This document shows, piece after piece, positions 1-64,000 of a stretch of DNA of 64,000 nt. Within the stretch, counting starts at the first letter, position 1; every line of letters starts with the position of its first letter. The notes under the pieces are model-generated. The model searched no databases and was not told where the DNA came from. It was given only the letters and a program-made list of their open reading frames with translations. The DNA lies in the NCBI RefSeq assembly GCF_025685395.1, contig NZ_JAGSYA010000004.1, positions 1,426,001-1,490,000 on the forward strand, given 5' to 3'. The position numbers and the translations under genes were made by a program. This DNA is from Terriglobus tenax. Lineage in GTDB: Bacteria > Acidobacteriota > Terriglobia > Terriglobales > Acidobacteriaceae.

Positions 1-950
1 CGGAGGGACTTCGCTTCGGGGTGTATCTCTCGCCCTGGGACCGTCACGAGCCGAAGTACAAGGACAACGCCGCCTACGATGCGTACTATCGCGCCGAGTT
101 AGAAGAACTGGCGACGCACTACGGCGACCTGGTGGAGTTCTGGCTGGACGGAGCCGGCAGTGGGGGCCACATTTACGACTTCAAAAAGATTATCGAGACA
201 CTGCGCACCTACCAGCCAAACACGATCGTCTTTGCCGACACGGCACTGTTTGAGTACGGCGATGCACGTTGGGCAGGCGATGAGAGCGGACGCGTGGAGT
301 ATGAAAACTGGAACGTCGTTGACCGGCATGGCTACCTGCGCTGGCGTCCGATTGAAGTGGACACACCGCTGCGGAAGCTGCATTGGTTCTGGCACCCGAA
401 CGACGAGGCGTCACTGAAGTCTGTCGATGAGCTGATGGACAGTTACGAGAACTCAGTCGGCAAGGGCGGGCAGTGGATGATGGGCGTTGCACCGGATGAT
501 CGCGGACTGTTGCCGGATAGCGATGTGGCGCGATTGAAGGAGCTGGGCACGGAGATCCGGAAGAAGTATGGCCCTGAGGCGAACCTAGCTGTACATCATC
601 TTGCAGCTCCGACAGAGACCGCCAAGGCGCTGGACAATGACCTGGAGACCTTCTGGAGTGCTCCCAAGGATTCTCGCTCCGCAGTGCTGGAAGTCCAGCT
701 CGTGAAGGCCGCCACGGTCGACCGCACGCTGACGATGGAGTGGCTGACCGAGGGGCAGATGGTGCAGAGCTATCGTATTGAGGCACTGGTCAACGGAAGC
801 TGGAAAACAATAACGGCAGGTCATGCGATCGGTCACAAAAAGATCGATCGCTTCCCTGCCGTTACCGCTAGCCGTTTTCGTTTGAATCTGCTCTCCACCG
901 CGGGAACTGCGCGTATCCGTGAGTTCCAGGTCTTCGCAGCAGAAAAATAA
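1..950 (+). CDS. alpha-L-fucosidase (GH29), 5'-truncated by window edge
   Basis: This is the C-terminal part of a GH29 alpha-L-fucosidase, which hydrolyses terminal alpha-L-fucosyl residues. The frame is open from the first in-frame codon (base 3), so the real start lies upstream; the GTG at 21 is internal. Visible family features are the GVYLSPWDRHEP strand, the LVEFWLDGAGSGG segment carrying the expected Asp nucleophile region, and the GKGGQWMMGVAPDDRGLLP segment near the end of the barrel. About 110 C-terminal residues form a discoidin/F5-8-like beta domain, often found after GH29 barrels. The gene ends 12 bp from the convergent PLP-enzyme gene. A second, different GH29 gene lies at 34917. 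Substrate unknown; family assignment is strong. Confidence 0.88.
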   Translation, partial: EGLRFGVYLSPWDRHEPKYKDNAAYDAYYRAELEELATHYGDLVEFWLDGAGSGGHIYDFKKIIETLRTYQPNTIVFADTALFEYGDARWAGDESGRVEYENWNVVDRHGYLRWRPIEVDTPLRKLHWFWHPNDEASLKSVDELMDSYENSVGKGGQWMMGVAPDDRGLLPDSDVARLKELGTEIRKKYGPEANLAVHHLAAPTETAKALDNDLETFWSAPKDSRSAVLEVQLVKAATVDRTLTMEWLTEGQMVQSYRIEALVNGSWKTITAGHAIGHKKIDRFPAVTASRFRLNLLSTAGTARIREFQVFAAEK

Positions 951-962
951 AACTGTGAGATC

Positions 963-2579
963 TTACGAGCGCACAGCCTTCCACTCCGCTACGCCGTACT
1001 CACCCAGCGCAACCTTACCGGATGCGTTGTTGCCCTGAACCGTTCCCGTGAAGTCCCAGTTCACTTCGTGCCCACTGACAGGCATGCGGGCGTGCAGCTT
1101 CAGCTGGTCACCGTGAACAGTTCCCTTCAGTTCGGCCTTGAAGATCGCACCGACCAACTGGCCGCTCACTTCGCTGGCGTTCTGCTGCAGATCGAAGGTC
1201 TGCTCTGCTGTGCCGCGCGTGTACTTCAGTGAGATGGACCACTTGCCTTCCACCTTCGCAGCGCCGGCCGGCACAACCGGGTTCTCATAGTGTCCGGGCC
1301 TGGTCAGCCCCTCGTAAATGGCAGTGGCAATCGTTGGAATCTCCGAAGCATCCAGCATGTACGGCATGATGGTGAGCGAGCTCTCCATCTTGTCGGGACG
1401 GACGCCGGAGCCGCCGTCGACCATGATGCGCGGCGTGCCTGCGTCTAGCCGCTCCACCATCTCGGTGCCAGTGATCTTCAACTGCTTCGCGTCCCAGTGG
1501 ATACGCAGGCGCGGCGAACGGTTGGAGAGGTCTTCAGGCTGCAAATATTCTATGCGTACGGAAGGCAGAGCCTTCACCTTATCGGCGATCTGATCGAGCC
1601 AACTCTTCCACTCACGCTGCTCAGCCTCGTGGTCGCGCTGGTACCACTTGTGGACCGCAGCAAGAATGCCCATGATCTCTTCCTTGCCGACCTTATAGGC
1701 GCGACCATAGTTGTGGTGCGGCGAAGCCTGGAACCATGCGGCCTTCACCAGGTCTGCCTGGCCGATCAGAAGTCCTGCAGCCTGCGGTCCGCGCATGCAC
1801 TTGCCGCCCGAATAGCCGACGAGCGATGCACCGTTCTTGATATGGATGTTCGGAGAGATGGGCTCTTCCGCGGCAGCATCGACAAAGACCGGAACGCCCT
1901 TCGTCTTCGCGACAGCGCAGATGGAAGGAATCGACAGCGGCCCCTTTTCCGCAGCGGGCGAGGAGAGGATGTAGATCATTGCCACCTTGTCGGTGAGTTT
2001 CTCCTGCAGTTCCTCGGCAGTGCCAACTTCAACAATCTCCATGCCCGTCATGCGCACGCCAAAGTCATACGGATTGCGCGAGTGCTTGGGAATGATGACC
2101 TGGCTCTTCTTCCGTGTGTACGGAAAGGCCTGCGAGAGTTCCGGGTCTGTACCGCAGGCGCAGGCAACGGTGGCCAGCGCAATGGCGGCTTCGCAACCGG
2201 TGGTCACGGTGGCCAGCTCAGCACCCATCAGCCGGGCAATCTCCGCGCCAACCTTGGGCATCAGTTCGTCCAGGTGCACGTAATAATGCGAGGCCTCAAA
2301 CATGGCCTGCTTCACTTCCGGCAGCGAACGCGAGCCGGTAATGATGGTGAAGGTGCCGTGCGCGTTGATGATGGGGCGCACACCAAGCTTGGTGAACACA
2401 TTGTCCTGCAGCGTTCCAGGACGGAAGGTAACGGCGCCATTGGAAGGAGCGGCGTGCGCTGCCTGGGCCTCGGCGCTTCCAACTGCGGCCAGCGGTGAAA
2501 TGGCGGCCATTGCTGAAAGAGCTCCGGTTTGCTTGAGTAGATCGCGTCGTGAGGGACGCATATTCGGCAGCGCACACAT
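963..2579 (-). CDS. Tat-exported SelA/DgaE-like PLP-dependent enzyme with C-terminal beta domain
   Basis: A 538-residue fold-type I PLP enzyme of the SelA-like group, which includes D-glucosaminate-6-phosphate ammonia-lyase (DgaE). Family members catalyse beta-elimination/deamination through a PLP Schiff base. The PLP lysine is K260 in GYSGGKCMRGPQ, and the ring-nitrogen Asp lies in PVFVDAAAEEP. The N terminus is a twin-arginine signal (SRRDLLK, hydrophobic stretch, AEAQA), so a folded, cofactor-loaded enzyme is probably exported. About 100 extra C-terminal residues look like an all-beta, lipocalin-like domain absent from the paralogue at 3117-4379. The ATG at 2579 has a GAGAGG ribosome site 8 nt upstream; ATG 2561 is an alternative. 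It is the last gene of the minus-strand block. The reaction is inferred from family; real substrate unknown. Confidence 0.82.
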   Translation of the reverse strand: MCALPNMRPSRRDLLKQTGALSAMAAISPLAAVGSAEAQAAHAAPSNGAVTFRPGTLQDNVFTKLGVRPIINAHGTFTIITGSRSLPEVKQAMFEASHYYVHLDELMPKVGAEIARLMGAELATVTTGCEAAIALATVACACGTDPELSQAFPYTRKKSQVIIPKHSRNPYDFGVRMTGMEIVEVGTAEELQEKLTDKVAMIYILSSPAAEKGPLSIPSICAVAKTKGVPVFVDAAAEEPISPNIHIKNGASLVGYSGGKCMRGPQAAGLLIGQADLVKAAWFQASPHHNYGRAYKVGKEEIMGILAAVHKWYQRDHEAEQREWKSWLDQIADKVKALPSVRIEYLQPEDLSNRSPRLRIHWDAKQLKITGTEMVERLDAGTPRIMVDGGSGVRPDKMESSLTIMPYMLDASEIPTIATAIYEGLTRPGHYENPVVPAGAAKVEGKWSISLKYTRGTAEQTFDLQQNASEVSGQLVGAIFKAELKGTVHGDQLKLHARMPVSGHEVNWDFTGTVQGNNASGKVALGEYGVAEWKAVRS

Positions 2580-2617
2580 AAGAAGTTCCTCTCCTATCCG
2601 TTCTTGTTTGTTGTCGT

Positions 2618-3088
2618 TTAGATGTAGGCGATCAGGTCGATCTCAACCAGCGAGTTGCCAGGGATTCCGCCGGCTGGTGCAACCGTGGTACGAACCGGAG
2701 GAACCTTGCCCCAACGGCCCTTGTACACGGAGTTCATGCGCTCCCAGTCCTTGATGTCATTCAGATAGACATTCACCTTCAGCACCTTCTCCATCGAGGA
2801 TCCGGCCGTCTTGAGGTTCTTCTCCAGCTCTTCAAGAACGTGCTTGGTGTGCTCTTCGATGGTCCCTTCAAAGTGAGCTCCAACGCCGGCCAGGAAGACC
2901 AGGTTGCCGAAGGTGACGGCGCTGCTGAACAAGGCGGTTTCGCCATCCTTGGGAACCGGGTAGCCTTTCTTCTGCGGGGCTGCGGGAGCGGCCTGCGCGG
3001 CTTCCGTGAGCACGGCGGCTCCGCCAATAACGCCGGCAGCAGCGGCTGCGTTCTTCAAGAGGTTTCTGCGGCTGGTCTTCGTGGACAT
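2618..3088 (-). CDS. Tat-exported RidA/YjgF-family protein
   Basis: A 156-residue RidA (YjgF/YER057c/UK114) protein. Classical RidA hydrolyses the reactive enamine/imine intermediates released by PLP-dependent dehydratases and lyases. The diagnostic C-terminal block is present (VRTTVAPAGGIPGNSLVEID), with substrate-binding Arg133 and Glu149, so an active deaminase is plausible. RidA proteins are normally about 125-130 residues and cytosolic; this one has about 35 extra N-terminal residues forming a twin-arginine signal (SRRNLLK, then an Ala-rich hydrophobic stretch ending AQAAPA). It sits between two Tat-exported PLP enzymes (38 bp downstream, 28 bp upstream), which is the functional partnership expected for RidA, but outside the cytoplasm. 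Confidence 0.88.
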   Translation of the reverse strand: MSTKTSRRNLLKNAAAAAGVIGGAAVLTEAAQAAPAAPQKKGYPVPKDGETALFSSAVTFGNLVFLAGVGAHFEGTIEEHTKHVLEELEKNLKTAGSSMEKVLKVNVYLNDIKDWERMNSVYKGRWGKVPPVRTTVAPAGGIPGNSLVEIDLIAYI

Positions 3089-3116
3089 GCGTTTCTCCTT
3101 TGGGGGTAACTCAGGC

Positions 3117-4379
3117 TTACGAGTGTTTCAGAACCTGCTTCAGGCTGTTGGCGACAACCTCAGCCTCGCCGGGCTGCATCATCCATACGCCGATGACGAT
3201 CGTATTCTCATCAGCGCCTTCTATGCGACCACGCACGCCGGTAGCAGGGCTCAGCTCGATCGATGGCTTCTGCGCGCGCAGCCTGTCAGCCACTTCAAGT
3301 GGCTTGATGCCAACAACGGAAGGGTCGTACTTGATGAGCAGATGCGGCACATGGTTTGCTACCGCCGGAATGTTTACGCTGGTTGTCAGCGTTGGAATCC
3401 CTTTAAGCGCAGCTTCAATGGTGCGAACCCGGCGCATGCTTTCTGCCTGCAGCGCATCGTCACTCTGGTCGAGGATCCAGTCAACGGCGGCCACCATGCC
3501 AACCATCTGCTCCTTGGCCACCTTCATGCCACGACCTACCGCATCGCTGTTGGGGCTGTCGTTCTCCAGAGCAAGATCGGTAAGGCGCTTCTTGCCGAGC
3601 AGTAGTCCCGCATTCTGCGGCCCGCGCATGCCCTTGCCGCCGGAGAAGCAGACCAGGTCAAAGCCCATCGCGGTATAGTTCCACAGGTTTGAGATTGGCG
3701 GAATATCCGCAGCTGCATCCAGGTGGCACGGCACACCGTGCTCATGCGCGACCTTCAGCCATGTCTCTCGATCAATGATGCCCGGCTCCGATTCAGGGCC
3801 GGCGGAGTTGAAGTAATTCGTCATCACCGTACGTTCGCTGAAGGCGCGCTTGTATTCGTCCAGGCCTTCTACTTCACGAATCGTCACGCCACAGATCAGC
3901 ATGGCGTGGTCATACTCATAGCGATGCTTCTTCTGCACGATTACTTCGTAGCCGCGTTCGCGTGCCTGCTGCGGGATCTGGTTCGAAGGCAGGCTGCCCT
4001 TGGCGGCAATGCATGCAGCCGTGGCCAGGGTAAGCGCGGCAGAGGCACCAGAGCTGACGACAGCACCTTCACACTTCAGGCGTTTTGCAATGTACTCGCC
4101 CGAGGCACGCTGCAGGTCCTTGAGACGCACCGGATGATGAGCAGCCAATGCAACGGCCCGCTGTACCGGAGGAGCCATAACAGCCGCCGTGAGGTAGGTG
4201 TAGGTGCCGGCGGCGTTGATGATCTTCGCTACGCCAAGCTTGTCGTAGTAATCGACCGCGCTCTCAGCCGCACCGGCGGCAAAGGCCGAAGGTGGAAGAA
4301 GCGACGCGGCAACGGTTGCACCGGCAGCACCTAACAGGCGGCGGCGGCTTATCGAATGGTCTTCAACACGGCGAGGCAA
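3117..4379 (-). CDS. Tat-exported SelA/DgaE-like PLP-dependent enzyme
   Basis: A 420-residue paralogue of the PLP enzyme at 963-2579, fold type I, SelA/DgaE-like. PLP lysine K249 lies in CFSGGKGMRGPQ and the cofactor Asp in PCHLDAAADIPP. The N terminus carries a twin-arginine signal (SRRRLLG, hydrophobic stretch, ending SAFAAGA). It lacks the extra C-terminal beta domain of the paralogue. The two copies share an N-terminal motif (KLGV..IINA.GT.T) and probably act on related substrates or as a heteromeric pair; this is inference. It is followed by ridA after 28 bp. Its upstream gap (4380-4475) contains a 17-bp palindrome that may control it. L-seryl-tRNA selenium transferase activity is unlikely for an exported protein. 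Confidence 0.82.
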   Translation of the reverse strand: MPRRVEDHSISRRRLLGAAGATVAASLLPPSAFAAGAAESAVDYYDKLGVAKIINAAGTYTYLTAAVMAPPVQRAVALAAHHPVRLKDLQRASGEYIAKRLKCEGAVVSSGASAALTLATAACIAAKGSLPSNQIPQQARERGYEVIVQKKHRYEYDHAMLICGVTIREVEGLDEYKRAFSERTVMTNYFNSAGPESEPGIIDRETWLKVAHEHGVPCHLDAAADIPPISNLWNYTAMGFDLVCFSGGKGMRGPQNAGLLLGKKRLTDLALENDSPNSDAVGRGMKVAKEQMVGMVAAVDWILDQSDDALQAESMRRVRTIEAALKGIPTLTTSVNIPAVANHVPHLLIKYDPSVVGIKPLEVADRLRAQKPSIELSPATGVRGRIEGADENTIVIGVWMMQPGEAEVVANSLKQVLKHS

Positions 4380-4451
4380 GGAAGTCCCCTTTCCAGCACG
4401 GAAAAACTTGTTCCCTTCGGTGGAATTATTGAAATTCCAGGATGAAATCGT

Positions 4452-4468
4452 GTCATCGGCCAGATGAC
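4452..4468. promoter_or_regulatory. putative operator, palindrome copy 1
   Basis: The sequence GTCATCGGCCAGATGAC has 6-bp inverted arms GTCATC/GATGAC around a 5-bp spacer. It lies in the 96-bp gap upstream of the PLP-enzyme gene starting at 4379. A copy differing at two spacer positions is at 8734-8750, and a half-site (GTCATCGGCAG) at 10153-10163. Spacing and symmetry fit a dimeric repressor such as a GntR-type protein, but no candidate regulator is adjacent. Confidence 0.55.
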
Positions 4469-4475
4469 CTAGAGA

Positions 4476-5240
4476 TTAGATACGGCCAAACTCTTTCACC
4501 GCGGCGACAATGGAATGCAGCTTTTCGATGTAGGGATACATGGCATGCTCGGTCGCGTCCAGCTTCTGTGCGCGAATCAAAACCTCGACAGCCTTGTCCT
4601 TTGGGATGACGACGACGCCGTCCTGATCGGCCGTAATGATGTCACCGGCATTGACCTTAACGCCATCGCAGGTAACGGGAATGTTCATGCCGCCGAAGCG
4701 GTAGTGGCCAACAGAGGTGGAGGGAACAGCTCCGGTGGCATACACCGGAAAGCCAATCTTCTTGAGCTGTGGAAGATCACGCACGCCGCCATCGATCACG
4801 GCTCCTGTGAATCCGCGCGACCACATGGCAGTTCCCATCAGGCCGCCCATGCCGGCAATATCAGCTCCGTCTTCCACCTGCATGACGTAGACGTTGTCCT
4901 TGCCGCCGCTGTCGATGGCCTGCAGCATGCCCTGCAGCGCGTTGGGGTCGTTGTTTTCCTGCTTGATCAACTGCACGGTCAGCGCCGTACCAACAAACTT
5001 GGTGGGGAAGATGGCCTGCATCTTGTGCGACATGTAGCGCTTTTCATGCAGCACCTGCTCCGCGGCATCAGAGACGGAGGCCGCTTCCACGTGACGGTAG
5101 GCGTCGAGCAACACCTCTGGGTTCTTACGGAGCTCTTCCTCAGTGGGTACCGACATCTCCTGCTTCATGGCCGTCAGGCCCACGGCTGTCAGAACGAGAA
5201 AGGCATTGCCAATCCACCAAAACTTCTTCGGCATACGCAT
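4476..5240 (-). CDS. RraA-like aldolase/decarboxylase, membrane-anchored
   Basis: A 254-residue RraA-family protein. The family includes 4-hydroxy-4-methyl-2-oxoglutarate aldolases and oxaloacetate decarboxylases; the RNase E inhibitor RraA is only one branch. The family signature GGVRDLPQL is present with Arg154-Asp155, followed by FPVYATGAVPSTS and ADQDGVVVIP. An N-terminal hydrophobic segment (residues 8-24, WWIGNAFLVLTAVGLTA) preceded by KK suggests a signal anchor or uncleaved signal, unusual for this normally cytosolic family. It contains no twin-arginine motif. The ATG at 5240 has GGAG 9 nt upstream. It lies 87 bp after the Oar receptor, separated from it by a terminator hairpin. A retro-aldol or decarboxylation step after deamination would fit the cluster; inferred. 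Confidence 0.82.
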   Translation of the reverse strand: MRMPKKFWWIGNAFLVLTAVGLTAMKQEMSVPTEEELRKNPEVLLDAYRHVEAASVSDAAEQVLHEKRYMSHKMQAIFPTKFVGTALTVQLIKQENNDPNALQGMLQAIDSGGKDNVYVMQVEDGADIAGMGGLMGTAMWSRGFTGAVIDGGVRDLPQLKKIGFPVYATGAVPSTSVGHYRFGGMNIPVTCDGVKVNAGDIITADQDGVVVIPKDKAVEVLIRAQKLDATEHAMYPYIEKLHSIVAAVKEFGRI

Positions 5241-5272
5241 CGAGTTACGCTCCTGTTGAGTTGCACAAACGA

Positions 5273-5303
5273 AAAAGCGGAGCCGCTGGCTTGCCCCAGC
5301 GGC
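5273..5303 (-). terminator. rho-independent terminator of the Oar-type receptor gene
   Basis: Inverted arms GCCGCTGG (5282-5289) and CCAGCGGC (5296-5303) with a 6-nt loop. Read on the minus strand, the hairpin is followed by TCCGCTTTTTCG, giving a short T-tract. It begins 25 bp beyond the stop of the receptor gene (5328), so transcription of the receptor probably ends here or is attenuated before the RraA gene. Confidence 0.7.
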
Positions 5304-5327
5304 CCCGGAAGGAGGGAGTTACCAACG

Positions 5328-8300
5328 TTAGAAGTTGATCTTACCCACCAGTTGCAGCACACGCGGATCCGTCTGCGTGCTGGTGATGGTTCCGAAGTTT
5401 GCCGCTCCGAGGGTTACGTTCGGATTGCTCGGGTTCGCATGGTTGAAGAGGTTGAACGCTTCCGCGCGGAACTGAAACTGCATGCGCTCGTAGATGGGAA
5501 TGTTCTTCGACATCGAGAAATTCACCATCTCACGGCCAGGTCCGTGCACGTCGTTGCGATGCAGATTACCAAAGGTATAAGCCGCCGGTGTGGAGTAGGC
5601 AGTTGCATCCAGGCAGCTTGCCGAGGTTCCACCGTTGATGACCGTGTTACGCGAGCAGGTGCTGACGCCCGGCTTCACGTAGTTAGGACGCTGCGTTCCG
5701 ATACCCACGTTGGCAACGTCAGACGACAGAGCAACGTTGAAGGGCATACCGGTCTGCAGCGTGACGATGGCGTTTGCCTGCCATCCGCCGAGCACCGTGC
5801 GCACAGCATAGTTGTAACGCTCAAAACCAGGCAGCTGGTAGAGAACCGTACCCACAAAGCGGTGACGAATGTCCCAGTTGGAGTTGCCATAGTCGGCACG
5901 CAGGTTGTACTGGATCATCGAGGTTCCGCCGCCGTTGGCATCGTTCGAGGTATCCAGGTTGTGCGCCCAGGTATAGGACAGGTTCGCCGACAGGCCGTGG
6001 CTGGTGCGCTGACGCAGTATAGCCGTCATGCCGTTGTAGCTGGACCATCCGCCGTTGTAGATTTCGCGGATCTGACCGAAGCGCTGGTTGGGACGACGAG
6101 CATTGACGTTACCCGCACCAGGAGTGGGCTGGTTGGGATAGAGCGAGTAATCCAGGTGAATCGAACGCGATCCCAGGTACTGCAGTTCGAAGGCAGCGTC
6201 CTTCCACAGTTCAACGCCGGTATCCAGGTTCCACTGGTACATGCGCGGAGTGGGCAGGCGAGCCGCATCCGTGAAGACCGAGGTATAGCAACCAGTCGTT
6301 CCAGGAATGCAGGCGACCGGAGCAGAGGTTCCACCGCTCGGATTGGAGAAGGTGTTCTGCGAGAAGTAGCTGTCTGCGGTGTAGGTAGTGGTGTTGGCCA
6401 GCGGATAGTTGCCGCTCGCCAGCGTGAAGGCGTTCAGGTGATTCGGGTTGTAGTAGATACCGCCGCCGCCACGGACAACGATCTTATCGGTTGCGCGGTA
6501 GGCGAAGCCAAGACGCGGAGCCCACAGGTTGTTGTTTGCGCCCGTGAACTTGAAGCCGGGAGTCGGCGTGAATGCCGCGCCGGTGGTCGCGCTGGTGGAC
6601 GGGATCAGAGCCGTGAAATCAGCGTTGAGAATACGGGCATAGCCATTCAGCGAGTACGGAATGGTGGGCTGCTCATAGCGAACGCCATACAGGAGCGTCA
6701 GCTTCTGGTTGACCTGCCAGTTGTCCTGCACAAAGTAGCCATTGCGCCAGCTGCCAACCGAGCCCTTCACCTGGAAGGTGGGAGTAACAACGGTCGCTGC
6801 ACGGCCAACAACAAAGTCAGCCAGGGCATTGGAGGGCGTGGTGTTGTTACAGGTCGCCGTCGCGCTCGGAATACAAAGGCTGGTGTAGCGGCCGCTGTAG
6901 GTGAAGTTTCCGCGAGGATCGTTCTGCGCTGCACGACCGATCGTCATACGGCGGATGTCGACACCGGCCATGATGTTGTGGCGGCCCTTGGTCCAGCTGA
7001 TCTGGTCATAGGCATGGACCGTGCGATCATCCTGCTTCCAGTTCGAACCGCTGGAACCCAGGCCGTAGTAACCGGTAACGGTGAAGGTCGGGATACCAGG
7101 ATTGTTGTTATCCACGTCCGCCGTGAAGCCAGGAATACCGAGCTGCGATCCGGCCGAGGTCAGACCCTGCTGCGCGAACTGGTTGTTGACGTTGCTGGTC
7201 AGCACGTTGAAACCAACGCGCAGATCGTTGATGAAGGACGGCGTGATGATGTGGGTGTAACCAAACACACCGTTGCGGTCCATCGTCGGCGAATAGACGT
7301 TCGATGTCGCAACAGCATTGCCGCTCAGGTAGGTAAGCTTCTGCCAGAGGAAGCGCCCAAACAGGCTGACGTTCTGTCCGATGTGGTGATCAACACGGTC
7401 CAGCGTCTGGTTCTGTTGCAGCTCCAACGGAACATAGTTGTTGAAGTTGTTCGCCACCTGCGCGTTTGTGGGCTGCGGAAAATACTGCATCAGCTGCTGA
7501 GCAACAGACGAAACCGGCAACTGGTTGTTGGCATAGGGCGTGGTGCGGTTGGTCGGATTGTAGAGCTGGGTAATGGTCGAGTTGCCATTGGACAGGCTCA
7601 GCAGCTCTGAGAAGTCACCCGTACGCATACGGACCGTCGGTACCGTGCCGGTGCTGAGGGTTTGCTGATACTGACGCAGGCCTTCATACGATCCCATAAA
7701 GAAGGTCTTGTCCTTGCCGTTGTACAAGCCGGGAATTACAACCGGTCCGCCGAGCACGCCACCGAACTGGTTGAAGCGCATCTTGGCGACGCGTGCCGAA
7801 GGAGCGGCCAACCAGGGCTTGGCGTTGAAGTAGTCGTTCTGGATGTAGTCGTATGCGGTTCCGTGCAGTGTGTTGGTGCCGGCCTTGGTATCCGAGTTGA
7901 TGTGGATACCCATGTAGGCGCCATACTGCGCGGTGTAGTTACCGCTCTGCACCTGAACAGCCGAGATCGCGTCCGGGTTCGGTGTAACCGGCGAGGACGA
8001 GATCAGCGAGTTCATGATGGTGATGCCGTCCAGCGTCAGCGAGTTGGTGACTTCGCGCGTACCGGCGCCGATGTAGTTGGCTCCCGGAGGCGTGCCGGTG
8101 AACGATGTTTTCGGTCCAATGATGACATTGGACGCAGTCGTCGCCAGATCCATCACGCGACGGGTATTCATGGGCAGGTTCTCGACCTTGGCGCGGTCGA
8201 CGGTGTCGCCGATCAGCGCATCGTCCGTCGAAAGCGCCGGAGTGTCAGCCGTAACCTGAACTTCCGTGGAGGTATCACCAACCGCCAGTGCAATGTCCGT

Positions 8301-8606
8301 ACGCGCGGACTGGTTCAGGATGACCGTGGTTCCCCTGCTGGTCGTTTTGGCATAGCCCTGCTGTTCAACGGTAATTTCGTACGAACCAGGCGCAACGAAC
8401 TGGATGGTGTAGTTCCCCTCTCCGTTCGTGGAGCCTTCGTACTTGACCTTGGTTTCGGTGTTGGTGGCGGTTACCTTGGCTCCAGCAACAACGGCTCCGC
8501 TCGGATCACTCACGGTTCCGACGAGCTGCGTGTTATTAGAGACCTGAGCGAACGATAACGTTCGCATGAAGAGAAGAACGACAAGCAACAACAGCGACTT
8601 TCTCAC
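5328..8606 (-). CDS. Oar-type TonB-dependent outer-membrane receptor
   Basis: A large TonB-dependent receptor of the Oar/acidobacterial type, 1092 residues from the preferred start. I chose GTG 8606 because AGGAG lies 7 nt upstream and it directly begins a signal peptide (VRKSLLLLVVLLF...SFAQ); the longer frame to 8738 adds 44 non-signal residues. Residues after the signal form a carboxypeptidase-regulatory-like beta domain (LVGTVSDPSGAVVAGAKVTAT), followed by a plug-like region and a long beta-barrel ending in VGKINF, with terminal Phe as usual for outer-membrane proteins. No SusD-like lipoprotein is adjacent. Its position among the PLP/RidA/RraA genes suggests it imports the substrate of that pathway; ligand unknown. 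Confidence 0.88.
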   Translation of the reverse strand: MRKSLLLLVVLLFMRTLSFAQVSNNTQLVGTVSDPSGAVVAGAKVTATNTETKVKYEGSTNGEGNYTIQFVAPGSYEITVEQQGYAKTTSRGTTVILNQSARTDIALAVGDTSTEVQVTADTPALSTDDALIGDTVDRAKVENLPMNTRRVMDLATTASNVIIGPKTSFTGTPPGANYIGAGTREVTNSLTLDGITIMNSLISSSPVTPNPDAISAVQVQSGNYTAQYGAYMGIHINSDTKAGTNTLHGTAYDYIQNDYFNAKPWLAAPSARVAKMRFNQFGGVLGGPVVIPGLYNGKDKTFFMGSYEGLRQYQQTLSTGTVPTVRMRTGDFSELLSLSNGNSTITQLYNPTNRTTPYANNQLPVSSVAQQLMQYFPQPTNAQVANNFNNYVPLELQQNQTLDRVDHHIGQNVSLFGRFLWQKLTYLSGNAVATSNVYSPTMDRNGVFGYTHIITPSFINDLRVGFNVLTSNVNNQFAQQGLTSAGSQLGIPGFTADVDNNNPGIPTFTVTGYYGLGSSGSNWKQDDRTVHAYDQISWTKGRHNIMAGVDIRRMTIGRAAQNDPRGNFTYSGRYTSLCIPSATATCNNTTPSNALADFVVGRAATVVTPTFQVKGSVGSWRNGYFVQDNWQVNQKLTLLYGVRYEQPTIPYSLNGYARILNADFTALIPSTSATTGAAFTPTPGFKFTGANNNLWAPRLGFAYRATDKIVVRGGGGIYYNPNHLNAFTLASGNYPLANTTTYTADSYFSQNTFSNPSGGTSAPVACIPGTTGCYTSVFTDAARLPTPRMYQWNLDTGVELWKDAAFELQYLGSRSIHLDYSLYPNQPTPGAGNVNARRPNQRFGQIREIYNGGWSSYNGMTAILRQRTSHGLSANLSYTWAHNLDTSNDANGGGTSMIQYNLRADYGNSNWDIRHRFVGTVLYQLPGFERYNYAVRTVLGGWQANAIVTLQTGMPFNVALSSDVANVGIGTQRPNYVKPGVSTCSRNTVINGGTSASCLDATAYSTPAAYTFGNLHRNDVHGPGREMVNFSMSKNIPIYERMQFQFRAEAFNLFNHANPSNPNVTLGAANFGTITSTQTDPRVLQLVGKINF

Positions 8607-8733
8607 GCAGTGGCTCCTGAAAAATAATTTCAATTCGGTCCTTCGTGTAGCTCTTGTCCCCTGGGGCCAGACCCCGGCGGTTCTCATACTTATTGTTTTG
8701 GTTGTAATGAAGATGGTCCGTTCACCGTGATAT

Positions 8734-8750
8734 GTCATCAGCCGGATGAC
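8734..8750. promoter_or_regulatory. putative operator, palindrome copy 2
   Basis: The sequence GTCATCAGCCGGATGAC has the same 6-bp arms and 17-bp length as the site at 4452-4468 and differs only in the spacer. It lies 128 bp upstream of the chosen receptor start and 39 bp past the stop of the amidohydrolase gene, the expected place for control of the receptor transcript. Confidence 0.55.
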
Positions 8751-8788
8751 GGTGCCACAGCTAGGACCTTTGACCTATCTCGCGAAGC

Positions 8789-10096
8789 TCAGTGGGCAAC
8801 GGAAGGCTTTTCTGGGCGAACGTGCATGGTCGTAAACCGCTTCGCCTCAGCCGGGCTCACAGTTTTGCCATTCCACGGATCGGCGGTCAGTCCATTCAGG
8901 TCATACACAACTTTTCCGTTATGAATGGTCAGCTCGCAGATCAGCTTCTTGGTGCCGGGGAACACCGTGTTATTCATATCGACAAAGCCAAACTTGCCGT
9001 TGTCGACACGCAGCACCGCAATATCGGCTGGCGAACCTTCTGTAAGGTTCCCGAGTTCCGGGTGCTGAATTTCTTTTGCAGGATTCGAGGTCATTTCCTT
9101 CACGACCTCCTGCAGGGGCAGGCCGAGGGCGATCATCTTATCAGCAACATTCAGCTCGTCTTTCATTCCGGCATTCATGCTGGTGATGTGAATGTCGGTC
9201 GAAATGGAGTCGGGAATGAAACCCTGCTTGACCAGGGGCTGCGCGACGGTCCAGTTGAAGCTGCCACCCCCGTGGCCTACGTCAAAATAGATGCCGCGCT
9301 TGCGGCCAATCTCAAGAGCCGCGCTTGCCTTGCCGGTCTTCGGATCCTGCTCATTGCGCAGGCCAGAGTACATGTGCGTGTAGATATCGCCGGGGCGCAG
9401 TACCTTCGACAGCAGGTCATAGAGCGGACGCTCTGTGCGATTCGCGCCGTAGTCGATCATGACCGGAATCTTCGCGATAGTACCGGCACGCACGGCCTGC
9501 TCATAAGGCTTCCATTCGGGGCCTTCAAAGTGAGCACTCTTGATGCCGACGATCAGGCCGGGGTACTTCATGGCCACCTTTGCGGTGGCTTCCCCGTCCA
9601 TGTCGTCCAGGTTCTGCTCAAAGCCGGGGCGCATACCTGCGCCAACAATGTTCAGCATGGCCAGAACGCGGGTGTTGGAACGATCAATGACGCGCTGCTT
9701 GAAGTCCTCAAAACTACGCCAGCCCGAGCTGCCTGCATCGACAACGGTGGTCACACCAACGCGGAAGGTAAAGCCGTCCGGATACAGGCTGTTGTCGCCG
9801 GCATAGGAGTCGCGCTCGCCGGTACCGGCATAGGCGTGAACGTGGATGTCAATCAGGCCGGGCGTCACATACAGGCCAGTGGCATCGACCGCCTTCACCG
9901 CTTCAGACGCGGCAATGGACTTTGCGACCTTTGCCACCTTGCCGTCGAGCACGGCAATATCCATCACACCGTCAATGCCGTTCTTCGGGTCAATGACATG
10001 ACCATGCTGCAGAACCAGATCATAGTGCTGCGCATTTGCAGCCGTTACGCAGGATGCGAGCACGAGAAGAGACTTAAACAGAAAGCGATTGCGCAA
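8789..10096 (-). CDS. secreted amidohydrolase/deacetylase-family metallohydrolase
   Basis: A 435-residue amidohydrolase-superfamily enzyme (dihydroorotase-like, EF_0837-type deacetylase group) with a Sec signal peptide (MRNRFLFKSLLVLASCVTAANA). Binuclear-metal ligands are all visible: H85 and H87 in IDIHVHAYAG, a candidate carboxylated Lys in GLIVGIKSAHFEG, His in IYTHMYSG, His in FDVGHGGG, and Asp in SISTDIHITS. Such enzymes cleave amide bonds, typically removing an N-acyl group. In other bacteria this family sits beside SelA/DgaE-like PLP enzymes, and that association is repeated here. The promoter region is shared with the divergent MFS gene at 10220. Deacylation ahead of PLP-dependent deamination is an inference. 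Confidence 0.85.
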   Translation of the reverse strand: MRNRFLFKSLLVLASCVTAANAQHYDLVLQHGHVIDPKNGIDGVMDIAVLDGKVAKVAKSIAASEAVKAVDATGLYVTPGLIDIHVHAYAGTGERDSYAGDNSLYPDGFTFRVGVTTVVDAGSSGWRSFEDFKQRVIDRSNTRVLAMLNIVGAGMRPGFEQNLDDMDGEATAKVAMKYPGLIVGIKSAHFEGPEWKPYEQAVRAGTIAKIPVMIDYGANRTERPLYDLLSKVLRPGDIYTHMYSGLRNEQDPKTGKASAALEIGRKRGIYFDVGHGGGSFNWTVAQPLVKQGFIPDSISTDIHITSMNAGMKDELNVADKMIALGLPLQEVVKEMTSNPAKEIQHPELGNLTEGSPADIAVLRVDNGKFGFVDMNNTVFPGTKKLICELTIHNGKVVYDLNGLTADPWNGKTVSPAEAKRFTTMHVRPEKPSVAH

Positions 10097-10219
10097 AATC
10101 CTGTACCGCCTGAACGTGGAGTTCCACGATTCTTCCTCCCGTTCATCGTCCTGTCATCGGCAGTTTGCCCCGCATTAATGTAAGACATTGGGCCTACTTC
10201 GCAAGTCATATCCGCCCGT

Positions 10220-11566
10220 ATGCTTTTAGTCCAAATGGTCAGTATGGGGAAGGTCTACAAGCTTCGTTTCTTTCTTGCGTTTTTGCTGTTCTCGCTCAGC
10301 GCGATTGCCTTCCTTGACCGCACAAATATCTCGATTGCCGGACTGCAGATCAGCGAAGAGTTTGGCCTGGGATACCAGCGGCTTGGACTGATCTTCAGCG
10401 CGTTTCTGATCGGCTATGCCGGTTTTCAGATTCCGGCGGGCTGGCTGGCGGCACGCTTTGGTCCGCGCCGTGTGCTGGCGCTGGGCACGCTGTGGTGGGG
10501 CATCGCAACACTGCTGGTTGCCATCCTTCCCACCGGTATTCCCGGGGCATTGTTCTTCCTGATTGCGATCCGCCTGCTGCTGGGCGCGGGTGAAGCGGTG
10601 GTATATCCGGCGGCGAACCAGTTTGTCGCACAGTGGATACCCATCCGCGAGCGCGGCATCATCAACGGTCTTATCTTTGCCGGTGTGGGTGCGGGCAGCG
10701 GGCTTACACCTCCCTTGTTGAACTGGATCATTTCGCACGACGGCTGGCGTGCCGCTTTCTACTTCAGCGCCCTGATGGGCGCAGGCATTGGCCTGGTGTG
10801 GTGGCTGGCCTCGCGCGATACACCGAACGAGCACCCCTCGCTGTCGATGACCGAGCTGCAGGAGATAGAAGTCGGCCTCTCCATGAACCAGGAGCGCGCA
10901 CTCCACAATGGCAACGGTCAGGAGAAAACCTCGTTGTCGTGGAAAGAACTCTTCAGCCGCCGCGATCTGCCCGCGCTGATGATGGGCTACTTCTGTTTCG
11001 GCTATGTGTCGTGGATCTACTTCAGCTGGTTCTTCCTGTACATGGCAAAAGTCCGCGGGTTTGACCTGAAGGCCAGTGCGCAGATTTCCATGCTCCCCTT
11101 CCTGTCGATGACGCTGTGCTGCCTGGCTGGCGGCGCCGCCAGCGACTGGCTGTCGAGCAGAAAGAGCCTTCGTATTGGCCGCTGCTACCTGGCCACCGGA
11201 GCGCTGTTTCTTACCGGCCTCTTTCTTCTGTTTGGATCGCGTGCCAAGAGCCCGGTGGTGGCCGGCGTCATCCTCGCCTTCGGTGCCGGAGCGCTGTACA
11301 TTTCGCAAAGCTCCTTCTGGTCGGCGTCCAACGATATCGCCGGCCGCCGGTCGGGCATGTTCTCCTCTATCGTGAACATGGGAGGCCAGTTAGGCGGCGC
11401 CGTGACCGCTTCCCTAACCCCCTGGATTGCACAGAACTTCGGCTGGACGGTCTCTTTTGCCGTGGCTGCGGGATTCGCGGTGCTGGGTGGTATCTGCTGG
11501 CTTTTCGTGCACCCAGAGCACCCGCTGGTGCCCGCGAAACAGGAAGAATCAGTCAACGTCGCCTAA
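10220..11566 (+). CDS. MFS transporter, ACS family (organic anion/sugar acid type)
   Basis: A 448-residue major facilitator protein with about 12 hydrophobic segments and the family loop motif GWLAARFGPRRVL between TM2 and TM3. The opening FLAFLLFSLSAIAFLDRTNISIAG is typical of the anion:cation symporter family that carries hexuronates, glucarate and related acids across the inner membrane. The start is uncertain: ATGs occur at 10220, 10235 and 10244, and no ribosome site clearly decides between them. It is divergent from the amidohydrolase gene, and a half-palindrome (10153-10163) lies in the shared 123-bp gap. It could carry products of the extracytoplasmic pathway into the cytoplasm. Confidence 0.85.
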   Translation: MLLVQMVSMGKVYKLRFFLAFLLFSLSAIAFLDRTNISIAGLQISEEFGLGYQRLGLIFSAFLIGYAGFQIPAGWLAARFGPRRVLALGTLWWGIATLLVAILPTGIPGALFFLIAIRLLLGAGEAVVYPAANQFVAQWIPIRERGIINGLIFAGVGAGSGLTPPLLNWIISHDGWRAAFYFSALMGAGIGLVWWLASRDTPNEHPSLSMTELQEIEVGLSMNQERALHNGNGQEKTSLSWKELFSRRDLPALMMGYFCFGYVSWIYFSWFFLYMAKVRGFDLKASAQISMLPFLSMTLCCLAGGAASDWLSSRKSLRIGRCYLATGALFLTGLFLLFGSRAKSPVVAGVILAFGAGALYISQSSFWSASNDIAGRRSGMFSSIVNMGGQLGGAVTASLTPWIAQNFGWTVSFAVAAGFAVLGGICWLFVHPEHPLVPAKQEESVNVA

Positions 11567-11617
11567 CGATACATTTGCGAAGTTTGCCAAGATGTGATGC
11601 CGTAATAGCAGGCATCC

Positions 11618-14600
11618 ATGCGCTACCGCTGTAGTTTTTGGCCACTGCTGGCTACCTTCGTCTGCTTTGTGTCTGCCGTGTTGCAGGCCCAGCCCCCAGT
11701 TGCGTCTATCCGCCTTGCGGATTACCAGAAGCAGGAGTGGCAGGTTGAAGATGGCCTGCCGGAAAGCAACGTCCGCATGGTGGCGCAGCGCAGTGATGGC
11801 GTGCTGCTGCTGGCGACTTTCTCTGGCGTCTCCACCTTTGATGGGCAGAATTTTCAACGGCTGACCATGCCGAATGCGGCGACGATGAATATTGACGCCG
11901 TCAACGCCGTTCTTCCGGGCATGCATGACGATCTCTGGATCGGTACCGATGGTGCCGGCGTCATCCATCAGACCGCGAGCGGCGCCGTCAATATCAGCAG
12001 TGCCGCAGGGCATGAGAACGAGCGCATCCGCACCATGTGCTTTGATCGCGACGGCACCCTGTGGATTGCGACGCAGTATGGCATCGAGCGCTATCACCAT
12101 GAAAAGCTTGAGACCGTGTCCGGTACCGGCATTATTGGCGGTGATATCACGACCGTATTCGCCGAAGATCTGCATGGCGGAATGTACTTCGTCACATCGG
12201 CCGGACTGTTTCACTGGATCGGCGGAAAGCTGACACGCATGGCAACACCCGCGGAGTATGGCGAGCCTGTGGCAGTGTATCGCGACCGCGCATCGCACCT
12301 GTGGGTTGGCACCATGCATGCCGTATTGGAAGTGACAGAGCGCAGCGGACATGAAGTTTCCTTCACCGGACGGATGAGAGTGCCGACCCAGGTCACCCTT
12401 CTGACCAGCGACCGTCAGAACAATCTATGGATCGGCACCAAGGGCAGTGGGCTTTTCCGCTGGAATGCGGAAGGAGCTTCCGGCTGGTCCACCAAGGACG
12501 GCCTTCCGGATGACACCGTGCGCACGCTGTTTGTGGATGATGAAGATAACCTGTGGATCGGCGGGCTGACCGGCGGACTTAGCCGCTGGCGGCGTGCCCC
12601 TTTCGCCATGCTGCAGGCACCGGGCTTCAAGCCCTCTTACTCTGCGGTAGCGTTTGGAGACAGCAAAGGTGACCTCTGGCTGGGCACATGGGGACAGGGC
12701 GTTTTTCGCCAGCATGATGGCGTTATTACAGCGGTCAATATTCCCGGCATGCCCATTAAAACGCCGATACGCACCATTGCGGAAGACAAGCACGGGCGCA
12801 TCTGGGTTGGCACATGGTTTGACGGCATCTATTCCTTCAATGGAGAGACCTGGAACCACCACAAGCTTGGCATCGAGTCGCCGGTCAATGCCGTCAGCGT
12901 GCTGCATTCTGACAACAGCGGAGGCTTATGGGTGGGCACCTACACCGGGCTTCGATACTTCCGGAATGGCATTCCTTCCAGCAGCGACGGCGAGACCTAT
13001 CTCCCCAGCAAACTGATTACCGACCTGCTGGAAGATAAAGATGGCTCCATGCTGGCCGCCACCAGCACGGGCCTGTACCGCATTTCCGGTGGACAGACGC
13101 AGATGATCCGGGATGTTCCGCATCCTTATGTCCTCTCCCTTTCGTCAGACTCGCATGGCAACGTGTGGGCAGGGTCACGCACCGGGGGGCTTTCCCGCAT
13201 TCTAGGCGATGTTGCCATTCCACTGCCCAGCGATTCCGGTCTGCCCACCATGCCCGTCTACAACATGCTTGAGGACGAGCATGGTCATCTGTGGCTGGGA
13301 ACCTCGCGCGGCATCGTCCGCCTGCTGGCAGCGGAATTGAATGATCTTTCCGTGGGAAGGATCTCCCGCATATCGTCCGTCCTGTTCGTCAAGCAGGATG
13401 GCATGCCGTCCAGCGACTGCAGCGGCCCATCCAGGCCTTCCGCCGCGCTGCTGCCAAACGGCGTTCTGTACTTTGCCACCAGCAAGGGCTTCGCCCGGAC
13501 GACTCCCTTTGCGGAGAGCGCTTCCATTACGCCTCCGAATGCGAAGATCATCGGCTGGACCTTCGGCAATGACACGGGATCGGAGTCCCTTGTCACGGGT
13601 GACCGCATCATCATTGATGCATCCGAGAGCGAGGTCAACTTTCGTTTCGATGCGCATCGTCTCAGCAATCCAGCGCAGACAGAGTTTCGTTACCGTCTCA
13701 CGGGATACGATTCCGGCTGGGTAACCACTCACTCGCGTTATGCGCGATACCGGCGCATTCCCCCGGGGACCTATACCTTCGAGGTGCAGGCGCGTGTCGG
13801 CGGTGATCCCTGGATGACTCCGGTGGCGGCGATCAGCGTGCGGCAGAAGCCTCACTTCTACTCCACCTACACCTTCTACCTGCTGGTGGCCATGATTGTG
13901 TTCGCCCTGGGAGCGCATCTGTACTCTCGCAGAATCCGCCGTGTGAAAGGCAACATGGGCATTGTTCTGGAAGAACGCAACCGCATTGCCCGCGAGTGCC
14001 ATGACACGCTGATGGCGGGTTTTGCGGCAATCAGCTGGCAACTGGAGACGGCATCGCGCACGCTGGAGAAAGAATCCGTCTCCCTGACCGAAGCCCGGCA
14101 CGCGTGCGATATGGCCCGTAGCATGGTCTCTCACTGCCAGGCCGAGGCGCGCCGCATTATCTGGGATCTGCGCGACACGGATGAGGTGACCGGCGTGCTG
14201 TCGCAGGCGCTCTCCAAAGCCATCAGCTCACACTACAAGCGCGACGATGTGGAAACCCGCATGGCGGTGGAGGGACGGGAAATTCTGCTGCCTCCCGCAT
14301 CTGTCCATCACCTTGTCTGCATTGGGCAGGAGGCTGTCTCCAATGCTCTACGGCATGGCCAGCCCAAGTCTATCCTTGTGCATTTACGGTATGATGAAAC
14401 CGCACTGAAAATGGTGATTCACGACGACGGCGTTGGCTTTCCCCAGGACCGCACCGGGACCCGCCGCGGGCACTTCGGTCTGCTCGTGATGGAAGAGCGT
14501 GCGCGCAAGATCGGCGGCCGTTTCTACCTGGAAAGCGCACTCAACCGCGGCACAGAGATATCCGTGATTCTTCCTTATGATTCGCCAGATCCGGCACGCC

Positions 14601-14641
14601 GTTCCTCTGACCCTGATGTCATCCGGTGGATTGGCCTATGA
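11618..14641 (+). CDS. two-component sensor histidine kinase with beta-propeller and Y_Y_Y domains
   Basis: A 1007-residue membrane sensor. A signal peptide (to about LQAQ) precedes a large periplasmic region with at least ten propeller-repeat cores of the LWIGT type (for example DDLWIGTDGAG, GDLWLGTWGQG, GHLWLGTSRG). A Y_Y_Y domain follows (YRLTGYDSGW...PPGTYTFEVQA), then one membrane span near residues 750-770. The cytoplasmic part is a HisKA_3 dimerisation domain with phospho-acceptor H795 in RECHDTLMAG and a HATPase with N box EAVSNALRHG and DDGVGF. It lacks receiver and AraC parts, so it is not a hybrid one-protein system. It overlaps the response regulator by ATGA. No Shine-Dalgarno is visible; a GATGCC/GGCATC repeat abuts the start codon. 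Confidence 0.9.
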   Translation: MRYRCSFWPLLATFVCFVSAVLQAQPPVASIRLADYQKQEWQVEDGLPESNVRMVAQRSDGVLLLATFSGVSTFDGQNFQRLTMPNAATMNIDAVNAVLPGMHDDLWIGTDGAGVIHQTASGAVNISSAAGHENERIRTMCFDRDGTLWIATQYGIERYHHEKLETVSGTGIIGGDITTVFAEDLHGGMYFVTSAGLFHWIGGKLTRMATPAEYGEPVAVYRDRASHLWVGTMHAVLEVTERSGHEVSFTGRMRVPTQVTLLTSDRQNNLWIGTKGSGLFRWNAEGASGWSTKDGLPDDTVRTLFVDDEDNLWIGGLTGGLSRWRRAPFAMLQAPGFKPSYSAVAFGDSKGDLWLGTWGQGVFRQHDGVITAVNIPGMPIKTPIRTIAEDKHGRIWVGTWFDGIYSFNGETWNHHKLGIESPVNAVSVLHSDNSGGLWVGTYTGLRYFRNGIPSSSDGETYLPSKLITDLLEDKDGSMLAATSTGLYRISGGQTQMIRDVPHPYVLSLSSDSHGNVWAGSRTGGLSRILGDVAIPLPSDSGLPTMPVYNMLEDEHGHLWLGTSRGIVRLLAAELNDLSVGRISRISSVLFVKQDGMPSSDCSGPSRPSAALLPNGVLYFATSKGFARTTPFAESASITPPNAKIIGWTFGNDTGSESLVTGDRIIIDASESEVNFRFDAHRLSNPAQTEFRYRLTGYDSGWVTTHSRYARYRRIPPGTYTFEVQARVGGDPWMTPVAAISVRQKPHFYSTYTFYLLVAMIVFALGAHLYSRRIRRVKGNMGIVLEERNRIARECHDTLMAGFAAISWQLETASRTLEKESVSLTEARHACDMARSMVSHCQAEARRIIWDLRDTDEVTGVLSQALSKAISSHYKRDDVETRMAVEGREILLPPASVHHLVCIGQEAVSNALRHGQPKSILVHLRYDETALKMVIHDDGVGFPQDRTGTRRGHFGLLVMEERARKIGGRFYLESALNRGTEISVILPYDSPDPARRSSDPDVIRWIGL

Positions 14642-15261
14642 ACCCTATCCGCGTCATCCTGATCGAGGACCACTTTCTGGCGCGCATGGCGCTGCACTCG
14701 GTGCTATCGACCAACGCAAACATCAAGGTGATTGGCGAGGCCAGCGACGGCCAGCAAGGCATTGATCTTTACCGCCAACTCACGCCGGACGTTGTGCTGC
14801 TCGACCTGCGTATGCCGCGTGTCAGCGGTTTCGAAGTGCTGCAGCAGATTCGCAAGGAGTTCCCAAACGCGCGATGTATCATCCTCTCCTCCTATCGTGG
14901 CAGTGAGGACATCTATCGCGCCGTGCGAGGCGGAGCGATGGGCTACCTGACCAAAGATGCCTCAGGAGAAGAGGTTACCAACGCCGTGCTCACCGTCAGC
15001 CGCGGCCTCCGCTACATCCCCAAAGAGATCCTGCATCGCCTGGCCGAGCGTATGCCCTCGGTCGATCTGACACCACGCGAGAGCGAAGTGCTGACCTGCA
15101 TTACCCAGGGCCTGTCCAACCGAGAGATCGCCGAAGAACTTGGCATTGCGGAGAAGACAGTCCGCATCCACGTCAGCTCGATCCTGGAAAAGATGGGTGC
15201 ACGCGATCGAACACAAGCCACCATCTATGCCCTGCAGCGCGGGCTCGTGGATCTGTCCTGA
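14638..15261 (+). CDS. NarL/FixJ-family response regulator
   Basis: A 207-residue DNA-binding response regulator, partner of the preceding kinase. The receiver domain shows the acidic pocket (ED at 10-11), phospho-acceptor D56 in VVLLDLRMPR and conserved Lys in GYLTKDAS. The C-terminal LuxR/GerE helix-turn-helix is LTPRESEVLTCITQG...NREIAEELGIAEKTVRIHVS. The ATG at 14638 overlaps the kinase stop as ATGA, which implies translational coupling and makes this start better than the in-frame ATG at 14626. Targets are unknown; neighbouring receptor, transporter and exported enzymes are natural candidates. Confidence 0.93.
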   Translation: MNPIRVILIEDHFLARMALHSVLSTNANIKVIGEASDGQQGIDLYRQLTPDVVLLDLRMPRVSGFEVLQQIRKEFPNARCIILSSYRGSEDIYRAVRGGAMGYLTKDASGEEVTNAVLTVSRGLRYIPKEILHRLAERMPSVDLTPRESEVLTCITQGLSNREIAEELGIAEKTVRIHVSSILEKMGARDRTQATIYALQRGLVDLS

Positions 15262-15637
15262 AAAAGACAGGCTGCCGCAGCGCCCCGAGCGAAAACGAAG
15301 AATCCCGACTACACCCTCCAACGGGTGAAAGGAATTCTGAGGTAGAAGGTGCTGATCCGCTCTGACATCTGCCGCGCAATCGAGAACAAAATGATGGTGT
15401 CGATCAGCGGCAGCCCGAATAACGGGAAATGGATTCCAGTATGCCGTTCTGTCACAATAAATCGGACTTCTTTTGTCGTATATTGAAGCAAGCACATAAA
15501 TACGAATGGGCCACCGCGGCAAACTTTTGGCGAAGCTCCGCGGCGACCCATGATGACGACGACCCAACGGGTGGGCCGGCGCGTCTTTCATCATAGACGT
15601 GCGCGGCGTGCCTTTGGTCTCTCGGAAAGGTACGACG
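15262..15637 (+). promoter_or_regulatory. 376-bp leader region with two hairpins upstream of the siderophore-type receptor
   Basis: No convincing gene lies here. Two inverted repeats sit close to the receptor start: 15507-15519 pairs with 15538-15550 (TGGGCCACCGCGG/CCGCGGCGACCCA, 11 of 13 pairs), with a further CTT/AAG pairing in its loop; CGCGTCT pairs with AGACG..CG around 15580-15605. The ribosome site GGAAAGG (15624-15630) follows. This looks like a structured mRNA leader. I could not match it to a riboswitch class I know, and no clear Fur box was seen. Confidence 0.4.
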
Positions 15638-18058
15638 ATGAAAAGAAGCATGATGTGGGCAGCGCTGTGGCGCCGCTCAATGCGGTTTGGGGCCGGAGGG
15701 CTGCTGTTTACAGCAGCTTCCATGCTGGCTCAAAGTGCTGTGGACTGCAGCGGCCCGGTTCAGACGGTGATCGGACGCGTAACCGATACGCAGCAGGCGG
15801 CGCTTCCAAATGCCGAACTTGTCGCCAGTTGCGGAACTCATACACATACAGTGCAAACCGATGCTGAAGGTGCATACCGCCTGCAGCTGGAGCCGGGTGC
15901 GTGGTCGGTGCTGGTGAAGTCCGCGGGTTTTACTCCAGCCACAAATACGTTGCATGTACAGCCAGGCATGCGGGAGGTAGCGGACGTACAACTCGCCGTC
16001 GCCCAGGAGAACCAGAACATCACCGTAACGGCCGAAGTGGGGCTGCTAGCGACCAGCGCAGAGTCTGCCTCGAAGAGCGACACTCCTATTCTGCAGCAGC
16101 CGTTTGCCATCCAGACGGTGACACTGCAGCAGTTGCAACAGCAGAATGTGCAGAGCCTGAACCAGGCGCTGAAGTATACGGCAGGCGCCACTCCGGAGAT
16201 GTATGGTCCTGATCCACGTGGAGACTGGTTCCTGATTCGCGGAAATCCTGCGGATGTTTATCTTGATGGCATCCGTGTACCGCAGGCGGTGAACTCTCCT
16301 AATAGTTTTGCCGCAGTGCAGGTGGACTTCAACGATGTGTCGCGTGTTGAGATACTGGAAGGCCCGAGCAGCACGCTCTATGGCCAGAGCAACATCGGCG
16401 GCATTGTGGACGCCGTCAGCAAGCAGCCGACGACGCTTCCACATCGTTCTGTACAGATCCAGGGAGGCAACTTCGATCGCCTGCAGGGTGGAGGGGACTT
16501 CAGCGGTCCGCTGAACCGTTCTGCCAGCCTGCTCTACAGCATCAACGGCATTGCCCGCACCAGTCACACGTATGTGTACGGAGCGAAAGATGACCGCTTC
16601 ACGCTGAATCCGACGTTGCAGTGGAATATAACGCCAAAGTTTTCAGCAAATGTATTTGGCAAATACTTCCATGGCGATGCGGGTACCGCCGCGGTCTTCC
16701 TGCCGAGGTCTGGAACGCTCTACGCAAACCCTTCCCTCGGTTATCTTCCAACCTGGTTCAATACCGGCGACCCGGCGACAGACCGTTACCGTAAGCGGCA
16801 ATACATGACTGGCTATGGGCTGGAGTATCGCAGCAACAAACTGTACCTGAAACACACCACGCGTTATGTACACGGCAACATCCTCTACCAGGGCGTGTAC
16901 AGCGCCGCAGCATTTCTGGATGCGGCACAGACACAGCTGGCGCGTGTGAACTTCCTTTCCAAGCCCGTGCTGAATGCACTGCAGAGCGATGTGCATGCGC
17001 GTACCCATGTTCAGACAGGAAAGATCCGGCACACGTTGATTGGCGGCAGCGACTTCCAATGGCAGAAGTATCTGAACCGGCAGGGAGGCGTGGTGGATCT
17101 GACGCAGACGCTGAATCTACGCAACCCGGTCTACGGTACGCCGAAAACTACGCCTACCATTACCACCGCCACGAATGCTGAGCAGTTCCAGGGCGGACTG
17201 TATGGCCAGGACGAACTCATTCTTGGCGGATGGACGGTCGCCCTTGGTGGACGATACGACCAGACCGCGCAGGAGACCATCACCTTCGGCACGAACGGTT
17301 CTCTCACTTCGGTTGGACAGCGTCCTCATGCCTTCACAGGCCACGCGGGCATTTCTTATCACATGCATGGGCTCGCTCCCTATGCCAGTTATTCCACATC
17401 ATTTCTACCAACTGTTGGACAAGACTGGCAGGGCAGGCCCTTTGTGCCTACACGCGGAAGCAGCTATGAAGGCGGCTTGAAGTACCAGCTGCCGCAACAT
17501 CTCGGCATGGTCACCTTCTCTGCGTTCAGCATGACGCAGGACAACCGGACAACAACCGACCCGGACCACCCTCTGTTTCAGCGACAGACGGGCCAGGTAC
17601 GCACCATCGGCGAAGAGCTGCAGGCAAACTTCATCGTCATCCGCTCTCTGGATGTGAGCTTCAACTACACCCACGTGAACCCGGTTGTCACACGGAGCGA
17701 TGGTTCTACCCCTGGCAGCACGGGAGTGGATTATCACAAGATGCTCTCTCCGCTGGCCAAGGACTCCCTGGGCCTATGGACGCATTACACGGTACGGCGC
17801 ACCTTGATGACAGGTTTTGGATTCGGCGGAGGCTATCGGTACCAGGGGCCCAAGTGGGGAGACCAGGCGAACACCTTCCAGACGCCGGGCTATTCCCTGT
17901 TTGACGGAACGCTGGATTACACCATGGAGCGCTGGCGGTTTGCGATCAACAGCAGCAACCTCCTGAACAAACGCTATGTTGCAGCCTGCAGCACCACCAC
18001 AAACTGCTACTACGGAGGAACGCGCAGTGCCATTGCAAGCGTCAACTTCTCCTTCTAA
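15638..18058 (+). CDS. TonB-dependent siderophore-type receptor
   Basis: An 806-residue outer-membrane receptor of the FhuA/FpvA type. ATG 15638 is preferred because GGAAAGG lies 7 nt upstream and the product begins with a signal peptide (KRSMMWAALWRR...SMLAQS); an upstream GTG at 15599 only adds 13 residues. After the signal come a carboxypeptidase-regulatory-like domain (VIGRVTDTQQAALPNAELVA) and a plug (QPFAIQTVTLQQLQQQNVQSL to RVEILEGPSSTLYGQSNIGG), the usual siderophore-receptor plug pattern. The barrel ends ASVNFSF with terminal Phe. It is smaller than, and distinct from, the Oar-type receptors. It is translationally coupled to a PepSY membrane protein, an association typical of iron-siderophore uptake. 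Confidence 0.9.
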   Translation: MKRSMMWAALWRRSMRFGAGGLLFTAASMLAQSAVDCSGPVQTVIGRVTDTQQAALPNAELVASCGTHTHTVQTDAEGAYRLQLEPGAWSVLVKSAGFTPATNTLHVQPGMREVADVQLAVAQENQNITVTAEVGLLATSAESASKSDTPILQQPFAIQTVTLQQLQQQNVQSLNQALKYTAGATPEMYGPDPRGDWFLIRGNPADVYLDGIRVPQAVNSPNSFAAVQVDFNDVSRVEILEGPSSTLYGQSNIGGIVDAVSKQPTTLPHRSVQIQGGNFDRLQGGGDFSGPLNRSASLLYSINGIARTSHTYVYGAKDDRFTLNPTLQWNITPKFSANVFGKYFHGDAGTAAVFLPRSGTLYANPSLGYLPTWFNTGDPATDRYRKRQYMTGYGLEYRSNKLYLKHTTRYVHGNILYQGVYSAAAFLDAAQTQLARVNFLSKPVLNALQSDVHARTHVQTGKIRHTLIGGSDFQWQKYLNRQGGVVDLTQTLNLRNPVYGTPKTTPTITTATNAEQFQGGLYGQDELILGGWTVALGGRYDQTAQETITFGTNGSLTSVGQRPHAFTGHAGISYHMHGLAPYASYSTSFLPTVGQDWQGRPFVPTRGSSYEGGLKYQLPQHLGMVTFSAFSMTQDNRTTTDPDHPLFQRQTGQVRTIGEELQANFIVIRSLDVSFNYTHVNPVVTRSDGSTPGSTGVDYHKMLSPLAKDSLGLWTHYTVRRTLMTGFGFGGGYRYQGPKWGDQANTFQTPGYSLFDGTLDYTMERWRFAINSSNLLNKRYVAACSTTTNCYYGGTRSAIASVNFSF

Positions 18059-19274
18059 CGTGACAGCGCCACCAGCCGCGAAATCTGCGAACTGGTGGCG
18101 TTCGCCACAGCGTGTGTGGCTGCGGCAAGCGATCTTTCAGGTACATCTGTGGCTTGGCATTCTTATTGCCCTGTATACCGTGATCATCGGTATCAGCGGC
18201 AGCATTCTCGTATTTCGCGATGAGATTGGCGATGCCATGTACGGCAACGCAACCCATGTAACGCCAGTCCAGAGAACCATCACGATTGATGCCGCGGTGA
18301 AGAAGATTACCGCGGATAGACCGCAATGGATTGCCGTGGGGCTGCGCGACATGCAAAGTACACACAAGGCGGCTTTACTGCTGATGCGGCCCGCGGGCGA
18401 TGTCAGAAATACACAACTCAACTATGTCTATTTCAATCAATGGACAGGCCAGGTTGTACATGAGCGCCTGCGGTATGGCAGCGTAATGGGCTGGTTTGAA
18501 AACCTGCACTATTACTTGTTAAGCGGCAGAACGGGGCTGCTGGTAAGCGGATGGATGGCCTGCGGACTCCTTCTGTTGTGCGTCAGCGGTGTCGTGCTCT
18601 GGTGGCCCGGATTTTCCCGCTGGGCGGCTGCGTTAGTGCTGCGGAAACGCGGAAGCTGGAAGCGCTTCAACTGGGACATGCATTCGGTTGTTGGGTTCTG
18701 GAGCGCACTGGCATTGAGCGCTGTTGCCTTTACAGGCATGTACTTCGCGTTCCCCATCCCCATTGCCGGAACTCTGGTCAAGATAACCGGCGGAAGTATT
18801 CCGAAGGCTCTGAAGTTTGTCGCAGTTCCCAAAGCATTGCCCGCCAGGCCGGACGCTCCTGTTATGACCATCGATGCGGCTCTTAGTCACCTGAATGAAG
18901 CGCTCAAACCCGCACCCGTCGCCGAGTATCTGCAGCTCCCGTTAGGACCGCAGGGCGTCTATGGAGGGCTCAGCTACTATCCTGGCTCACTCAAATATAC
19001 AGAGCTGCGCCGTGTTGCGGTGGACCCCCATACAGGCGCAGTCCTGAGCACAGCAGACACCCATGAGATGGAGTTCGGCATGCATGTGGTGCAGTACTTC
19101 CACACTGTCCACTTCGGCACGTTCGGTGGTGATGGATGGTTTGGCATTGCCGTACGTTGTGTGTGGGTATTGCTTGGATTGACACCGCCAATCCTGGCCG
19201 TTACAGGATTAGTCATGTACTGGAATCGAAAGCTACGCCCCCTGATCAGGAGAAACGCACTCAGACCGCGATGA
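18027..19274 (+). CDS. PepSY-associated transmembrane protein (siderophore-uptake associated)
   Basis: A 415-residue inner-membrane PepSY_TM protein (PiuB/FoxB-like). Such proteins accompany TonB siderophore receptors, and some are implicated in reductive iron release in the periplasm. Four hydrophobic segments are clear: FQVHLWLGILIALYTVIIGI, GLLVSGWMACGLLLLCVSGV, VVGFWSALALSAVAFTGMYF and VWVLLGLTPPILAVTGLVMY; His residues at TM ends (QVHLW, DMHSV) are typical. I start it at GTG 18027, 8 nt after GGAGG (18014-18018); the in-frame ATG 17976 has no such site. The gene therefore overlaps the receptor by 32 nt in another frame, implying coupled translation. Confidence 0.87.
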   Translation: MPLQASTSPSNVTAPPAAKSANWWRSPQRVWLRQAIFQVHLWLGILIALYTVIIGISGSILVFRDEIGDAMYGNATHVTPVQRTITIDAAVKKITADRPQWIAVGLRDMQSTHKAALLLMRPAGDVRNTQLNYVYFNQWTGQVVHERLRYGSVMGWFENLHYYLLSGRTGLLVSGWMACGLLLLCVSGVVLWWPGFSRWAAALVLRKRGSWKRFNWDMHSVVGFWSALALSAVAFTGMYFAFPIPIAGTLVKITGGSIPKALKFVAVPKALPARPDAPVMTIDAALSHLNEALKPAPVAEYLQLPLGPQGVYGGLSYYPGSLKYTELRRVAVDPHTGAVLSTADTHEMEFGMHVVQYFHTVHFGTFGGDGWFGIAVRCVWVLLGLTPPILAVTGLVMYWNRKLRPLIRRNALRPR

Positions 19275-19309
19275 GTGCGTGGGCAAGAACGGATCTTCAT
19301 GGAAGACGA

Positions 19310-19352
19310 GGCAGAGTCCGGTCATCCCCTCTGGATGATTAGGGACTCTGCC
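19310..19352. terminator. bidirectional terminator between PepSY and glycerophosphodiesterase genes
   Basis: Perfect 10-bp arms GGCAGAGTCC (19310-19319) and GGACTCTGCC (19343-19352) enclose a second inverted pair TCATCC/GGATGA. The hairpin is followed by TTT on the plus strand and preceded by few A residues, so it best serves the PepSY gene but could also end the convergent gene at 19367. Confidence 0.75.
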
Positions 19353-19366
19353 TTTGCCAGTGGGTC

Positions 19367-20200
19367 TCAGTGAGTTGCGAGTCCGCGTTCCCGCAGATAC
19401 GCCGCAAGGGCATCCAGGCGATTCGTCTGGATACCATTGGCTCCCTGGTCGATGGCTTTTTGCCACGACTCAGGCGTATCCACTTCATTCAGGCGATCGA
19501 CAAAAATCTGAACGTGGGCCTGCTTCGCGACATCAATCACCGGTCCTTTGAAATCGCGTTCGTCAAAGGCAATCACTTGCAACGGCATAGAGTGTATGAG
19601 GAAGGCACAGACATCGGCATTTGTCGCCTCCGGCATCACGCGCAACGTGGGAAGAATTTTGCGCACCTCATACAACAGGAAGGGATTGCCGAAGATCACA
19701 ACGTGATCCTGCATGTCGTGCCGGACGATCGTATCAATGAGTTGCTGCGGGTCGGCATCCTTCGTATCGACATAAACATTGATCCTGCCGCGAGCAAGCT
19801 CCAGAGCTTCATCCAGCGTTGGCACCTGCGTGCCAGCAAACGCCGCAGAAAACCTGGCTCCGGCGTCCAGAGAGCGAATCTCATCGAACGTGTGCTTCTT
19901 CAATTCTCCGCTCCCATCGGTAGTTCGGTTCAGCATGCTGTCGTGCATAAGAACCAATTTCCCATCGGAGGTCGTACGGACATCCAGTTCAATGTAATCC
20001 GCACCGGCGTCAATCGCAGCATGGAAGGCAGGAAGCGTATTTTCCGGATGCTGAAGATGCTCACCACGATGCGCGATGATGGCGACCTTGCCGGGCTGCG
20101 TGCTTAGCGCAGCAGGAGGAAGGTATGGGCCACGAAGAGACTGGGAAAAGAAACTGCCCCCAGAAAAGACGAGCAAAATCCCGATACATACTTTGAACAT
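19367..20200 (-). CDS. secreted glycerophosphodiester phosphodiesterase
   Basis: A 277-residue GDPD-family enzyme that hydrolyses glycerophosphodiesters to glycerol 3-phosphate and an alcohol. The family core is complete: AIIAHRGEHLQHPENTLPAFHAAIDAGAD carries the catalytic His, Arg and Glu; IELDVR supplies metal ligands; MHDSMLNRTTDGSG contains the second catalytic His. A Sec-type signal peptide (MFKVCIGILLVFSGGSFFSQS) places it in the periplasm. It sits alone between two strong terminators and is not obviously in an operon. Phospholipid head-group or teichoic-type substrate scavenging are possibilities; substrate not determined. Confidence 0.93.
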   Translation of the reverse strand: MFKVCIGILLVFSGGSFFSQSLRGPYLPPAALSTQPGKVAIIAHRGEHLQHPENTLPAFHAAIDAGADYIELDVRTTSDGKLVLMHDSMLNRTTDGSGELKKHTFDEIRSLDAGARFSAAFAGTQVPTLDEALELARGRINVYVDTKDADPQQLIDTIVRHDMQDHVVIFGNPFLLYEVRKILPTLRVMPEATNADVCAFLIHSMPLQVIAFDERDFKGPVIDVAKQAHVQIFVDRLNEVDTPESWQKAIDQGANGIQTNRLDALAAYLRERGLATH

Positions 20201-20226
20201 AATTTGAGGGTTCCATCAAATAATCG

Positions 20227-20261
20227 GAAGGCCCTTCCAGAAAGTTTCTGGAAGGGCCTTC
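20227..20261. terminator. terminator hairpin downstream of Oar-type receptor
   Basis: A 35-nt near-perfect palindrome: GAAGGCCCTTCCAGAAA (20227-20243) pairs fully with TTTCTGGAAGGGCCTTC (20245-20261). It lies 25 bp past the receptor stop at 20286 and 27 bp upstream of the glycerophosphodiesterase start, so it separates the two transcripts. The T-tract is weak on both strands. Confidence 0.65.
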
Positions 20262-20285
20262 GAGCCAGCAATTACGAACAGGTGA

Positions 20286-23200
20286 TTAGAAAACCAGCTT
20301 GCCAGAGAGTTGCAGGAATCGCGGCAGGTTCGACTGGTCCGTAGCAACAGCCACTTTTCCGAAATTTCCGTTGGTGGAATCAATAACAGGACCATTGAAC
20401 CATTGCGGCGTATTCGTCAGGTTGAGCGCATCGCAACGAAGTATGAGAGAGACCGATTCTTTGAGGACCGTCTCTTTCATAATGCTCACATCCCAATTGC
20501 GAATGGGAGGATTACGAAGCGAAGACATGCGGGTTGACCAGCTCTGGAAGGTGTCAGAAGGACGGGTCCTCCATGCTGCGGATTCGCCAGACTGGCAATT
20601 CTGCGTGGCGCCCGAGGTGAGCTGCGTGCAGGTGTTGAACCAGCGATTGAGTGTCGGGTTCGATAGCTTTGGATTGACACCCGTTGGGATGACTCCGGTA
20701 GGTGTTGTGAGGGGCATACCACTCTGAAGACGAGCGATTGCACTGAGACGCCATCCGCTGACCAGTGTGTTGACCGCACCGGGCAAAGAGCCGGCGAACT
20801 TACGTCCGTGTCCAAACGGAAGCTCGTAGACGCCGTTGATCTGGATGCTGTGTGCAACATCCCATGCGGCAACAACCTTTTCCGGAGAGCTGTCCTGTGC
20901 CTGACGGAATGCTGTCTGTCCGAGCGTCTTAGAGAAGGTGTACGAGAGGCTCGCACTGGCGCCGGCCGACATCTTCTTCTGAAACAGTGCCTGCATGCCG
21001 TTGTAGTTCGACGAACCGATGGAGTTGGTCTGCGAAGTAATTCCGAGATACTGCGGATAAGGACGCAGGAGTTGGCGGCGCTGAACCGTGCTGGAGTTCA
21101 ACGATGTTCCAGGAAGCTTGCCTGCAAAAGGGTTGGTGACGCTTGCTGACAAATAGCTCGTACCCTGCGCCAGGTTCGATGCAGAGATTTCGTTGATGGA
21201 CTGGCTGACGGCCAACGCCTTGGTGGTGCTGCCAACGTAGCCAACGGAGGCCAATACCTTTCCTGGAAGTTCGCGCTGCACTTCAAACGAATATTGCTGC
21301 GTCCACGGAAGTTTCCGGTTGGGATTGGCGAAACTCAACGACTGCCCGAGATTAGCCGACAGTCCGAGCGAGCTGCCGGAGTTCTGCTGTACTCCATCCG
21401 GAAAAGGATTGGTGAGCGTATTGTAGGGAGTTCCTGTAACAACAGAGGTGACCATCGCTGTCTGCTGGCTGAAACCGGGAGCGTTGCCGGGATCGTCAAA
21501 ACCCTGCGCATAGACAAGACCATAGCCGCCGCGGAGTACCGTCTTGTTATCCAGACGATAAGCCGCACCAACACGCGGCCCAAAGTTATTGAAGTCGTTG
21601 TTGTAGATGCCACGGGGCTGGCCATTCACGCCCGCGTAGAGCAAGCCACCGCGGAGATTCATACCCGATACCTGCAACGGGCTGGCTACCGAGGTATCAA
21701 AACCGCGAGCAACTGCGTTATGACGATCGGTCATTGGCGTCATCACATCCCAGCGCATACCAAGGTTCACAGTGAGCCGGTCTGAAAGACGAACATCATC
21801 CTGCACGAAGAGGGAATACAGCATCTGCTGACGGATCTCTGGCGTATTGACGTCAATGTAGCCAGACGCCGGGGTCCCCAGAAGGAACGAAGCAACCGAG
21901 TTGCCGGAGGTGGAGTTTGCGGCGTTGGCATCGCTGCCGGTGAAGATTGTGTTGAAGGTAAAGTTGCCGGAGCTGTAGCCCTGGCTAACGATGTAGACAC
22001 GGTTGAGATAGAACTCGCCACCCGTGCGAATGGTGTGACGTCCGAAAGAACGATACAACAGAGCGTTGAAGGCATTGCCCTGCGAAATGGGGCTCAGACC
22101 TTCGGGCTGCGCACCGATCTGGGCGTAATTTGCCAGGTTGAAAACAGGGATTTTGTTCACTGCCTGCGAGGCGAACTGACTGGAGAAACCGAGGTTCGTC
22201 AATCCATATCCGCTTCCCTGTGGGCCGCCATTGTGCAGCAGGAAGCGTTCGAAACCGATACGAGCATCGATCATGGTACGCGAGTTGAAGGCGTGCGTTG
22301 CCTGGATGGTGAAGTTGTGGTTTTCACGGTTGTATTGCGAGTTCTTGCTGGGATCAAAGGCATTAACCTCAGCGATCGTGGAGTACAGGAATCCGCGCGC
22401 TTCCGTAAGCTTGTTCCGCGAATAGCGAACAAACATGGACGTGGAGTTGTTGATGACATAGTCACCGCGCAGTACCCATGTCCCGAACAGATCAGAAAAT
22501 TTGCGTGAGTTAGGACCGTTCACCAGGTTATTCAAACCCGTCACAGAATCGCCAGCAGCATTGCCAAGCGGGATGGAATTCAGCGTCTTCACGGCAACCG
22601 GGTTCAGCATGCTGGCAGGGATGACGTTGTTTGCAAACGCATCGCGCACGTAGGCATTCTTCACAGAATCAAAGCGCGTGGAGAACGGGTTATAAATCGT
22701 GCGCAGCTTGCCGGCGCTGTAATACGTGCTGGAAAAATCACCGGTGCGCTGAGCAGCAGTAGCAACGGAAGTAGTGAAGGGATCGGGGATGTACTGCCGC
22801 AACTGCTCATAAGCGAAGAACGCGAAGAGCTTGTTCCTGCGAATAGGGCCGCCAATCGACCCGCCGAAGGTATTGATGTGCGACGAACTGCGCGGCGTGC
22901 CAGCGTAGTTCGCGTTATAGGTGTTTGCATTGAACATGGTGTTCTGCAGAAGCTCATAGGCAGATCCATGAAAACGATTCGTGCCGCCACGCGTGGAGAT
23001 GTTTACGATGCCGCCCGTCGTCCAGCCGTACTGGGCATCGTAGACAGAAGTATGCACACGGAACTCATCCGTTGCAGAGACCGGAGGAACATACGCGACA
23101 GAGCTGGACTGAGAGAGTGCCGACGTACCATCCACCAGCACTTCGTTCATGGAAGGTTGTCCACCATTGATCGACATACCGGAAGATCCGCCGACGTCAA

Positions 23201-23714
23201 ACGAACGAAGACGCTGCGCGCCCGATGTAACGGCCACACCAGGAGCAGACCATGCCTGCGCAAAGATGTTCTGTCCCTGGAGCGGTGTGTTCTGAACGCG
23301 CACATTGTCAACGGTCATGCCGCGCTCTGCGGATTCGGACTCCACCAGCTCCGGCTTCGCCGCCACAGTGATTGTGCTCGATACGGTCGCCAGCGGCAGC
23401 CGGATGTCGAGCCTGGAGTCGGAGGCGGTCGATATGACGAGCCCCGTCTGATGCACCACGGAGAAGCCTGCCTTCTCCACCGTAATCTCGTAGGTTCCGG
23501 GGTTAAGGAACGGGATATCGTAACGACCATCACTATGGCTTGTGCTTATCTGCCGCGTTCCGGTTTGAACATCCAGCAGGGTGATGCTTGCCCGGTCAAC
23601 GCCATTTCCACTGATATCTGTAATGCGGCCGGAGGCCGAGCCACGCGTGTCCTGTGCAATCAGCGCACAGTTAAGGAGCAAGAGACATACAAACAATCGA
23701 ATCCAATTTCGCAT
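20286..23714 (-). CDS. Oar-type TonB-dependent outer-membrane receptor
   Basis: A 1142-residue Oar-like receptor. The signal peptide (RNWIRLFVCLLLLNCALIAQ) is followed by a carboxypeptidase-regulatory-like domain (ASGRITDISGNGVDRASITLLD...YEITVEKAGF), a plug-like region (QNIFAQAWSAPGVAVTSGAQ) and a long barrel ending LQLSGKLVF with terminal Phe. Proteins of this type are thought to take up complex glycans or peptides in Acidobacteriota; the ligand is unknown. Upstream (23715-23912) is a 198-bp leader with a long-range inverted repeat. No dedicated enzyme gene shares its transcript: a terminator follows the stop, and the upstream metallophosphoesterase belongs to another unit. Confidence 0.9.
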   Translation of the reverse strand: MRNWIRLFVCLLLLNCALIAQDTRGSASGRITDISGNGVDRASITLLDVQTGTRQISTSHSDGRYDIPFLNPGTYEITVEKAGFSVVHQTGLVISTASDSRLDIRLPLATVSSTITVAAKPELVESESAERGMTVDNVRVQNTPLQGQNIFAQAWSAPGVAVTSGAQRLRSFDVGGSSGMSINGGQPSMNEVLVDGTSALSQSSSVAYVPPVSATDEFRVHTSVYDAQYGWTTGGIVNISTRGGTNRFHGSAYELLQNTMFNANTYNANYAGTPRSSSHINTFGGSIGGPIRRNKLFAFFAYEQLRQYIPDPFTTSVATAAQRTGDFSSTYYSAGKLRTIYNPFSTRFDSVKNAYVRDAFANNVIPASMLNPVAVKTLNSIPLGNAAGDSVTGLNNLVNGPNSRKFSDLFGTWVLRGDYVINNSTSMFVRYSRNKLTEARGFLYSTIAEVNAFDPSKNSQYNRENHNFTIQATHAFNSRTMIDARIGFERFLLHNGGPQGSGYGLTNLGFSSQFASQAVNKIPVFNLANYAQIGAQPEGLSPISQGNAFNALLYRSFGRHTIRTGGEFYLNRVYIVSQGYSSGNFTFNTIFTGSDANAANSTSGNSVASFLLGTPASGYIDVNTPEIRQQMLYSLFVQDDVRLSDRLTVNLGMRWDVMTPMTDRHNAVARGFDTSVASPLQVSGMNLRGGLLYAGVNGQPRGIYNNDFNNFGPRVGAAYRLDNKTVLRGGYGLVYAQGFDDPGNAPGFSQQTAMVTSVVTGTPYNTLTNPFPDGVQQNSGSSLGLSANLGQSLSFANPNRKLPWTQQYSFEVQRELPGKVLASVGYVGSTTKALAVSQSINEISASNLAQGTSYLSASVTNPFAGKLPGTSLNSSTVQRRQLLRPYPQYLGITSQTNSIGSSNYNGMQALFQKKMSAGASASLSYTFSKTLGQTAFRQAQDSSPEKVVAAWDVAHSIQINGVYELPFGHGRKFAGSLPGAVNTLVSGWRLSAIARLQSGMPLTTPTGVIPTGVNPKLSNPTLNRWFNTCTQLTSGATQNCQSGESAAWRTRPSDTFQSWSTRMSSLRNPPIRNWDVSIMKETVLKESVSLILRCDALNLTNTPQWFNGPVIDSTNGNFGKVAVATDQSNLPRFLQLSGKLVF

Positions 23715-23779
23715 TTCTTTGCATCTTTCTTTTGGTTTAGATTTCGTCGTTTCGCCCGGTACTGCACCAGGCTCATCAA

Positions 23780-23891
23780 GAGGAAGTGCTCGGTCACTTG
23801 CTCATGGAAGCACCCTCTAACTTCGCTTTGTCCATTCATTTGGGCGCATGGATTTCCGTTCGCTTCACGGAGCTTCCGTGAGCGCTTCCTC
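23780..23891 (-). repeat. long-range inverted repeat in the leader of the Oar-type receptor
   Basis: GAGGAAGTGCTC (23780-23791) can pair with GAGCGCTTCCTC (23880-23891), 11 Watson-Crick pairs plus one G-U. The 88-nt interior contains a smaller hairpin, CACGGAGCTTCCGTG. The structure sits between the metallophosphoesterase stop (23913) and the receptor start (23714), so it could be a terminator, an RNA leader, or both. Confidence 0.4.
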
Positions 23892-23912
23892 TGGCCGAAA
23901 GTTGTTTGCCGG

Positions 23913-25319
23913 TTAGTGGATCTCTGCGCTGTTCATCGGTTCGCCGTCCGTACCGATGAGTTGAATCTTCATACTCTTGCTGTCCGCCTCAATCACCGTG
24001 AAACCGTTCTTTTTGGCTTTGAAGATGCTGTGGGGATAGTTCGGATCGCGAAAGTCATACAAGGATGCACCGCCGCCACCACTCAGGAAAAAATGAACGC
24101 CTGCCTCTTGCCGCAGTTGCTGCATGTTGTGGTCGTGACCGCAAAGGTAAAGATCAACACGATTGCGAAGTACAGGAAGCAGACGATGGATCAGATTCTG
24201 CTCATCCCCCCGCGTGGCGGAGTAGATCTGGTAGTGGCCGTACACAACCTTCCATCGGGCGGTGCTCTTGGCAAGCTCCGCGTCAAGCCATGCAACCTGG
24301 CGCTGGAAGAGTTTCGTGTCGGAAAGTTCCTGGGTATCAATTGCGAAGAACTGCACCGGCCCGGCGGTGTAGGTGTAAAAGGTCGCGGGCATCGTCCACG
24401 TCTTGCTGCGATTGGAATACAGCACCTCGGCCGCCGGACCGTCGGCCTGCAGGTAATCGTGGTTGCCGAGCGAAGGATAGAAACGAATCTTCATTGGCCC
24501 GTAAGGCTGCTCCCAGAATGCATCCCACTTCTCATCCTGTGGGGAGCTGACACCGCGCGGATAGAAGTTGTCTCCGAGCGTGATACCGAAACTGAAAGGA
24601 TGCTTCTGATGGTAGGCACGCATGGTTGAAGCCAGATTCATCTGCGCGGCGTTACCCGTTCCAAAGTCCCCGATGGCAAGAACACGGATTGCCACATCCG
24701 CAGGAACCACCTGGAAGACCGGAGGTGGTGTGCGAAGGAACGTGGGCAGGTTTATCTGCTCATCCCAAGCCAGCCAATCGTCCGCTTCTTTTTGTAGCAA
24801 GCTTGCACCGGTCCGGTTTCCCTCCTGTTCCGCGCGTGCAATACCCGGCGCAATCAGTGCTGCGTTTCTTCCCCATTGCATGCGGCGAAGATCGCGCGCT
24901 GTCTCCAGCACAACATTGCTGTCTGTTTCTTTCTCCAAAAGGTTCTGCAGCTTCGTTTCAAGCTTGTGCCGCATTGCCGCATCTTTCGGATCACGAATCT
25001 GGCGACCCAGGCCGGTCAAGAGAATGTACTGGCGCTTTGCGGCAGAGCTTTCAACATCAAGTTGCCTCAAGAGGAAATCAACACCCTGCTCACTATTTCC
25101 AAGAGCACGAATGACCAGTTCGTCCGCGGCATCTGGATGGTGAGCATTTGTCTCGATTGCATCATTTTGATCATCACGCGCCACCGTAACGTGCATTTGC
25201 GAAGCAGCTTCACGATAAGCAGGACTTACATGCCTGACAAATTCAGGGAGCAACGGGTCCTGCGCCTGCAAGGCAGATGCAGTGAAGAGCAATGCGGCAA
25301 TCGACCATTTCAAATTCAA
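23913..25319 (-). CDS. secreted metallophosphoesterase (purple-acid-phosphatase-like)
   Basis: A 468-residue calcineurin-like metallophosphoesterase with a signal peptide (MNLKWSIAALLFTASALQAQ). The dinuclear-metal motifs appear in order: AIGDFGTGN, GITLGDNFYPRG, SLGNHDY, VVYGHYQIYS and YLCGHDHNMQ. The pattern GDFG-GDNFY-GNHD is closest to tartrate-resistant acid phosphatases, so phosphomonoester hydrolysis in the periplasm is likely. About 150 helical residues precede the catalytic domain; their role is unclear. The ATG overlaps the multicopper-oxidase stop by 4 nt (ATGA), so the two are translationally coupled and probably form one function with the sigma/anti-sigma genes upstream. Substrate unknown. 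Confidence 0.88.
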   Translation of the reverse strand: MNLKWSIAALLFTASALQAQDPLLPEFVRHVSPAYREAASQMHVTVARDDQNDAIETNAHHPDAADELVIRALGNSEQGVDFLLRQLDVESSAAKRQYILLTGLGRQIRDPKDAAMRHKLETKLQNLLEKETDSNVVLETARDLRRMQWGRNAALIAPGIARAEQEGNRTGASLLQKEADDWLAWDEQINLPTFLRTPPPVFQVVPADVAIRVLAIGDFGTGNAAQMNLASTMRAYHQKHPFSFGITLGDNFYPRGVSSPQDEKWDAFWEQPYGPMKIRFYPSLGNHDYLQADGPAAEVLYSNRSKTWTMPATFYTYTAGPVQFFAIDTQELSDTKLFQRQVAWLDAELAKSTARWKVVYGHYQIYSATRGDEQNLIHRLLPVLRNRVDLYLCGHDHNMQQLRQEAGVHFFLSGGGGASLYDFRDPNYPHSIFKAKKNGFTVIEADSKSMKIQLIGTDGEPMNSAEIH

Positions 25320-26740
25320 TTCTTTCTCCCATTGGTTGCTTGCAGAATCGTTGCCATGCCGCAGTCCATGTGCATCTGGTTATGGCAATGGAAGAACGAT
25401 GGCTCGGTATCGTACGGGGTATATTCAATTTCAACGCTCTGCAAGGCTGGAACAACAACCGTGTCCTTCCAAAGTCCGCTCACTCCGCGGCCACAGTATG
25501 TTTTCAACTCAAAGCGGTTGCGGTGAAGATGCATCGGATGATCTTCATCCGATGCATTGTGAAGAGCGATCCGATAGGGGCGATGAAGCTCAGGCATCGA
25601 CTCCTTAAGCATGGTCATCGCCCACTGTTCAAATCCGTGGCGATCCCTCGGCTTTCGCTCAAGCAGAAACTCGGCATCCGGCTGCTTTTGATCTGAGGAT
25701 TGATAACTGAAGCGCGTGTAATCGAGTGGGCCTGCATGACCTGCCGGGGCAGACCATACGGGATCGCGACGATGCCCTTGATAGGCGATCACAATTCCCA
25801 TCCCCTTTGCGCGTGCCTCATCATCTACCGAGCCCAGAATCCAGGTACCGGGGTGATTCATAACGACGATGGCACTGGCTCGCTCGCCCGGCCCAAGATA
25901 AAGCACTTCGATATCAGCGACTACCGGAACAACATCTCCATCAAGCGCATGGATATGGAATGAATGGCCTGGCAGATGCAGAACAAGTGGTTCTGTCGCG
26001 CTCGCATTCACAATATGAAAGAGGATGCGCTCTCCGGCAGCCACGCACACTGGAGTCTCCTCGTCGAGGGGCTTTCCTCCAAGCGTGGCGTGGCGGTAGC
26101 GAATCTCCCATCCGCTTTCATTGCCTTCCTCGTCGTCGGCATCGATACGAAGATGGTGTGTCTGCTCTACTGACTTCTCCACCCCCTCATCGTCGGAGTA
26201 ATAAGCGTCCCACTCGTGGCTTGCCAGAACTATCTCGCGGTCTCGGGCGATGTCACTCATGCCGCCATCTCCTACAAGCACTGGCGTGAACTGGCCGCTG
26301 TAAGGCCCCTGCTGCAGCGAGTGCATTGTCATCGCATGGGAGTGGACGTAGTACAGTCCGGGATTTTGCGGCGGCAACGTGTATTGCAGAGTTCCATGGC
26401 CTTCAACGGCCTCGCTCTGCTCTTCGCACGTTCCGTCGTAACGCGCCGGGACCTGAAAGCCATGCCAATGTACGTACTCGCTTTTTGATGTGCGGTTGTC
26501 GATTCTTACAGAGATAGCCGTGTTCGCGGGGAGTTTGAGTACCCCAGGCCTCACGCTATAGAAAGTGCTCTCCACAGAATGACGGCCGAGATCCATGGTG
26601 CCCCGTTCGATATGGAGATTGAGCGATGCGGTTCCACTTTCAGCTTGTGCGGGAATGGCGTGAACGCATGCAACTACGCCTATGCCCGCCATAAATTGAC
26701 GACGCGAGACGCTGCGATTTTTCCATGTCAGGCTGCTCAT
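25316..26740 (-). CDS. Tat-exported multicopper oxidase
   Basis: A 474-residue three-cupredoxin multicopper oxidase. All copper motifs are present: HWHG (H91, H93), HSH (H133, H135), HPMHLH in the last domain, and HCHNQMHMDCGM with type-1 ligands C452, H457 and M462. The N terminus is a twin-arginine signal (SRRQFMAG...IPAQA), as in CueO. Substrate could be Cu(I), Fe(II), Mn(II) or phenolics; there is no obvious Met-rich insert of the CueO type. The stop overlaps the next gene's start by ATGA. A 71-bp gap separates it from the anti-sigma gene upstream on the same strand, so control by that sigma factor is plausible. Confidence 0.92.
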   Translation of the reverse strand: MSSLTWKNRSVSRRQFMAGIGVVACVHAIPAQAESGTASLNLHIERGTMDLGRHSVESTFYSVRPGVLKLPANTAISVRIDNRTSKSEYVHWHGFQVPARYDGTCEEQSEAVEGHGTLQYTLPPQNPGLYYVHSHAMTMHSLQQGPYSGQFTPVLVGDGGMSDIARDREIVLASHEWDAYYSDDEGVEKSVEQTHHLRIDADDEEGNESGWEIRYRHATLGGKPLDEETPVCVAAGERILFHIVNASATEPLVLHLPGHSFHIHALDGDVVPVVADIEVLYLGPGERASAIVVMNHPGTWILGSVDDEARAKGMGIVIAYQGHRRDPVWSAPAGHAGPLDYTRFSYQSSDQKQPDAEFLLERKPRDRHGFEQWAMTMLKESMPELHRPYRIALHNASDEDHPMHLHRNRFELKTYCGRGVSGLWKDTVVVPALQSVEIEYTPYDTEPSFFHCHNQMHMDCGMATILQATNGRKN

Positions 26741-26811
26741 GCCAGGCGAAATCTCTCAAGCTGTGGGATTCACCAGCTAAGTGCCTGTTGTGAGCGAGAA
26801 AGTGCAGCCGT

Positions 26812-28296
26812 TTAGTGAATGTTCAGTAAATGCCGCACCGAGGCAGTCTGAACCGTTGCACTGGACCTGGAAAGATCACTGCTCAGAAAGAGCTGCTGCA
26901 ACGCAAAATCGAGCTGCATCGCCTCCGGCCCATGCAACAGCCGCGGCGAAGCAGCAGCCTGCATATAGGGCGACAGGTCGGCGGTAAGCGTTGCTTCCAT
27001 ACGGAGCAGTTCAAGCCGCTCCGTTTCGATGAGTGCTTCGAGATCGCGGGAACAGTCGCATGCTCGAAGTGCATCGCGGCGCGCAGAGAGAGCATCCAGC
27101 CAGATGGCTTTTCCCATAATCTCTCTCGACGTGTAGGAGATATGCTGCTTGAACTGATTCTGCTGCGACGCGTCCGGCATCTGGTGCTCAAGCCAGTCTT
27201 CGGCAAGTGCGGGACCGGCTCCACTCATCCGTCGTACCAGATAAGTCTGTTGCTCCGTTATGCGCGAGGGCGATTGTTTCGAATTCGATTGGAAGCTCTT
27301 CAGGATACGGCGGCGAATTTCCGCATCTTCCGCAAAGATTTTTATATCCACATTTTCGCCATTCCGCACGACGGCGGAAGACCAGGCGGAATCAGCGTCC
27401 GCAGTGCGCAACATCTGCCATGCCTTCACCTCGACATGGTCCGCCAGGCTGCCCTGCCTTCCGAAATCTGCCATGGAGCGCGTATCCAGAGTCGCAACGG
27501 TTCGCTGCTGCACCTGATTTGTTTCAGGCTTTGGATCTTCTTCTGTTACGACCAGCGCTGCGGAGAGATCGCGAAAGTGCAGCGTGAGACGAACTGCGCG
27601 AAGATTGTTTTCCTGTAGCTCCAGGCTTGCTTCCTGAATCGCCCCATCGTCCGTGGCTGTTGTAACAACCCATCGCCCTGCCTGGCGCTTCAGTTGATCG
27701 CGATGGGAACTCCGCTGACCTCTCCATTGCTGGAATGCCTTGCTGGAGAGCAGGCTTTCTGATTTCCAATGTGCCTGGGCCAGATGATCGGAAGCTTGTT
27801 GACATGCTGTGAAGTCAGAGGACTGGGATGCGCTGACGACAGAGCGGTCAGTTCGGCAAGCAACAGTACCCAGCATGACCCGCAGGGACCGTATGGATTG
27901 CTGATCACCGTCCGATTGCTCGGCCTGCTTCAATAGTTCGGTTGTTCTGGCTTCGACCCTGCGGGCAGGCAACAACAGAGCTACGAAGCCAATTGCCGCC
28001 AGAGCGCATGCGCCTGCGGTCAATGCTCCGAAGCGAACATTACGTGCAAAAAAAGGACGTGCGCTCAAGGAAGTGGAAGTGTCATTCTCGTCGAGCAGGC
28101 TCTGCCAGCGTTCATCGCTTCCCTGTGTCAGATCGGCAAGGACTGCGTGCGCCGTACGTACACGGTCAATCCGCTGGCTGCAGGTGGCGCAGTGGCGCAC
28201 ATGATCCGTAGCCTTCTGCTGGTCGCGGGGCGAAAGACGGCCACCCGCGAGGAGCACCATCTGTTTACGGCTAATATGGCTCCATGGCATCGTCAT
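26812..28296 (-). CDS. membrane anti-sigma factor with zinc-binding N terminus and large unknown C-terminal domain
   Basis: A 494-residue putative anti-sigma factor. I start it at ATG 28296 because this overlaps the sigma-factor stop as ATGA; the longer frame to 28428 runs inside the sigma gene. Residues 32-39 (HVRHCATC) form the H-x3-C-x2-C zinc anti-sigma motif, and one membrane span lies near residues 89-110. The remaining roughly 380 residues should be extracytoplasmic and match no domain I recognise; they contain Cys residues in CRTD, TACQQ and RACDCSRD that might sense metals or redox state. This sensor domain is much larger than in most anti-sigma factors. Function follows from gene order and the zinc motif. 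Confidence 0.78.
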   Translation of the reverse strand: MTMPWSHISRKQMVLLAGGRLSPRDQQKATDHVRHCATCSQRIDRVRTAHAVLADLTQGSDERWQSLLDENDTSTSLSARPFFARNVRFGALTAGACALAAIGFVALLLPARRVEARTTELLKQAEQSDGDQQSIRSLRVMLGTVACRTDRSVVSASQSSDFTACQQASDHLAQAHWKSESLLSSKAFQQWRGQRSSHRDQLKRQAGRWVVTTATDDGAIQEASLELQENNLRAVRLTLHFRDLSAALVVTEEDPKPETNQVQQRTVATLDTRSMADFGRQGSLADHVEVKAWQMLRTADADSAWSSAVVRNGENVDIKIFAEDAEIRRRILKSFQSNSKQSPSRITEQQTYLVRRMSGAGPALAEDWLEHQMPDASQQNQFKQHISYTSREIMGKAIWLDALSARRDALRACDCSRDLEALIETERLELLRMEATLTADLSPYMQAAASPRLLHGPEAMQLDFALQQLFLSSDLSRSSATVQTASVRHLLNIH

Positions 28297-28895
28297 TTTG
28301 TTGCGCCCACCTGGTGCTGCAGCTTCTCGATGGCGCGCAGCGTAACTCTTCGTGCTGTCCAGCGTGAGATATGGAGCTCCTCCGCGATGCGAACGAAGTC
28401 TTCTCCGCGGAAATAAAGCGTCAGGCAACGGCGTTCCTTCACGTCGAGCTGCGCCAGAAGGCGCGCCCCTGCTTTCAGCATCGACTCATCCAGAAGCGTC
28501 TGCTCGACAGATGGCGATGGATCAACTGGCTCGACCCGGTTCCACTGTCCATCTACGCGCGCCGCTTCAATGGATACTTCCCGGTTATCACTCCGTCTGC
28601 GGTACTCGCGATAGGCCAGGCGACGGACAACAGTCCTCATCCATCCGCCTGCGAACTCGACACGAGGAGTTTCGCGCTCCTGGCGCAGATAGGCTACGAA
28701 TGTCTCCTGAGTAAGGTCTTCCGCCCTGGCGTGGTCCCCCACCAGTTGATACGCATAACGGAAAATGTACTTCCATAGCGAATCGTGCCCATCGCTCGAT
28801 TCTTTTCCGGCGCTGCCGGACTGTAGCGCGTTCAAGTCAGCATCTGTATCCTGGCAGGTACTCCATGCCGTTCCGCTTCCTTGAACTGTGTGCAT
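28293..28895 (-). CDS. ECF-type RNA polymerase sigma factor
   Basis: A 200-residue extracytoplasmic-function sigma factor. Region 2 is visible in FRYAYQLVGDHARAEDLTQETFVAYLR, followed by GWMRTVVRRLAYREYRRR (region 2.4). Region 4 is KERRCLTLYFRGEDFVRIAEELHISRWTARRVTLRAIEKLQ, with the expected helix-turn-helix. It heads a minus-strand unit with an anti-sigma factor (ATGA overlap), multicopper oxidase and metallophosphoesterase. The Oar-type receptor gene diverges from it across 180 bp. The start at 28895 has no strong ribosome site, and the first 35 residues are poorly conserved-looking, so an internal start is possible. Confidence 0.9.
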   Translation of the reverse strand: MHTVQGSGTAWSTCQDTDADLNALQSGSAGKESSDGHDSLWKYIFRYAYQLVGDHARAEDLTQETFVAYLRQERETPRVEFAGGWMRTVVRRLAYREYRRRSDNREVSIEAARVDGQWNRVEPVDPSPSVEQTLLDESMLKAGARLLAQLDVKERRCLTLYFRGEDFVRIAEELHISRWTARRVTLRAIEKLQHQVGATK

Positions 28896-28914
28896 ATCTG
28901 TGGACTATGGCACG

Positions 28915-28948
28915 GCCGTTTGAAGAGAACGTTAAACGGCTGTTCTCT
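28915..28948. promoter_or_regulatory. interleaved inverted repeats in the sigma/receptor divergent promoter region
   Basis: Two 7-bp inverted repeats interlock: GCCGTTT (28915-28921) with AAACGGC (28934-28940), and AGAGAAC (28924-28930) with GTTCTCT (28942-28948). The order A-B-A'-B' allows either two overlapping operators or, if transcribed, a pseudoknot. The position between the divergent sigma-factor (28895) and receptor (29076) starts suggests transcription control. Confidence 0.45.
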
Positions 28949-29075
28949 GAAATTTTGCACAACATTTATTCTGCGGGGCTGCACCCGAGCACCACCTCAG
29001 GCCCACTATATATATCCGGCATATCTGACGAAGACCTGTACGTCGCAAGATCGGACGCTGGACGATTTTGGACCT

Positions 29076-32000
29076 ATGTCTCTACCTGCTTCAATTGCCA
29101 TTCGCTCCTGGCGATGCTTCCTAAAGGTGTTGCTGCCGCTGGTGCTTTGTCACTGGACGTTGCCCTATCGCGCATTTTCTCAGGTAGGAACATCGGTCCT
29201 ATCCGGCGTGGTACGCACCACAACAGGCGTTTCCCTGGATGCAGTCGCGGTCACACTATCCGATGTCGACCGGAAGATCTCTCTTACCACCTCAACAAAT
29301 GAGGCAGGGTTCTTTCGCCTGGATGGAGTCGCCTCCGGAAACTATACCCTTGAGTTTTCGAAGAGTGGGTTCGACACCGTTCTGCAAACCGGAATCATCG
29401 TGACAACCAACGATCATCTGGGCGCCAATGTACAGATGCATCTCAGCACGGTTTCCGCGCAGGTTGAGGTGAACGATAAGCCGCCAATCCTGCAAACCGA
29501 GGATGGTGCTTCGCAAACTACCTTCCAGAATCAGTCAATCGAACAACTTCCCGCATCCGGAAGAAATTTATTTCAGCTCACCTTCACGTTGGCAGGTGTT
29601 GCCAAGGCTTCTTCCGCTTGGGGAAAGTTCTGGCTTTACTCGGTGAGCAATATGAACAATATCTCCATTGGCGGAGGCCTTCCAATGGAAAACGAAGTCA
29701 CCATCGATGGGCAAAGCACAACGCTTTCCTCACGCGGAATTGCATGGGTTCCCCCCGTGGCAGCCACCAGAGAGGTGACGGTGCGTGCTGGCCAATACGA
29801 CGCCTCAACAGGCAGGCTCGGTGGCGGGCTTACCGGCTTTACGCTGCATAGTGGTTCCGCGGCACTGCACGGGCAACTGTATGAGTTCCTGGAGAATAGC
29901 GCTCTCGATGCAAACACGTGGCAAGCAAATCATGCTGACAGTCCGAAACCGCATACCAGCAGCCACCAGTTTGGGTTCCGGCTCTCCGGCCCCATTCCGT
30001 TTCCGCAGCCCCTCAGCGCTAAAACGCATCTGTACTACATGGTCACGCTGGAGGCACTTCGCTCCTCAGGAAAGATTACAGCTCTGGCGACTGTGCCTAC
30101 GCTGGCCATGCGAACGGGAGATTTCTCCGCGTTGCGGAATGCAGCCGGTCAGGCGATTGCGCTCTACGATCCTTTAACAACAACTCGACTGCCTTCGGGG
30201 ACTTTTGTCCGTAATGCTTTTGCAGGCGCCCGTATCCCCCAGTCGCGCATCCATCCAGTCGCCGCGGCAGCTATCTCTTACTATCCCTTGCCAACGGATG
30301 GCGGGCAGGATAACGTCAATAATTTTTCCTCTACGCTGCCCACCTATAACCGCTATAACGCCTGGGTTGGACGCGTCGATCTCGTGCGGGAAAACAGCGC
30401 TCTCTCTCTGCGGTATGGACAAACGCCCTGGTACAACCGCGCGCAACTGGTATGGGCTAACAATGCGGCGGAACCCAGCAAGCAAAGCCCTTCCACACGC
30501 ACAGAACGGAGTGGAGGAGTGGCTTTACGGTGGATGATATCGCCGCGTATCTCACTCCACGCCGGCGCGGGAGTCAACCGATATGAAACCACGGGTGGCA
30601 ACCAGTTTGGCGACGGATTCAATCCTCAGCAACTGGGATTCAGTGCGTCCACAGTCGCAAATTTTCAGCATTTGCAGTTCCCTCTCTTCAAACCAGGGTC
30701 CTACTCACAACTGGGTGCCATCTACACGCGCAATGCCGAAACCTATACTGCTTCTGTTTCCGATACATCCCTGGCAATCCTTTTAGGAAGACAGGCCATT
30801 CGCATGGGTACCGAGTTGCGTCGCTATGACTACAACATCAATGCGCCCTCGACCTCGTCAGGAGAGTACGACTTCAGCAAGGCCTGGACACAGGCTTCTC
30901 CGCTTCAGTCGGATTCACTTTCAGGCGATGCGATCGCCTCTTTCCTGCTGGGCTACATGAGTGGAGGCAGTCTACCCAAGACCATCGCTCCCATGTATCA
31001 CAACTACTATGCCGCTTTCTACCTGCAGGACGACATCAAGATCACGTCGAGCTTCACACTTAACCTTGGCTTACGCTGGGATGTCGAAACACCGATGGGC
31101 GAGCGTTACAACCGTCAGGTAGTCGCTTTTGATCGCAACGTGCAGAGTCCACTTGCCGGCACCATGGCTTCGAGCACAGCCTGCCCCGCCTGCGAGCACC
31201 TTACCGGTGGGCTGCTCTACAGCAGCGTGAATGGCAATCCAAAACTTCCCTTCCGCACCTATTGGAACAATCTTGCACCTCGTCTTGGGTTTGCCTACCA
31301 GTTCACCCGTCATGATGTACTCCGTGGCGGCTTTGGCCTCATGTATCTCGGGCAGGACTCCCGCGGGGCGGCGGCAAATTTCAATGCGACGACCAACATC
31401 ACCACCTCGACGGATGGCGGTCTTACGCCGCACTGTACGCTTTCCAACCCTTTCTGCGAAGGAGTCCAGTCTCCGCTCGGCGCATCGCTCGGGCTCCGTT
31501 CCCAACTGGGATTAGATATCAGCGCGCCTTTCCGCGACCGGCCGCTGCCATACGCGCGGCAGTACTCCCTGGAGCTACAACACGAGCTTCCGCACCAGTG
31601 GCTGGTTGGGGTTGCCTACCTTGGAAACGATACACAAAGAGTTCCGGTTGCTCTTGGTCTCAACACCATTCCTCTGAATGTTCTCCGCAGCATCCCAACG
31701 TCGCAGCGCCCCTCGTACTTCACGACGGCGCTGTCCAATCCGTTCCAGGGGCTGTTGCCTGGCACATCGTTGAACGGCGCCACCGTCCCGCGGCAGCAAT
31801 TGCTCTATGCATATCCTCAGTATGCGTCAGTTACACTGACGGACATTCCCATCGGATCGCGCCGGTCGGATGCCCTTCAACTGCGTGCGTACCATCCGGT
31901 GGGATACGGCATGACCTGGAACGTGAACTGGACGTATTCCCGGGTTGCCGAAAAAACAGCGCCGCTCAATACCTCAGATACTCGCCTGGACGCTTTACTC

Positions 32001-32561
32001 GATACCGCTCTCGAACACCGTCTTAGCCAGTTCGATGCCACACACCTGGTCAACGTCGTGGCTACCTACGATCTTCCCTACAAGAGCTCTTCGCTGCAAC
32101 AGCTCTCCTATCTGCGGCCTTCCGGATGGCTTTCGAACTGGACCGTCAGCAGCAGTTTCGTCTTTCGCACAGGGTTTCCCGCACCGGGAGCGACCAACTG
32201 CCCCACCTCATCGCCTGCCTCGCTCGCACCAATCCGCGATGTCTCGGTGGACCGTCTGCTCAATCCCGCTGCCTTTCCATCTGTATCGCTGACCGCGTAC
32301 GACCTGCGCTCCTGCTCGACCCGCATCAACACGGTGCGATTTCCTCACTTGCTGACGGTGGATGGTTCAATCGCCAAGACGATTCCGCTCTGGAAAGAAA
32401 TGCGACTCCAACTGAGAGGCGACTTCTTCAACCTTGCAAACCGGCCTTACTTTACGACGCTTCTGAGTAATGACGTGACCGATACCAGCTTCGGCCGCCT
32501 GGTCGCGACCCAGGACAACGACCCGCGCACAACGACGGTATCGGTGAAGATTACGTTCTAA
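29076..32561 (+). CDS. Oar-type TonB-dependent outer-membrane receptor
   Basis: A 1161-residue Oar-like receptor if translated from ATG 29076, which begins a basic/hydrophobic leader (SIAIRSWRCFLKVLLPLVLCHWTLPYRAFSQ). The frame is open from 28881, but those 65 residues lack signal features. A carboxypeptidase-regulatory-like domain follows (VLSGVVRTTTGVSLDAVAVTLSD...YTLEFSKSGF), then a plug-like region and a barrel ending TTVSVKITF with terminal Phe. It diverges from the sigma/anti-sigma/oxidase/phosphatase unit, so it may be the sigma factor's target or the signal-transducing receptor of that unit. Ligand unknown. Confidence 0.87.
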   Translation: MSLPASIAIRSWRCFLKVLLPLVLCHWTLPYRAFSQVGTSVLSGVVRTTTGVSLDAVAVTLSDVDRKISLTTSTNEAGFFRLDGVASGNYTLEFSKSGFDTVLQTGIIVTTNDHLGANVQMHLSTVSAQVEVNDKPPILQTEDGASQTTFQNQSIEQLPASGRNLFQLTFTLAGVAKASSAWGKFWLYSVSNMNNISIGGGLPMENEVTIDGQSTTLSSRGIAWVPPVAATREVTVRAGQYDASTGRLGGGLTGFTLHSGSAALHGQLYEFLENSALDANTWQANHADSPKPHTSSHQFGFRLSGPIPFPQPLSAKTHLYYMVTLEALRSSGKITALATVPTLAMRTGDFSALRNAAGQAIALYDPLTTTRLPSGTFVRNAFAGARIPQSRIHPVAAAAISYYPLPTDGGQDNVNNFSSTLPTYNRYNAWVGRVDLVRENSALSLRYGQTPWYNRAQLVWANNAAEPSKQSPSTRTERSGGVALRWMISPRISLHAGAGVNRYETTGGNQFGDGFNPQQLGFSASTVANFQHLQFPLFKPGSYSQLGAIYTRNAETYTASVSDTSLAILLGRQAIRMGTELRRYDYNINAPSTSSGEYDFSKAWTQASPLQSDSLSGDAIASFLLGYMSGGSLPKTIAPMYHNYYAAFYLQDDIKITSSFTLNLGLRWDVETPMGERYNRQVVAFDRNVQSPLAGTMASSTACPACEHLTGGLLYSSVNGNPKLPFRTYWNNLAPRLGFAYQFTRHDVLRGGFGLMYLGQDSRGAAANFNATTNITTSTDGGLTPHCTLSNPFCEGVQSPLGASLGLRSQLGLDISAPFRDRPLPYARQYSLELQHELPHQWLVGVAYLGNDTQRVPVALGLNTIPLNVLRSIPTSQRPSYFTTALSNPFQGLLPGTSLNGATVPRQQLLYAYPQYASVTLTDIPIGSRRSDALQLRAYHPVGYGMTWNVNWTYSRVAEKTAPLNTSDTRLDALLDTALEHRLSQFDATHLVNVVATYDLPYKSSSLQQLSYLRPSGWLSNWTVSSSFVFRTGFPAPGATNCPTSSPASLAPIRDVSVDRLLNPAAFPSVSLTAYDLRSCSTRINTVRFPHLLTVDGSIAKTIPLWKEMRLQLRGDFFNLANRPYFTTLLSNDVTDTSFGRLVATQDNDPRTTTVSVKITF

Positions 32562-32666
32562 TAGGCCGCGTTTTTAAAAATAGAGAAGCTACGAGGGACC
32601 TGTTCCATTCGGCGACAGTATGCCGCCCTATCGAGCGGACCAGCATCTAACGGTCAGGAGAGCAAT

Positions 32667-34388
32667 ATGGCGCAAGTCGCAGAGATTCTGGTGCAGACAC
32701 TGGTCAAGGCCGGTGTGACGCGGGTTTGGGGTGTCGCGGGTGACTCACTGAACGGGATTACAAACACCATTCGCACGACCGATGGCATCGATTGGATGCA
32801 TGTCCGGCATGAAGAGACAGCAGCCTTTGCCGCCGGTGCAGAAGCCCACCTGACCAACACCCTGGCCGTATGTGCCGGAAGCTGCGGGCCTGGCAACCTG
32901 CATCTGATCAACGGCTTGTACGACTGTCATCGCAATCGTGTTCCCGTACTTGCCATCGCGGCGCAGATCCCCAGTCAGGAAGTTGGCACGGGGTACTTTC
33001 AGGAAACCAATCCCGAACACCTGTTCAAAGAGTGCAGCCACTATGTGCAGCTCGTCTCTCAGCCGGAACAGATGCCGGGCGTGCTGGCCATCGCCATGCG
33101 GACAGCCATTGCGAAGCGAGGTGTTGCGGTCATCGTTCTTTCCGGCGATATCGCATTGCGGGAATGCCCTTCCCCTGCGATTTCCCTGGGAATTCTGGAA
33201 TCGAAGCCAGTCGTTCTTCCCTCTTCCGGAGAACTGACACAGGCAGCCGCCATTTTGAACAGCGGCAAACAGGTCGCCATCCTTGGCGGCGCAGGCTGTG
33301 CGGGCGCCCATCCAGAACTAATCGCCGTTGCAGAGCGGCTAAAGGCTCCCATCATCCATGCCATGCGCGGCAAGGAATTCATCGAGTATGACAATCCTTA
33401 TGACGTTGGCATGACCGGGCTGCTTGGCTTCTCCTCCGGGTACCACGCCATGAAGAATTGCGATGTCCTGCTGATGCTCGGCACGGACTTCCCCTATCGG
33501 CAGTTTTATCCGCAGGATGCACACATCGTGCAGGTTGACCTGCGTGGCGAGCAGATTGGCCGCCGCGCGGAGATAACGCTTGGCCTGGTGGGCACCGTAA
33601 AAGACACACTGGAAAAGTTATTGCCCCTGCTGGAAGAAAAATCGGATACGACCTATTTGGACAAATGCCGGACTCATTACGCAGAGGCACGCAAGGATCT
33701 GGATGACCTTGCCGTGGGTACCCCGGGCAAGCGTCCTATCCATCCGCAGTATGTGGCAAAGGTGGTGGACCAGCTGGCCGCCGAAGATGCCATCTTCACC
33801 TGCGATGTAGGTACGCCAACCATCTGGGCGGCGCGCTATCTTCGCATGAATGGCAAGCGTCGCCTTTTGGGATCGCTGCTCCACGGCTCCATGGCAAATG
33901 CCTTGCCACAGGCTTTGGGCGCGCAGGCCGCATATCCGGGCCGGCAGATCATCACGCTCTCTGGCGACGGTGGACTGGCAATGATGCTGGGAGACATTCT
34001 GACGCTGCGTCAGCACAACCTGCCGGTGAAGATGATCGTCTTCAACAACAGCTCCCTGGGCTTCGTCGAACTGGAGATGAAGGCTGCGGGTATCGTGGAC
34101 TACGCAACAGAACTGGTTAATCCGAACTTTGCCGACCTGGCTGCAACGACCGGTGTTCTCGGCATTCGCGTGGAGTCACCCGAGGAGCTTGAGCCCGCCC
34201 TGCAGCGAGCGCTTGCCCATGATGGGCCGGCCCTGTTGGATGTCATCGTCAACCGGCAGGAACTCTCCATGCCGCCGACCATCTCCGCCGAGCAGGCTAT
34301 GGGTTTTAGCCTGTATATGCTGAAGGCCGTGATGAGCGGCCGCGGCGACGAGGTCATCGACCTGGCACGCACAAACCTTTTCCGCTAA
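32667..34388 (+). CDS. poxB: thiamine-diphosphate pyruvate dehydrogenase/oxidase (PoxB type)
   Basis: A 573-residue enzyme of almost the same length as Escherichia coli PoxB (572) and similar throughout. PoxB decarboxylates pyruvate to acetate and CO2, passing electrons through FAD to quinone at the membrane. Seen here: ThDP-activating Glu in [14 protein letters not shown], the [22 protein letters not shown] block, the FAD-domain segment [18 protein letters not shown], and the ThDP motif GDGG...FNN. The C-terminal lipid-binding segment is kept ([25 protein letters not shown]). A good ribosome site (AGGAG) precedes ATG 32667. It is single-gene, closed by a terminator, and apparently unrelated to its flanks. 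Confidence 0.95.
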
Positions 34389-34399
34389 TCCACCTACAC

Positions 34400-34435
34400 G
34401 ACGGCCTGTCTCGCTTGCAATACGGACAGGCCGTC
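34400..34435 (+). terminator. rho-independent terminator of poxB
   Basis: Perfect 11-bp arms GACGGCCTGTC (34400-34410) and GACAGGCCGTC (34425-34435) with a 14-nt loop, 11 bp after the poxB stop. The following ATTGTTC is a weak T-tract. Confidence 0.8.
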
Positions 34436-34497
34436 ATTGTTCATACACCCGGCACGTGGCGGAACTGCATGCGTCTACGCGCAATATGCTGTGCGGA

Positions 34498-34806
34498 TCA
34501 GCATCGAAGCCAGCGGGTATGAAACGGCGTGGCCGGCAGCCCCACAGAGTTATAGAGGATGCTCGCCGGATTATCCAGCCACGCGTATCTGGCCTGCCCT
34601 GTAACTTCAAAACGCAGAACGATCTGAGATCGAAATTGTTTGCGCGGCATACGAACCCTTTCCATAGCGAGAAAACATTTGGCAGAGGCGGTTTCCCGGC
34701 GTCCCATCATCGCGCGGCCAACCACATCGGCATAGCAGCGGATTTCTCTCTTAGTACGAAAAATTAATCGACTAACTAAAACCATGTAAACCCTCTCATC
34801 AGGCAT
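34498..34806 (-). CDS. uncertain small hypothetical ORF
   Basis: A 102-codon frame (MPDERVYMVLVSRLIF...) occupies most of the otherwise empty 528-bp gap between poxB and the fucosidase gene. The frame continues upstream to 34953 but would then run into the fucosidase coding sequence. There is no well-spaced ribosome site at the ATG, the product is basic and matches no family I recognise, and part of it is AT-richer than its neighbours. It may be a real small gene, a remnant, or chance. The rest of the gap shows only the poxB terminator and a weak LacI-like site. Confidence 0.2.
   Translation of the reverse strand: MPDERVYMVLVSRLIFRTKREIRCYADVVGRAMMGRRETASAKCFLAMERVRMPRKQFRSQIVLRFEVTGQARYAWLDNPASILYNSVGLPATPFHTRWLRC
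34764..34775. promoter_or_regulatory. weak LacI-type operator candidate upstream of GH29 gene
   Basis: TTAATCGACTAA resembles the operator TTAATCGTTTAA found at 49541-49552 (two mismatches), 142 bp upstream of the fucosidase start. It could extend the local LacI-type regulon; evidence is weak because it is a single degenerate site. Confidence 0.25.
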
Positions 34807-34916
34807 TCTCCTGTGCTCGACAAGCGCAAATAAATCGCCTACTGTTATTGCGTTGATCTGTAGCTGGTTTTCACAAAGCTGGTCGCAACAGTTCATCCCC
34901 CATGAAGGAGACATGC

Positions 34917-36356
34917 ATGCATTCTTCAGTTCGGCGCCTGGTGATCGGCGCATTCACTCTTTCAACGCTCCCCGCATTTGCACAGCTTCAGGGCGGCAAG
35001 ATTGAGTCGTCCAACAAGCCTCACCCTGTGGCCTCGATCCAGGATAAGGAGACCGCCGCACAGCGCGATGCGCGGATGGCATGGTGGCGCGAGGCCAGGT
35101 TTGGCATGTTCATTCATTGGGGCCTGTATGCCGTTCCTGCGGGAGAGTGGCATGGAGAGCGAACATCCCACATCGGCGAATGGATCATGAACGATCTGTC
35201 GATCCCCGTAACGGATTACAAGCAGTTTGCGAACAACTTCAATCCAACCGGATTTTCGGCGCATGACATCGTTGCAATCGCAAAGTCGGCTGGCATGAAG
35301 TACATCGTGATTACGGCAAAGCATCACGACGGATTTGCCATGTTCGATTCCAAGGTCGATCCATTCAATATTGTTGCGGCAACGCCGTTCAAACGCGACC
35401 CCCTGCGAGAGCTTGCGGAGGAATGCCACAAGGCCGGCTTGAGGCTGGGCTTTTACTATTCACAGGCACAGGACTGGACGGCTCCAGGGGGCACAGCTAT
35501 ACCCCGCGCCGGGCACAACAAAGAGACCGGCCACTGGGATAAGCAGCAGGACGGCAGCTTTGACGAATATCTGAAGACGAAGGCTCTTCCCCAGGTGAAG
35601 GAGCTGCTGACGAACTACGGCGGCGTGCCAGACATTCTTTGGTACGACACGCCGACAGACAAGATGACGCCGGAACGGGCGGCCGAGTTTGTGAGCGTGA
35701 TGAATCAGTATCCGAAGCTGATCTGGAACAACCGTCTGGGCGGTGGCTACAAAGGCGATACTGAGACTCCGGAACAGTACATTCCGCCACAGGGTTTCCC
35801 AGGTCGCGACTGGGAGTCGTGCATGACGATCAACGACACCTGGGGCTATAAATCGTTCGACACGAACTTCAAATCGAGCGAAACGTTGCTCCGCAACCTG
35901 ATCGACATTGCAAGCAAAGGGGGCAATTACCTGCTCAATGTTGGGCCGGACGCGAACGGAAAAATCCCGGCCCCTGAGATCGAACGGCTGCAGGCCATGG
36001 GCAAGTGGCTCTCCACAAATGGCGAATCTATTTACGGAGCGCAAGCCACACTGTTTGGCCCCGAGGCGGGCGCGTTCGCACCGGCCAGCGGCAACGCCAA
36101 GCCTAAGTTCGTTCCAACGTGGGAGTGGAGATCCACAACCAAGGCAAACCGTATCTACATTCACCTGTTTGCATGGCCTAAGGGAAGCTTCCATCTGGAA
36201 AAGCTTCCGCGCACAATTGGCAAAGCTTACCTGCTCGGCGATCCGAGCCACAAAGCGCTGAAGTTCACGCAAAAGGGACAGACTCTGGATGTCACCCTTC
36301 CATCAGCACCGTTGGACCCGATCGCAACCGTGCTCGTACTTGAGTCGAAGAAGTAG
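34917..36356 (+). CDS. alpha-L-fucosidase (GH29), secreted
   Basis: A 479-residue GH29 enzyme with a signal peptide (MHSSVRRLVIGAFTLSTLPAFAQ). ATG 34917 is favoured over 34902 because AAGGAG (34905-34910) then sits 6 nt upstream. Family features: WWREARFGMFIHWGLYAVPAGEW, KYIVITAKHHDGFAMFDSKVD, GLRLGFYYSQAQDWTAPGG, and PDILWYDTPTD with the nucleophile region, then NYLLNVGPDANGKIP. The C terminus forms a beta-sandwich. It releases alpha-L-fucose from glycans in the periplasm or outside. It is convergent with the SGNH esterase gene and separated from it by a terminator. It belongs by position to the glycan-utilisation region. Confidence 0.92.
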   Translation: MHSSVRRLVIGAFTLSTLPAFAQLQGGKIESSNKPHPVASIQDKETAAQRDARMAWWREARFGMFIHWGLYAVPAGEWHGERTSHIGEWIMNDLSIPVTDYKQFANNFNPTGFSAHDIVAIAKSAGMKYIVITAKHHDGFAMFDSKVDPFNIVAATPFKRDPLRELAEECHKAGLRLGFYYSQAQDWTAPGGTAIPRAGHNKETGHWDKQQDGSFDEYLKTKALPQVKELLTNYGGVPDILWYDTPTDKMTPERAAEFVSVMNQYPKLIWNNRLGGGYKGDTETPEQYIPPQGFPGRDWESCMTINDTWGYKSFDTNFKSSETLLRNLIDIASKGGNYLLNVGPDANGKIPAPEIERLQAMGKWLSTNGESIYGAQATLFGPEAGAFAPASGNAKPKFVPTWEWRSTTKANRIYIHLFAWPKGSFHLEKLPRTIGKAYLLGDPSHKALKFTQKGQTLDVTLPSAPLDPIATVLVLESKK

Positions 36357-36370
36357 CCCGCCCCATCTCA

Positions 36371-36398
36371 AAGGCCGTCGCGCTCACGCGGCGGCCTT
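36371..36398. terminator. bidirectional terminator between GH29 and SGNH esterase genes
   Basis: AAGGCCGTCGCG (36371-36382) pairs with CGCGGCGGCCTT (36387-36398), 11 pairs plus one G-U, around a CTCA loop. It lies between convergent stops at 36356 and 36401. Confidence 0.75.
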
Positions 36399-36400
36399 CC

Positions 36401-37651
36401 TTATTGCGCTAAAGGAAGCAAACGAAAGGTGTGCTCTATCCGTGTAGCAGCCTTGTCCGCGCGTACCTGCGATGCTTCCACACTGGCATCAAAAAAACGT
36501 GCGGCTTCGGGCAGCAAGGCCTCCGCCTGGGTACCTGACGCTCGTGGGCCCAGAAGACGGTTGCGGACCACCTGGTTCACCTGGCTATCGGCCGCGGCAT
36601 AGTACACAGCCCGCGAAGCGGTGCGCATGGGCGTATCGGCATCGGCGATATCGATACCGTGCTGTAACTCCGATGCTGTTACCGGGCGCCCCAACGGTTT
36701 CCCATCAATTTCCAGCTGGTACTGTCGCGAAGTCTCGGGCAGATGCACGCGCAGCATGCGGCGTCCGAGAGAAGGCTGCGGTGCAAACATGCGCCACAAA
36801 ATTACATTCCCGTCCTCTTTGCCAAGCGGTATGGTATCCGGAGCGTCCAGTTCCGACCATGACAGCGAGCCATCGGCTTCACTTCGAAGATGCTCAGGGT
36901 GCGAGCCATCCGCATGGATCACCGCGGGCTTACGTCCATCCAACTCAACCTCCGCAATGTTCTGCGGGTAGTGCCAGGCATGAAGCAGCACCTGCGCCAT
37001 AAGCAGATGGATCGCTCCCTGCGGGTGGACTCGATCCGGAATAAGGCTGACCGCAGCCACCGCATTTTGCTGCTCTGCCTGCTGCAGTGCGGCGATCACA
37101 GGCGCATTGAAGTCTGCAAACTGCGCTCCGAATTCTTTCGCCAGCTGTTGCACGGCAGCCGAGTATCGCACCAGGGGCGCATTGCCGTTGTCATGGACAC
37201 GTGTCGTATCATCCAGCGGCGATGGACCAATCAGCAGGACGCGAGCCTTAGGAGCTTCTGCATGGAAGCGTTCGAGAATGTGACGATAGCCCTTGAGATA
37301 TGTCTGAAGCGCAGCTTCATCGCTACCTCGATCATTCATGCCCAGCATGACCGTGATGACAGTAGGCTGGCGAGAAAAGACATCTCTCGTCAGCCGTTCA
37401 TCGATTGCTCCACCGACACCACCACTGACTTTATCTCCACCGACGCCTGCGTTGAAGAATCGCAGCTTCCACTCAGGGTGCAGAGCGCGAATGGCAGTCT
37501 CTGCGTAGACGGTATAAAGCTGCTGTGCGGTAATGCTGTCGCCATAGAAGACAATGCGGTCACCATCGTGCAGTGCGAACGAGTCTTCCGCGAACGCCGA
37601 TGTGCAGAACAGACAAACAGCGATCCATGCAGACGATTTCCAGCGCCCCAC
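36401..37651 (-). CDS. secreted SGNH/GDSL-family esterase
   Basis: A 416-residue SGNH hydrolase, probably a carbohydrate acetylesterase. I start it at GTG 37651, which overlaps the GH31 stop by 1 nt (TAGTG) and begins a signal peptide (GRWKSSAWIAVCLFCTSAFAED); the frame running to 37864 lies inside the GH31 gene. SGNH blocks: IVFYGDSITAQQ (Ser), GVGGDKVSGG (Gly), VMLGMNDRGSD (Asn), and DRVHPQGAIH (Asp/His). About 150 C-terminal residues are an extra beta-rich region of unknown role. The 1-nt overlap implies coupling with the GH31 enzyme, so it likely removes acetyl groups from the same glycan. Confidence 0.85.
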   Translation of the reverse strand: MGRWKSSAWIAVCLFCTSAFAEDSFALHDGDRIVFYGDSITAQQLYTVYAETAIRALHPEWKLRFFNAGVGGDKVSGGVGGAIDERLTRDVFSRQPTVITVMLGMNDRGSDEAALQTYLKGYRHILERFHAEAPKARVLLIGPSPLDDTTRVHDNGNAPLVRYSAAVQQLAKEFGAQFADFNAPVIAALQQAEQQNAVAAVSLIPDRVHPQGAIHLLMAQVLLHAWHYPQNIAEVELDGRKPAVIHADGSHPEHLRSEADGSLSWSELDAPDTIPLGKEDGNVILWRMFAPQPSLGRRMLRVHLPETSRQYQLEIDGKPLGRPVTASELQHGIDIADADTPMRTASRAVYYAAADSQVNQVVRNRLLGPRASGTQAEALLPEAARFFDASVEASQVRADKAATRIEHTFRLLPLAQ

Positions 37652-39837
37652 TACCTGCCCCCGGATAAAACGTAGGTGGCTCCTGGTTGCGGTACAAAGG
37701 TGAGGGCATGACCATCCGTGCGCGCTGCAATGTTGGCACCCGTAGAAGAAGCCACCTTTATGTTCGCTAGGCTCTGAATAGCTGGAACCTTGATCGTGAT
37801 CGGCTTGTCGCTCTCCGGCAAGGTCACTTGCACCGTGGACGCGTTGCCGATGGGATAGACACACACACGAACCTGACCGTCGATTTCCTCCAACGTAACG
37901 CCGGAACCTCCGATAAACAGAGGCGTTTTCGTCGATGGCATGGCAAAGCCTTTCAAGGTTTGCCTCCCCTCGTAAACCTTGCCCGTGTCATAGTCCATCC
38001 AACGGCCTTCGGGCAGGTAGATATCGCGCGTTATGGCCGTCGCGTAGTCGTCTCCGTAAAGCGGCACAGCCAGCATGGCGTCCCCGATCATCCACTCGTA
38101 TCCGCGCGCAGAGGAGTTTTCACGACCGTAGGCATTCGCATCGCCCGGGAAGGCAATCGGCAACGGGGTCATCGTCCAGGGAAAGCCGTCGTCATTCGCC
38201 TTGCGTGCATTGCTATAGAGGTATGGGGCGATGCGAGCGTGAAGCTGCGTGGAGGCCAGCATGACATCAGAGACTTCTTTCCGGAAGCTCCAGGGTGGCT
38301 CACCCATACCCATGGATGCGTGCAGCGAGGCCCAGCGCGCATTCCTCATCATGTACGTTTCCATTTTCGGCGTGCGGGCGGTGCGGAAGTGGTTTTCTCC
38401 AAAGGTTCCGCCAACGATGTCGGGGTATACAAAGGGAAAGCCGCTGTAAGCCAGCGCAAGCGCATTCACAGGGCCACGATCCTGATCCTGGTTGAAGTTG
38501 AAGTCGTTGATACGGTGCAGGTCGCCGTTGGAAGAGAGATATCCGTTCCGCTCGATGATCAGTTGCTTCTGCGCAAAAAGACGATCATTCGTTGGATCGA
38601 CCTTATCGTCATGCAGGTCATAACCGGCATAACCATAGAAGTCTTCTTTCCAGCCGTTGATGCCGTAGTCCTGCCACTTCTTGACGAGATCCATATACCA
38701 GTTCAGAGCTGCTGGATTATGTGCATCCAGCAGATAGAACGGCTGCCTGGGCCATCCACCTTTGTAGACCTTGGCCTGTCCGTTCTCTTGCAGAAAGTAT
38801 CCGTGCTTCACACCTTCATCGGAGTACGGCCCACCCACGATGAAGGTAATCCGCAACCCCAGCATGACAGCCAGTCCCTTATCGCGGAAGTGCTGGATCA
38901 ACGCCTTCGGATCAGGATACTTTGCCTTATCCCAGTAGCCGAAACTCGTCGTCTCATGCATCGTCTCCGGCTCGGCCGGCCAGAATCCTGAGCCGATGAC
39001 CATCCACTTGAGGGGATAGCCCTCCTGCAGGTAACGGTCGACGCTGTCGCTGACCGTATGCGTATTGGTGTCCCAGCCGAGCGCACCGAAGGCCTCCCAG
39101 CCAACACCGAACGCCTGATACTTGGGCATCTCCACCTTAAAGCCAGCTTCGCGGCGCACACGCAGGTACTGCGCATAGATCGCGTGGGGGGCGCCAAAGA
39201 AGTAGTACAGATGAACTTTAGCCGGTGCATGCTTCACCCCCTGCACAATCTGGCTGGCGGAGGTGTGCACGATCTTGGTTGTGGGATCGATCAGCAACTC
39301 GGCAAACTGCTGCTTTGGATAGATGACGAAGTTGCTGACAAGCCGGGAGATTCCCTGCCCGGACAAGTACGCATCATCGGAAAACCCCGTCACATCGGTA
39401 TTGAAGGACTGGCCACCGGCATGCTCATACTTCGCCTGGTAGACGGCATGGTCCGCCAGTCCGTAGGCCGGTGCTGCGCCGCCGGTCTGGAAACGCAACT
39501 CCGTTCCAGGTTCCGCGACACTTGCTTCAAGATCAGCCAGATGCTCGGAGAGCGTTACCTTGACCGCCACATGCTTTCCCGCAGTGGTGCTCCCTTCGAG
39601 CCATACCGAGTCAGTGCTGCTGCGAACCTTCCGAAAGTGAACCGGGTCGCCCGCCAGCAGCACACCCGATGTGGCATCGGGCGTTACCACAGGTTTGCCT
39701 TCTCTCGAAAAGCCGTATCGACCAGAAATCTCATCAATCTGAAAGGTCACGCCACTGTGCACCAGGCGAGTCTCCGCATGCAGCGATGAAGCCAGCGCAA
39801 ACACTGAGCAGAAAAAAAGACAGTTGATCCGTCGCAT
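37651..39837 (-). CDS. glycoside hydrolase family 31 (alpha-glucosidase/alpha-xylosidase type), secreted
   Basis: A 728-residue GH31 enzyme with a signal peptide (MRRINCLFFCSVFALASSLHAET). The barrel shows MVIGSGFWPAEPETMHETTSFGYW, nucleophile Asp in INGWKEDFYGYAG, the acid/base region NFNQDQDRGPVNALAL, and GFPFVYPDIVGGTFGE. GH31 enzymes cleave alpha-glucosidic, alpha-xylosidic or related linkages with retention; which one cannot be read here, and the acid/base segment differs from typical maltases. It lies 66 bp after the Oar receptor on the same strand, with a 24-nt palindrome between them, and overlaps the esterase gene by 1 nt. Confidence 0.88.
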   Translation of the reverse strand: MRRINCLFFCSVFALASSLHAETRLVHSGVTFQIDEISGRYGFSREGKPVVTPDATSGVLLAGDPVHFRKVRSSTDSVWLEGSTTAGKHVAVKVTLSEHLADLEASVAEPGTELRFQTGGAAPAYGLADHAVYQAKYEHAGGQSFNTDVTGFSDDAYLSGQGISRLVSNFVIYPKQQFAELLIDPTTKIVHTSASQIVQGVKHAPAKVHLYYFFGAPHAIYAQYLRVRREAGFKVEMPKYQAFGVGWEAFGALGWDTNTHTVSDSVDRYLQEGYPLKWMVIGSGFWPAEPETMHETTSFGYWDKAKYPDPKALIQHFRDKGLAVMLGLRITFIVGGPYSDEGVKHGYFLQENGQAKVYKGGWPRQPFYLLDAHNPAALNWYMDLVKKWQDYGINGWKEDFYGYAGYDLHDDKVDPTNDRLFAQKQLIIERNGYLSSNGDLHRINDFNFNQDQDRGPVNALALAYSGFPFVYPDIVGGTFGENHFRTARTPKMETYMMRNARWASLHASMGMGEPPWSFRKEVSDVMLASTQLHARIAPYLYSNARKANDDGFPWTMTPLPIAFPGDANAYGRENSSARGYEWMIGDAMLAVPLYGDDYATAITRDIYLPEGRWMDYDTGKVYEGRQTLKGFAMPSTKTPLFIGGSGVTLEEIDGQVRVCVYPIGNASTVQVTLPESDKPITIKVPAIQSLANIKVASSTGANIAARTDGHALTFVPQPGATYVLSGGR

Positions 39838-39872
39838 AGGTATCCCTTCAAGGAAGCAGCAATGTCATAACT

Positions 39873-39896
39873 GCCCCAGTTCCGCGGAACTGGGGC
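39873..39896 (-). repeat. 24-nt perfect palindrome between Oar receptor and GH31 genes
   Basis: GCCCCAGTTCCG and CGGAACTGGGGC are exact inverted 12-mers without a spacer. The element is 7 nt past the receptor stop and 36 nt before the GH31 start. It lacks a following T-tract, so intergenic attenuation or mRNA-end protection is more likely than full termination. Confidence 0.55.
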
Positions 39897-39903
39897 GATC
39901 TGT

Positions 39904-42900
39904 TTAGAAGTGGAGCTTTGCACCCAGTTGCAGTGTCCGGGCAGCCATTGACGTTGTAATCAGGCCCATGTTGTTGTTCGTGTTGGTGCTGGTTCCTGAG
40001 TAAGAGGTATTGGGCGATCCCAGGTTGGTGTGGTTGAAGGCGTTATAGGCTTCAAGACGAAGCTCCAACGAAGTCCGTTCGGTGATATGCGTTGTCTTGA
40101 AGACTGACATATCGAAGTTGATAACACCCGGACCACGCAGCTTGGAATAAAACCGTGGAGCATTCCCATAGGTGTAGGCCGCGGGGTTGGTGAAAGCAAG
40201 GTAGTTGAAACGGCGAAACTTGTTCAAGGTGTACCCCGTTGGATTTTGCCGGAGCAACGATTCATTCAGGTCTGGCCGGGTCGCTGCCTGATTATTCGCT
40301 CCACTAAAGCCCAACGGTCGGCCGGATTCCAGCGTCATGGTCGTGTTGAACTGCAGACCACCTACCAGCCGGTCCATCCATCCCCCCTGGTTCAGGAGGC
40401 GGTGATTCTTGCCGAACGGCAGATCGTAAAGCATGGCTACAACGCCGCGATGGGTAACATCAATCGCATCGACGCTATAGTCAGCATCAAGATTGCGCCA
40501 GTTCTGAATCCCTGTGCCAGTCTGCGTGATACCGGCCGTTGTGGCAACATCGGTATAGACCGGCAGGCTCATCAGCTTGCCATAGGTATACGCCCCCTGA
40601 AACTGCAGTCCCTGGGTCGCGCGGCGCTGCAAGGCTACATACATAAAGTTGCCATCGAAGTGCGCTGAGCGAGGATAGCTCTGAATCACGCTTGCCATGT
40701 ATGGGTACGGCCTGAGCAGGTTTGCACGGGAGATAGTGGCGGCGTTGAGCGTTGCATTCTCCGGAACCTTGCCAGCATAAGGATTCGTCACCAGCGTATT
40801 CAGGTAGGTAGCGCCCTGAGAAGCATAGCTGGGGTCGAGCGTGTTGACATTGAGCGCACCAAGGTTGAAGTAACGGCCATGGTTCCCCAGGTACGAGACA
40901 TCCAAGACCGTTTTGAACGGTAGCTCGCGAGAGAAGGTGAGCGTGTACTGCATGCTTTGCGGGGTGCGTGTACGCGGCAGAATGTAGTAACCGCTCTGGC
41001 CGCGGAAAGACAGTTGCCCCAGCGAAGAACCCAGCGGCTGCAAACCGGGAGAAGGAACTCCGCTTGAGAACTGGAAGGCCTGTCCATAGGTTGTCGCGGA
41101 GCTATAGCTGGTGGTGATACGTCCAAAGCCGTTTGTGCTTCCCGCAGCTTCGTCATACGATGCCTGCGCAGTCGTGGGATAGTACATGGCATATCCACCG
41201 CGCAGCACCGTCTTGTTGTCATTGGTCAGGACAAGCGCGAACCCGAGACGCGGACCCCAGTCATTCCAATTTTCACGGACGAAGTTTCTTCCCTCTCCGT
41301 TCAGTCCTGCAAAACGAACTGCGCCGAGATATCCGGTCACCGGGTTCGTCTGCGTGATGTCGAAGTTGCCCATGCCGTTTTTCTTTTCATGTGGCTGCTG
41401 CTGGTAATCCCAGCGCAGGCCCGCATTCACCGTAAGACGGCGGTTCGCGTGCCAATCATCCTGCACGTAGCCGGCAACCTGCAACTGGCGGAATGCAATG
41501 CCACGAGCCAGCTGGATGTTGGCAGACGACACCGAGCCCACCAGGAAACTGGCCAGGGCATTGCCGACGTTGCCATTGGTGGTCACCAACGCGCTATCGG
41601 ATCCCTCGGCTGTACTGTTTGAGCTGAAAGAGTATGCACCAGCCGCATTGCCCGACTGCAGATTGAAGCCTTCAACCCAACGGCCATCAAAGCCAATGTG
41701 CATCGTATGCGCACCCAGTGTTTTGGTGACATCGTCCAGCACCTCATACGTGGTGGATGCACGGAAACCGACCGTGCCATTCAACGCAGGAATACCTGAA
41801 ATATTCAGAATGGGGGCTACGTCTCCACCTACGCCGGGTAGTCCAATCTTCTGTGCGTAGTTCTGGTTCGTCGTTGCCGCCTGGAAGGGGAAATCGGAAC
41901 GCAATCCTGAGATACGAAAGTCGTTCAACAGAGTCGATGAAAAGATGTGCGTCTCCCCCAGCATCGCTGTCCAGTTCGTCAGCGTGTCATTCCGGTAGTA
42001 GAGCGGACCAAATCCCAGGGTTCCGTTGTTCGTAAAATTGCGGTAGTACGCGTAGCGCGCAATGATGTTGTCCTTCGCGCCAATGCGGTAGTCCACGCGC
42101 CCAAGGATCGTTCGCTCAGTGGAAACCAGCTTGGGGTTTGCCAGATAGTTGTTCGCGTGTGTGCAGCTGTCGTAGGAACCGATCGTGTTATTCGGTGCTG
42201 GGATAAACAGATTCATAGCTGCGAGCGAAACCTTATCCTGCCGCGAAACCGGGATCTGATTATTCGCAAAGGCCTGTCGCTGAGTCGTCGCGCTTCCTGT
42301 CGCAGGATCGTAGATGTTATACGCCGTGCAGACACCATTCACAACGCGGCTAAGATCACTGAAATTACCGCCCCGTTGCTGCACCGTAGGCACGGTGTAA
42401 TAGGTCGCTGATCCGGTGACATAGCGATACTCTTCAAAGTTGCCGAAGAAGAATGCCTTATCGCGGATAATGGGGCCGCCCAGGGTACCACCGTAGTTAT
42501 TGAACCGAAGCTCCGGTTTTGTCGTCTTCGGCATCGCCAGGGTTGCGTCAAGATAATCATTGCGGAAGAACTCATATGCCGAACCATGCAGCTGGTTGGC
42601 GCCCGAACGCGTGACGACGTTGATGACACCGCCTGATGTATATCCAAACTGCGCCGGAATCACGCCCGTCATGATGCGGAATTCCTGTACGGAGTCTGCC
42701 TTGATGTTGATGGCCACTTCGCCAAGGTAGTTCTGCAGGTTGCTCACACCGTCCAGCAGGTTATTATTGCCGCCAGGCACACCGCCGGAGATACGAATAG
42801 CGGAGGCCTGCGTTCCACGATTCGTGAAGCCCTGGTTCGTCGCGCCTGCAGCAGAGACCACTCCAGGACTGAGAGTAGCCAATGCAAGCACGCTGCGGCC

Positions 42901-43344
42901 GTTGACCGGAAGCTCCTGAACCGCGCGCGTATCAATCGTATTGCTGATCTGCGCATCCACGATATTCAGCGCGGGCGGGGTGGCCTCAACGACGATGTTG
43001 CTATCCACCGTGCCCACCTGGAGTTGCGCATTTGCGGTAACGTGCGCGGCGGCGTCTACAACAACGTTCCGCGTGGAGTAAGAGGAGAATCCCTCAAAGG
43101 TGACGGTGACCGTGTACTTTCCCGGCGGCAGAGGCTGCGACTGGTAGAAACCACTGTCATTGCTTTTCGTGTCGTACTTCAGTCCGGTCGCGTCATTGGA
43201 GATGGCGACAGCGGCATTTGGCAGCACACTGCCCGTTGGATCAGTGACGGTTCCCCCAATGGTTCCGACATCCTGCTGTGCCCGGGAAAACGGCGCCAGC
43301 GCAAGCAGCGCCATCAGCAGGATTGCGATGCTGGAAAGCTTCAT
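39904..43344 (-). CDS. Oar-type TonB-dependent outer-membrane receptor of the glycan region
   Basis: A 1146-residue Oar-like receptor if started at ATG 43344, where a signal peptide begins (MKLSSIAILLMALLALAPFSRAQ); an upstream in-frame ATG at 43389 adds 15 residues. The carboxypeptidase-regulatory-like domain is GTIGGTVTDPTGSVLPNAAV...YTVTVTFEGF; then comes a plug-like region with PVNGRSVLALATLSPGV, and a barrel ending LQLGAKLHF with terminal Phe. It heads a minus-strand unit with GH31 and the SGNH esterase. Two LacI-type sites (43408-43419, 43497-43508) lie in the divergent region shared with the plus-strand SGNH gene. It is probably the outer-membrane importer for the glycan; ligand unknown. 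Confidence 0.89.
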   Translation of the reverse strand: MKLSSIAILLMALLALAPFSRAQQDVGTIGGTVTDPTGSVLPNAAVAISNDATGLKYDTKSNDSGFYQSQPLPPGKYTVTVTFEGFSSYSTRNVVVDAAAHVTANAQLQVGTVDSNIVVEATPPALNIVDAQISNTIDTRAVQELPVNGRSVLALATLSPGVVSAAGATNQGFTNRGTQASAIRISGGVPGGNNNLLDGVSNLQNYLGEVAINIKADSVQEFRIMTGVIPAQFGYTSGGVINVVTRSGANQLHGSAYEFFRNDYLDATLAMPKTTKPELRFNNYGGTLGGPIIRDKAFFFGNFEEYRYVTGSATYYTVPTVQQRGGNFSDLSRVVNGVCTAYNIYDPATGSATTQRQAFANNQIPVSRQDKVSLAAMNLFIPAPNNTIGSYDSCTHANNYLANPKLVSTERTILGRVDYRIGAKDNIIARYAYYRNFTNNGTLGFGPLYYRNDTLTNWTAMLGETHIFSSTLLNDFRISGLRSDFPFQAATTNQNYAQKIGLPGVGGDVAPILNISGIPALNGTVGFRASTTYEVLDDVTKTLGAHTMHIGFDGRWVEGFNLQSGNAAGAYSFSSNSTAEGSDSALVTTNGNVGNALASFLVGSVSSANIQLARGIAFRQLQVAGYVQDDWHANRRLTVNAGLRWDYQQQPHEKKNGMGNFDITQTNPVTGYLGAVRFAGLNGEGRNFVRENWNDWGPRLGFALVLTNDNKTVLRGGYAMYYPTTAQASYDEAAGSTNGFGRITTSYSSATTYGQAFQFSSGVPSPGLQPLGSSLGQLSFRGQSGYYILPRTRTPQSMQYTLTFSRELPFKTVLDVSYLGNHGRYFNLGALNVNTLDPSYASQGATYLNTLVTNPYAGKVPENATLNAATISRANLLRPYPYMASVIQSYPRSAHFDGNFMYVALQRRATQGLQFQGAYTYGKLMSLPVYTDVATTAGITQTGTGIQNWRNLDADYSVDAIDVTHRGVVAMLYDLPFGKNHRLLNQGGWMDRLVGGLQFNTTMTLESGRPLGFSGANNQAATRPDLNESLLRQNPTGYTLNKFRRFNYLAFTNPAAYTYGNAPRFYSKLRGPGVINFDMSVFKTTHITERTSLELRLEAYNAFNHTNLGSPNTSYSGTSTNTNNNMGLITTSMAARTLQLGAKLHF

Positions 43345-43407
43345 GATGGCATTCCGGCTTCGCGGGATAATTCCGATGTGTTCAAGCATAGTCGTTTGGC
43401 CTCGACA

Positions 43408-43419
43408 TCAAGCGTTTAA
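43408..43419. promoter_or_regulatory. LacI-type operator candidate a
   Basis: TCAAGCGTTTAA (reverse complement TTAAACGCTTGA) lies 64 bp upstream of the Oar receptor start. It shares the central CG and TTAAACG half with the exact sites at 44246 and 49541. Confidence 0.5.
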
Positions 43420-43496
43420 CCTTCTGTATTCGGCGAATCCCTGGGGGAGAGCTTTCGTCAGAACGCGAGAATCCTAAGTTCGTCATGGAAATCTTG

Positions 43497-43508
43497 TCAA
43501 CCGTTTAA
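43497..43508. promoter_or_regulatory. LacI-type operator candidate b
   Basis: TCAACCGTTTAA (reverse complement TTAAACGGTTGA) lies 46 bp upstream of the plus-strand SGNH start. With site a it flanks the divergent promoter region at 89-bp centre spacing. Confidence 0.5.
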
Positions 43509-43553
43509 TCTTCAGGCAAGATTCACTTTGTTCTTTTCGAGAGGAGTTGTCCC

Positions 43554-44240
43554 GTGCGCTGGATTTTCCTGCTGCTCAGCCTTGCCAGCATTCCCTGCTT
43601 TTCCCAAAACGCTGACCCCGCCAATGCGGCCTCGTCAGACTTCGCACAGCTGCGCCGCTATCAGGAAGCGAATACACACGTCACTGGCCCGGTTCAGGTG
43701 GTCTTTCTAGGGGATTCCATCACGGACTACTGGGGATCGCACAACGGTACATGGTTCCCTTATTCCGGCTGGATCAACCGCGGCATTGGGGGGCAAACCA
43801 CCCAGCAGATGCTGCTGCGGGAGCGGCAGGATGCGCTCAATCTGCAGCCTAAAGCCATTGTCCTGGAAGGCGCAGGAAACGACATGCGACTTGGCTTTTC
43901 CCCTGAAGCTATTCGCGACAACCTGCTGAGCATGGGGGAGTTAGCCCAGTCGCATGGCATCCAGGTCTACGTTGCCGAAATGACTCCGGTCTGCGATTGC
44001 GTGCGTCCGTTGACCGGATTGAGGACGGTCGAACGCATCCGGCAACTGAATCATCTGCTGGCTGCGATGTGCCGGGAAAAGCACTGGGACCTCCTTCGCT
44101 TCAACCATCCGCTTGCCGACCAGAACGGCCTTATGCGCGCCGATCTGACAGTCGATGGCGTTCATCCGAACGATGCCGGGTATGCCCTGCTGGCGCCGGT
44201 TGTGGAGAAAGCGCTTGCCCGTTATCGCAGGAATCGCTAG
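43554..44240 (+). CDS. secreted SGNH/GDSL-family esterase (small)
   Basis: A 228-residue SGNH hydrolase with a signal peptide (RWIFLLLSLASIPCFSQ). The GTG start at 43554 has AGGAG 7 nt upstream. Catalytic blocks: VVFLGDSITDYWG (Ser), INRGIGGQTT (Gly), LEGAGNDMR (Asn) and DGVHPNDAGY (Asp/His). It is the single-domain form, close to platelet-activating-factor acetylhydrolase-like and carbohydrate esterases, unlike the longer esterase at 36401. It is flanked by LacI-type sites on both sides (43497 and 44246), so it may be its own unit under the same control. Deacetylation of sugar substrates is inferred. Confidence 0.9.
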   Translation: MRWIFLLLSLASIPCFSQNADPANAASSDFAQLRRYQEANTHVTGPVQVVFLGDSITDYWGSHNGTWFPYSGWINRGIGGQTTQQMLLRERQDALNLQPKAIVLEGAGNDMRLGFSPEAIRDNLLSMGELAQSHGIQVYVAEMTPVCDCVRPLTGLRTVERIRQLNHLLAAMCREKHWDLLRFNHPLADQNGLMRADLTVDGVHPNDAGYALLAPVVEKALARYRRNR

Positions 44241-44245
44241 ACAAT

Positions 44246-44257
44246 TTAAACGATTAA
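44246..44257. promoter_or_regulatory. LacI-type operator candidate c
   Basis: TTAAACGATTAA lies 62 bp upstream of the FAD-dependent oxidoreductase start. It is the exact reverse complement of the site at 49541-49552, a strong sign of a shared DNA-binding protein. The central CG in an AT-rich palindrome is typical of LacI-family operators. Confidence 0.65.
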
Positions 44258-44307
44258 CCTATAGTGTTTTTTGCGGTACGAATGATTTCCTGAAGATAGG
44301 GTGAAGC

Positions 44308-46554
44308 GTGAGAAGTCTGAATCACTTGGAAATGCGAGGCGACCTGGTTGTCGTCGGCGGTGGGCTCTCCGGTGTTTGCTGTGCGGTTACGGCAGCGCGC
44401 AGCGGTATCCATGTCATCCTGGTGCAGGACCGGCCCGTTCTGGGCGGCAATGCCTCCAGCGAGGTACGTTTATGGGTCTTGGGGGCGACCTCGCACATGG
44501 GCAACAACAACCGCTGGGCGCGTGAAGGCGGTGTCATCGACGAACTGCTGGTGGAGAACATGTGGCGCAACCCCGAGGGAAACCCCATCGTGTTTGACTC
44601 CATTCTGCTGGAGGCCGTTCATCGCGAGCCGAAGATCACGCTACTGCTCAATACGGCGATCCACGAGCTTGACGTGCACGAAGATGCGATCACACGTGTG
44701 CGCGGCTACAACAGCCAGAATCAGACGCTATACACCCTGGAGGCGCCTCTCTTCGTGGATGCATCCGGAGACGGCATCCTCGGATTCCTGGCCGGCGCAG
44801 AGTTCCGAATGGGAGCCGAGGCTCGCTCCGAGTTTGAGGAAGGCATGGCTCCTGAGAAGGAGGAATCCACGCTTCTGGGTCACTCCCTGTACTTCTACAG
44901 CCGCGATACGGGCAGACCGGTGAAGTATGTCCCTCCTGCCTTCGCACTGGCTGACATTACAAAGATTCCGCGTTACCGCGACATTCGCGTCTCTGACAGC
45001 GGTTGCCGACTGTGGTGGCTGGAGTATGGCGGAAGCCTGGATACCGTGGGACAGACGGAAGAGATCAAGTGGGAACTGTGGACCGTCGCCTACGGCATCT
45101 GGAATTACATCAAGAACTCCGGCGAGTTCCCTGACGCGGAAAATCTTACGCTGGAGTGGATGGGAACGATCCCCGGCAAACGGGAGAGCCGTCGCTTCAT
45201 CGGCGATGTCATGCTGACGCAGAACGACGTAGTGCGGCAGAGCACATTCTCTGATGCAGTCTCCTTCGGTGGCTGGGCCATTGATCTGCATCCGGCCGAT
45301 GGGGTGTACAGCCCCAAACCCGGATGCACACAGTACCACTCCAAGGGCGTCTACCAGATTCCCTTCCGCACCATGTACAGCCGCAATATACCGAACCTGC
45401 TGCTCACCGGGCGCCTGATCAGCGCCACACACATTGCCTTTGGTTCGACGCGCGTGATGGCAACCTGCGCCACGAATGGTCAGGCCGTTGGCATGGCCGC
45501 GGTGCTTTGTACACGTGAAGGGCTACGCCCGCGCGATCTGCTGCAGGCGCCATACATGCATCGCCTGCAACAGTCTCTGCTTGCACTTGGACAGCATATT
45601 CCAGGAGTTCCGTTTCAAACGGAGAACGACCTCTCGCGCACTGCGACTGTATCTTCGTCCACCACGCTCACGCTGCAAGAACTTACATCGAGTAATGAGT
45701 TGGCGGAGGAACGTTCCTATGCGCTCCTGGTCCCCTTTGCAAAGGGCGTGTCCCCGGCTCTTTCTCTCTTCGCCAGGGTCGAGCATCCGATGACATTGCA
45801 CATCGAACTCTGGACCTCGCAGCATGCAGGCAATACGACCCCCGATGTGCAGGTGGCCGCACTTGATCTTCCGGTCAGTGCCGGTGGCTTCGTTGAAATT
45901 CCTGTCGACTTCCGTGCCGAACTGCCCGCTGCAGCGCATTATTTTGTGATGGTTCCGGCACAGCCCGGAGTCCGTCTGCACCTGAGCAAGGCTCAGATGC
46001 CGGGCGTGCTTACCGTCTCGCAAAAGATGAATGCCGCTGTTGCAAAAAGTCTTGTACAGACACCGCCGGAAGGTTCCGGCGTTGACACCTTCGCGTTCTG
46101 GTTGCCGGAGCGCCGTCCCTTCGCACGCAACCTGGCGGTACGCTTTCATCAACCGCTGGAGTTGTACACCGCAGCGAATGTAACCAACGGATTCAGCCGG
46201 CCGTGGTGCGCGACCAATGCATGGGCCCCATCACCGGAGGACGTCACACCAGCTCTTACCCTCAGCTGGGATCAAGTCGTTCCGCTCCGCAGGCTTGCCA
46301 TCACCTTCGATACGGACTTTGACCACCCTATGGAATCCGTCCTGATGACTCATCCGGAACGCACGATGCCCGGTTGCGTTCAGGCATTTCGTGTTTCCAC
46401 CCTTGAGGGTGAAACACTGGCGGAGGTCAGCGGGCACCACCAAACACTGTGGCAACTGTCCCTTCCCTCCGCTGTACAAACATCCGGAATCCGCCTTGAG
46501 ATTCTTGAGTGGGGTGAAGCTCCGCCCGCGATTTATAACATTTCGTGCTTTTAA
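44308..46554 (+). CDS. FAD-dependent oxidoreductase, glycan cluster
   Basis: A 748-residue protein of the FAD-dependent oxidoreductase family PF12831. The dinucleotide motif is VVVGGGLSGVCCAVTAARSG, followed by the family sequence GGNASSEVRLWVLGA and a late RLISATHIAFGSTRVMATCATNGQAVG block that closes the FAD site. About 270 C-terminal residues form an extra, probably beta-rich region. No signal peptide is visible, so it should be cytoplasmic. Family members are common beside sugar-degradation genes, but few have a known reaction. The start is GTG 44308 with an in-frame ATG at 44332. It is followed 9 bp later by an MFS transporter in the same operon. Substrate unknown. Confidence 0.82.
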   Translation: MRSLNHLEMRGDLVVVGGGLSGVCCAVTAARSGIHVILVQDRPVLGGNASSEVRLWVLGATSHMGNNNRWAREGGVIDELLVENMWRNPEGNPIVFDSILLEAVHREPKITLLLNTAIHELDVHEDAITRVRGYNSQNQTLYTLEAPLFVDASGDGILGFLAGAEFRMGAEARSEFEEGMAPEKEESTLLGHSLYFYSRDTGRPVKYVPPAFALADITKIPRYRDIRVSDSGCRLWWLEYGGSLDTVGQTEEIKWELWTVAYGIWNYIKNSGEFPDAENLTLEWMGTIPGKRESRRFIGDVMLTQNDVVRQSTFSDAVSFGGWAIDLHPADGVYSPKPGCTQYHSKGVYQIPFRTMYSRNIPNLLLTGRLISATHIAFGSTRVMATCATNGQAVGMAAVLCTREGLRPRDLLQAPYMHRLQQSLLALGQHIPGVPFQTENDLSRTATVSSSTTLTLQELTSSNELAEERSYALLVPFAKGVSPALSLFARVEHPMTLHIELWTSQHAGNTTPDVQVAALDLPVSAGGFVEIPVDFRAELPAAAHYFVMVPAQPGVRLHLSKAQMPGVLTVSQKMNAAVAKSLVQTPPEGSGVDTFAFWLPERRPFARNLAVRFHQPLELYTAANVTNGFSRPWCATNAWAPSPEDVTPALTLSWDQVVPLRRLAITFDTDFDHPMESVLMTHPERTMPGCVQAFRVSTLEGETLAEVSGHHQTLWQLSLPSAVQTSGIRLEILEWGEAPPAIYNISCF

Positions 46555-46563
46555 GGAGCGGCC

Positions 46564-47811
46564 ATGACAAAGCGCACCAATCCGTGGATGATCGTCGCCC
46601 TGCTCTTCCTGGTTGCGGTACTGAACTACTTTGACCGGCAAAGCCTGTCCGTCGTAGCGCCGCGGATGCAGGCGGAACTGCATCTTTCCGATACCGGTTA
46701 CGGCCATGTGGTCAGCCTGTTCTTATTGGCGTCGGCCTTTGCATATGCGCTTTCGGGGTTCGTCTGCGATGCGCTGGGAACTCGCCGTTCCATGGCCCTG
46801 TTCGTCGCCTTCTGGTCAGCAGCAGAAGCAGCAACGGCATTCGCGTCCTCCATTGTGCTGCTGGGCATCGCGCGATTCTGCCTCGGCATGGGAGAGCCCG
46901 GCTTGTGGGTGGCGGCGCCAAAGGCCGTTGGCGAAAGCCTGGATAAGAGCCGACGCAGCCTTGCGGTCGGTATCTACACAGCGGGCGCAACCGTCGGCGC
47001 GATTGTCGCTATCCCTGCCATCCTTCTCATCACCACGCATCTTCCCTGGCGCAGCATCTTTCTGATTGATGGCGCCGTCGGACTCCTCTGGGTTCCGCTG
47101 TGGCTCTGGTTATATCGGGATGTCCCAAAGACAGAAAGCACACAGTCACCAGCATCGAACCTTTTCAAAAATGTACTTGCGCGGCCACAGATGTGGCAGC
47201 TTCTCATCGCCCGTGGCATTACCGATCCTGTCTGGTACTTCTATCTCTTCTGGTTTCCGAAGTACCTGCTCAGTGATCGGCATCTCTCTTCGTCACAGAT
47301 GGCGCATTATGGCTGGGTAGTCTATCTTGCGGGCGGCCTCGGCACCATCGCCGGCGGCTCTCTCTCCGGCGTGTTCATTCGTCGCGGAATCGATCCTGGC
47401 CTGGCTTTCCGGCGCACCATGATGATCTCCGCCGTGGCCGTACTCGTCAGCCCGCTGGCGTATCTGAGCCCGGGCATCGGCATGACCATGCTGTTTGCCT
47501 CCGTGGTTGCCATGGCGCATATGTCCTGGCTTACCAATCTCACCTCTACGCTGCTTGAGGTCTTCTCGCCACAGCAGCTTGGCAGGGCCGCTGGCCTGAT
47601 CGCCGCAGGCAGTGCCTTCGGCGGCATGCTGTCCAGTGAACTCATCGCCTATTGCCTGACGCATGGCGGCTATCGTCCGGTCTTCTTCGCCATGGGAATC
47701 ATGCATCCCATCGCCATCGTCCTGTTGTGGACAGCCTTCCGCGCGAAGCCGGAGGGTGATCCGCAAGCGCCCCCATCCGAGCAGGCGCTTGCGGCCGGGA
47801 GTGCGAACTAA
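46564..47811 (+). CDS. MFS transporter, ACS family (hexuronate-type)
   Basis: A 415-residue major facilitator protein with about 12 membrane spans. The opening ALLFLVAVLNYFDRQSLSVVAPRM is typical of ExuT/anion-cation symporters for hexuronates and aldonates; the TM2-TM3 loop reads GFVCDALGTRRSM. AAGGAG lies 6 nt upstream of ATG 46564 and the gene follows the FAD oxidoreductase by 9 bp. It probably imports a monosaccharide or sugar acid produced by the exported hydrolases. Its stop overlaps the convergent GH2 stop by 4 nt. Confidence 0.88.
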   Translation: MTKRTNPWMIVALLFLVAVLNYFDRQSLSVVAPRMQAELHLSDTGYGHVVSLFLLASAFAYALSGFVCDALGTRRSMALFVAFWSAAEAATAFASSIVLLGIARFCLGMGEPGLWVAAPKAVGESLDKSRRSLAVGIYTAGATVGAIVAIPAILLITTHLPWRSIFLIDGAVGLLWVPLWLWLYRDVPKTESTQSPASNLFKNVLARPQMWQLLIARGITDPVWYFYLFWFPKYLLSDRHLSSSQMAHYGWVVYLAGGLGTIAGGSLSGVFIRRGIDPGLAFRRTMMISAVAVLVSPLAYLSPGIGMTMLFASVVAMAHMSWLTNLTSTLLEVFSPQQLGRAAGLIAAGSAFGGMLSSELIAYCLTHGGYRPVFFAMGIMHPIAIVLLWTAFRAKPEGDPQAPPSEQALAAGSAN

Positions 47812-49517
47812 GGCAGTTCGGTCTTGAATAGCTCCTGCACGGCCTTCCAGCTATCGCGACGCTGCCGCTCGGTGTTGACTACGCCCCAGCGACGGATGCC
47901 ATCCGCAGGAGTTCCACGGATGAAGGAACGGTAGTCATTCCAGGTCCACAAAGAAGCACCGATCATGTACGGCCGTTGCTTCAGGGCCGTCATCGCTTCG
48001 GTAATGTCGGCGACGCGTTGCGGGTCATGCAACGCCGACTCGCCCATCTTGCCGAACTCCGTCACGAAGATCGGCTTGTCAGGATACAGCTCGTGAGCGC
48101 GATCAAACCTTCGGGCGTAATCGCCGTACACGTTGATGGAGACAAAGTCGCAGTACTGGCTGGCTTCGTCGGCACCGGTCTTCACCGCCGCATCGGAGGT
48201 ATAGCGCGATGCGAAGGTGATCAGCCTTGTTGAGTCCAGCCCCAGCGTGAAAGCACGCATATCGCGCGTCCAGTCCCGCCCTTCCTGCGTGTAGGACTCA
48301 TACTCGTTGCCGACACTCCAGGCAATCACTGAAGGATGGTTCCAGTCCTGCTCCATCATCTCCTGCATCTGCGTCTTCCAACGAGCGCGAATGCCAGGGT
48401 CGGCCATCTGCCACGCGCTGAAGTTCCAGTTACCCGCCTCGGGGATAAGAAGCATCCCATGGCGGTCTGCGAAATCCAGAACAGCCTGGGCCTGCGGATA
48501 GTGAGCAATGCGCATCATGCGCATGTTGTCCGCCAGCATGTCACTCAGGTCGCGTTCCACAATCGCATCGGACTCACGAAGACCTTCCTTCATATCCTCC
48601 GAAACGCGATTGGCTCCGCTCAGGTGAACCTCTCTGCCGTTCAGCAGAAGCCGTGTGCCTTCGACCTGGATCTTCCGCACGCCTACGTGGCTCTTAAAGG
48701 TGTTATCCGCAACCTGCAGTTGCGCGTCATACAGAAATGGATCGCGGACGCTCCACAGATGCGCGTCCTTCAAGCTTCCCTTCCAGGTGACACTCGCATC
48801 TCCATTCGCAGGCACCTGCAGCGCGCGAAACGCGGCTTTCACGCCTGCAACTTCGCCGCTGACGGTGGCGGACACTCCACGGCCGGATGCGTTGTGCAGA
48901 ATAGCCTTCACCGTAATCGACGCGACACCCGTTTTCAGGTCGGGTTCCGCATCGATCTTCACATTGCGGAACGATACCGGATCGCTAATGAGGATCTGAA
49001 CCGGCCGTACGATGCCACCATACGGCAGCCAACCGACGATGGTGGCCTTGCCCACCCCTTCGGCATACTTTTCGGTGGAGGGATGCCCCGTAGCCAGGGC
49101 TGGGATCGACGTGAACGTAGGCGTATTGTCGACATCCACCACAATGTCATTCGAGCCCGTGCGCAGCAGGCGGGTAATGTCGAATTCAAAAGCGTTGTAG
49201 CCTCCCTCGTGCGTTCCGGCCAGTTTGCCATTCACCCAGACCTGAGCCACGTCGTAGACCGCATCAAAATGCAGGCGCGCGACCTTACCAGCAGGGAGGG
49301 CCTGCATCTCGAAATCGCGCTGGTACATCGCATGGCCGATGTACTTCTCGTGCCCCTCGTCCACCAGCCAGCAGTGCGGAACTGTTACCGGTTTCCACTG
49401 CTCTTCCATCGTGGTGCGAAACTTCCATCCGGCGCCGTTCAAATCAACCGTCGTAATTGCACGCGAGATGCGGCAGAACAGAAACACCGTAAAAACCAGC
49501 AGGACAATACGCTTCAC
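47808..49517 (-). CDS. glycoside hydrolase family 2 (beta-glucuronidase/galactosidase type), secreted
   Basis: A 569-residue GH2 enzyme with a signal peptide (KRIVLLVFTVFLFCRISRA). The GTG at 49517 has GGAGG 6 nt upstream. The three GH2 domains are visible: jelly roll with HAMYQRDFEM...HEGGYNAFEFDIT, immunoglobulin-like core, and barrel with acid/base Glu in NHPSVIAWSVGNEYES and nucleophile Glu in PIFVTEFGKMGES. Length matches beta-glucuronidases (about 600) rather than LacZ (about 1000). Together with two hexuronate-type transporters, a uronic-acid substrate is possible but not proven. An exact LacI-type site lies 24 bp upstream of the start. Confidence 0.9.
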   Translation of the reverse strand: MKRIVLLVFTVFLFCRISRAITTVDLNGAGWKFRTTMEEQWKPVTVPHCWLVDEGHEKYIGHAMYQRDFEMQALPAGKVARLHFDAVYDVAQVWVNGKLAGTHEGGYNAFEFDITRLLRTGSNDIVVDVDNTPTFTSIPALATGHPSTEKYAEGVGKATIVGWLPYGGIVRPVQILISDPVSFRNVKIDAEPDLKTGVASITVKAILHNASGRGVSATVSGEVAGVKAAFRALQVPANGDASVTWKGSLKDAHLWSVRDPFLYDAQLQVADNTFKSHVGVRKIQVEGTRLLLNGREVHLSGANRVSEDMKEGLRESDAIVERDLSDMLADNMRMMRIAHYPQAQAVLDFADRHGMLLIPEAGNWNFSAWQMADPGIRARWKTQMQEMMEQDWNHPSVIAWSVGNEYESYTQEGRDWTRDMRAFTLGLDSTRLITFASRYTSDAAVKTGADEASQYCDFVSINVYGDYARRFDRAHELYPDKPIFVTEFGKMGESALHDPQRVADITEAMTALKQRPYMIGASLWTWNDYRSFIRGTPADGIRRWGVVNTERQRRDSWKAVQELFKTELP

Positions 49518-49540
49518 GAAAAACCTCCAAGGATGAGAGG

Positions 49541-49552
49541 TTAATCGTTTAA
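49541..49552. promoter_or_regulatory. LacI-type operator candidate d
   Basis: TTAATCGTTTAA, exact reverse complement of the site at 44246-44257, sits between the GH2 start (49517) and the LacI-family gene stop (49613). Placement near the promoter fits repression of the GH2 gene by the neighbouring LacI protein. Confidence 0.65.
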
Positions 49553-49612
49553 TTTCTTTGATCTTCGATTGTCAAGTTATCTTTCTGTCACAGCGCAATT
49601 TAGCAGCCCGGC

Positions 49613-50647
49613 TCAAGCCGTGCTGCCCGGCACCAGTTCGTAGGGCAGGAAAACCCGCTGCGGGTGCACACCGGCATTCTCAATGGAATCAATCAGCAGA
49701 TCCGCCGCCAGCTCGCCCATCCGGAAGGTCGGAATCGTGAAGGTCGTCGGCCGCGGCCTCATGTGATCGCTCGAGCCCGAGTTCCCGCGATGCAATACGG
49801 CGATATCGCCAGGGACAGAAATGCCGCGCATTTCGGCGTAATCGTAGAAGTCGAGAAGCAGTTGATCGTCCGCCGTAAAGATCGCGGTGGGGCGCTTTCG
49901 CTTGTTGGAAAACCAGCTATCGAGAATCCTGGTGCCCTGCTCCCGGTCATAGCCGGTGCAGCCGATCCTGTCCTTTGCCAGCTCCAGCCCATACGCAGCC
50001 AGACCCTTGCGAAGTCCGGCCACAAGGCGCTGGTGACCGGGCAGCGTGGACGATCCGCTAAGGAAGGCAACCTGCCGGTGCCCTCGCTCCGCCAGATACT
50101 CGGCCGCTGCCTGGCCGATGGCCGCATCGTCAACGCCCACATAGTTGATGGGAGCCTTGCCGTAGTAGGAGTTGATCATCGAAAACTTCACCTGGGCGCG
50201 CTGCAGTTCGTCGATGGTGTCATTCACATCCTGCGCGGTACACGAACGGGTATTGATGAAGATGATGCCATCGGTAAAGCGACTCTCCAGCATCTGGTCC
50301 CGCGTCTCGCGTCCTGGCCGGCCCGTCGGAGAGAAGATCAGCAGGTTATAGCCCCGGCGCATCAGGGAGCTCTGAATACCGGACAACGCCTGCGCAATGA
50401 ACTGGTTGAAGAAGATGGGATCCCGCATCGGCACGGCCAGCCCCAGCAGCCGGGTCCGCTTTTCCGCCAAGGCCCTTGCCAGTTCATTCGGGGAATAGCC
50501 CATATCCCGGGCAATCTGGATAATGCGCTCCCGCAGCTGCGCACTTACACGGGACGACCCCTTCTTATTCAGCGCAATGGAGACGGCAGCGATAGAGACG
50601 CCTGCGGCCTTGGCAATATCCGCAAGTCGTGGAGCCGATGATCGCAT
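49613..50647 (-). CDS. LacI-family transcriptional repressor
   Basis: A 344-residue LacI/GalR regulator. Residues 7-55 form the DNA-binding head with the hinge: RLADIAKAAGVSIAAVSIALNKKG then RERIIQIARDMGYSPNELARALAEKR. The sugar-binding periplasmic-protein-like core follows (LLGLAVPMRDPIFFNQFI..., GVDDAAIGQAAAEYLAERGHRQVAFLSG, PTAIFTADDQLLLDFYDYA). I start it at ATG 50647; the frame running further to 50788 is only the tRNA-Ser gene read through. It is the only LacI-type regulator in the window and is next to the GH2 gene, making it the best candidate to bind sites a-d. Inducer unknown. Confidence 0.92.
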   Translation of the reverse strand: MRSSAPRLADIAKAAGVSIAAVSIALNKKGSSRVSAQLRERIIQIARDMGYSPNELARALAEKRTRLLGLAVPMRDPIFFNQFIAQALSGIQSSLMRRGYNLLIFSPTGRPGRETRDQMLESRFTDGIIFINTRSCTAQDVNDTIDELQRAQVKFSMINSYYGKAPINYVGVDDAAIGQAAAEYLAERGHRQVAFLSGSSTLPGHQRLVAGLRKGLAAYGLELAKDRIGCTGYDREQGTRILDSWFSNKRKRPTAIFTADDQLLLDFYDYAEMRGISVPGDIAVLHRGNSGSSDHMRPRPTTFTIPTFRMGELAADLLIDSIENAGVHPQRVFLPYELVPGSTA

Positions 50648-50704
50648 GCATGAGATTGTATGGTCTGCGCGAGGAATCCTACCAGCGGGCCAAGCCGGGA
50701 TAGT

Positions 50705-50794
50705 TGGCGGAGGGAGAGGGATTCGAACCCCCGTTAACCTTTCGGCTAAAGCGGTTTTCAAGACCGCCTGTTTCAACCACTCACACATCCCTCC
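50705..50794 (-). tRNA. tRNA-Ser (UGA anticodon)
   Basis: A class-II tRNA of 90 nt including an encoded CCA. The acceptor arms GGAGGGA and TCCCTCC pair; the anticodon arm GGCGGT-CTTGAAA-ACCGCT shows anticodon TGA (reads UCA and other UCN codons). A long variable arm (AGCCGAAAGGTTAAC region) and a T arm with GTTCGAATC are present. The 5' end is at 50794 on the minus strand. The LacI-family gene is 57 bp downstream. Confidence 0.97.
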
Positions 50795-50900
50795 GCATCA
50801 GATAAGGAGTGCTGTCGTTTAGCATACCAACCCGTAGCTCCTGAGTGCGATTTTCGTCCGCTTTCTGTGCTCCTTTTTGGAGCGGAAGTGCTCTAATAAG

Positions 50901-52199
50901 ATGAAGATGGCTACCGTAGCACCAACTCCGGCGCCCGCGGCGCAACGCGCGGGAAGTTTTGAGAACACGCTGAAGTCTGCCAAGACCAGCCTGATGTTCT
51001 CTGAGACGCTGCGGCTGGCCATTGATAGCTTCAAAGCCAGCAAGACCCGTTTTTTGCTCACCATGCTCGGCATGGTCATCGGCTCAGCCTCCATCATCCT
51101 GGTCGTCACACTCGGCCTGACGGGTAAGGACTACGCCCTGAGCCTGATCTCCTCGATCGGTCCCAACATGATCGAGATGCAGTTCAATGGCGGCAGCGTC
51201 GCCGGCCCGGACAATACCTCCACGCCGGACTATATGACCAACGCCGATATGGATGCGGTCAATGCCTCCGTGCAGGGCATCATCGCGTCCTCCCCCATGC
51301 TGGAGTTTCATGACCGCATCAGCATGGGCAGCGGCCTGACCAAGGACGCCATGCTGCTGGGCGTTTCGCCGCAGTACAAGCAGGTCCGCAACCTGAAGGT
51401 CCTCCGTGGCCGGTTCTTTGATGACCAGGATGCCATGGCACACGCCAAGGTGGCGGTAATCGTGGAACCGCTGGCGCGCGCGCTTTTTGGAGGCGCGGAA
51501 GGCGCTGTGGGCAACACGCTGACCGTAAGCGGTATCCCCTTCCTCGTCGTCGGGGTCTTTAAGGAGAGCGTTGAGACCTTCGGCCAGTCCGAAATCAGCG
51601 ATCAGACCATCCTGATTCCCTATTCGGTGGCTCGCTACTTTACCGGCACCGATACGGTGAAGCAGATTTTCTTCACTGTCGGCACCAGCGCGCAGGTGGA
51701 ACCGGCGGCGAAGCGCATTCTTGAAATCATCAAGTCCCGCCATCGCGCCACCAGTGTCTACACTGCTTTTACACTGACACAGGTACTGAAGGTCATGGCG
51801 CAGATCGCCACTATGCTGACCATCGTCCTGACACTGGCCGCCGCCATTACGCTCATCGTCAGCGGCGTGGGCATCATGAACTCCATGCTGGCCAACGTGC
51901 AGGCGCGCATCCGGGAAATCGGCATCCGCAAGGCCCTGGGAGCGACACGACACGAAATCCTGATGCAGTTCCTCACCGAGAGCATCTTTCTTTCGTTGTG
52001 CGGCGGCGTCATCGGCACCTTGATCGGCCTGGCGGTTCCGCTCAGCGTCACCTTCCTTACGCCGTTCAAGATTCCTGTCTCCGGCTGGTCGGCGGTCATC
52101 GCTCTGCTTACTTCGGTCATTGTCGGCGTCATCTTCGGTACCCTGCCGGCACGCCGCGCGGCCGAACTGGACCCCGTTGCCACACTGAAATACGAATAG
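50901..52199 (+). CDS. FtsX/MacB-type ABC transporter permease
   Basis: A 432-residue permease of the MacB/FtsX family. TM1 is near FKASKTRFLLTMLGMVIGSASIILVVTLG; a MacB_PCD-like periplasmic domain follows; and the FtsX core has three spans, including TMLTIVLTLAAAITLIVSGVGIMNSMLANVQARIREIGIRKALGATRHEI, the diagnostic coupling segment (positions only given in part). It usually works with a separate ATPase and membrane-fusion protein in exporting peptides, lipids or toxic compounds. No ATPase gene is adjacent, so the partner is elsewhere. The start is uncertain: ATG 50901 or 50907; a TTG at 50877 is less likely. A strong terminator follows. Confidence 0.87.
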   Translation: MKMATVAPTPAPAAQRAGSFENTLKSAKTSLMFSETLRLAIDSFKASKTRFLLTMLGMVIGSASIILVVTLGLTGKDYALSLISSIGPNMIEMQFNGGSVAGPDNTSTPDYMTNADMDAVNASVQGIIASSPMLEFHDRISMGSGLTKDAMLLGVSPQYKQVRNLKVLRGRFFDDQDAMAHAKVAVIVEPLARALFGGAEGAVGNTLTVSGIPFLVVGVFKESVETFGQSEISDQTILIPYSVARYFTGTDTVKQIFFTVGTSAQVEPAAKRILEIIKSRHRATSVYTAFTLTQVLKVMAQIATMLTIVLTLAAAITLIVSGVGIMNSMLANVQARIREIGIRKALGATRHEILMQFLTESIFLSLCGGVIGTLIGLAVPLSVTFLTPFKIPVSGWSAVIALLTSVIVGVIFGTLPARRAAELDPVATLKYE

Positions 52200-52217
52200 G
52201 ATTTTTTTTACCGGACA

Positions 52218-52253
52218 GCAGAAAAGCCCGCCAGATTCGGCGGGCTTTTCTGC
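52218..52253. terminator. bidirectional rho-independent terminator
   Basis: Perfect 15-bp arms GCAGAAAAGCCCGCC (52218-52232) and GGCGGGCTTTTCTGC (52239-52253) with a 6-nt loop, containing A- and T-tracts. It separates the convergent permease and 105-residue-protein genes. Confidence 0.9.
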
Positions 52254-52276
52254 TTCTCGACAACAAACTTTCTGGG

Positions 52277-52594
52277 TTACATCACCAGCGCGACACGTTC
52301 CAGCTCACTCTGCATGGTCTCCAGCGAGCAGGCGGCAGACTCAATTCGGGTCGCGGCGTTCCGTGCCGCATGATTCGACACACCATAGCCACGGCCCATC
52401 AGAAAGCTGGAAATCAGCTCTCCTGCCTGCCAGCTATCCAGTCCCGACTGCATCAAATCGTTCCGCAGGCCCGCAAGGTCCTGCTCTGAGAACTTCTCAA
52501 TGATCTGTGCCATCTGTCTCTCCGCCCCTTTCACGTTTTCCACCACTTGCAAAATTAGACGCTCCAGCGGCCGATGAGTTGCAACATCTGCCAT
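52277..52594 (-). CDS. small helical protein of unknown function
   Basis: A 105-residue, apparently all-helical, soluble protein (MADVATHRPLERLILQVVENVKGAERQMAQIIEKF...). I do not recognise a family. No signal peptide, membrane span or metal motif is visible. It is monocistronic, divergent from folD across a 61-bp gap and ends at a strong shared terminator. GAAAGGG lies very close to the ATG, so the precise start is uncertain. Codon use is like its neighbours, supporting a real gene. Confidence 0.65.
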   Translation of the reverse strand: MADVATHRPLERLILQVVENVKGAERQMAQIIEKFSEQDLAGLRNDLMQSGLDSWQAGELISSFLMGRGYGVSNHAARNAATRIESAACSLETMQSELERVALVM

Positions 52595-52655
52595 AACCCT
52601 TTCGTGCCATTTTTCTTACGCACAACAGGCAACCCAAGTTCCCGGTACGATTGTT

Positions 52656-53588
52656 ATGGAGATCAAAAATACCGTGGCAAAGCTGTTAGATGGAGTCGCC
52701 ATTGCCGGCGAGATCAAGAATGAAGTAGCTACCCAGGTCAAAACACTGGCCGCCAGCGGCATCACCCCCAAACTCGTGGTCGTGCTCGTGGGGCACGTCG
52801 CCGCCTCTGAGATCTACGTTCGCAGCAAGGTCAAGACCTGCGGCGAACTCGGTATCGGCAGCGAAATGATCACGCCGCCGGAGACCATCACAACCGACGA
52901 GATGCTCTCCCTGGTCGCCGATCTGAATGCGCGCGAAGATGTGGATGGCATCCTCATCCAGCTCCCGCTACCCAAGCAGGTGGACACCAAGCGCCTGCTT
53001 GAAGCCATCGCACCGGACAAAGACGTCGACGGCTTCCACCCGGTCAATGCCGGACGCCTGCAGACCGGCCAACCGGCGCTGGCGCCCTGCACACCCGCGG
53101 GCATCATCGAAATTCTGAAGCGCAGCGGCATCGCCATCGCCGGCGCCAATGCCGTTGTGGTTGGCCGCAGTGATATTGTAGGCAAGCCCGCCGCCATGAT
53201 GCTGCTGAATGAGAGCGCCACCGTCACCGTCTGCCACTCCAAGACCACCGACCTGCCCAGTGTCACGCGCAATGCTGACATCCTGGTAGCCGCCATCGGC
53301 CGCGCCGGATTTATCACTACGGAGATGGTCAAGCCCGGAGCCACCATCATCGACGTGGGCATTAACCGCGTGAATGACCAGGCGGAGCTGGAGAAGTTCT
53401 TTCCCGGCAACACGGCCCGCGCCGAGGGCTTTGCCAAGCGCGGCTACACCGTGGTGGGCGATGTCGACCCGCGCGCCTTCGAGATCAGCGGAGCCTATAC
53501 GCCCGTCCCGGGCGGTGTCGGCGCACTAACCATTGCCATGCTGATGCAGAATACCGTGCGCGCGGCGAAGCAGCGCCGGGGCCTGTAA
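52656..53588 (+). CDS. folD: methylenetetrahydrofolate dehydrogenase/cyclohydrolase
   Basis: A 310-residue FolD, the bifunctional cytosolic enzyme that interconverts 5,10-methylene-, methenyl- and 10-formyl-THF. Seen: LVGHVAASEIYVRSKVKTC with catalytic K58, the DGILIQLPLPKQVD block, DVDGFHPVNAGRL, PCTPAGIIEILKRSG, and the NADP-binding VVGRSDIVGKPAAMMLL. PGGVGALTIAMLMQNT closes the family pattern. Length is slightly above the usual 280-300. It lies 2 bp upstream of coaE, indicating an operon. 10-formyl-THF from this enzyme feeds PurN, encoded at 57844. Confidence 0.97.
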   Translation: MEIKNTVAKLLDGVAIAGEIKNEVATQVKTLAASGITPKLVVVLVGHVAASEIYVRSKVKTCGELGIGSEMITPPETITTDEMLSLVADLNAREDVDGILIQLPLPKQVDTKRLLEAIAPDKDVDGFHPVNAGRLQTGQPALAPCTPAGIIEILKRSGIAIAGANAVVVGRSDIVGKPAAMMLLNESATVTVCHSKTTDLPSVTRNADILVAAIGRAGFITTEMVKPGATIIDVGINRVNDQAELEKFFPGNTARAEGFAKRGYTVVGDVDPRAFEISGAYTPVPGGVGALTIAMLMQNTVRAAKQRRGL

Positions 53589-53590
53589 AC

Positions 53591-54211
53591 ATGTTGCGTG
53601 TCGGCTTGACCGGCGGCCTCGGAAGCGGAAAATCGACCGTGGCCGCCATGCTGCGCGACCTGGGCGCACATGTCGTCCAGGCAGATGAAGTGGGCCGCCA
53701 GCTGATGCAGCCGGGTCAGGCCGTTTTTGACCAGATCGTGGCGCACTTTGGCAGCGATATCCTGGCTGCGGACGGCACACTGGACCGCGCCAAGCTGTCG
53801 AAGATCGCCTTCGCCGACGGTCGTGTGGAGGAGCTAAATACCATCGTCCACCCAGCCACCATCGCCGCTCAGGCCGCGTGGATGGCAGAGATTGCGGCCA
53901 AAGAACCCAATGCCGTCTGCGTGGTGGAAAGCGCCCTGCTGTTTGAAAGCAAGCATGGCGACCCGCGCAACCGCTTTGACCGCATCGTTCTGGTCTATGC
54001 GCCGGAGGAACTGCGCATCCAGCGCTTCCTCGCCCGCCAACCCGGCTCCACGGTGGAAGACGCCCGCCGCCGCATCGCCGCACAACTGTCAGACTTTGAG
54101 AAGATGCAGCGTTCCCACTTCATGATCCGCAACGACGGAACTCTGGAGGATCTGCGCCGCCAGGTCGTTCAGCTCTGGGCTGAGCTGCAGAAAGCGGCCA
54201 CCCCTCAGTAG
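53591..54211 (+). CDS. coaE: dephospho-CoA kinase
   Basis: A 206-residue CoaE, which phosphorylates dephospho-CoA in the last step of coenzyme A synthesis. The P-loop is LTGGLGSGKST (residues 6-16), followed by VVQADEVGRQLMQPG, and the lid/CoA region ends with VVESALLFESK and RFDRIVLVYAPEELRIQRFLAR. It starts 2 bp after the folD stop, so is probably translated by reinitiation. The last 7 nt overlap the convergent NTF2-like gene. Confidence 0.97.
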   Translation: MLRVGLTGGLGSGKSTVAAMLRDLGAHVVQADEVGRQLMQPGQAVFDQIVAHFGSDILAADGTLDRAKLSKIAFADGRVEELNTIVHPATIAAQAAWMAEIAAKEPNAVCVVESALLFESKHGDPRNRFDRIVLVYAPEELRIQRFLARQPGSTVEDARRRIAAQLSDFEKMQRSHFMIRNDGTLEDLRRQVVQLWAELQKAATPQ

Positions 54212-54663
54212 TGCTTCACCTCGGGGTCATAGATCGTCGCCTGGCGCGCGATCATCAGCCATGAACCATTGGCGTACTGCCAGATGTTGGTTGCACGACG
54301 GTGAAGCAGCTTGCCTTTTTCCGGACCGAAGTTCGGCGTATACGTGTCTTCGCCCATGGTGACCGCGATATCCCCAAAGAACTCGATCTTCTCGAGCGCA
54401 AATTTGTATCCACCCTCGTAATCAAGCTTTCCGGCCTTAAGCGCTTCAAAGATCTGATCACGCGTCAGAACGGTGTTATTAGGGCTATTGACGATCAGTT
54501 TTGGAGACCAGACCTTCGCAAGGGCCACGGTATCTTTCGCCGCAATTGCCGCACCTACGGCGGCGTTGGCCATTCCAAACTTCTTTTTTGCCTCGGCATC
54601 CTGCGCATGCACGCTGTTCAGACACACGACTGCCACCAGAACGAACATCCATCGCTTCATCAT
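54205..54663 (-). CDS. secreted NTF2-like (SnoaL/DUF4440) protein
   Basis: A 152-residue NTF2-fold protein with a signal peptide (MMKRWMFVLVAVVCLNSVHAQ). Family pattern: VALAKVWSPKLIVNSPNNTVLTRDQIFEALKAG, then EDTYTPNFGPEKGKLLHRRATNIWQYANGSWLMIARQAT, typical of DUF4440/SnoaL-like proteins. These small cone-shaped proteins may be enzymes or ligand binders; no active site can be assigned here. AGGAG lies 10 nt upstream of ATG 54663. It is convergent with coaE (7-nt overlap) and divergent from the HtrA gene. Confidence 0.83.
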   Translation of the reverse strand: MMKRWMFVLVAVVCLNSVHAQDAEAKKKFGMANAAVGAAIAAKDTVALAKVWSPKLIVNSPNNTVLTRDQIFEALKAGKLDYEGGYKFALEKIEFFGDIAVTMGEDTYTPNFGPEKGKLLHRRATNIWQYANGSWLMIARQATIYDPEVKHY

Positions 54664-54821
54664 CTGAGCAAAGCTCCTAAAGGGGGAATGAACTTTGGTT
54701 CTGTATCGGCTTTTAGATTTTCAGCCTACATGCCCGCTGTAAAGGCGAAGCTAACCTAAAAATCGCTAGAATCGTCCTACTGCCTGAACCTTAAAGGTGA
54801 AGGGAACGTAAGAGGAAGCAT

Positions 54822-56003
54822 ATGAAGATGCGTCGCGTACTGCTCGTGGTTCTACTTGTGGGCGGTTTCTATTTTTTGACAACGCACATGACGCCGTCCG
54901 GCAAGATCGGCAACTGGATCCAGAAAATGGTTCCGGGCGACTCCACCACGGCTATGAAAGGCCCCCTGGGCGCCTTCCACATGACTGTGGCCAGCGCCGC
55001 GCCGGAGTTCGACGCCGAAGAGCAGAACAATATCAACGTCTACAAGCGCGTTCTGCCAAGCGTGGTCAACGTTACCTCCACCACCGTGCAGTTTGACTTC
55101 TTCTACGGCCCGGTTCCCCAGCAGGGCATGGGCACCGGCTTTGTCATCGACAAAGAGGGCCACATCCTGACCAACAACCATGTCATCCAGGATGGCCAGC
55201 GCATTGAAGTTACCCTGAACGACAAGCACAAGTACAAGGCCCAGGTCGTCCAGATCGACAAGAGCCACGACCTGGCCCTGCTGCAGATCAACGCACCAAA
55301 CCTGGTGCCTGTTACCCTGGCCGACTCGAAGAACATCGTCGTCGGCCAGAAGGTCTACGCCATCGGCAATCCGTTCGGCCTGAACGGCACCATGACCCGC
55401 GGCATCGTCTCGGCGCTGCGCTCTGTACGCGGTCCGACAGGCTCGGCCATCGACAACGCCATCCAGACCGACGCGGCAATCAACCCCGGCAACTCCGGTG
55501 GACCGCTGTTGAACTCCCGTGGCGAGGTCATCGGCATCAACACCATGATCGCCTCCAACGGCAGCGACCAGTCCGCGGGCATCGGCTTCGCGATCCCCAT
55601 CAACACGGCCCGTGCCTTTGTGGATGACATCGCCCGCTACGGCCATGTCCGCCGTCCGGCGCTCGATGTGGTCACGCTGCCCATCGGCCCGGACATCGCC
55701 GACCAGCTTGGCCTCGCAGCCGACTACGGCGTCCTGGTAGAGCGTGTACTTCCCGGCGGAGCAGCGGAAAAGGCCGGCCTGAAGGGCGGCAGCCAGCGCG
55801 CGTATATGGGCAACACGCCCGTCATGATCGGCGGCGACCTGATCGTCGCCATTGATGGCCAGGAGATCACCAGCCAGCAGGACATCTCCGACGTGATGAA
55901 CTCGCACAAGGCAGGCGACACGGTCTCGGTCACCATCTTCCGTGGCCGTCGCAAGGTGGAAGTGAAAGCCACTTTGAGCGAGGCGCGCGACCGCCAGGCA
56001 TAG
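54822..56003 (+). CDS. membrane-anchored HtrA/DegS-like serine protease
   Basis: A 393-residue S1C protease. One N-terminal membrane span (residues 4-20, RRVLLVVLLVGGFYFLT) anchors it facing the periplasm. The catalytic triad is H120 (ILTNNHVIQ), D150 (SHDLALLQI) and S225 (NPGNSGGPLL). A single PDZ domain follows (about 285-385; YGVLVERVLPGGAAEKAGLKGG). One anchor and one PDZ resemble DegS more than DegP, which has two PDZ domains. GAGGA lies upstream of the ATG. It performs envelope quality control or starts a proteolytic cascade. It is followed by a terminator, then a zinc-ribbon membrane protein and an M50 protease. Confidence 0.95.
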   Translation: MKMRRVLLVVLLVGGFYFLTTHMTPSGKIGNWIQKMVPGDSTTAMKGPLGAFHMTVASAAPEFDAEEQNNINVYKRVLPSVVNVTSTTVQFDFFYGPVPQQGMGTGFVIDKEGHILTNNHVIQDGQRIEVTLNDKHKYKAQVVQIDKSHDLALLQINAPNLVPVTLADSKNIVVGQKVYAIGNPFGLNGTMTRGIVSALRSVRGPTGSAIDNAIQTDAAINPGNSGGPLLNSRGEVIGINTMIASNGSDQSAGIGFAIPINTARAFVDDIARYGHVRRPALDVVTLPIGPDIADQLGLAADYGVLVERVLPGGAAEKAGLKGGSQRAYMGNTPVMIGGDLIVAIDGQEITSQQDISDVMNSHKAGDTVSVTIFRGRRKVEVKATLSEARDRQA

Positions 56004-56022
56004 CGCTTGTCCCTGAACCCTG

Positions 56023-56053
56023 ATGCCCGGTATGCTGCCAACATATCGGGCAT
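56023..56053 (+). terminator. terminator of the HtrA-like gene
   Basis: ATGCCCGGTATG (56023-56034) pairs with CATATCGGGCAT (56042-56053), 11 pairs plus one G-U, with a 7-nt loop and TTTTCATCTT after it. It argues against the in-frame ATG at 56023 being the start of the next gene. Confidence 0.75.
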
Positions 56054-56073
56054 TTTCATCTTCAGGGGGCGCT

Positions 56074-56796
56074 TTGCAGAGCTCCGTTCCTGGTTTTAAA
56101 ACCGCTGACTTCGGCCAGCCTGGCGCCCGCATGGAGACATGCGGCGGATGCAACACTGCACTCACCACCGAGTACTTTCGCGTAAACGGCGGCATGGCCT
56201 GCCGCGCATGTGCAGAAGCTGTAGCCGCCCAGGAGCCACGCGACGGACTCAGCATCTTTTCGCAGGCGCTGCTCTATGGCATTGGCGGAGCGGTTGTGGG
56301 GCTTCTTCTCTACTCTCTGGTCGGCATCCTGACCGGCCTAAGCATCGGTTATGTCTCGCTGGCCGTGGGCTGGCTGGTGGGCAAGGCTATGCAGACCGGC
56401 GCCAAGGGACGCGGAGGCCGGAAGTATCAGGTTGCAGCCGTGCTGCTGACCTACATCGCCGTCTCGCTCTCCGCCATTCCCATCGCCATCTGGTCCTTCC
56501 GCAACCACCAGCCCGCTGCCGCGCAGACGCGTCCCGCCAACGATGGTTCAAATATTCAGGCAACACCGGAAGAGGCGGAGAAATCCGATTCCTTCAAGCC
56601 GCATGGATTGCTTCAGTTCGTCGGCTACCTGCTGTTGATCGGCCTGGCATCACCCTTCCTGGAGCTGGCAGACCCCGTCCACGGAGCCCTGGGACTATTT
56701 ATCCTGTTTATAGGAATGCGGATGGCGTGGAGCATGACAGCGTACAAAGCTCCATGGATCGACGGACCATATCCGCTGACGGAAACAACCATCTGA
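56074..56796 (+). CDS. zinc-ribbon membrane protein of unknown function
   Basis: About 240 residues. I place the start at TTG 56074, after AGGGGG (56064-56069), because the ATG at 56023 lies in a terminator stem; ATG 56128 is also possible. The N-terminal part has two Cys pairs (CGGCNTALTTEYFRVNGGMACRAC), a likely zinc ribbon. Four hydrophobic segments follow: LLYGIGGAVVGLLLYSLVGI, GYVSLAVGWLVGKAM, VAAVLLTYIAVSLSAIPIAI and LLQFVGYLLLIGLASPFLEL. I know no function. It is 1 bp upstream of the M50 protease gene, which also carries a zinc ribbon, so the two are probably co-transcribed and functionally linked. Confidence 0.75.
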   Translation: MQSSVPGFKTADFGQPGARMETCGGCNTALTTEYFRVNGGMACRACAEAVAAQEPRDGLSIFSQALLYGIGGAVVGLLLYSLVGILTGLSIGYVSLAVGWLVGKAMQTGAKGRGGRKYQVAAVLLTYIAVSLSAIPIAIWSFRNHQPAAAQTRPANDGSNIQATPEEAEKSDSFKPHGLLQFVGYLLLIGLASPFLELADPVHGALGLFILFIGMRMAWSMTAYKAPWIDGPYPLTETTI

Positions 56797-56797
56797 C

Positions 56798-57847
56798 GTG
56801 ACAGAAACACCTCAACCCAGAAGCACATGCCCTCACTGCGGAACCATCGTTGCCGAGGATGTTTTATCCTGCCCGCAATGCCAGACCCTGATCTATAGCG
56901 AGTGGCTGGAGACGCTCGCCGCACGCGCGCAGCACCTGGAAGAGGTGAAACTCTGGGCAGACGCCCGGGACCTATGGCTCGCCGCGCTTTCGAAGCTGCC
57001 ACACGCATCGCGCCAGGCCGAATGGACACGCAACCACGTGCAGCAGCTTGATGCCGTCCTGCACGCAACGGATGCACCCGCCATTCCACAGAAACAGGAG
57101 CCGCAGCTCTCGCCCAGGTGGAGAAAGTGGCTTGGTCCACTGGCGCCGGTCGCCGTCGTGCTCATCAAGGCCAAGGGGCTTCTTCTGGCTCTCTTCAAGC
57201 TAAAGTTCCTGCTCAGCTTCGCTGCCTTCTTCGGCCTGTACTGGGCACTGTATGGCTTCTGGTTCGGCCTGGGCTTTGCCTTCTCCATCCTGGTACACGA
57301 GATGGGCCACTATATCGCTGTCAGGCGTCTTGGCATGAAGGCGGAGCTTCCGGTCTTTCTTCCGGGCTTCGGAGCGTATGTCCGCTGGCAGATGACGCAT
57401 GTAGAGCCGGACGGATCTCTGCGTGTAGCCACGCTGTTTGAAAGCGCGCAGGTCGCACTCGCCGGCCCCATCGCGGGCATGCTCTGCTCCGCCGGCTTCT
57501 TCGGGCTGTACCTGGCGACGGGACAACCGGCATGGGCGGCCGTGGCGCACGCCGGAGCCTGGCTCAACCTGCTGAACCTGATCCCCGTGTGGTTTCTGGA
57601 TGGAGCCCGCGCAGCCGACGCCTTGAACAAGGTGCATCGCGTGCTGCTTCTGCTCACGGCAATCCTGCTGGGCGTTCTGCTGGGCCAGGGTGGATATTAC
57701 CTGGTCGCGCTCGGCCTTGGGTGGCGCATCTTCTTTACCAAAGATGCACCGGAACATGGCAGTAATCGCGTCATGGTTGTCTTCGTTCTGCTCTTGTTCG
57801 CGCTCGGCCTGCTCTTCGGCTTTGCGCCGATGCGCGCCGTCCGTTAG
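56798..57847 (+). CDS. M50-family (site-2-type) intramembrane metalloprotease with zinc ribbon
   Basis: A 349-residue membrane protein. Residues 10-28 (CPHCGTIVAEDVLSCPQC) form a zinc ribbon, followed by a helical, tetratricopeptide-like segment of about 80 residues. The membrane part has the catalytic HEMGH (H167, E168, H171) in a hydrophobic helix and LIPVWFLDGARA, the second metal-binding motif with the usual NLxPxxxLDG form. Site-2 proteases cut transmembrane substrates. No PDZ domain is present. The start is GTG 56798, directly after the previous stop. The nearby DegS-like protease makes a two-step cascade conceivable. The stop overlaps the convergent purN stop by 4 nt. Confidence 0.85.
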   Translation: MTETPQPRSTCPHCGTIVAEDVLSCPQCQTLIYSEWLETLAARAQHLEEVKLWADARDLWLAALSKLPHASRQAEWTRNHVQQLDAVLHATDAPAIPQKQEPQLSPRWRKWLGPLAPVAVVLIKAKGLLLALFKLKFLLSFAAFFGLYWALYGFWFGLGFAFSILVHEMGHYIAVRRLGMKAELPVFLPGFGAYVRWQMTHVEPDGSLRVATLFESAQVALAGPIAGMLCSAGFFGLYLATGQPAWAAVAHAGAWLNLLNLIPVWFLDGARAADALNKVHRVLLLLTAILLGVLLGQGGYYLVALGLGWRIFFTKDAPEHGSNRVMVVFVLLLFALGLLFGFAPMRAVR

Positions 57848-58446
57848 ACCTTGATGTAACGCCGGCCCACCAGGCGGTACTCGCCGGACAGAACACGGCG
57901 CAATGCCTCAGCATAAGCCTGATGCTCCTCAACCAGGATGCGTGCGGCCAGCGTGTCATGCGTGTCCTCATCCAGCACCGGCACCTGCCGCTGCAGAATG
58001 ATCGCGCCGTGATCCACCTGCTCATCCACAAAGTGGACAGTGCACCCGGCAATCTTCGCGCCATACTCCAGCGCCTGCCCCTGTGCATCCAGCCCCGGAA
58101 AAGCGGGCAGCAGAGACGGATGGATATTCAGAATCTGGTTCGGGAAAGCCGAGATGAACTCCGGCGAGATGATCCTCATATAGCCGGCCAGGCAGATCAG
58201 GTCGACCTTCGCCGCGAGCAGGGCGGCAATCATCTGCTGGTCATGCTCGGCACGCGGCACACCCTTCGATGGAATCGCGCGCGCCTCAAGACCAAGCTTG
58301 CGGGCGGCCTCCAATCCCCCGGCATCCGCCTTGTTGGAGAGCACGAGGACGATCTCGCAGCCCGGAACCAAGCCCCTGCGAATCGCTTCGGCAAGCGCGA
58401 GAAAGTTTGATCCACGTCCGGAGAGAAGAACGGCAATTCTGGTCAT
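57844..58446 (-). CDS. purN: phosphoribosylglycinamide formyltransferase
   Basis: A 200-residue PurN, which uses 10-formyl-THF to formylate GAR in purine synthesis. I start it at ATG 58446 (TRIAVLLSGRGSNF), the canonical N terminus; the longer frame to 58512 runs through a terminator hairpin. Active-site features: ICLAGYMRIIS, NIHPSLLPAFPG with catalytic Asn/His, and DEQVDHGAIILQRQVPV with catalytic Asp. It follows purM on the same strand, but with a terminator in between, so it may have its own promoter. Confidence 0.96.
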   Translation of the reverse strand: MTRIAVLLSGRGSNFLALAEAIRRGLVPGCEIVLVLSNKADAGGLEAARKLGLEARAIPSKGVPRAEHDQQMIAALLAAKVDLICLAGYMRIISPEFISAFPNQILNIHPSLLPAFPGLDAQGQALEYGAKIAGCTVHFVDEQVDHGAIILQRQVPVLDEDTHDTLAARILVEEHQAYAEALRRVLSGEYRLVGRRYIKV

Positions 58447-58484
58447 CTGAGGGATTCTATCCACTTGGGCTTTGCACAAGTAAA

Positions 58485-58518
58485 ACGCCCGTGCCGAGCA
58501 AAAGCTCTTCACGGGCGT
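58485..58518 (-). terminator. rho-independent terminator between purM and purN
   Basis: Arms ACGCCCGTG (58485-58493) and CACGGGCGT (58510-58518) enclose a second pair GAGC/GCTC. On the minus strand the stem is followed by TTTTAC. It lies 20 bp past the purM stop, so purM ends, or is attenuated, before purN. Confidence 0.8.
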
Positions 58519-58538
58519 GTGAGTCTTACATCGTATGC

Positions 58539-59594
58539 CTAAACGTAGGTGACCTTGCGGTCGCCGCGAACGATACGGCCAATGACATGGAAGCGCTCAT
58601 TGGCGCGGTTCAGAATAGCCTTGGCCTTCTTCACCTTGTCAGCAGGAACTACGCACACCAGGCCAATGCCCATGTTGAAGGTGCGGAACATCTCGTCCTG
58701 CTCCACCTGGCCAAGTTCCTGCAGGTGCGTGAACAGCGGCGGAACCTGCCAGGAGCTGAGCTCAACGTGCGCGCCCATGCCCTTCGGCAGCACACGCGGA
58801 AGATTCTCCGTAATGCCGCCGCCGGTGATGTGCGCCATACCCGCGACACAGTCGGCCGCGTGCAGCTTCTTGATGATGCCCAGGTAGCTGCGATGGGTCT
58901 TCATCAGCGCTGCGCCGGTCTTTTCCTTGATGGAGCCTACATACTGGTCCGCGGTATAGCCTGCAACCTCGAACAGCAGCTTGCGGGCCAGCGAATAACC
59001 GTTGGTGTGCAGGCCGGTCGAAGGCAGACCAAAGAGCACATCGCCCACCTGCGTGTTCTCGCCGGTGATGATGCGGTCCTTGCTGACCGCGCCGACAATG
59101 AAGCCGGCCAGATCGTAGTCGCCCGGCTTGTAGAAGCCCGGCATCTGTGCAGTTTCGCCGCCGATCAGCGCGCAGCCATTGGCCTTGCAGGCGTCTGACA
59201 GGCCGACAACGATCTTCTCGACCACATCGCCCTCAAGCTTGCCCATGGCGAGATAGTCCAGGAAAAACAGGGGCGTCGCGCCCTGCACGGCGATGTCGTT
59301 GACGCAGTGGTTCACCAGATCACCGCCTACGGTGTGGTGAATGCCTAACTCGAAGGCGACCTTCAGCTTGGTGCCGACACCGTCAGCGGAAGAGACCAGC
59401 ACTGGATTCGGAAACTTGCTCAGATCCAGGTTAAACAGTCCACCAAAAGATCCGATCTCCGAGAGAACGTTCTTGTTGAAGGTCCTGCGTGCTAACAGCT
59501 TGATCTTTTCCTTGGAACGGTCTGCTGCTGAGATATCCACACCGGCATCGGCGTAGGAGATGGGACCCGAAGATTTCGCTGGATTTGGAGCCAA
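58539..59594 (-). CDS. purM: phosphoribosylformylglycinamidine cyclo-ligase
   Basis: A 351-residue PurM (AIR synthase), which closes the imidazole ring of AIR with ATP. Seen: ISYADAGVDISAADRSKEKIK, VLVSSADGVGTKLKVAFELGIHHTVGGDLVNHCVNDIAVQGA (given here for its D-G-x-G-T-K ATP motif), GGETAQMPGFY and MAHITGGGITENLPRVLP. The start is a TTG at 59594 with GGAAGG 5 nt upstream; there is no closer ATG before the conserved YADAGVDI. It diverges from hemL across about 200 bp, which shows no gene and no clear operator. Confidence 0.96.
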   Translation of the reverse strand: MAPNPAKSSGPISYADAGVDISAADRSKEKIKLLARRTFNKNVLSEIGSFGGLFNLDLSKFPNPVLVSSADGVGTKLKVAFELGIHHTVGGDLVNHCVNDIAVQGATPLFFLDYLAMGKLEGDVVEKIVVGLSDACKANGCALIGGETAQMPGFYKPGDYDLAGFIVGAVSKDRIITGENTQVGDVLFGLPSTGLHTNGYSLARKLLFEVAGYTADQYVGSIKEKTGAALMKTHRSYLGIIKKLHAADCVAGMAHITGGGITENLPRVLPKGMGAHVELSSWQVPPLFTHLQELGQVEQDEMFRTFNMGIGLVCVVPADKVKKAKAILNRANERFHVIGRIVRGDRKVTYV

Positions 59595-59797
59595 ATGCGC
59601 CTTCCGAAAAGAAAAGATAAGAACAGCCGGAAGAATAGAGTTTATCAGGATTGACGCGTCCCCGCGTCCTCAGGGGGCACGATAACGCAGCCGTTTGCCT
59701 CTCTGCACCTCTAATTTCGGGACAACCGACGCATCCGCGCCGGGCTCGACGCTCCAGAAACCGTTCCCGCGCCTCTTTGCTTTCTATACTGGATGCG

Positions 59798-61093
59798 ATG
59801 ACACGAGTGCTCGAAAAGTCCCGTTCCCTGCAGCATCGCGCTGAAGCTCTGTTCCCCGGCGGAGTCAATTCGCCCGTACGCGCCTTCCGTTCCGTGGGCG
59901 GTGACGCCCCTTTCGTCGAACATGCCGAAGGCGCCTACCTGTTTGACGCGGACGGAAACCGCTATATCGACTACTTCGGCTCCTGGGGCCCGATGATCCT
60001 GGGCCATGCCGAACCCTCCGTCGTCGCCGCCATTCAGGACGCCGCCACGCGCAGCGCCAGTTACGGCGCCTCCCACGCAGGCGAGGCGGAACTGGGCGAG
60101 CTGGTCCGCACCGCCGTGCCGTCCATGGAGCACATGCGCTTTGTCAGCTCCGGTACAGAAGCGACCATGTCGGCCATCCGCGTCGCCCGCGGTTTTACCC
60201 GCCGCCGCTACGTCATCAAGTTTGAGGGCTGCTACCACGGTCACGCCGACGGCCTGCTGGTCAAAGCCGGTTCCGGCGTCGCCACCTTCGGCATCCCCGG
60301 CTCAGCCGGCGTTCCGGATGAGGTCGCACACTTTACCCTCGCCCTGCCTTACAACGACATCCGCGCCGTCGAAGAAGCCTTTGCCAGGCACAAGGACGAC
60401 ATCGCCGCCATCATCCTGGAACCCGTCGTCGGCAACGCCGGAACCCTGATTCCGCAGCCCGGTTACCTGGAATCCCTGCGCGCGCTTACGGAAGCCGAGG
60501 GCGCCCTGCTGATCTTCGACGAGGTCATGACCGGCTTCCGGCTCGCCCTTGGCGGAGCGCAGCAGCGCTTCGGCATCAAGCCCGACCTGACCACCATGGG
60601 CAAAATCGTCGGCGGAGGCCTGCCGGTCGGCGTCTTCGGCGGACGCGAGGACGTGATGAGCATGCTGGCCCCACTCGGCCCGGTCTACCAGGCCGGAACG
60701 CTCAGCGGCAACCCGTTGGCCATGGCTGCGGGCGCAGCCACCCTCAGCCGCCTGATCCGTGAAGCCGGAACCATCTATCCACAGATCGAGGAAACCACCC
60801 GCCAGGTCGCCGAAGGCGTCGCCAGGGTTGCCGCGGACGCAGGAGTGACACTGACCACCAACCGCATGGGAAGCATGTGGACCTGGTTCTTCACCAACCA
60901 GCCAGTCAACAACTTTGAAGACGCCGCCACCAGCGACACAGCCGCCTTCGGCCGCTTCCACCGCACCATGATGGACCAGGGCGTCTGGCTGCCGCCCTCG
61001 CAGTTTGAGGCTGCATTCATCGGCACAGCACACGGCAAGGCCGAAGTAGACGTCACTCTGGAAGCAGCGAAGAAGGTATTCGCAAAGTCGTAG
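59798..61093 (+). CDS. hemL: glutamate-1-semialdehyde 2,1-aminomutase
   Basis: A 431-residue PLP enzyme that makes 5-aminolevulinate in the C5 heme pathway. ATG 59798 begins the normal N terminus ([23 protein letters not shown]); the frame is open 49 codons further upstream without homology-like features. Seen: the [18 protein letters not shown] block, [53 protein letters not shown] with the cofactor Asp, and PLP lysine K269 in [13 protein letters not shown]. Length matches the family (about 430). Confidence 0.96.
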
Positions 61094-61098
61094 CTTGG

Positions 61099-61130
61099 GT
61101 GCCCACGTCCCGTTCCCAGGACGTGGGCAC
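61099..61130. terminator. terminator between hemL and MFS gene
   Basis: Perfect 12-bp arms GTGCCCACGTCC (61099-61110) and GGACGTGGGCAC (61119-61130) with an 8-nt loop. It lies 3 bp before the convergent MFS stop at 61134 and 5 bp after the hemL stop, so it can serve both. Confidence 0.75.
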
Positions 61131-61133
61131 ATC

Positions 61134-62402
61134 CTAAGCCGTCGTCACCGGCTCCTTCGGCTCCATCCACAGCTTGCCCACGGCCATCAGCACCACCAAC
61201 ATCACCGCGCACAGGGCAAACACCTGTCGCGTACCGGTATGCTGCGCCAGGATGCCCGACAGCACCAGCCCCAGGATCTGCGCTCCGAAGATGATCGACA
61301 TCAGTGTCGATCCAACGCGGCCCATCAGGTGGTGCGGCGTCTCCTGCTGGATCAGCGTCTGCGCCGGAATGATGATGCCCGCCACCGAGAAGCCAATCAC
61401 CAGGTTGCCCACAAGGCACGCCCACAGATACGGCAGGCTGGTCAGCACCACCAGACCTACGGCAATGCCGCTCAAACCTGCATACACCAGCACCGTATTC
61501 TTCACCTTCTTGCCGAAGATGTTCAGCACATTCATGCCCACCAGGATGCCGATGCCAATCGCCGCCGACGCCGCGCCGAACGACTTTGGATTGGTGGCGT
61601 GCAGCACGTCGCGCACATACACCGCAATCAGCGGGCCGAAGCAGCCCATCACGAACATGCCCGAAGCCAGCGACAGGATGACAAACAGCAGAGCCGCATG
61701 ATGCACGATAAAGCTGAAGCCCTGCTGCATATCATGCAGCACACGTCCCACGCCGGTCTTCGTTGTCTGGTGCTCCGCTGCAACGGGGGGCCGCTCGATG
61801 CTGATACTTGCCAGAAAGCAGGCTGACGCGACAAAGCTGGCCGCATCCACGACGTAACAGGCCTTCGGGCCAAGCGCCGTCACCAGCACACCCGCCACGG
61901 CCGGGCCCACAATGCGCATGCCGAACATCACCTGCTGCATCAGCGCATTGGCCGACCGCAACCCATGCATCGGCACGGCAGAGCGGATCGTCACACCCTG
62001 CGCGGGATTGAAGAAACTGGACACAATCGAAATCGCCGCCAGGATCGCGTAATACTGCCCGGCCGATGCAGCCCAGATCAACAGAAGGCACAGCACCGCG
62101 CGCGACAGGTCGCTGGCGATCATGGTGCCCTTCAGCGACCAGCGGTCCACAAACACACCGGCAACCACACCCAGCAGTGCAATCGGCAACTGGTAGGCAA
62201 TCTGCACGCCCGTTACCTGCTGCGCGGTGGCGTGCAGGTTGAAGGTCAGCACACCGATCACCGCGAACAGCGCCAGAAAGTCGCCGAAGTTCGAGACAAT
62301 CTGCGCGTACCAGAGCCGCCGCATCGTCTGGATCTTCAGCACGGCGCCCATCGACATCGGTTCAACATGCGCGTGCGGTTGTGGAGGTGTTTGTGTGCCC
62401 AT
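61134..62402 (-). CDS. MFS transporter (MFS_3/EntS-like exporter)
   Basis: A 422-residue major facilitator protein of the EntS/macrolide-efflux-like group (MFS_3). About 12 spans are visible; the opening is RRLWYAQIVSNFGDFLALFAVIGVL, with loop motif GVFVDRWSLKGTMIASDLSRAV between TM2 and TM3. Such proteins export siderophores or drugs; no siderophore biosynthesis genes are nearby, so a drug or metabolite efflux role is equally likely. The ATG at 62402 has AGGAAGG upstream. It follows the polysaccharide deacetylase by 47 bp on the same strand and may be co-transcribed. Confidence 0.87.
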   Translation of the reverse strand: MGTQTPPQPHAHVEPMSMGAVLKIQTMRRLWYAQIVSNFGDFLALFAVIGVLTFNLHATAQQVTGVQIAYQLPIALLGVVAGVFVDRWSLKGTMIASDLSRAVLCLLLIWAASAGQYYAILAAISIVSSFFNPAQGVTIRSAVPMHGLRSANALMQQVMFGMRIVGPAVAGVLVTALGPKACYVVDAASFVASACFLASISIERPPVAAEHQTTKTGVGRVLHDMQQGFSFIVHHAALLFVILSLASGMFVMGCFGPLIAVYVRDVLHATNPKSFGAASAAIGIGILVGMNVLNIFGKKVKNTVLVYAGLSGIAVGLVVLTSLPYLWACLVGNLVIGFSVAGIIIPAQTLIQQETPHHLMGRVGSTLMSIIFGAQILGLVLSGILAQHTGTRQVFALCAVMLVVLMAVGKLWMEPKEPVTTA

Positions 62403-62449
62403 AGGTCGTACCTTCCTGAACGTTCTACACCAGGAAAAATTGTAGGCAA

Positions 62450-63232
62450 TTAGACCCAGTTTTCGGGAGTGACAAATGTCAGGTTCCTGATATTTTTTTC
62501 GAGCAGCAAGCCGGTCGCATCTACCGTCGGCATCCGTTTTGCTCCCAGCCCCAGGTGGCCGCCGTCATGCAGCAGGACGTTCGATGCCCTGTTCTTCCGC
62601 TGGTTCTTCGCAATTCCCTGCTCCATCCGCTCCAGCAGTTGCGCCGGCGTGGCCGGGTTCCAGTCCTGCGCGGCAACGTTCCATTGCACCGCATGCAGGC
62701 CAAGCTCGCGCGCAATGCGCAGCGTCGCCGGACGGCGCGCTCCGAATGGGGCACGGAAAAACCGCACCTTCTGCCCCAGCGTTTGCTCCAGCAGGTCATT
62801 GGTCTCCGCCAACTGGCGGCGCGTCTCCCGGGCCGAGGTGATCGCCAGGTTGGGATGCGTCAGGGTGTGATTGCCGATCAGATGCCCGGCAGCGGCTACC
62901 TGTCGCGCCAGCTCCGGCTGCGCCTTCACGAAATGACCCACCAGGAAAAACGTCGCGCGCACGTTATGCCGAGCCAGAACCTCCAGCAGATAGGGCGTCA
63001 CCTCCGGGTTCGGACCGTCATCGTAGGTCAACGCCACCTGCCGGGGGTCAGACCCGGCAACGACGGTAGCTCCGTAAATCTGAGACTCTGGCCGGTACGC
63101 GGCGTAGACAGCCGCGCCGACTCCTGCGGCGGCGGCAACTCCGATGGCAACTGCGGGGATCATACTGTGCTTCGAGTGTATTCGTTCCGCCACTTGGCGG
63201 CGGGATACGATCGTGATATCTTCACCTTTCAT
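62450..63232 (-). CDS. polysaccharide deacetylase (CE4/NodB domain)
   Basis: Up to 260 residues; an internal ATG at 63163 (MIPAVAIGVAAAAGVGAAVYAAY) would give a better signal-anchor start, and the first 23 residues are hydrophilic, so the start is uncertain. The NodB domain is complete: VALTYDDGPNPEVTPY with the Asp pair, ATFFLVGHFV, the HTLTH zinc motif (GHLIGNHTLTHPN), RAPFGARRP, and a late LLHDGGHLG. It hydrolyses N- or O-acetyl groups from polysaccharide or peptidoglycan, facing the periplasm. It is divergent from the deoxynucleoside kinase gene. Confidence 0.9.
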   Translation of the reverse strand: MKGEDITIVSRRQVAERIHSKHSMIPAVAIGVAAAAGVGAAVYAAYRPESQIYGATVVAGSDPRQVALTYDDGPNPEVTPYLLEVLARHNVRATFFLVGHFVKAQPELARQVAAAGHLIGNHTLTHPNLAITSARETRRQLAETNDLLEQTLGQKVRFFRAPFGARRPATLRIARELGLHAVQWNVAAQDWNPATPAQLLERMEQGIAKNQRKNRASNVLLHDGGHLGLGAKRMPTVDATGLLLEKNIRNLTFVTPENWV

Positions 63233-63254
63233 TCGCCTTTCCGGAGGTCCCCCT

Positions 63255-63905
63255 ATGACCCTGTTCGACCCGCCCAGCTACATTGCGATCGAAGGCCCTA
63301 TCCGCGTCGGCAAGTCCACCCTGGCAGAGATGCTGGCCGTAAAGATGGGTGCGCGCCATGTCATTGAGCCGGAAGATAACCCCTTCCTGGACGGTTTTTA
63401 CCGGCAGGAACCCGGCATGGCCCTGGCCGCGCAGATGTGGTTTCTGGAGGCGCGGCACGCCCAGCTCCGTGAGGCCCAGGACCAGGCCAAAAGCGATATC
63501 GTTCGCCGGGGCGTAGTCTCCGACTACATTTTCGAGAAAGATAAGCTATTTGCCTGCTTGAACTTAGGCGACGACGAGCTGAAGCTCTACAACCGCTATT
63601 ACGAGCCCATGCGAGCCGGTCTGCCGATCCCTGACCTGGTCATCTACCTGAAAGCAACGCCGGATGTGCTGCGCACACGGCTGAAACGCAAGGGCATTCC
63701 CGTAGAGCGCGCCGTAAGCGAGGAGTACCTCGAGACCGTTATCGAGGCCTATGAGCACTTCTTTTCCCGCTACACGGCCAGCGATTTGCTGGTAATTGAC
63801 ACCTCCGAGATCGACTTTGTGAACAACAACCGTGATCTGCAGGCACTGTTCCGGCGTCTGGATACCCCGGTTAAAGGCACCCAGCACTTTTTGATGGTGG
63901 GATAA
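63255..63905 (+). CDS. deoxynucleoside kinase
   Basis: A 216-residue kinase of the dNK/deoxyguanosine-deoxyadenosine kinase family. It salvages deoxynucleosides by 5'-phosphorylation with ATP. ATG 63255 has GGAGG upstream and starts just before the P-loop IEGPIRVGKST. The family SDYIFEKDKLFA stretch (normally with D-R-S-like residues), PDLVIYLKATPDVLRTRLKRKG and the lid RGIPVERAVSEEYLETV are seen. It is divergent from the deacetylase gene and followed by another plus-strand gene at 63993. Confidence 0.9.
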   Translation: MTLFDPPSYIAIEGPIRVGKSTLAEMLAVKMGARHVIEPEDNPFLDGFYRQEPGMALAAQMWFLEARHAQLREAQDQAKSDIVRRGVVSDYIFEKDKLFACLNLGDDELKLYNRYYEPMRAGLPIPDLVIYLKATPDVLRTRLKRKGIPVERAVSEEYLETVIEAYEHFFSRYTASDLLVIDTSEIDFVNNNRDLQALFRRLDTPVKGTQHFLMVG

Positions 63906-63992
63906 GCCTTCTCCCGGCGCGGGCAACTTGCGGGTGCGGCAACGGGTTCCTATTGGAGAGCGCCTCCGCGCTGGTAGAAGGAGTTCGAATAC

Positions 63993-64000
63993 ATGTCTTC
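63993..64000 (+). CDS. first codons of a further gene, truncated by window end
   Basis: ATG at 63993 follows AAGGAG (63978-63983) at 9 nt spacing, a good ribosome site, so a coding sequence probably starts here. Only two codons are in the window; no identity can be given. Confidence 0.5.

Follow-up and report, generated by a model that had tools for sequence, protein, structure and literature searches.

A candidate exported module for the catabolism of N-acetylated amino sugar acids in Terriglobus tenax and its relatives

Analysis of a 64,000-nucleotide stretch of the Terriglobus tenax genome (hereafter the window) showed that six co-directional genes on the minus strand (963-10096) specify a cog3964-type amidohydrolase, a barrel protein of the outer membrane, an RraA-like protein, a RidA and two pyridoxal phosphate (PLP) enzymes resembling DgaE/SelA, their open reading frames lying where an earlier note on this DNA had placed them. 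The chances seem to us evenly balanced that this cluster forms a catabolic module, exported to the periplasm or the cell surface, that consumes 2-acetamido-2-deoxy sugar acids (N-acetylglucosaminate, for example, or a 6-deoxy analogue). In view of the sugar-acid genes around it, and of the Ong and Dga pathways published for the cytoplasm, the module is most likely an extracytoplasmic version of N-acetyl-aminoaldonate catabolism. More tentatively, we suggest that the deamination of amino sugar acids is completed outside the cytoplasm, that PLP enzymes devoid of the enamine-protonating histidine of DgaE release a free enamine to be resolved by the co-exported RidA, and that the set left the cytoplasm once, with matching active-site changes, and was later passed between Acidobacteriota and Alphaproteobacteria. 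No described exported pathway of this type was found among the matches listed from the titles and abstract openings of the open-licence PMC literature.

The first of the PLP enzymes (PLP1, 963..2579, minus strand), a DgaE/SelA-like fold-I enzyme, comprises a Tat leader (about residues 1-40), a PLP domain with K260 (about 59-430) and a C-terminal eight-stranded barrel (about 440-538). It is followed on the same strand by RidA (YjgF/UK114; 2618..3088), with a Tat leader of its own, and by the second, DgaE/Cap15-like PLP enzyme (PLP2, 3117..4379), which has a TTG start, the lysine K249 and no C-terminal barrel. Beyond these lie the genes for the RraA-like protein (4476..5240), with an N-terminal hydrophobic segment that could be a signal or an anchor, the outer-membrane beta-barrel (OMP_b-brl_4; 5328..8738), with an N-terminal carboxypeptidase-regulatory-like domain, and the amidohydrolase/deacetylase (8789..10096), with a Sec-type leader. 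On the plus strand there follow an MFS carrier (10220..11566), whose best NCBIfam match, TIGR00893 (D-galactonate transporter subfamily), falls below its cut-off (228 against 395 bits), a Reg_prop/Y_Y_Y sensor histidine kinase (HisKA_3; 11618..14641) and a LuxR-type response regulator (14626..15261). A homologue of the kinase adjoins the cassette in several relatives, and the kinase is a possible regulator of it. At 3..950 on the plus strand, the window holds the C-terminal portion of a GH29 alpha-L-fucosidase (whole gene G000:C4:1425598-1426950); this gene is linked to the cassette in two relatives of the same genus and in G. tundricola, and a different GH29 gene occurs in 2/12 alphaproteobacterial loci. 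The genes that narrow the substrate most, for a lactonase, an FAD oxidase and a mannonate dehydratase, lie outside the window.

Leaders were called throughout by a simple, permissive rule or by eye. By the rule, PLP1, PLP2 and RidA each have a twin-arginine leader with a hydrophobic stretch; PLP1 (18.8 bits) and RidA (20.0 bits) also exceed the 16.7-bit cut-off of the NCBIfam TAT_signal_seq profile, which reported no match for PLP2, its SRRRLLG leader being found by rule and by eye. A chance origin of these leaders was rejected, as shuffles of the first 60 residues yield a Tat-like leader in 1.1% (PLP1), 0.2% (RidA) and 1.9% (PLP2) of draws. Because the permissive rule flags 9 of the 36 genes in the window, some spuriously, conservation provides the stronger evidence. 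In the loci of Acidobacteriota and Alphaproteobacteria, Tat-like leaders are present in 67/67 PLP rows and in 29 of the 32 RidA rows, the other three being of the Sec/TM type (the count is doubtful for the two-domain RidA of L070), and the 29 amidohydrolase rows divide into 25 with Sec/TM and four with Tat-like leaders. The RraA leader recurs in 14 of 15 rows of relatives. Plasmid-borne PLP relatives with annotated starts lack a Tat leader in 18/18 cases; the permissive rule does call the PLP rows of L110 and L125 Tat-like, a result that disappears when the annotated starts are used. That the leaders are non-functional and the proteins remain cytoplasmic, a view favored by the simplicity of the calls and the liberality of the rule, is thus highly improbable in the face of their retention in every PLP and RidA row (67/67 and 32/32), their absence from the plasmid-borne PLP relatives with annotated starts and the low shuffle rates. 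We therefore predict Tat-dependent export of PLP1, PLP2 and RidA, and TatC is encoded in the genome. The Tat signals on these three proteins and the N-terminal membrane segment of RraA had been recognized in the earlier note, which named missing signal sequences in close homologues as evidence that would tell against it; in the Acidobacteriota and Alphaproteobacteria loci those homologues carry them. An exported RidA by itself is weak evidence, since six of the seven RidA-family genes of this genome carry a leader by eye.

TIGR01437 (DgaE/selA_rel) is the best NCBIfam match of both PLP enzymes, with 181.4 bits for PLP1 and 150.5 bits for PLP2 against a cut-off of 385.3 bits, and the respective scores of 148.7 and 111 bits against NF047797 (DgaE) likewise lie below its cut-off of 600 bits. 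K260 and K249, previously picked out as the PLP lysines, correspond in alignment to the SGAK-motif lysine of DgaE, and this lysine is kept in all 84 homologue rows with letters at that column. The positions of His-162 and His-163, which are strictly conserved in DGL sequences (PMC9529869), are occupied by P/A in PLP1 and A/G in PLP2, and for this reason neither is a plain DgaE orthologue. Across the exported set His-163 is found in 0/63 rows with letters (four rows have none there) and His-162 in one (L083). With the H163A variant of DGL, a free enamine absorbing at 293 nm has been seen. Our own prediction that loss of His-163 goes with a RidA neighbor failed on neighbor counts: RidA lies within 3 kb of 38/67 exported-set PLP rows, none with His-163, and of the cytoplasmic rows in 11/16 with His-163 versus 2/5 without it. 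Association with a PTS separates the loci better, RidA occurring in 0/4 such stretches; neither PTS nor KDGP aldolase appears among the 23 features annotated in the G. tundricola stretch or among the Pfam matches listed for 29 proteins of the window. The C-terminal barrel of PLP1, present in one copy in its own genome, was rejected as a unique feature of the cassette, as matches extend to the C-terminus of PLP1 in two Sinorhizobium PLP proteins, which are encoded in phosphonate clusters and lack Tat leaders. Matches to this C-terminal part alone, in four genomes (G009, G120, G156, G274), were removed from the PLP count, reducing it from 35 to 31. Cap15 (PDB 8t7j), a capuramycin biosynthesis enzyme, shares the fold and is as near in sequence as DgaE, but differs in being oxygen-dependent by its PDB title. 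If the cassette enzymes resembled it in chemistry, they would be oxidases or oxidative decarboxylases rather than ammonia-lyases, with RidA clearing the imine. This is improbable, given that PLP1 scores DgaE above Cap15 (117.9 against 101.8 bits) and that several relatives share operons with KDGP aldolase.

RidA scores 75.0 bits against Pfam PF01042, above the 27.3-bit cut-off, and the active-site residues R133 and E149, also singled out previously, are both present and kept in its aligned relatives. With 413.5 bits against NF006689 (cut-off 371), the amidohydrolase is the one protein of its genome to match this family above the cut-off. It retains the HxH motif, the lysine, the histidine of THMYSG and the aspartate of STD, and has Asp in place of His at beta-5; the earlier description of this protein hence stands as regards the Sec signal and fails as regards a full set of metal ligands. 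The beta-5 Asp is found in 30/30 exported-set amidohydrolases, and His in 10/10 plasmid-borne cytoplasmic ones (Asp in 0/10). Enzymes of the cog3964 group reportedly act as esterases on acetyl-(R)-mandelate and, weakly, on N-acetyl-D-serine as well. Together with the altered beta-5 ligand, this would suit an acyl-hydroxy-acid esterase, the PLP enzymes acting on a separate substrate and the neighbors sharing regulation and not a pathway. However, amidohydrolase and PLP enzyme remain paired in exported, ABC-fed and PTS-associated loci alike, which makes such an arrangement very unlikely.

The aldolase and decarboxylase activity of RraA requires a D-x20-R-D or a G-x20-R-D-x2-E/D motif. All 13 cassette RraAs, including that of the window, instead display G-x20-RD-x2-Q; because both motifs are absent, the aldol cleavage or decarboxylation ascribed to this protein in the earlier note is not supported, and a standard class II (HMG/CHA-type) aldolase was rejected. 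RraA homologues mostly hold one of two motifs, according to a part of PMC5065237. As for catalytic residues in general, whose loss had been named as another point against the proposal, the PLP lysine and the RidA Arg/Glu pair are kept, but the beta-5 ligand, the DgaE His pair and the RraA motif are changed.

The exported set shows synteny in two phyla, Acidobacteriota and Alphaproteobacteria, and the trio of amidohydrolase, RidA and PLP enzyme also occurs in rhizobia and their kin as a module of the cytoplasm fed by ABC transporters, which bears out the earlier supposition that these genes belong together. The whole trio is found in only 3/14 other Acidobacteriota loci, PLP2 is absent from all 12 alphaproteobacterial loci examined, RraA is found in 2/12 of them, and some plasmid-borne PLP relatives lie in unrelated contexts without the trio. 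The exported set is defined by source and not by leader (the Acidobacteriota and Alphaproteobacteria loci plus G. tundricola), and the cytoplasmic set consists of other plasmid records only, a biased sample of 21 rows, four of which lie in settings that lack the trio (L088, L089, L108, L112). The alphaproteobacterial loci derive from a short-pattern search that yielded 13 loci and gives no frequency for Alphaproteobacteria; of the places listed in the separate homologue search, 40 regions were examined. The source-defined export label changes once in each of the PLP, RidA and amidohydrolase trees, the branch that parts the two sets having a support, by a quick method, of 72, 86 and 100, respectively, with long branches flagged in all three; L052 was left out as a duplicate of L087, and five short PLP rows were excluded from the tree.

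In two phyla, the cassette repeatedly has genes for sugar-acid dehydratases, a lactonase or an MFS carrier as its neighbors, and 4/4 PTS-associated relatives feed KDGP aldolase. These contexts speak against the same exported module and chemistry acting on N-acyl-D-amino acids of the D-serine/D-threonine type, for example from cell-wall turnover. We consider such substrates unlikely, even though OngC deaminates D-serine and D-threonine too (PMC9537276) and two rhizobial relatives have genes for threonine dehydrogenase and glycine acetyltransferase nearby. A BBE oxidase, a possible maker of the aldonate, has no leader by eye in 4/4 loci.

For N-acetyl-aminoaldonates, the outer-membrane barrel would admit the substrate, and the Sec-exported amidohydrolase would take off the acetyl group. 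The resulting amino sugar acid would lose water and ammonia through the action of one PLP enzyme or of both, exported by Tat with their cofactor in place. RidA, likewise exported by Tat, would then hydrolyze the enamine/imine so formed, giving a 2-keto-3-deoxy acid for the MFS carrier to bring into the cytoplasm, where Entner-Doudoroff enzymes would take over (the gene for Eda lies elsewhere in the genome, away from the cluster); RraA might play a structural or some other chemical role. Counted against the amino-sugar-acid reading were the leaderless BBE oxidase, the replaced histidine pair, the altered amidohydrolase metal site, the RraA motif loss, the reputed esterase activity, the patchy occurrence of the trio, PLP2 and RraA, the plasmid PLP relatives without the trio, and the commonness of exported RidAs in the genome. 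The observations of the earlier note are confirmed and its interpretation is partly supported, with the substrate and the roles of barrel and carrier remaining putative. If the enzymes are indeed co-exported, a PLP-dependent elimination with a reactive enamine product runs outside the cytoplasm, and RidA acts there as a pathway partner, beyond its role of protecting PLP enzymes in the cytoplasm. The proposal, if true, would also have a bearing on a question left open in PMC9537276, why growth on GlcNAc1A requires OngD, and would point to a plausible way for Acidobacteriota of the soil to use amino sugars.

Deacylation followed by PLP-dependent deamination with a RidA, as envisaged earlier, has its precedent in the Ong pathway of Pseudoalteromonas prydzensis, with the OngB deacetylase, the OngC PLP deaminase and OngD of the RidA family (PMC9537276, PMC12017989). 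There, too, deacetylation precedes PLP deamination without prior phosphorylation, the RidA-family gene is essential (PMC9537276), and TonB-dependent receptors are present; but the Ong enzymes are predicted to be cytoplasmic (PMC9537276), with an SSS importer and a KdgK kinase, and OngC and OngB belong to other families, the former being of fold-type III and the latter a D-aminoacylase-like amidohydrolase of subtype V. Membership of the cassette proteins in the OngB and OngC families was rejected, since PLP1 matches fold-I enzymes and the amidohydrolase is NF006689. DgaE/DGL (PMC9529869) shares with the cassette enzymes the fold, catalytic lysine and core residues, and has an amidohydrolase neighbor in 3/4 DgaE stretches examined, whereas the cassette enzymes are exported by prediction, score below the family cut-off, have His-162/163 replaced, and come with a RidA partner, a C-terminal barrel on PLP1 and no PTS seen. 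The cog3964 amidohydrolases (PDB 2ogj, 8je0, 8wzy, 2ics) share the sequence family and most metal ligands, differing from the predicted exported enzyme with its Asp at beta-5. Finally, the clusters on Aminobacter, Phyllobacterium, Sagittula and Aureimonas plasmids (L110, L114, L122, L123, L125) unite the three homologous families in one locus, as here, but show no leaders, include ABC transporter genes, and keep both His-162/163 and the beta-5 metal His.

The six minus-strand genes of the cassette (963-10096) are transcribed in the order amidohydrolase, outer-membrane barrel, RraA, PLP2, RidA and PLP1, with PLP1 and PLP2 being DgaE/SelA-like PLP enzymes. A fucosidase gene is convergent with this run; divergent from it are the genes for an MFS carrier and for the two partners of a two-component system. 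A profile search of the host genome (4.36 Mb) recovered two TIGR01437 matches of substance, both in the cassette (a third scores 25.7 bits), and the cassette amidohydrolase is the sole match above its family cut-off. In all, the window encodes four large OMP_b-brl_4 outer-membrane barrels (that of the cassette at 5328-8738, and 20286-23714, 28881-32561 and 39904-43389), a 538-residue ORF for which Pfam gave nothing at E 1e-8 (26812-28428, minus strand) and, in its right part, further glycan-degrading enzymes: another GH29 fucosidase (34902-36356, plus), a GH31 enzyme (37651-39837, minus) and a GH2 enzyme (47808-49517, minus).

PLP1, PLP2 and RidA show Tat-like leaders and the amidohydrolase shows one of Sec type, as the earlier note had proposed; the genome also contains a TatC gene. 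Close homologs keep these signals: in the Acidobacteriota and alphaproteobacterial loci, Tat-like leaders were found in 67/67 PLP sequences and 29/32 RidA sequences (the other 3 being Sec/TM), and a leader was present in 29/29 amidohydrolases and in 14 of 15 RraAs, bearing out the N-terminal segment claimed for the latter. Start codons were picked permissively, by one rule for both sets of loci; under it, plasmid-borne PLP proteins showed 2 Tat-like and 1 Sec/TM leader among 21, and no leader was seen in 13 plasmid-borne RidAs or 10 amidohydrolases. At annotated starts, none of 18 plasmid-borne PLP proteins had a Tat leader by eye. As a caution, exported RidA-family proteins appear common in this genome, as by eye the six others comprise one Tat-like, four Sec-like and one leaderless form, so that 6/7 with the cassette's own (L093-L099) seem Tat- or Sec-like.

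RidA (within 3 kb) and the amidohydrolase (within 8 kb) both accompany PLP1-type genes in 10/12 loci from Terriglobia, 9/12 from Alphaproteobacteria and 3/14 from other Acidobacteriota; the corresponding counts for RraA (within 8 kb) are 10/12, 2/12 and 2/14. Among 297 Acidobacteriota genomes, the PLP core (E<=1e-10) occurs in 31 and the amidohydrolase (E<=1e-60) in 29, with both in 24 against 3.0 expected (hypergeometric p = 2e-24, phylogeny ignored). PLP2 relatives are patchily distributed (24/120 genomes of the host family). It is very likely that the enzymes are exported and form one module.

Amidohydrolase/deacetylase, RidA and PLP enzyme recur together as a trio that has both a cytoplasmic and an exported form, since it is found in plasmid-borne, ABC-fed loci as well as in exported ones. 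ABC transporter genes lie with the amidohydrolase, RidA and PLP enzyme on plasmids of Aminobacter (two), Phyllobacterium, Sagittula and Aureimonas; Rhizobium and Paraburkholderia loci combine RidA with the PLP enzyme, and on two haloarchaeal plasmids the PLP gene lies near RidA and a PIG-L deacetylase. Four plasmid loci with a PLP relative but without the trio are counter-examples. Four PTS-associated stretches all encode DgaE and KDGP aldolase; two of them have PTS subunits, and two have DUF4310-4312 genes together with PRD regulators. The amidohydrolase is present in three, RidA in none of the four, and that of Klebsiella has a lactonase too. In quick trees with long branches flagged, the source-defined label (exported set: Acidobacteriota and Alphaproteobacteria loci plus G. 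tundricola; cytoplasmic set: other plasmid records) needs a single change in each tree, at a branch with support of 72 in that of PLP, 86 in that of RidA and 100 in that of the amidohydrolase. The alphaproteobacterial PLP1 (L035-L046) nests within the Terriglobia PLP1 group in a quick tree (forks with support 85 and 91), which suggests transfer between phyla. PLP1 itself bears a C-terminal avidin/calycin-like eight-stranded barrel without a Pfam match (966-1274, minus strand), and its matches span this barrel in the PLP proteins that Sinorhizobium encodes within phosphonate clusters (L088, L089).

The claim that catalytic residues are intact stands for the PLP lysine (84/84 sequences) and for the Arg and Glu of RidA, conserved in the aligned sequences, but not for the amidohydrolase, whose β-5 His is Asp in 30/30 of the exported set versus His in 10/10 of the cytoplasmic set. 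According to PMC9529869, His-163 of the DgaE enzyme DGL protonates the enamine, and the H163A mutant is still active but lets free enamine go into solution. This His is absent from both window enzymes and from 63/63 exported-set sequences with a residue aligned there, which would fit enamine release and a RidA partner. As a predictor of a RidA neighbor, His-163 loss failed, because rhizobial enzymes that keep the His also have RidA. All 13 cassette RraAs carry G-x20-RD-x2-Q, and under the motif rule of the RraA literature proteins of this type should be without a metal site, as would then be expected here. The aldol cleavage/decarboxylation attributed to RraA is, with this motif, doubtful. PMC5065237 describes one or other of two motifs in the majority of RraA homologs.

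Just outside the window, on the left (L090 8103-12998, G000:C4), lie a D-mannonate dehydratase (ManD), an SDR, a lactonase with a Tat-like leader and a BBE-type FAD oxidase; the fucosidase gene convergent with the cassette also extends to this side. BBE enzymes of the AA7 kind oxidize sugars at C1 to lactones; the present one has no visible leader, though the enzymes it probably works with are exported. G. tundricola and two own-genus relatives again have both lactonase and BBE genes, and loci L053-L055 have the lactonase only. The alphaproteobacterial loci, some on contigs that end early, instead encode a GMC oxidoreductase (9/12), galactarate (9/12), glucarate (8/12) and L-rhamnonate (7/12) dehydratases and a fucosidase (2/12). 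In the Ong pathway, predicted to be cytoplasmic, OngB, OngC and the essential OngD act on GlcNAc1A (PMC9537276), with the family of OngB assigned from PMC12017989. Together, this pathway and the sugar-acid gene context point to 2-acetamido-2-deoxy-aldonates as the substrate, a sugar acid being favored.

The exported deamination pathway envisaged earlier is supported in part, with export as a module very likely and deacylation followed by PLP-dependent deamination likely, but with the RraA step in doubt. No description of an exported version was found in the open-licence PMC literature searched. A precedent for exported PLP proteins comes from pyoverdine maturation, whose PLP enzymes (PvdN) leave the cytoplasm by the Tat route.
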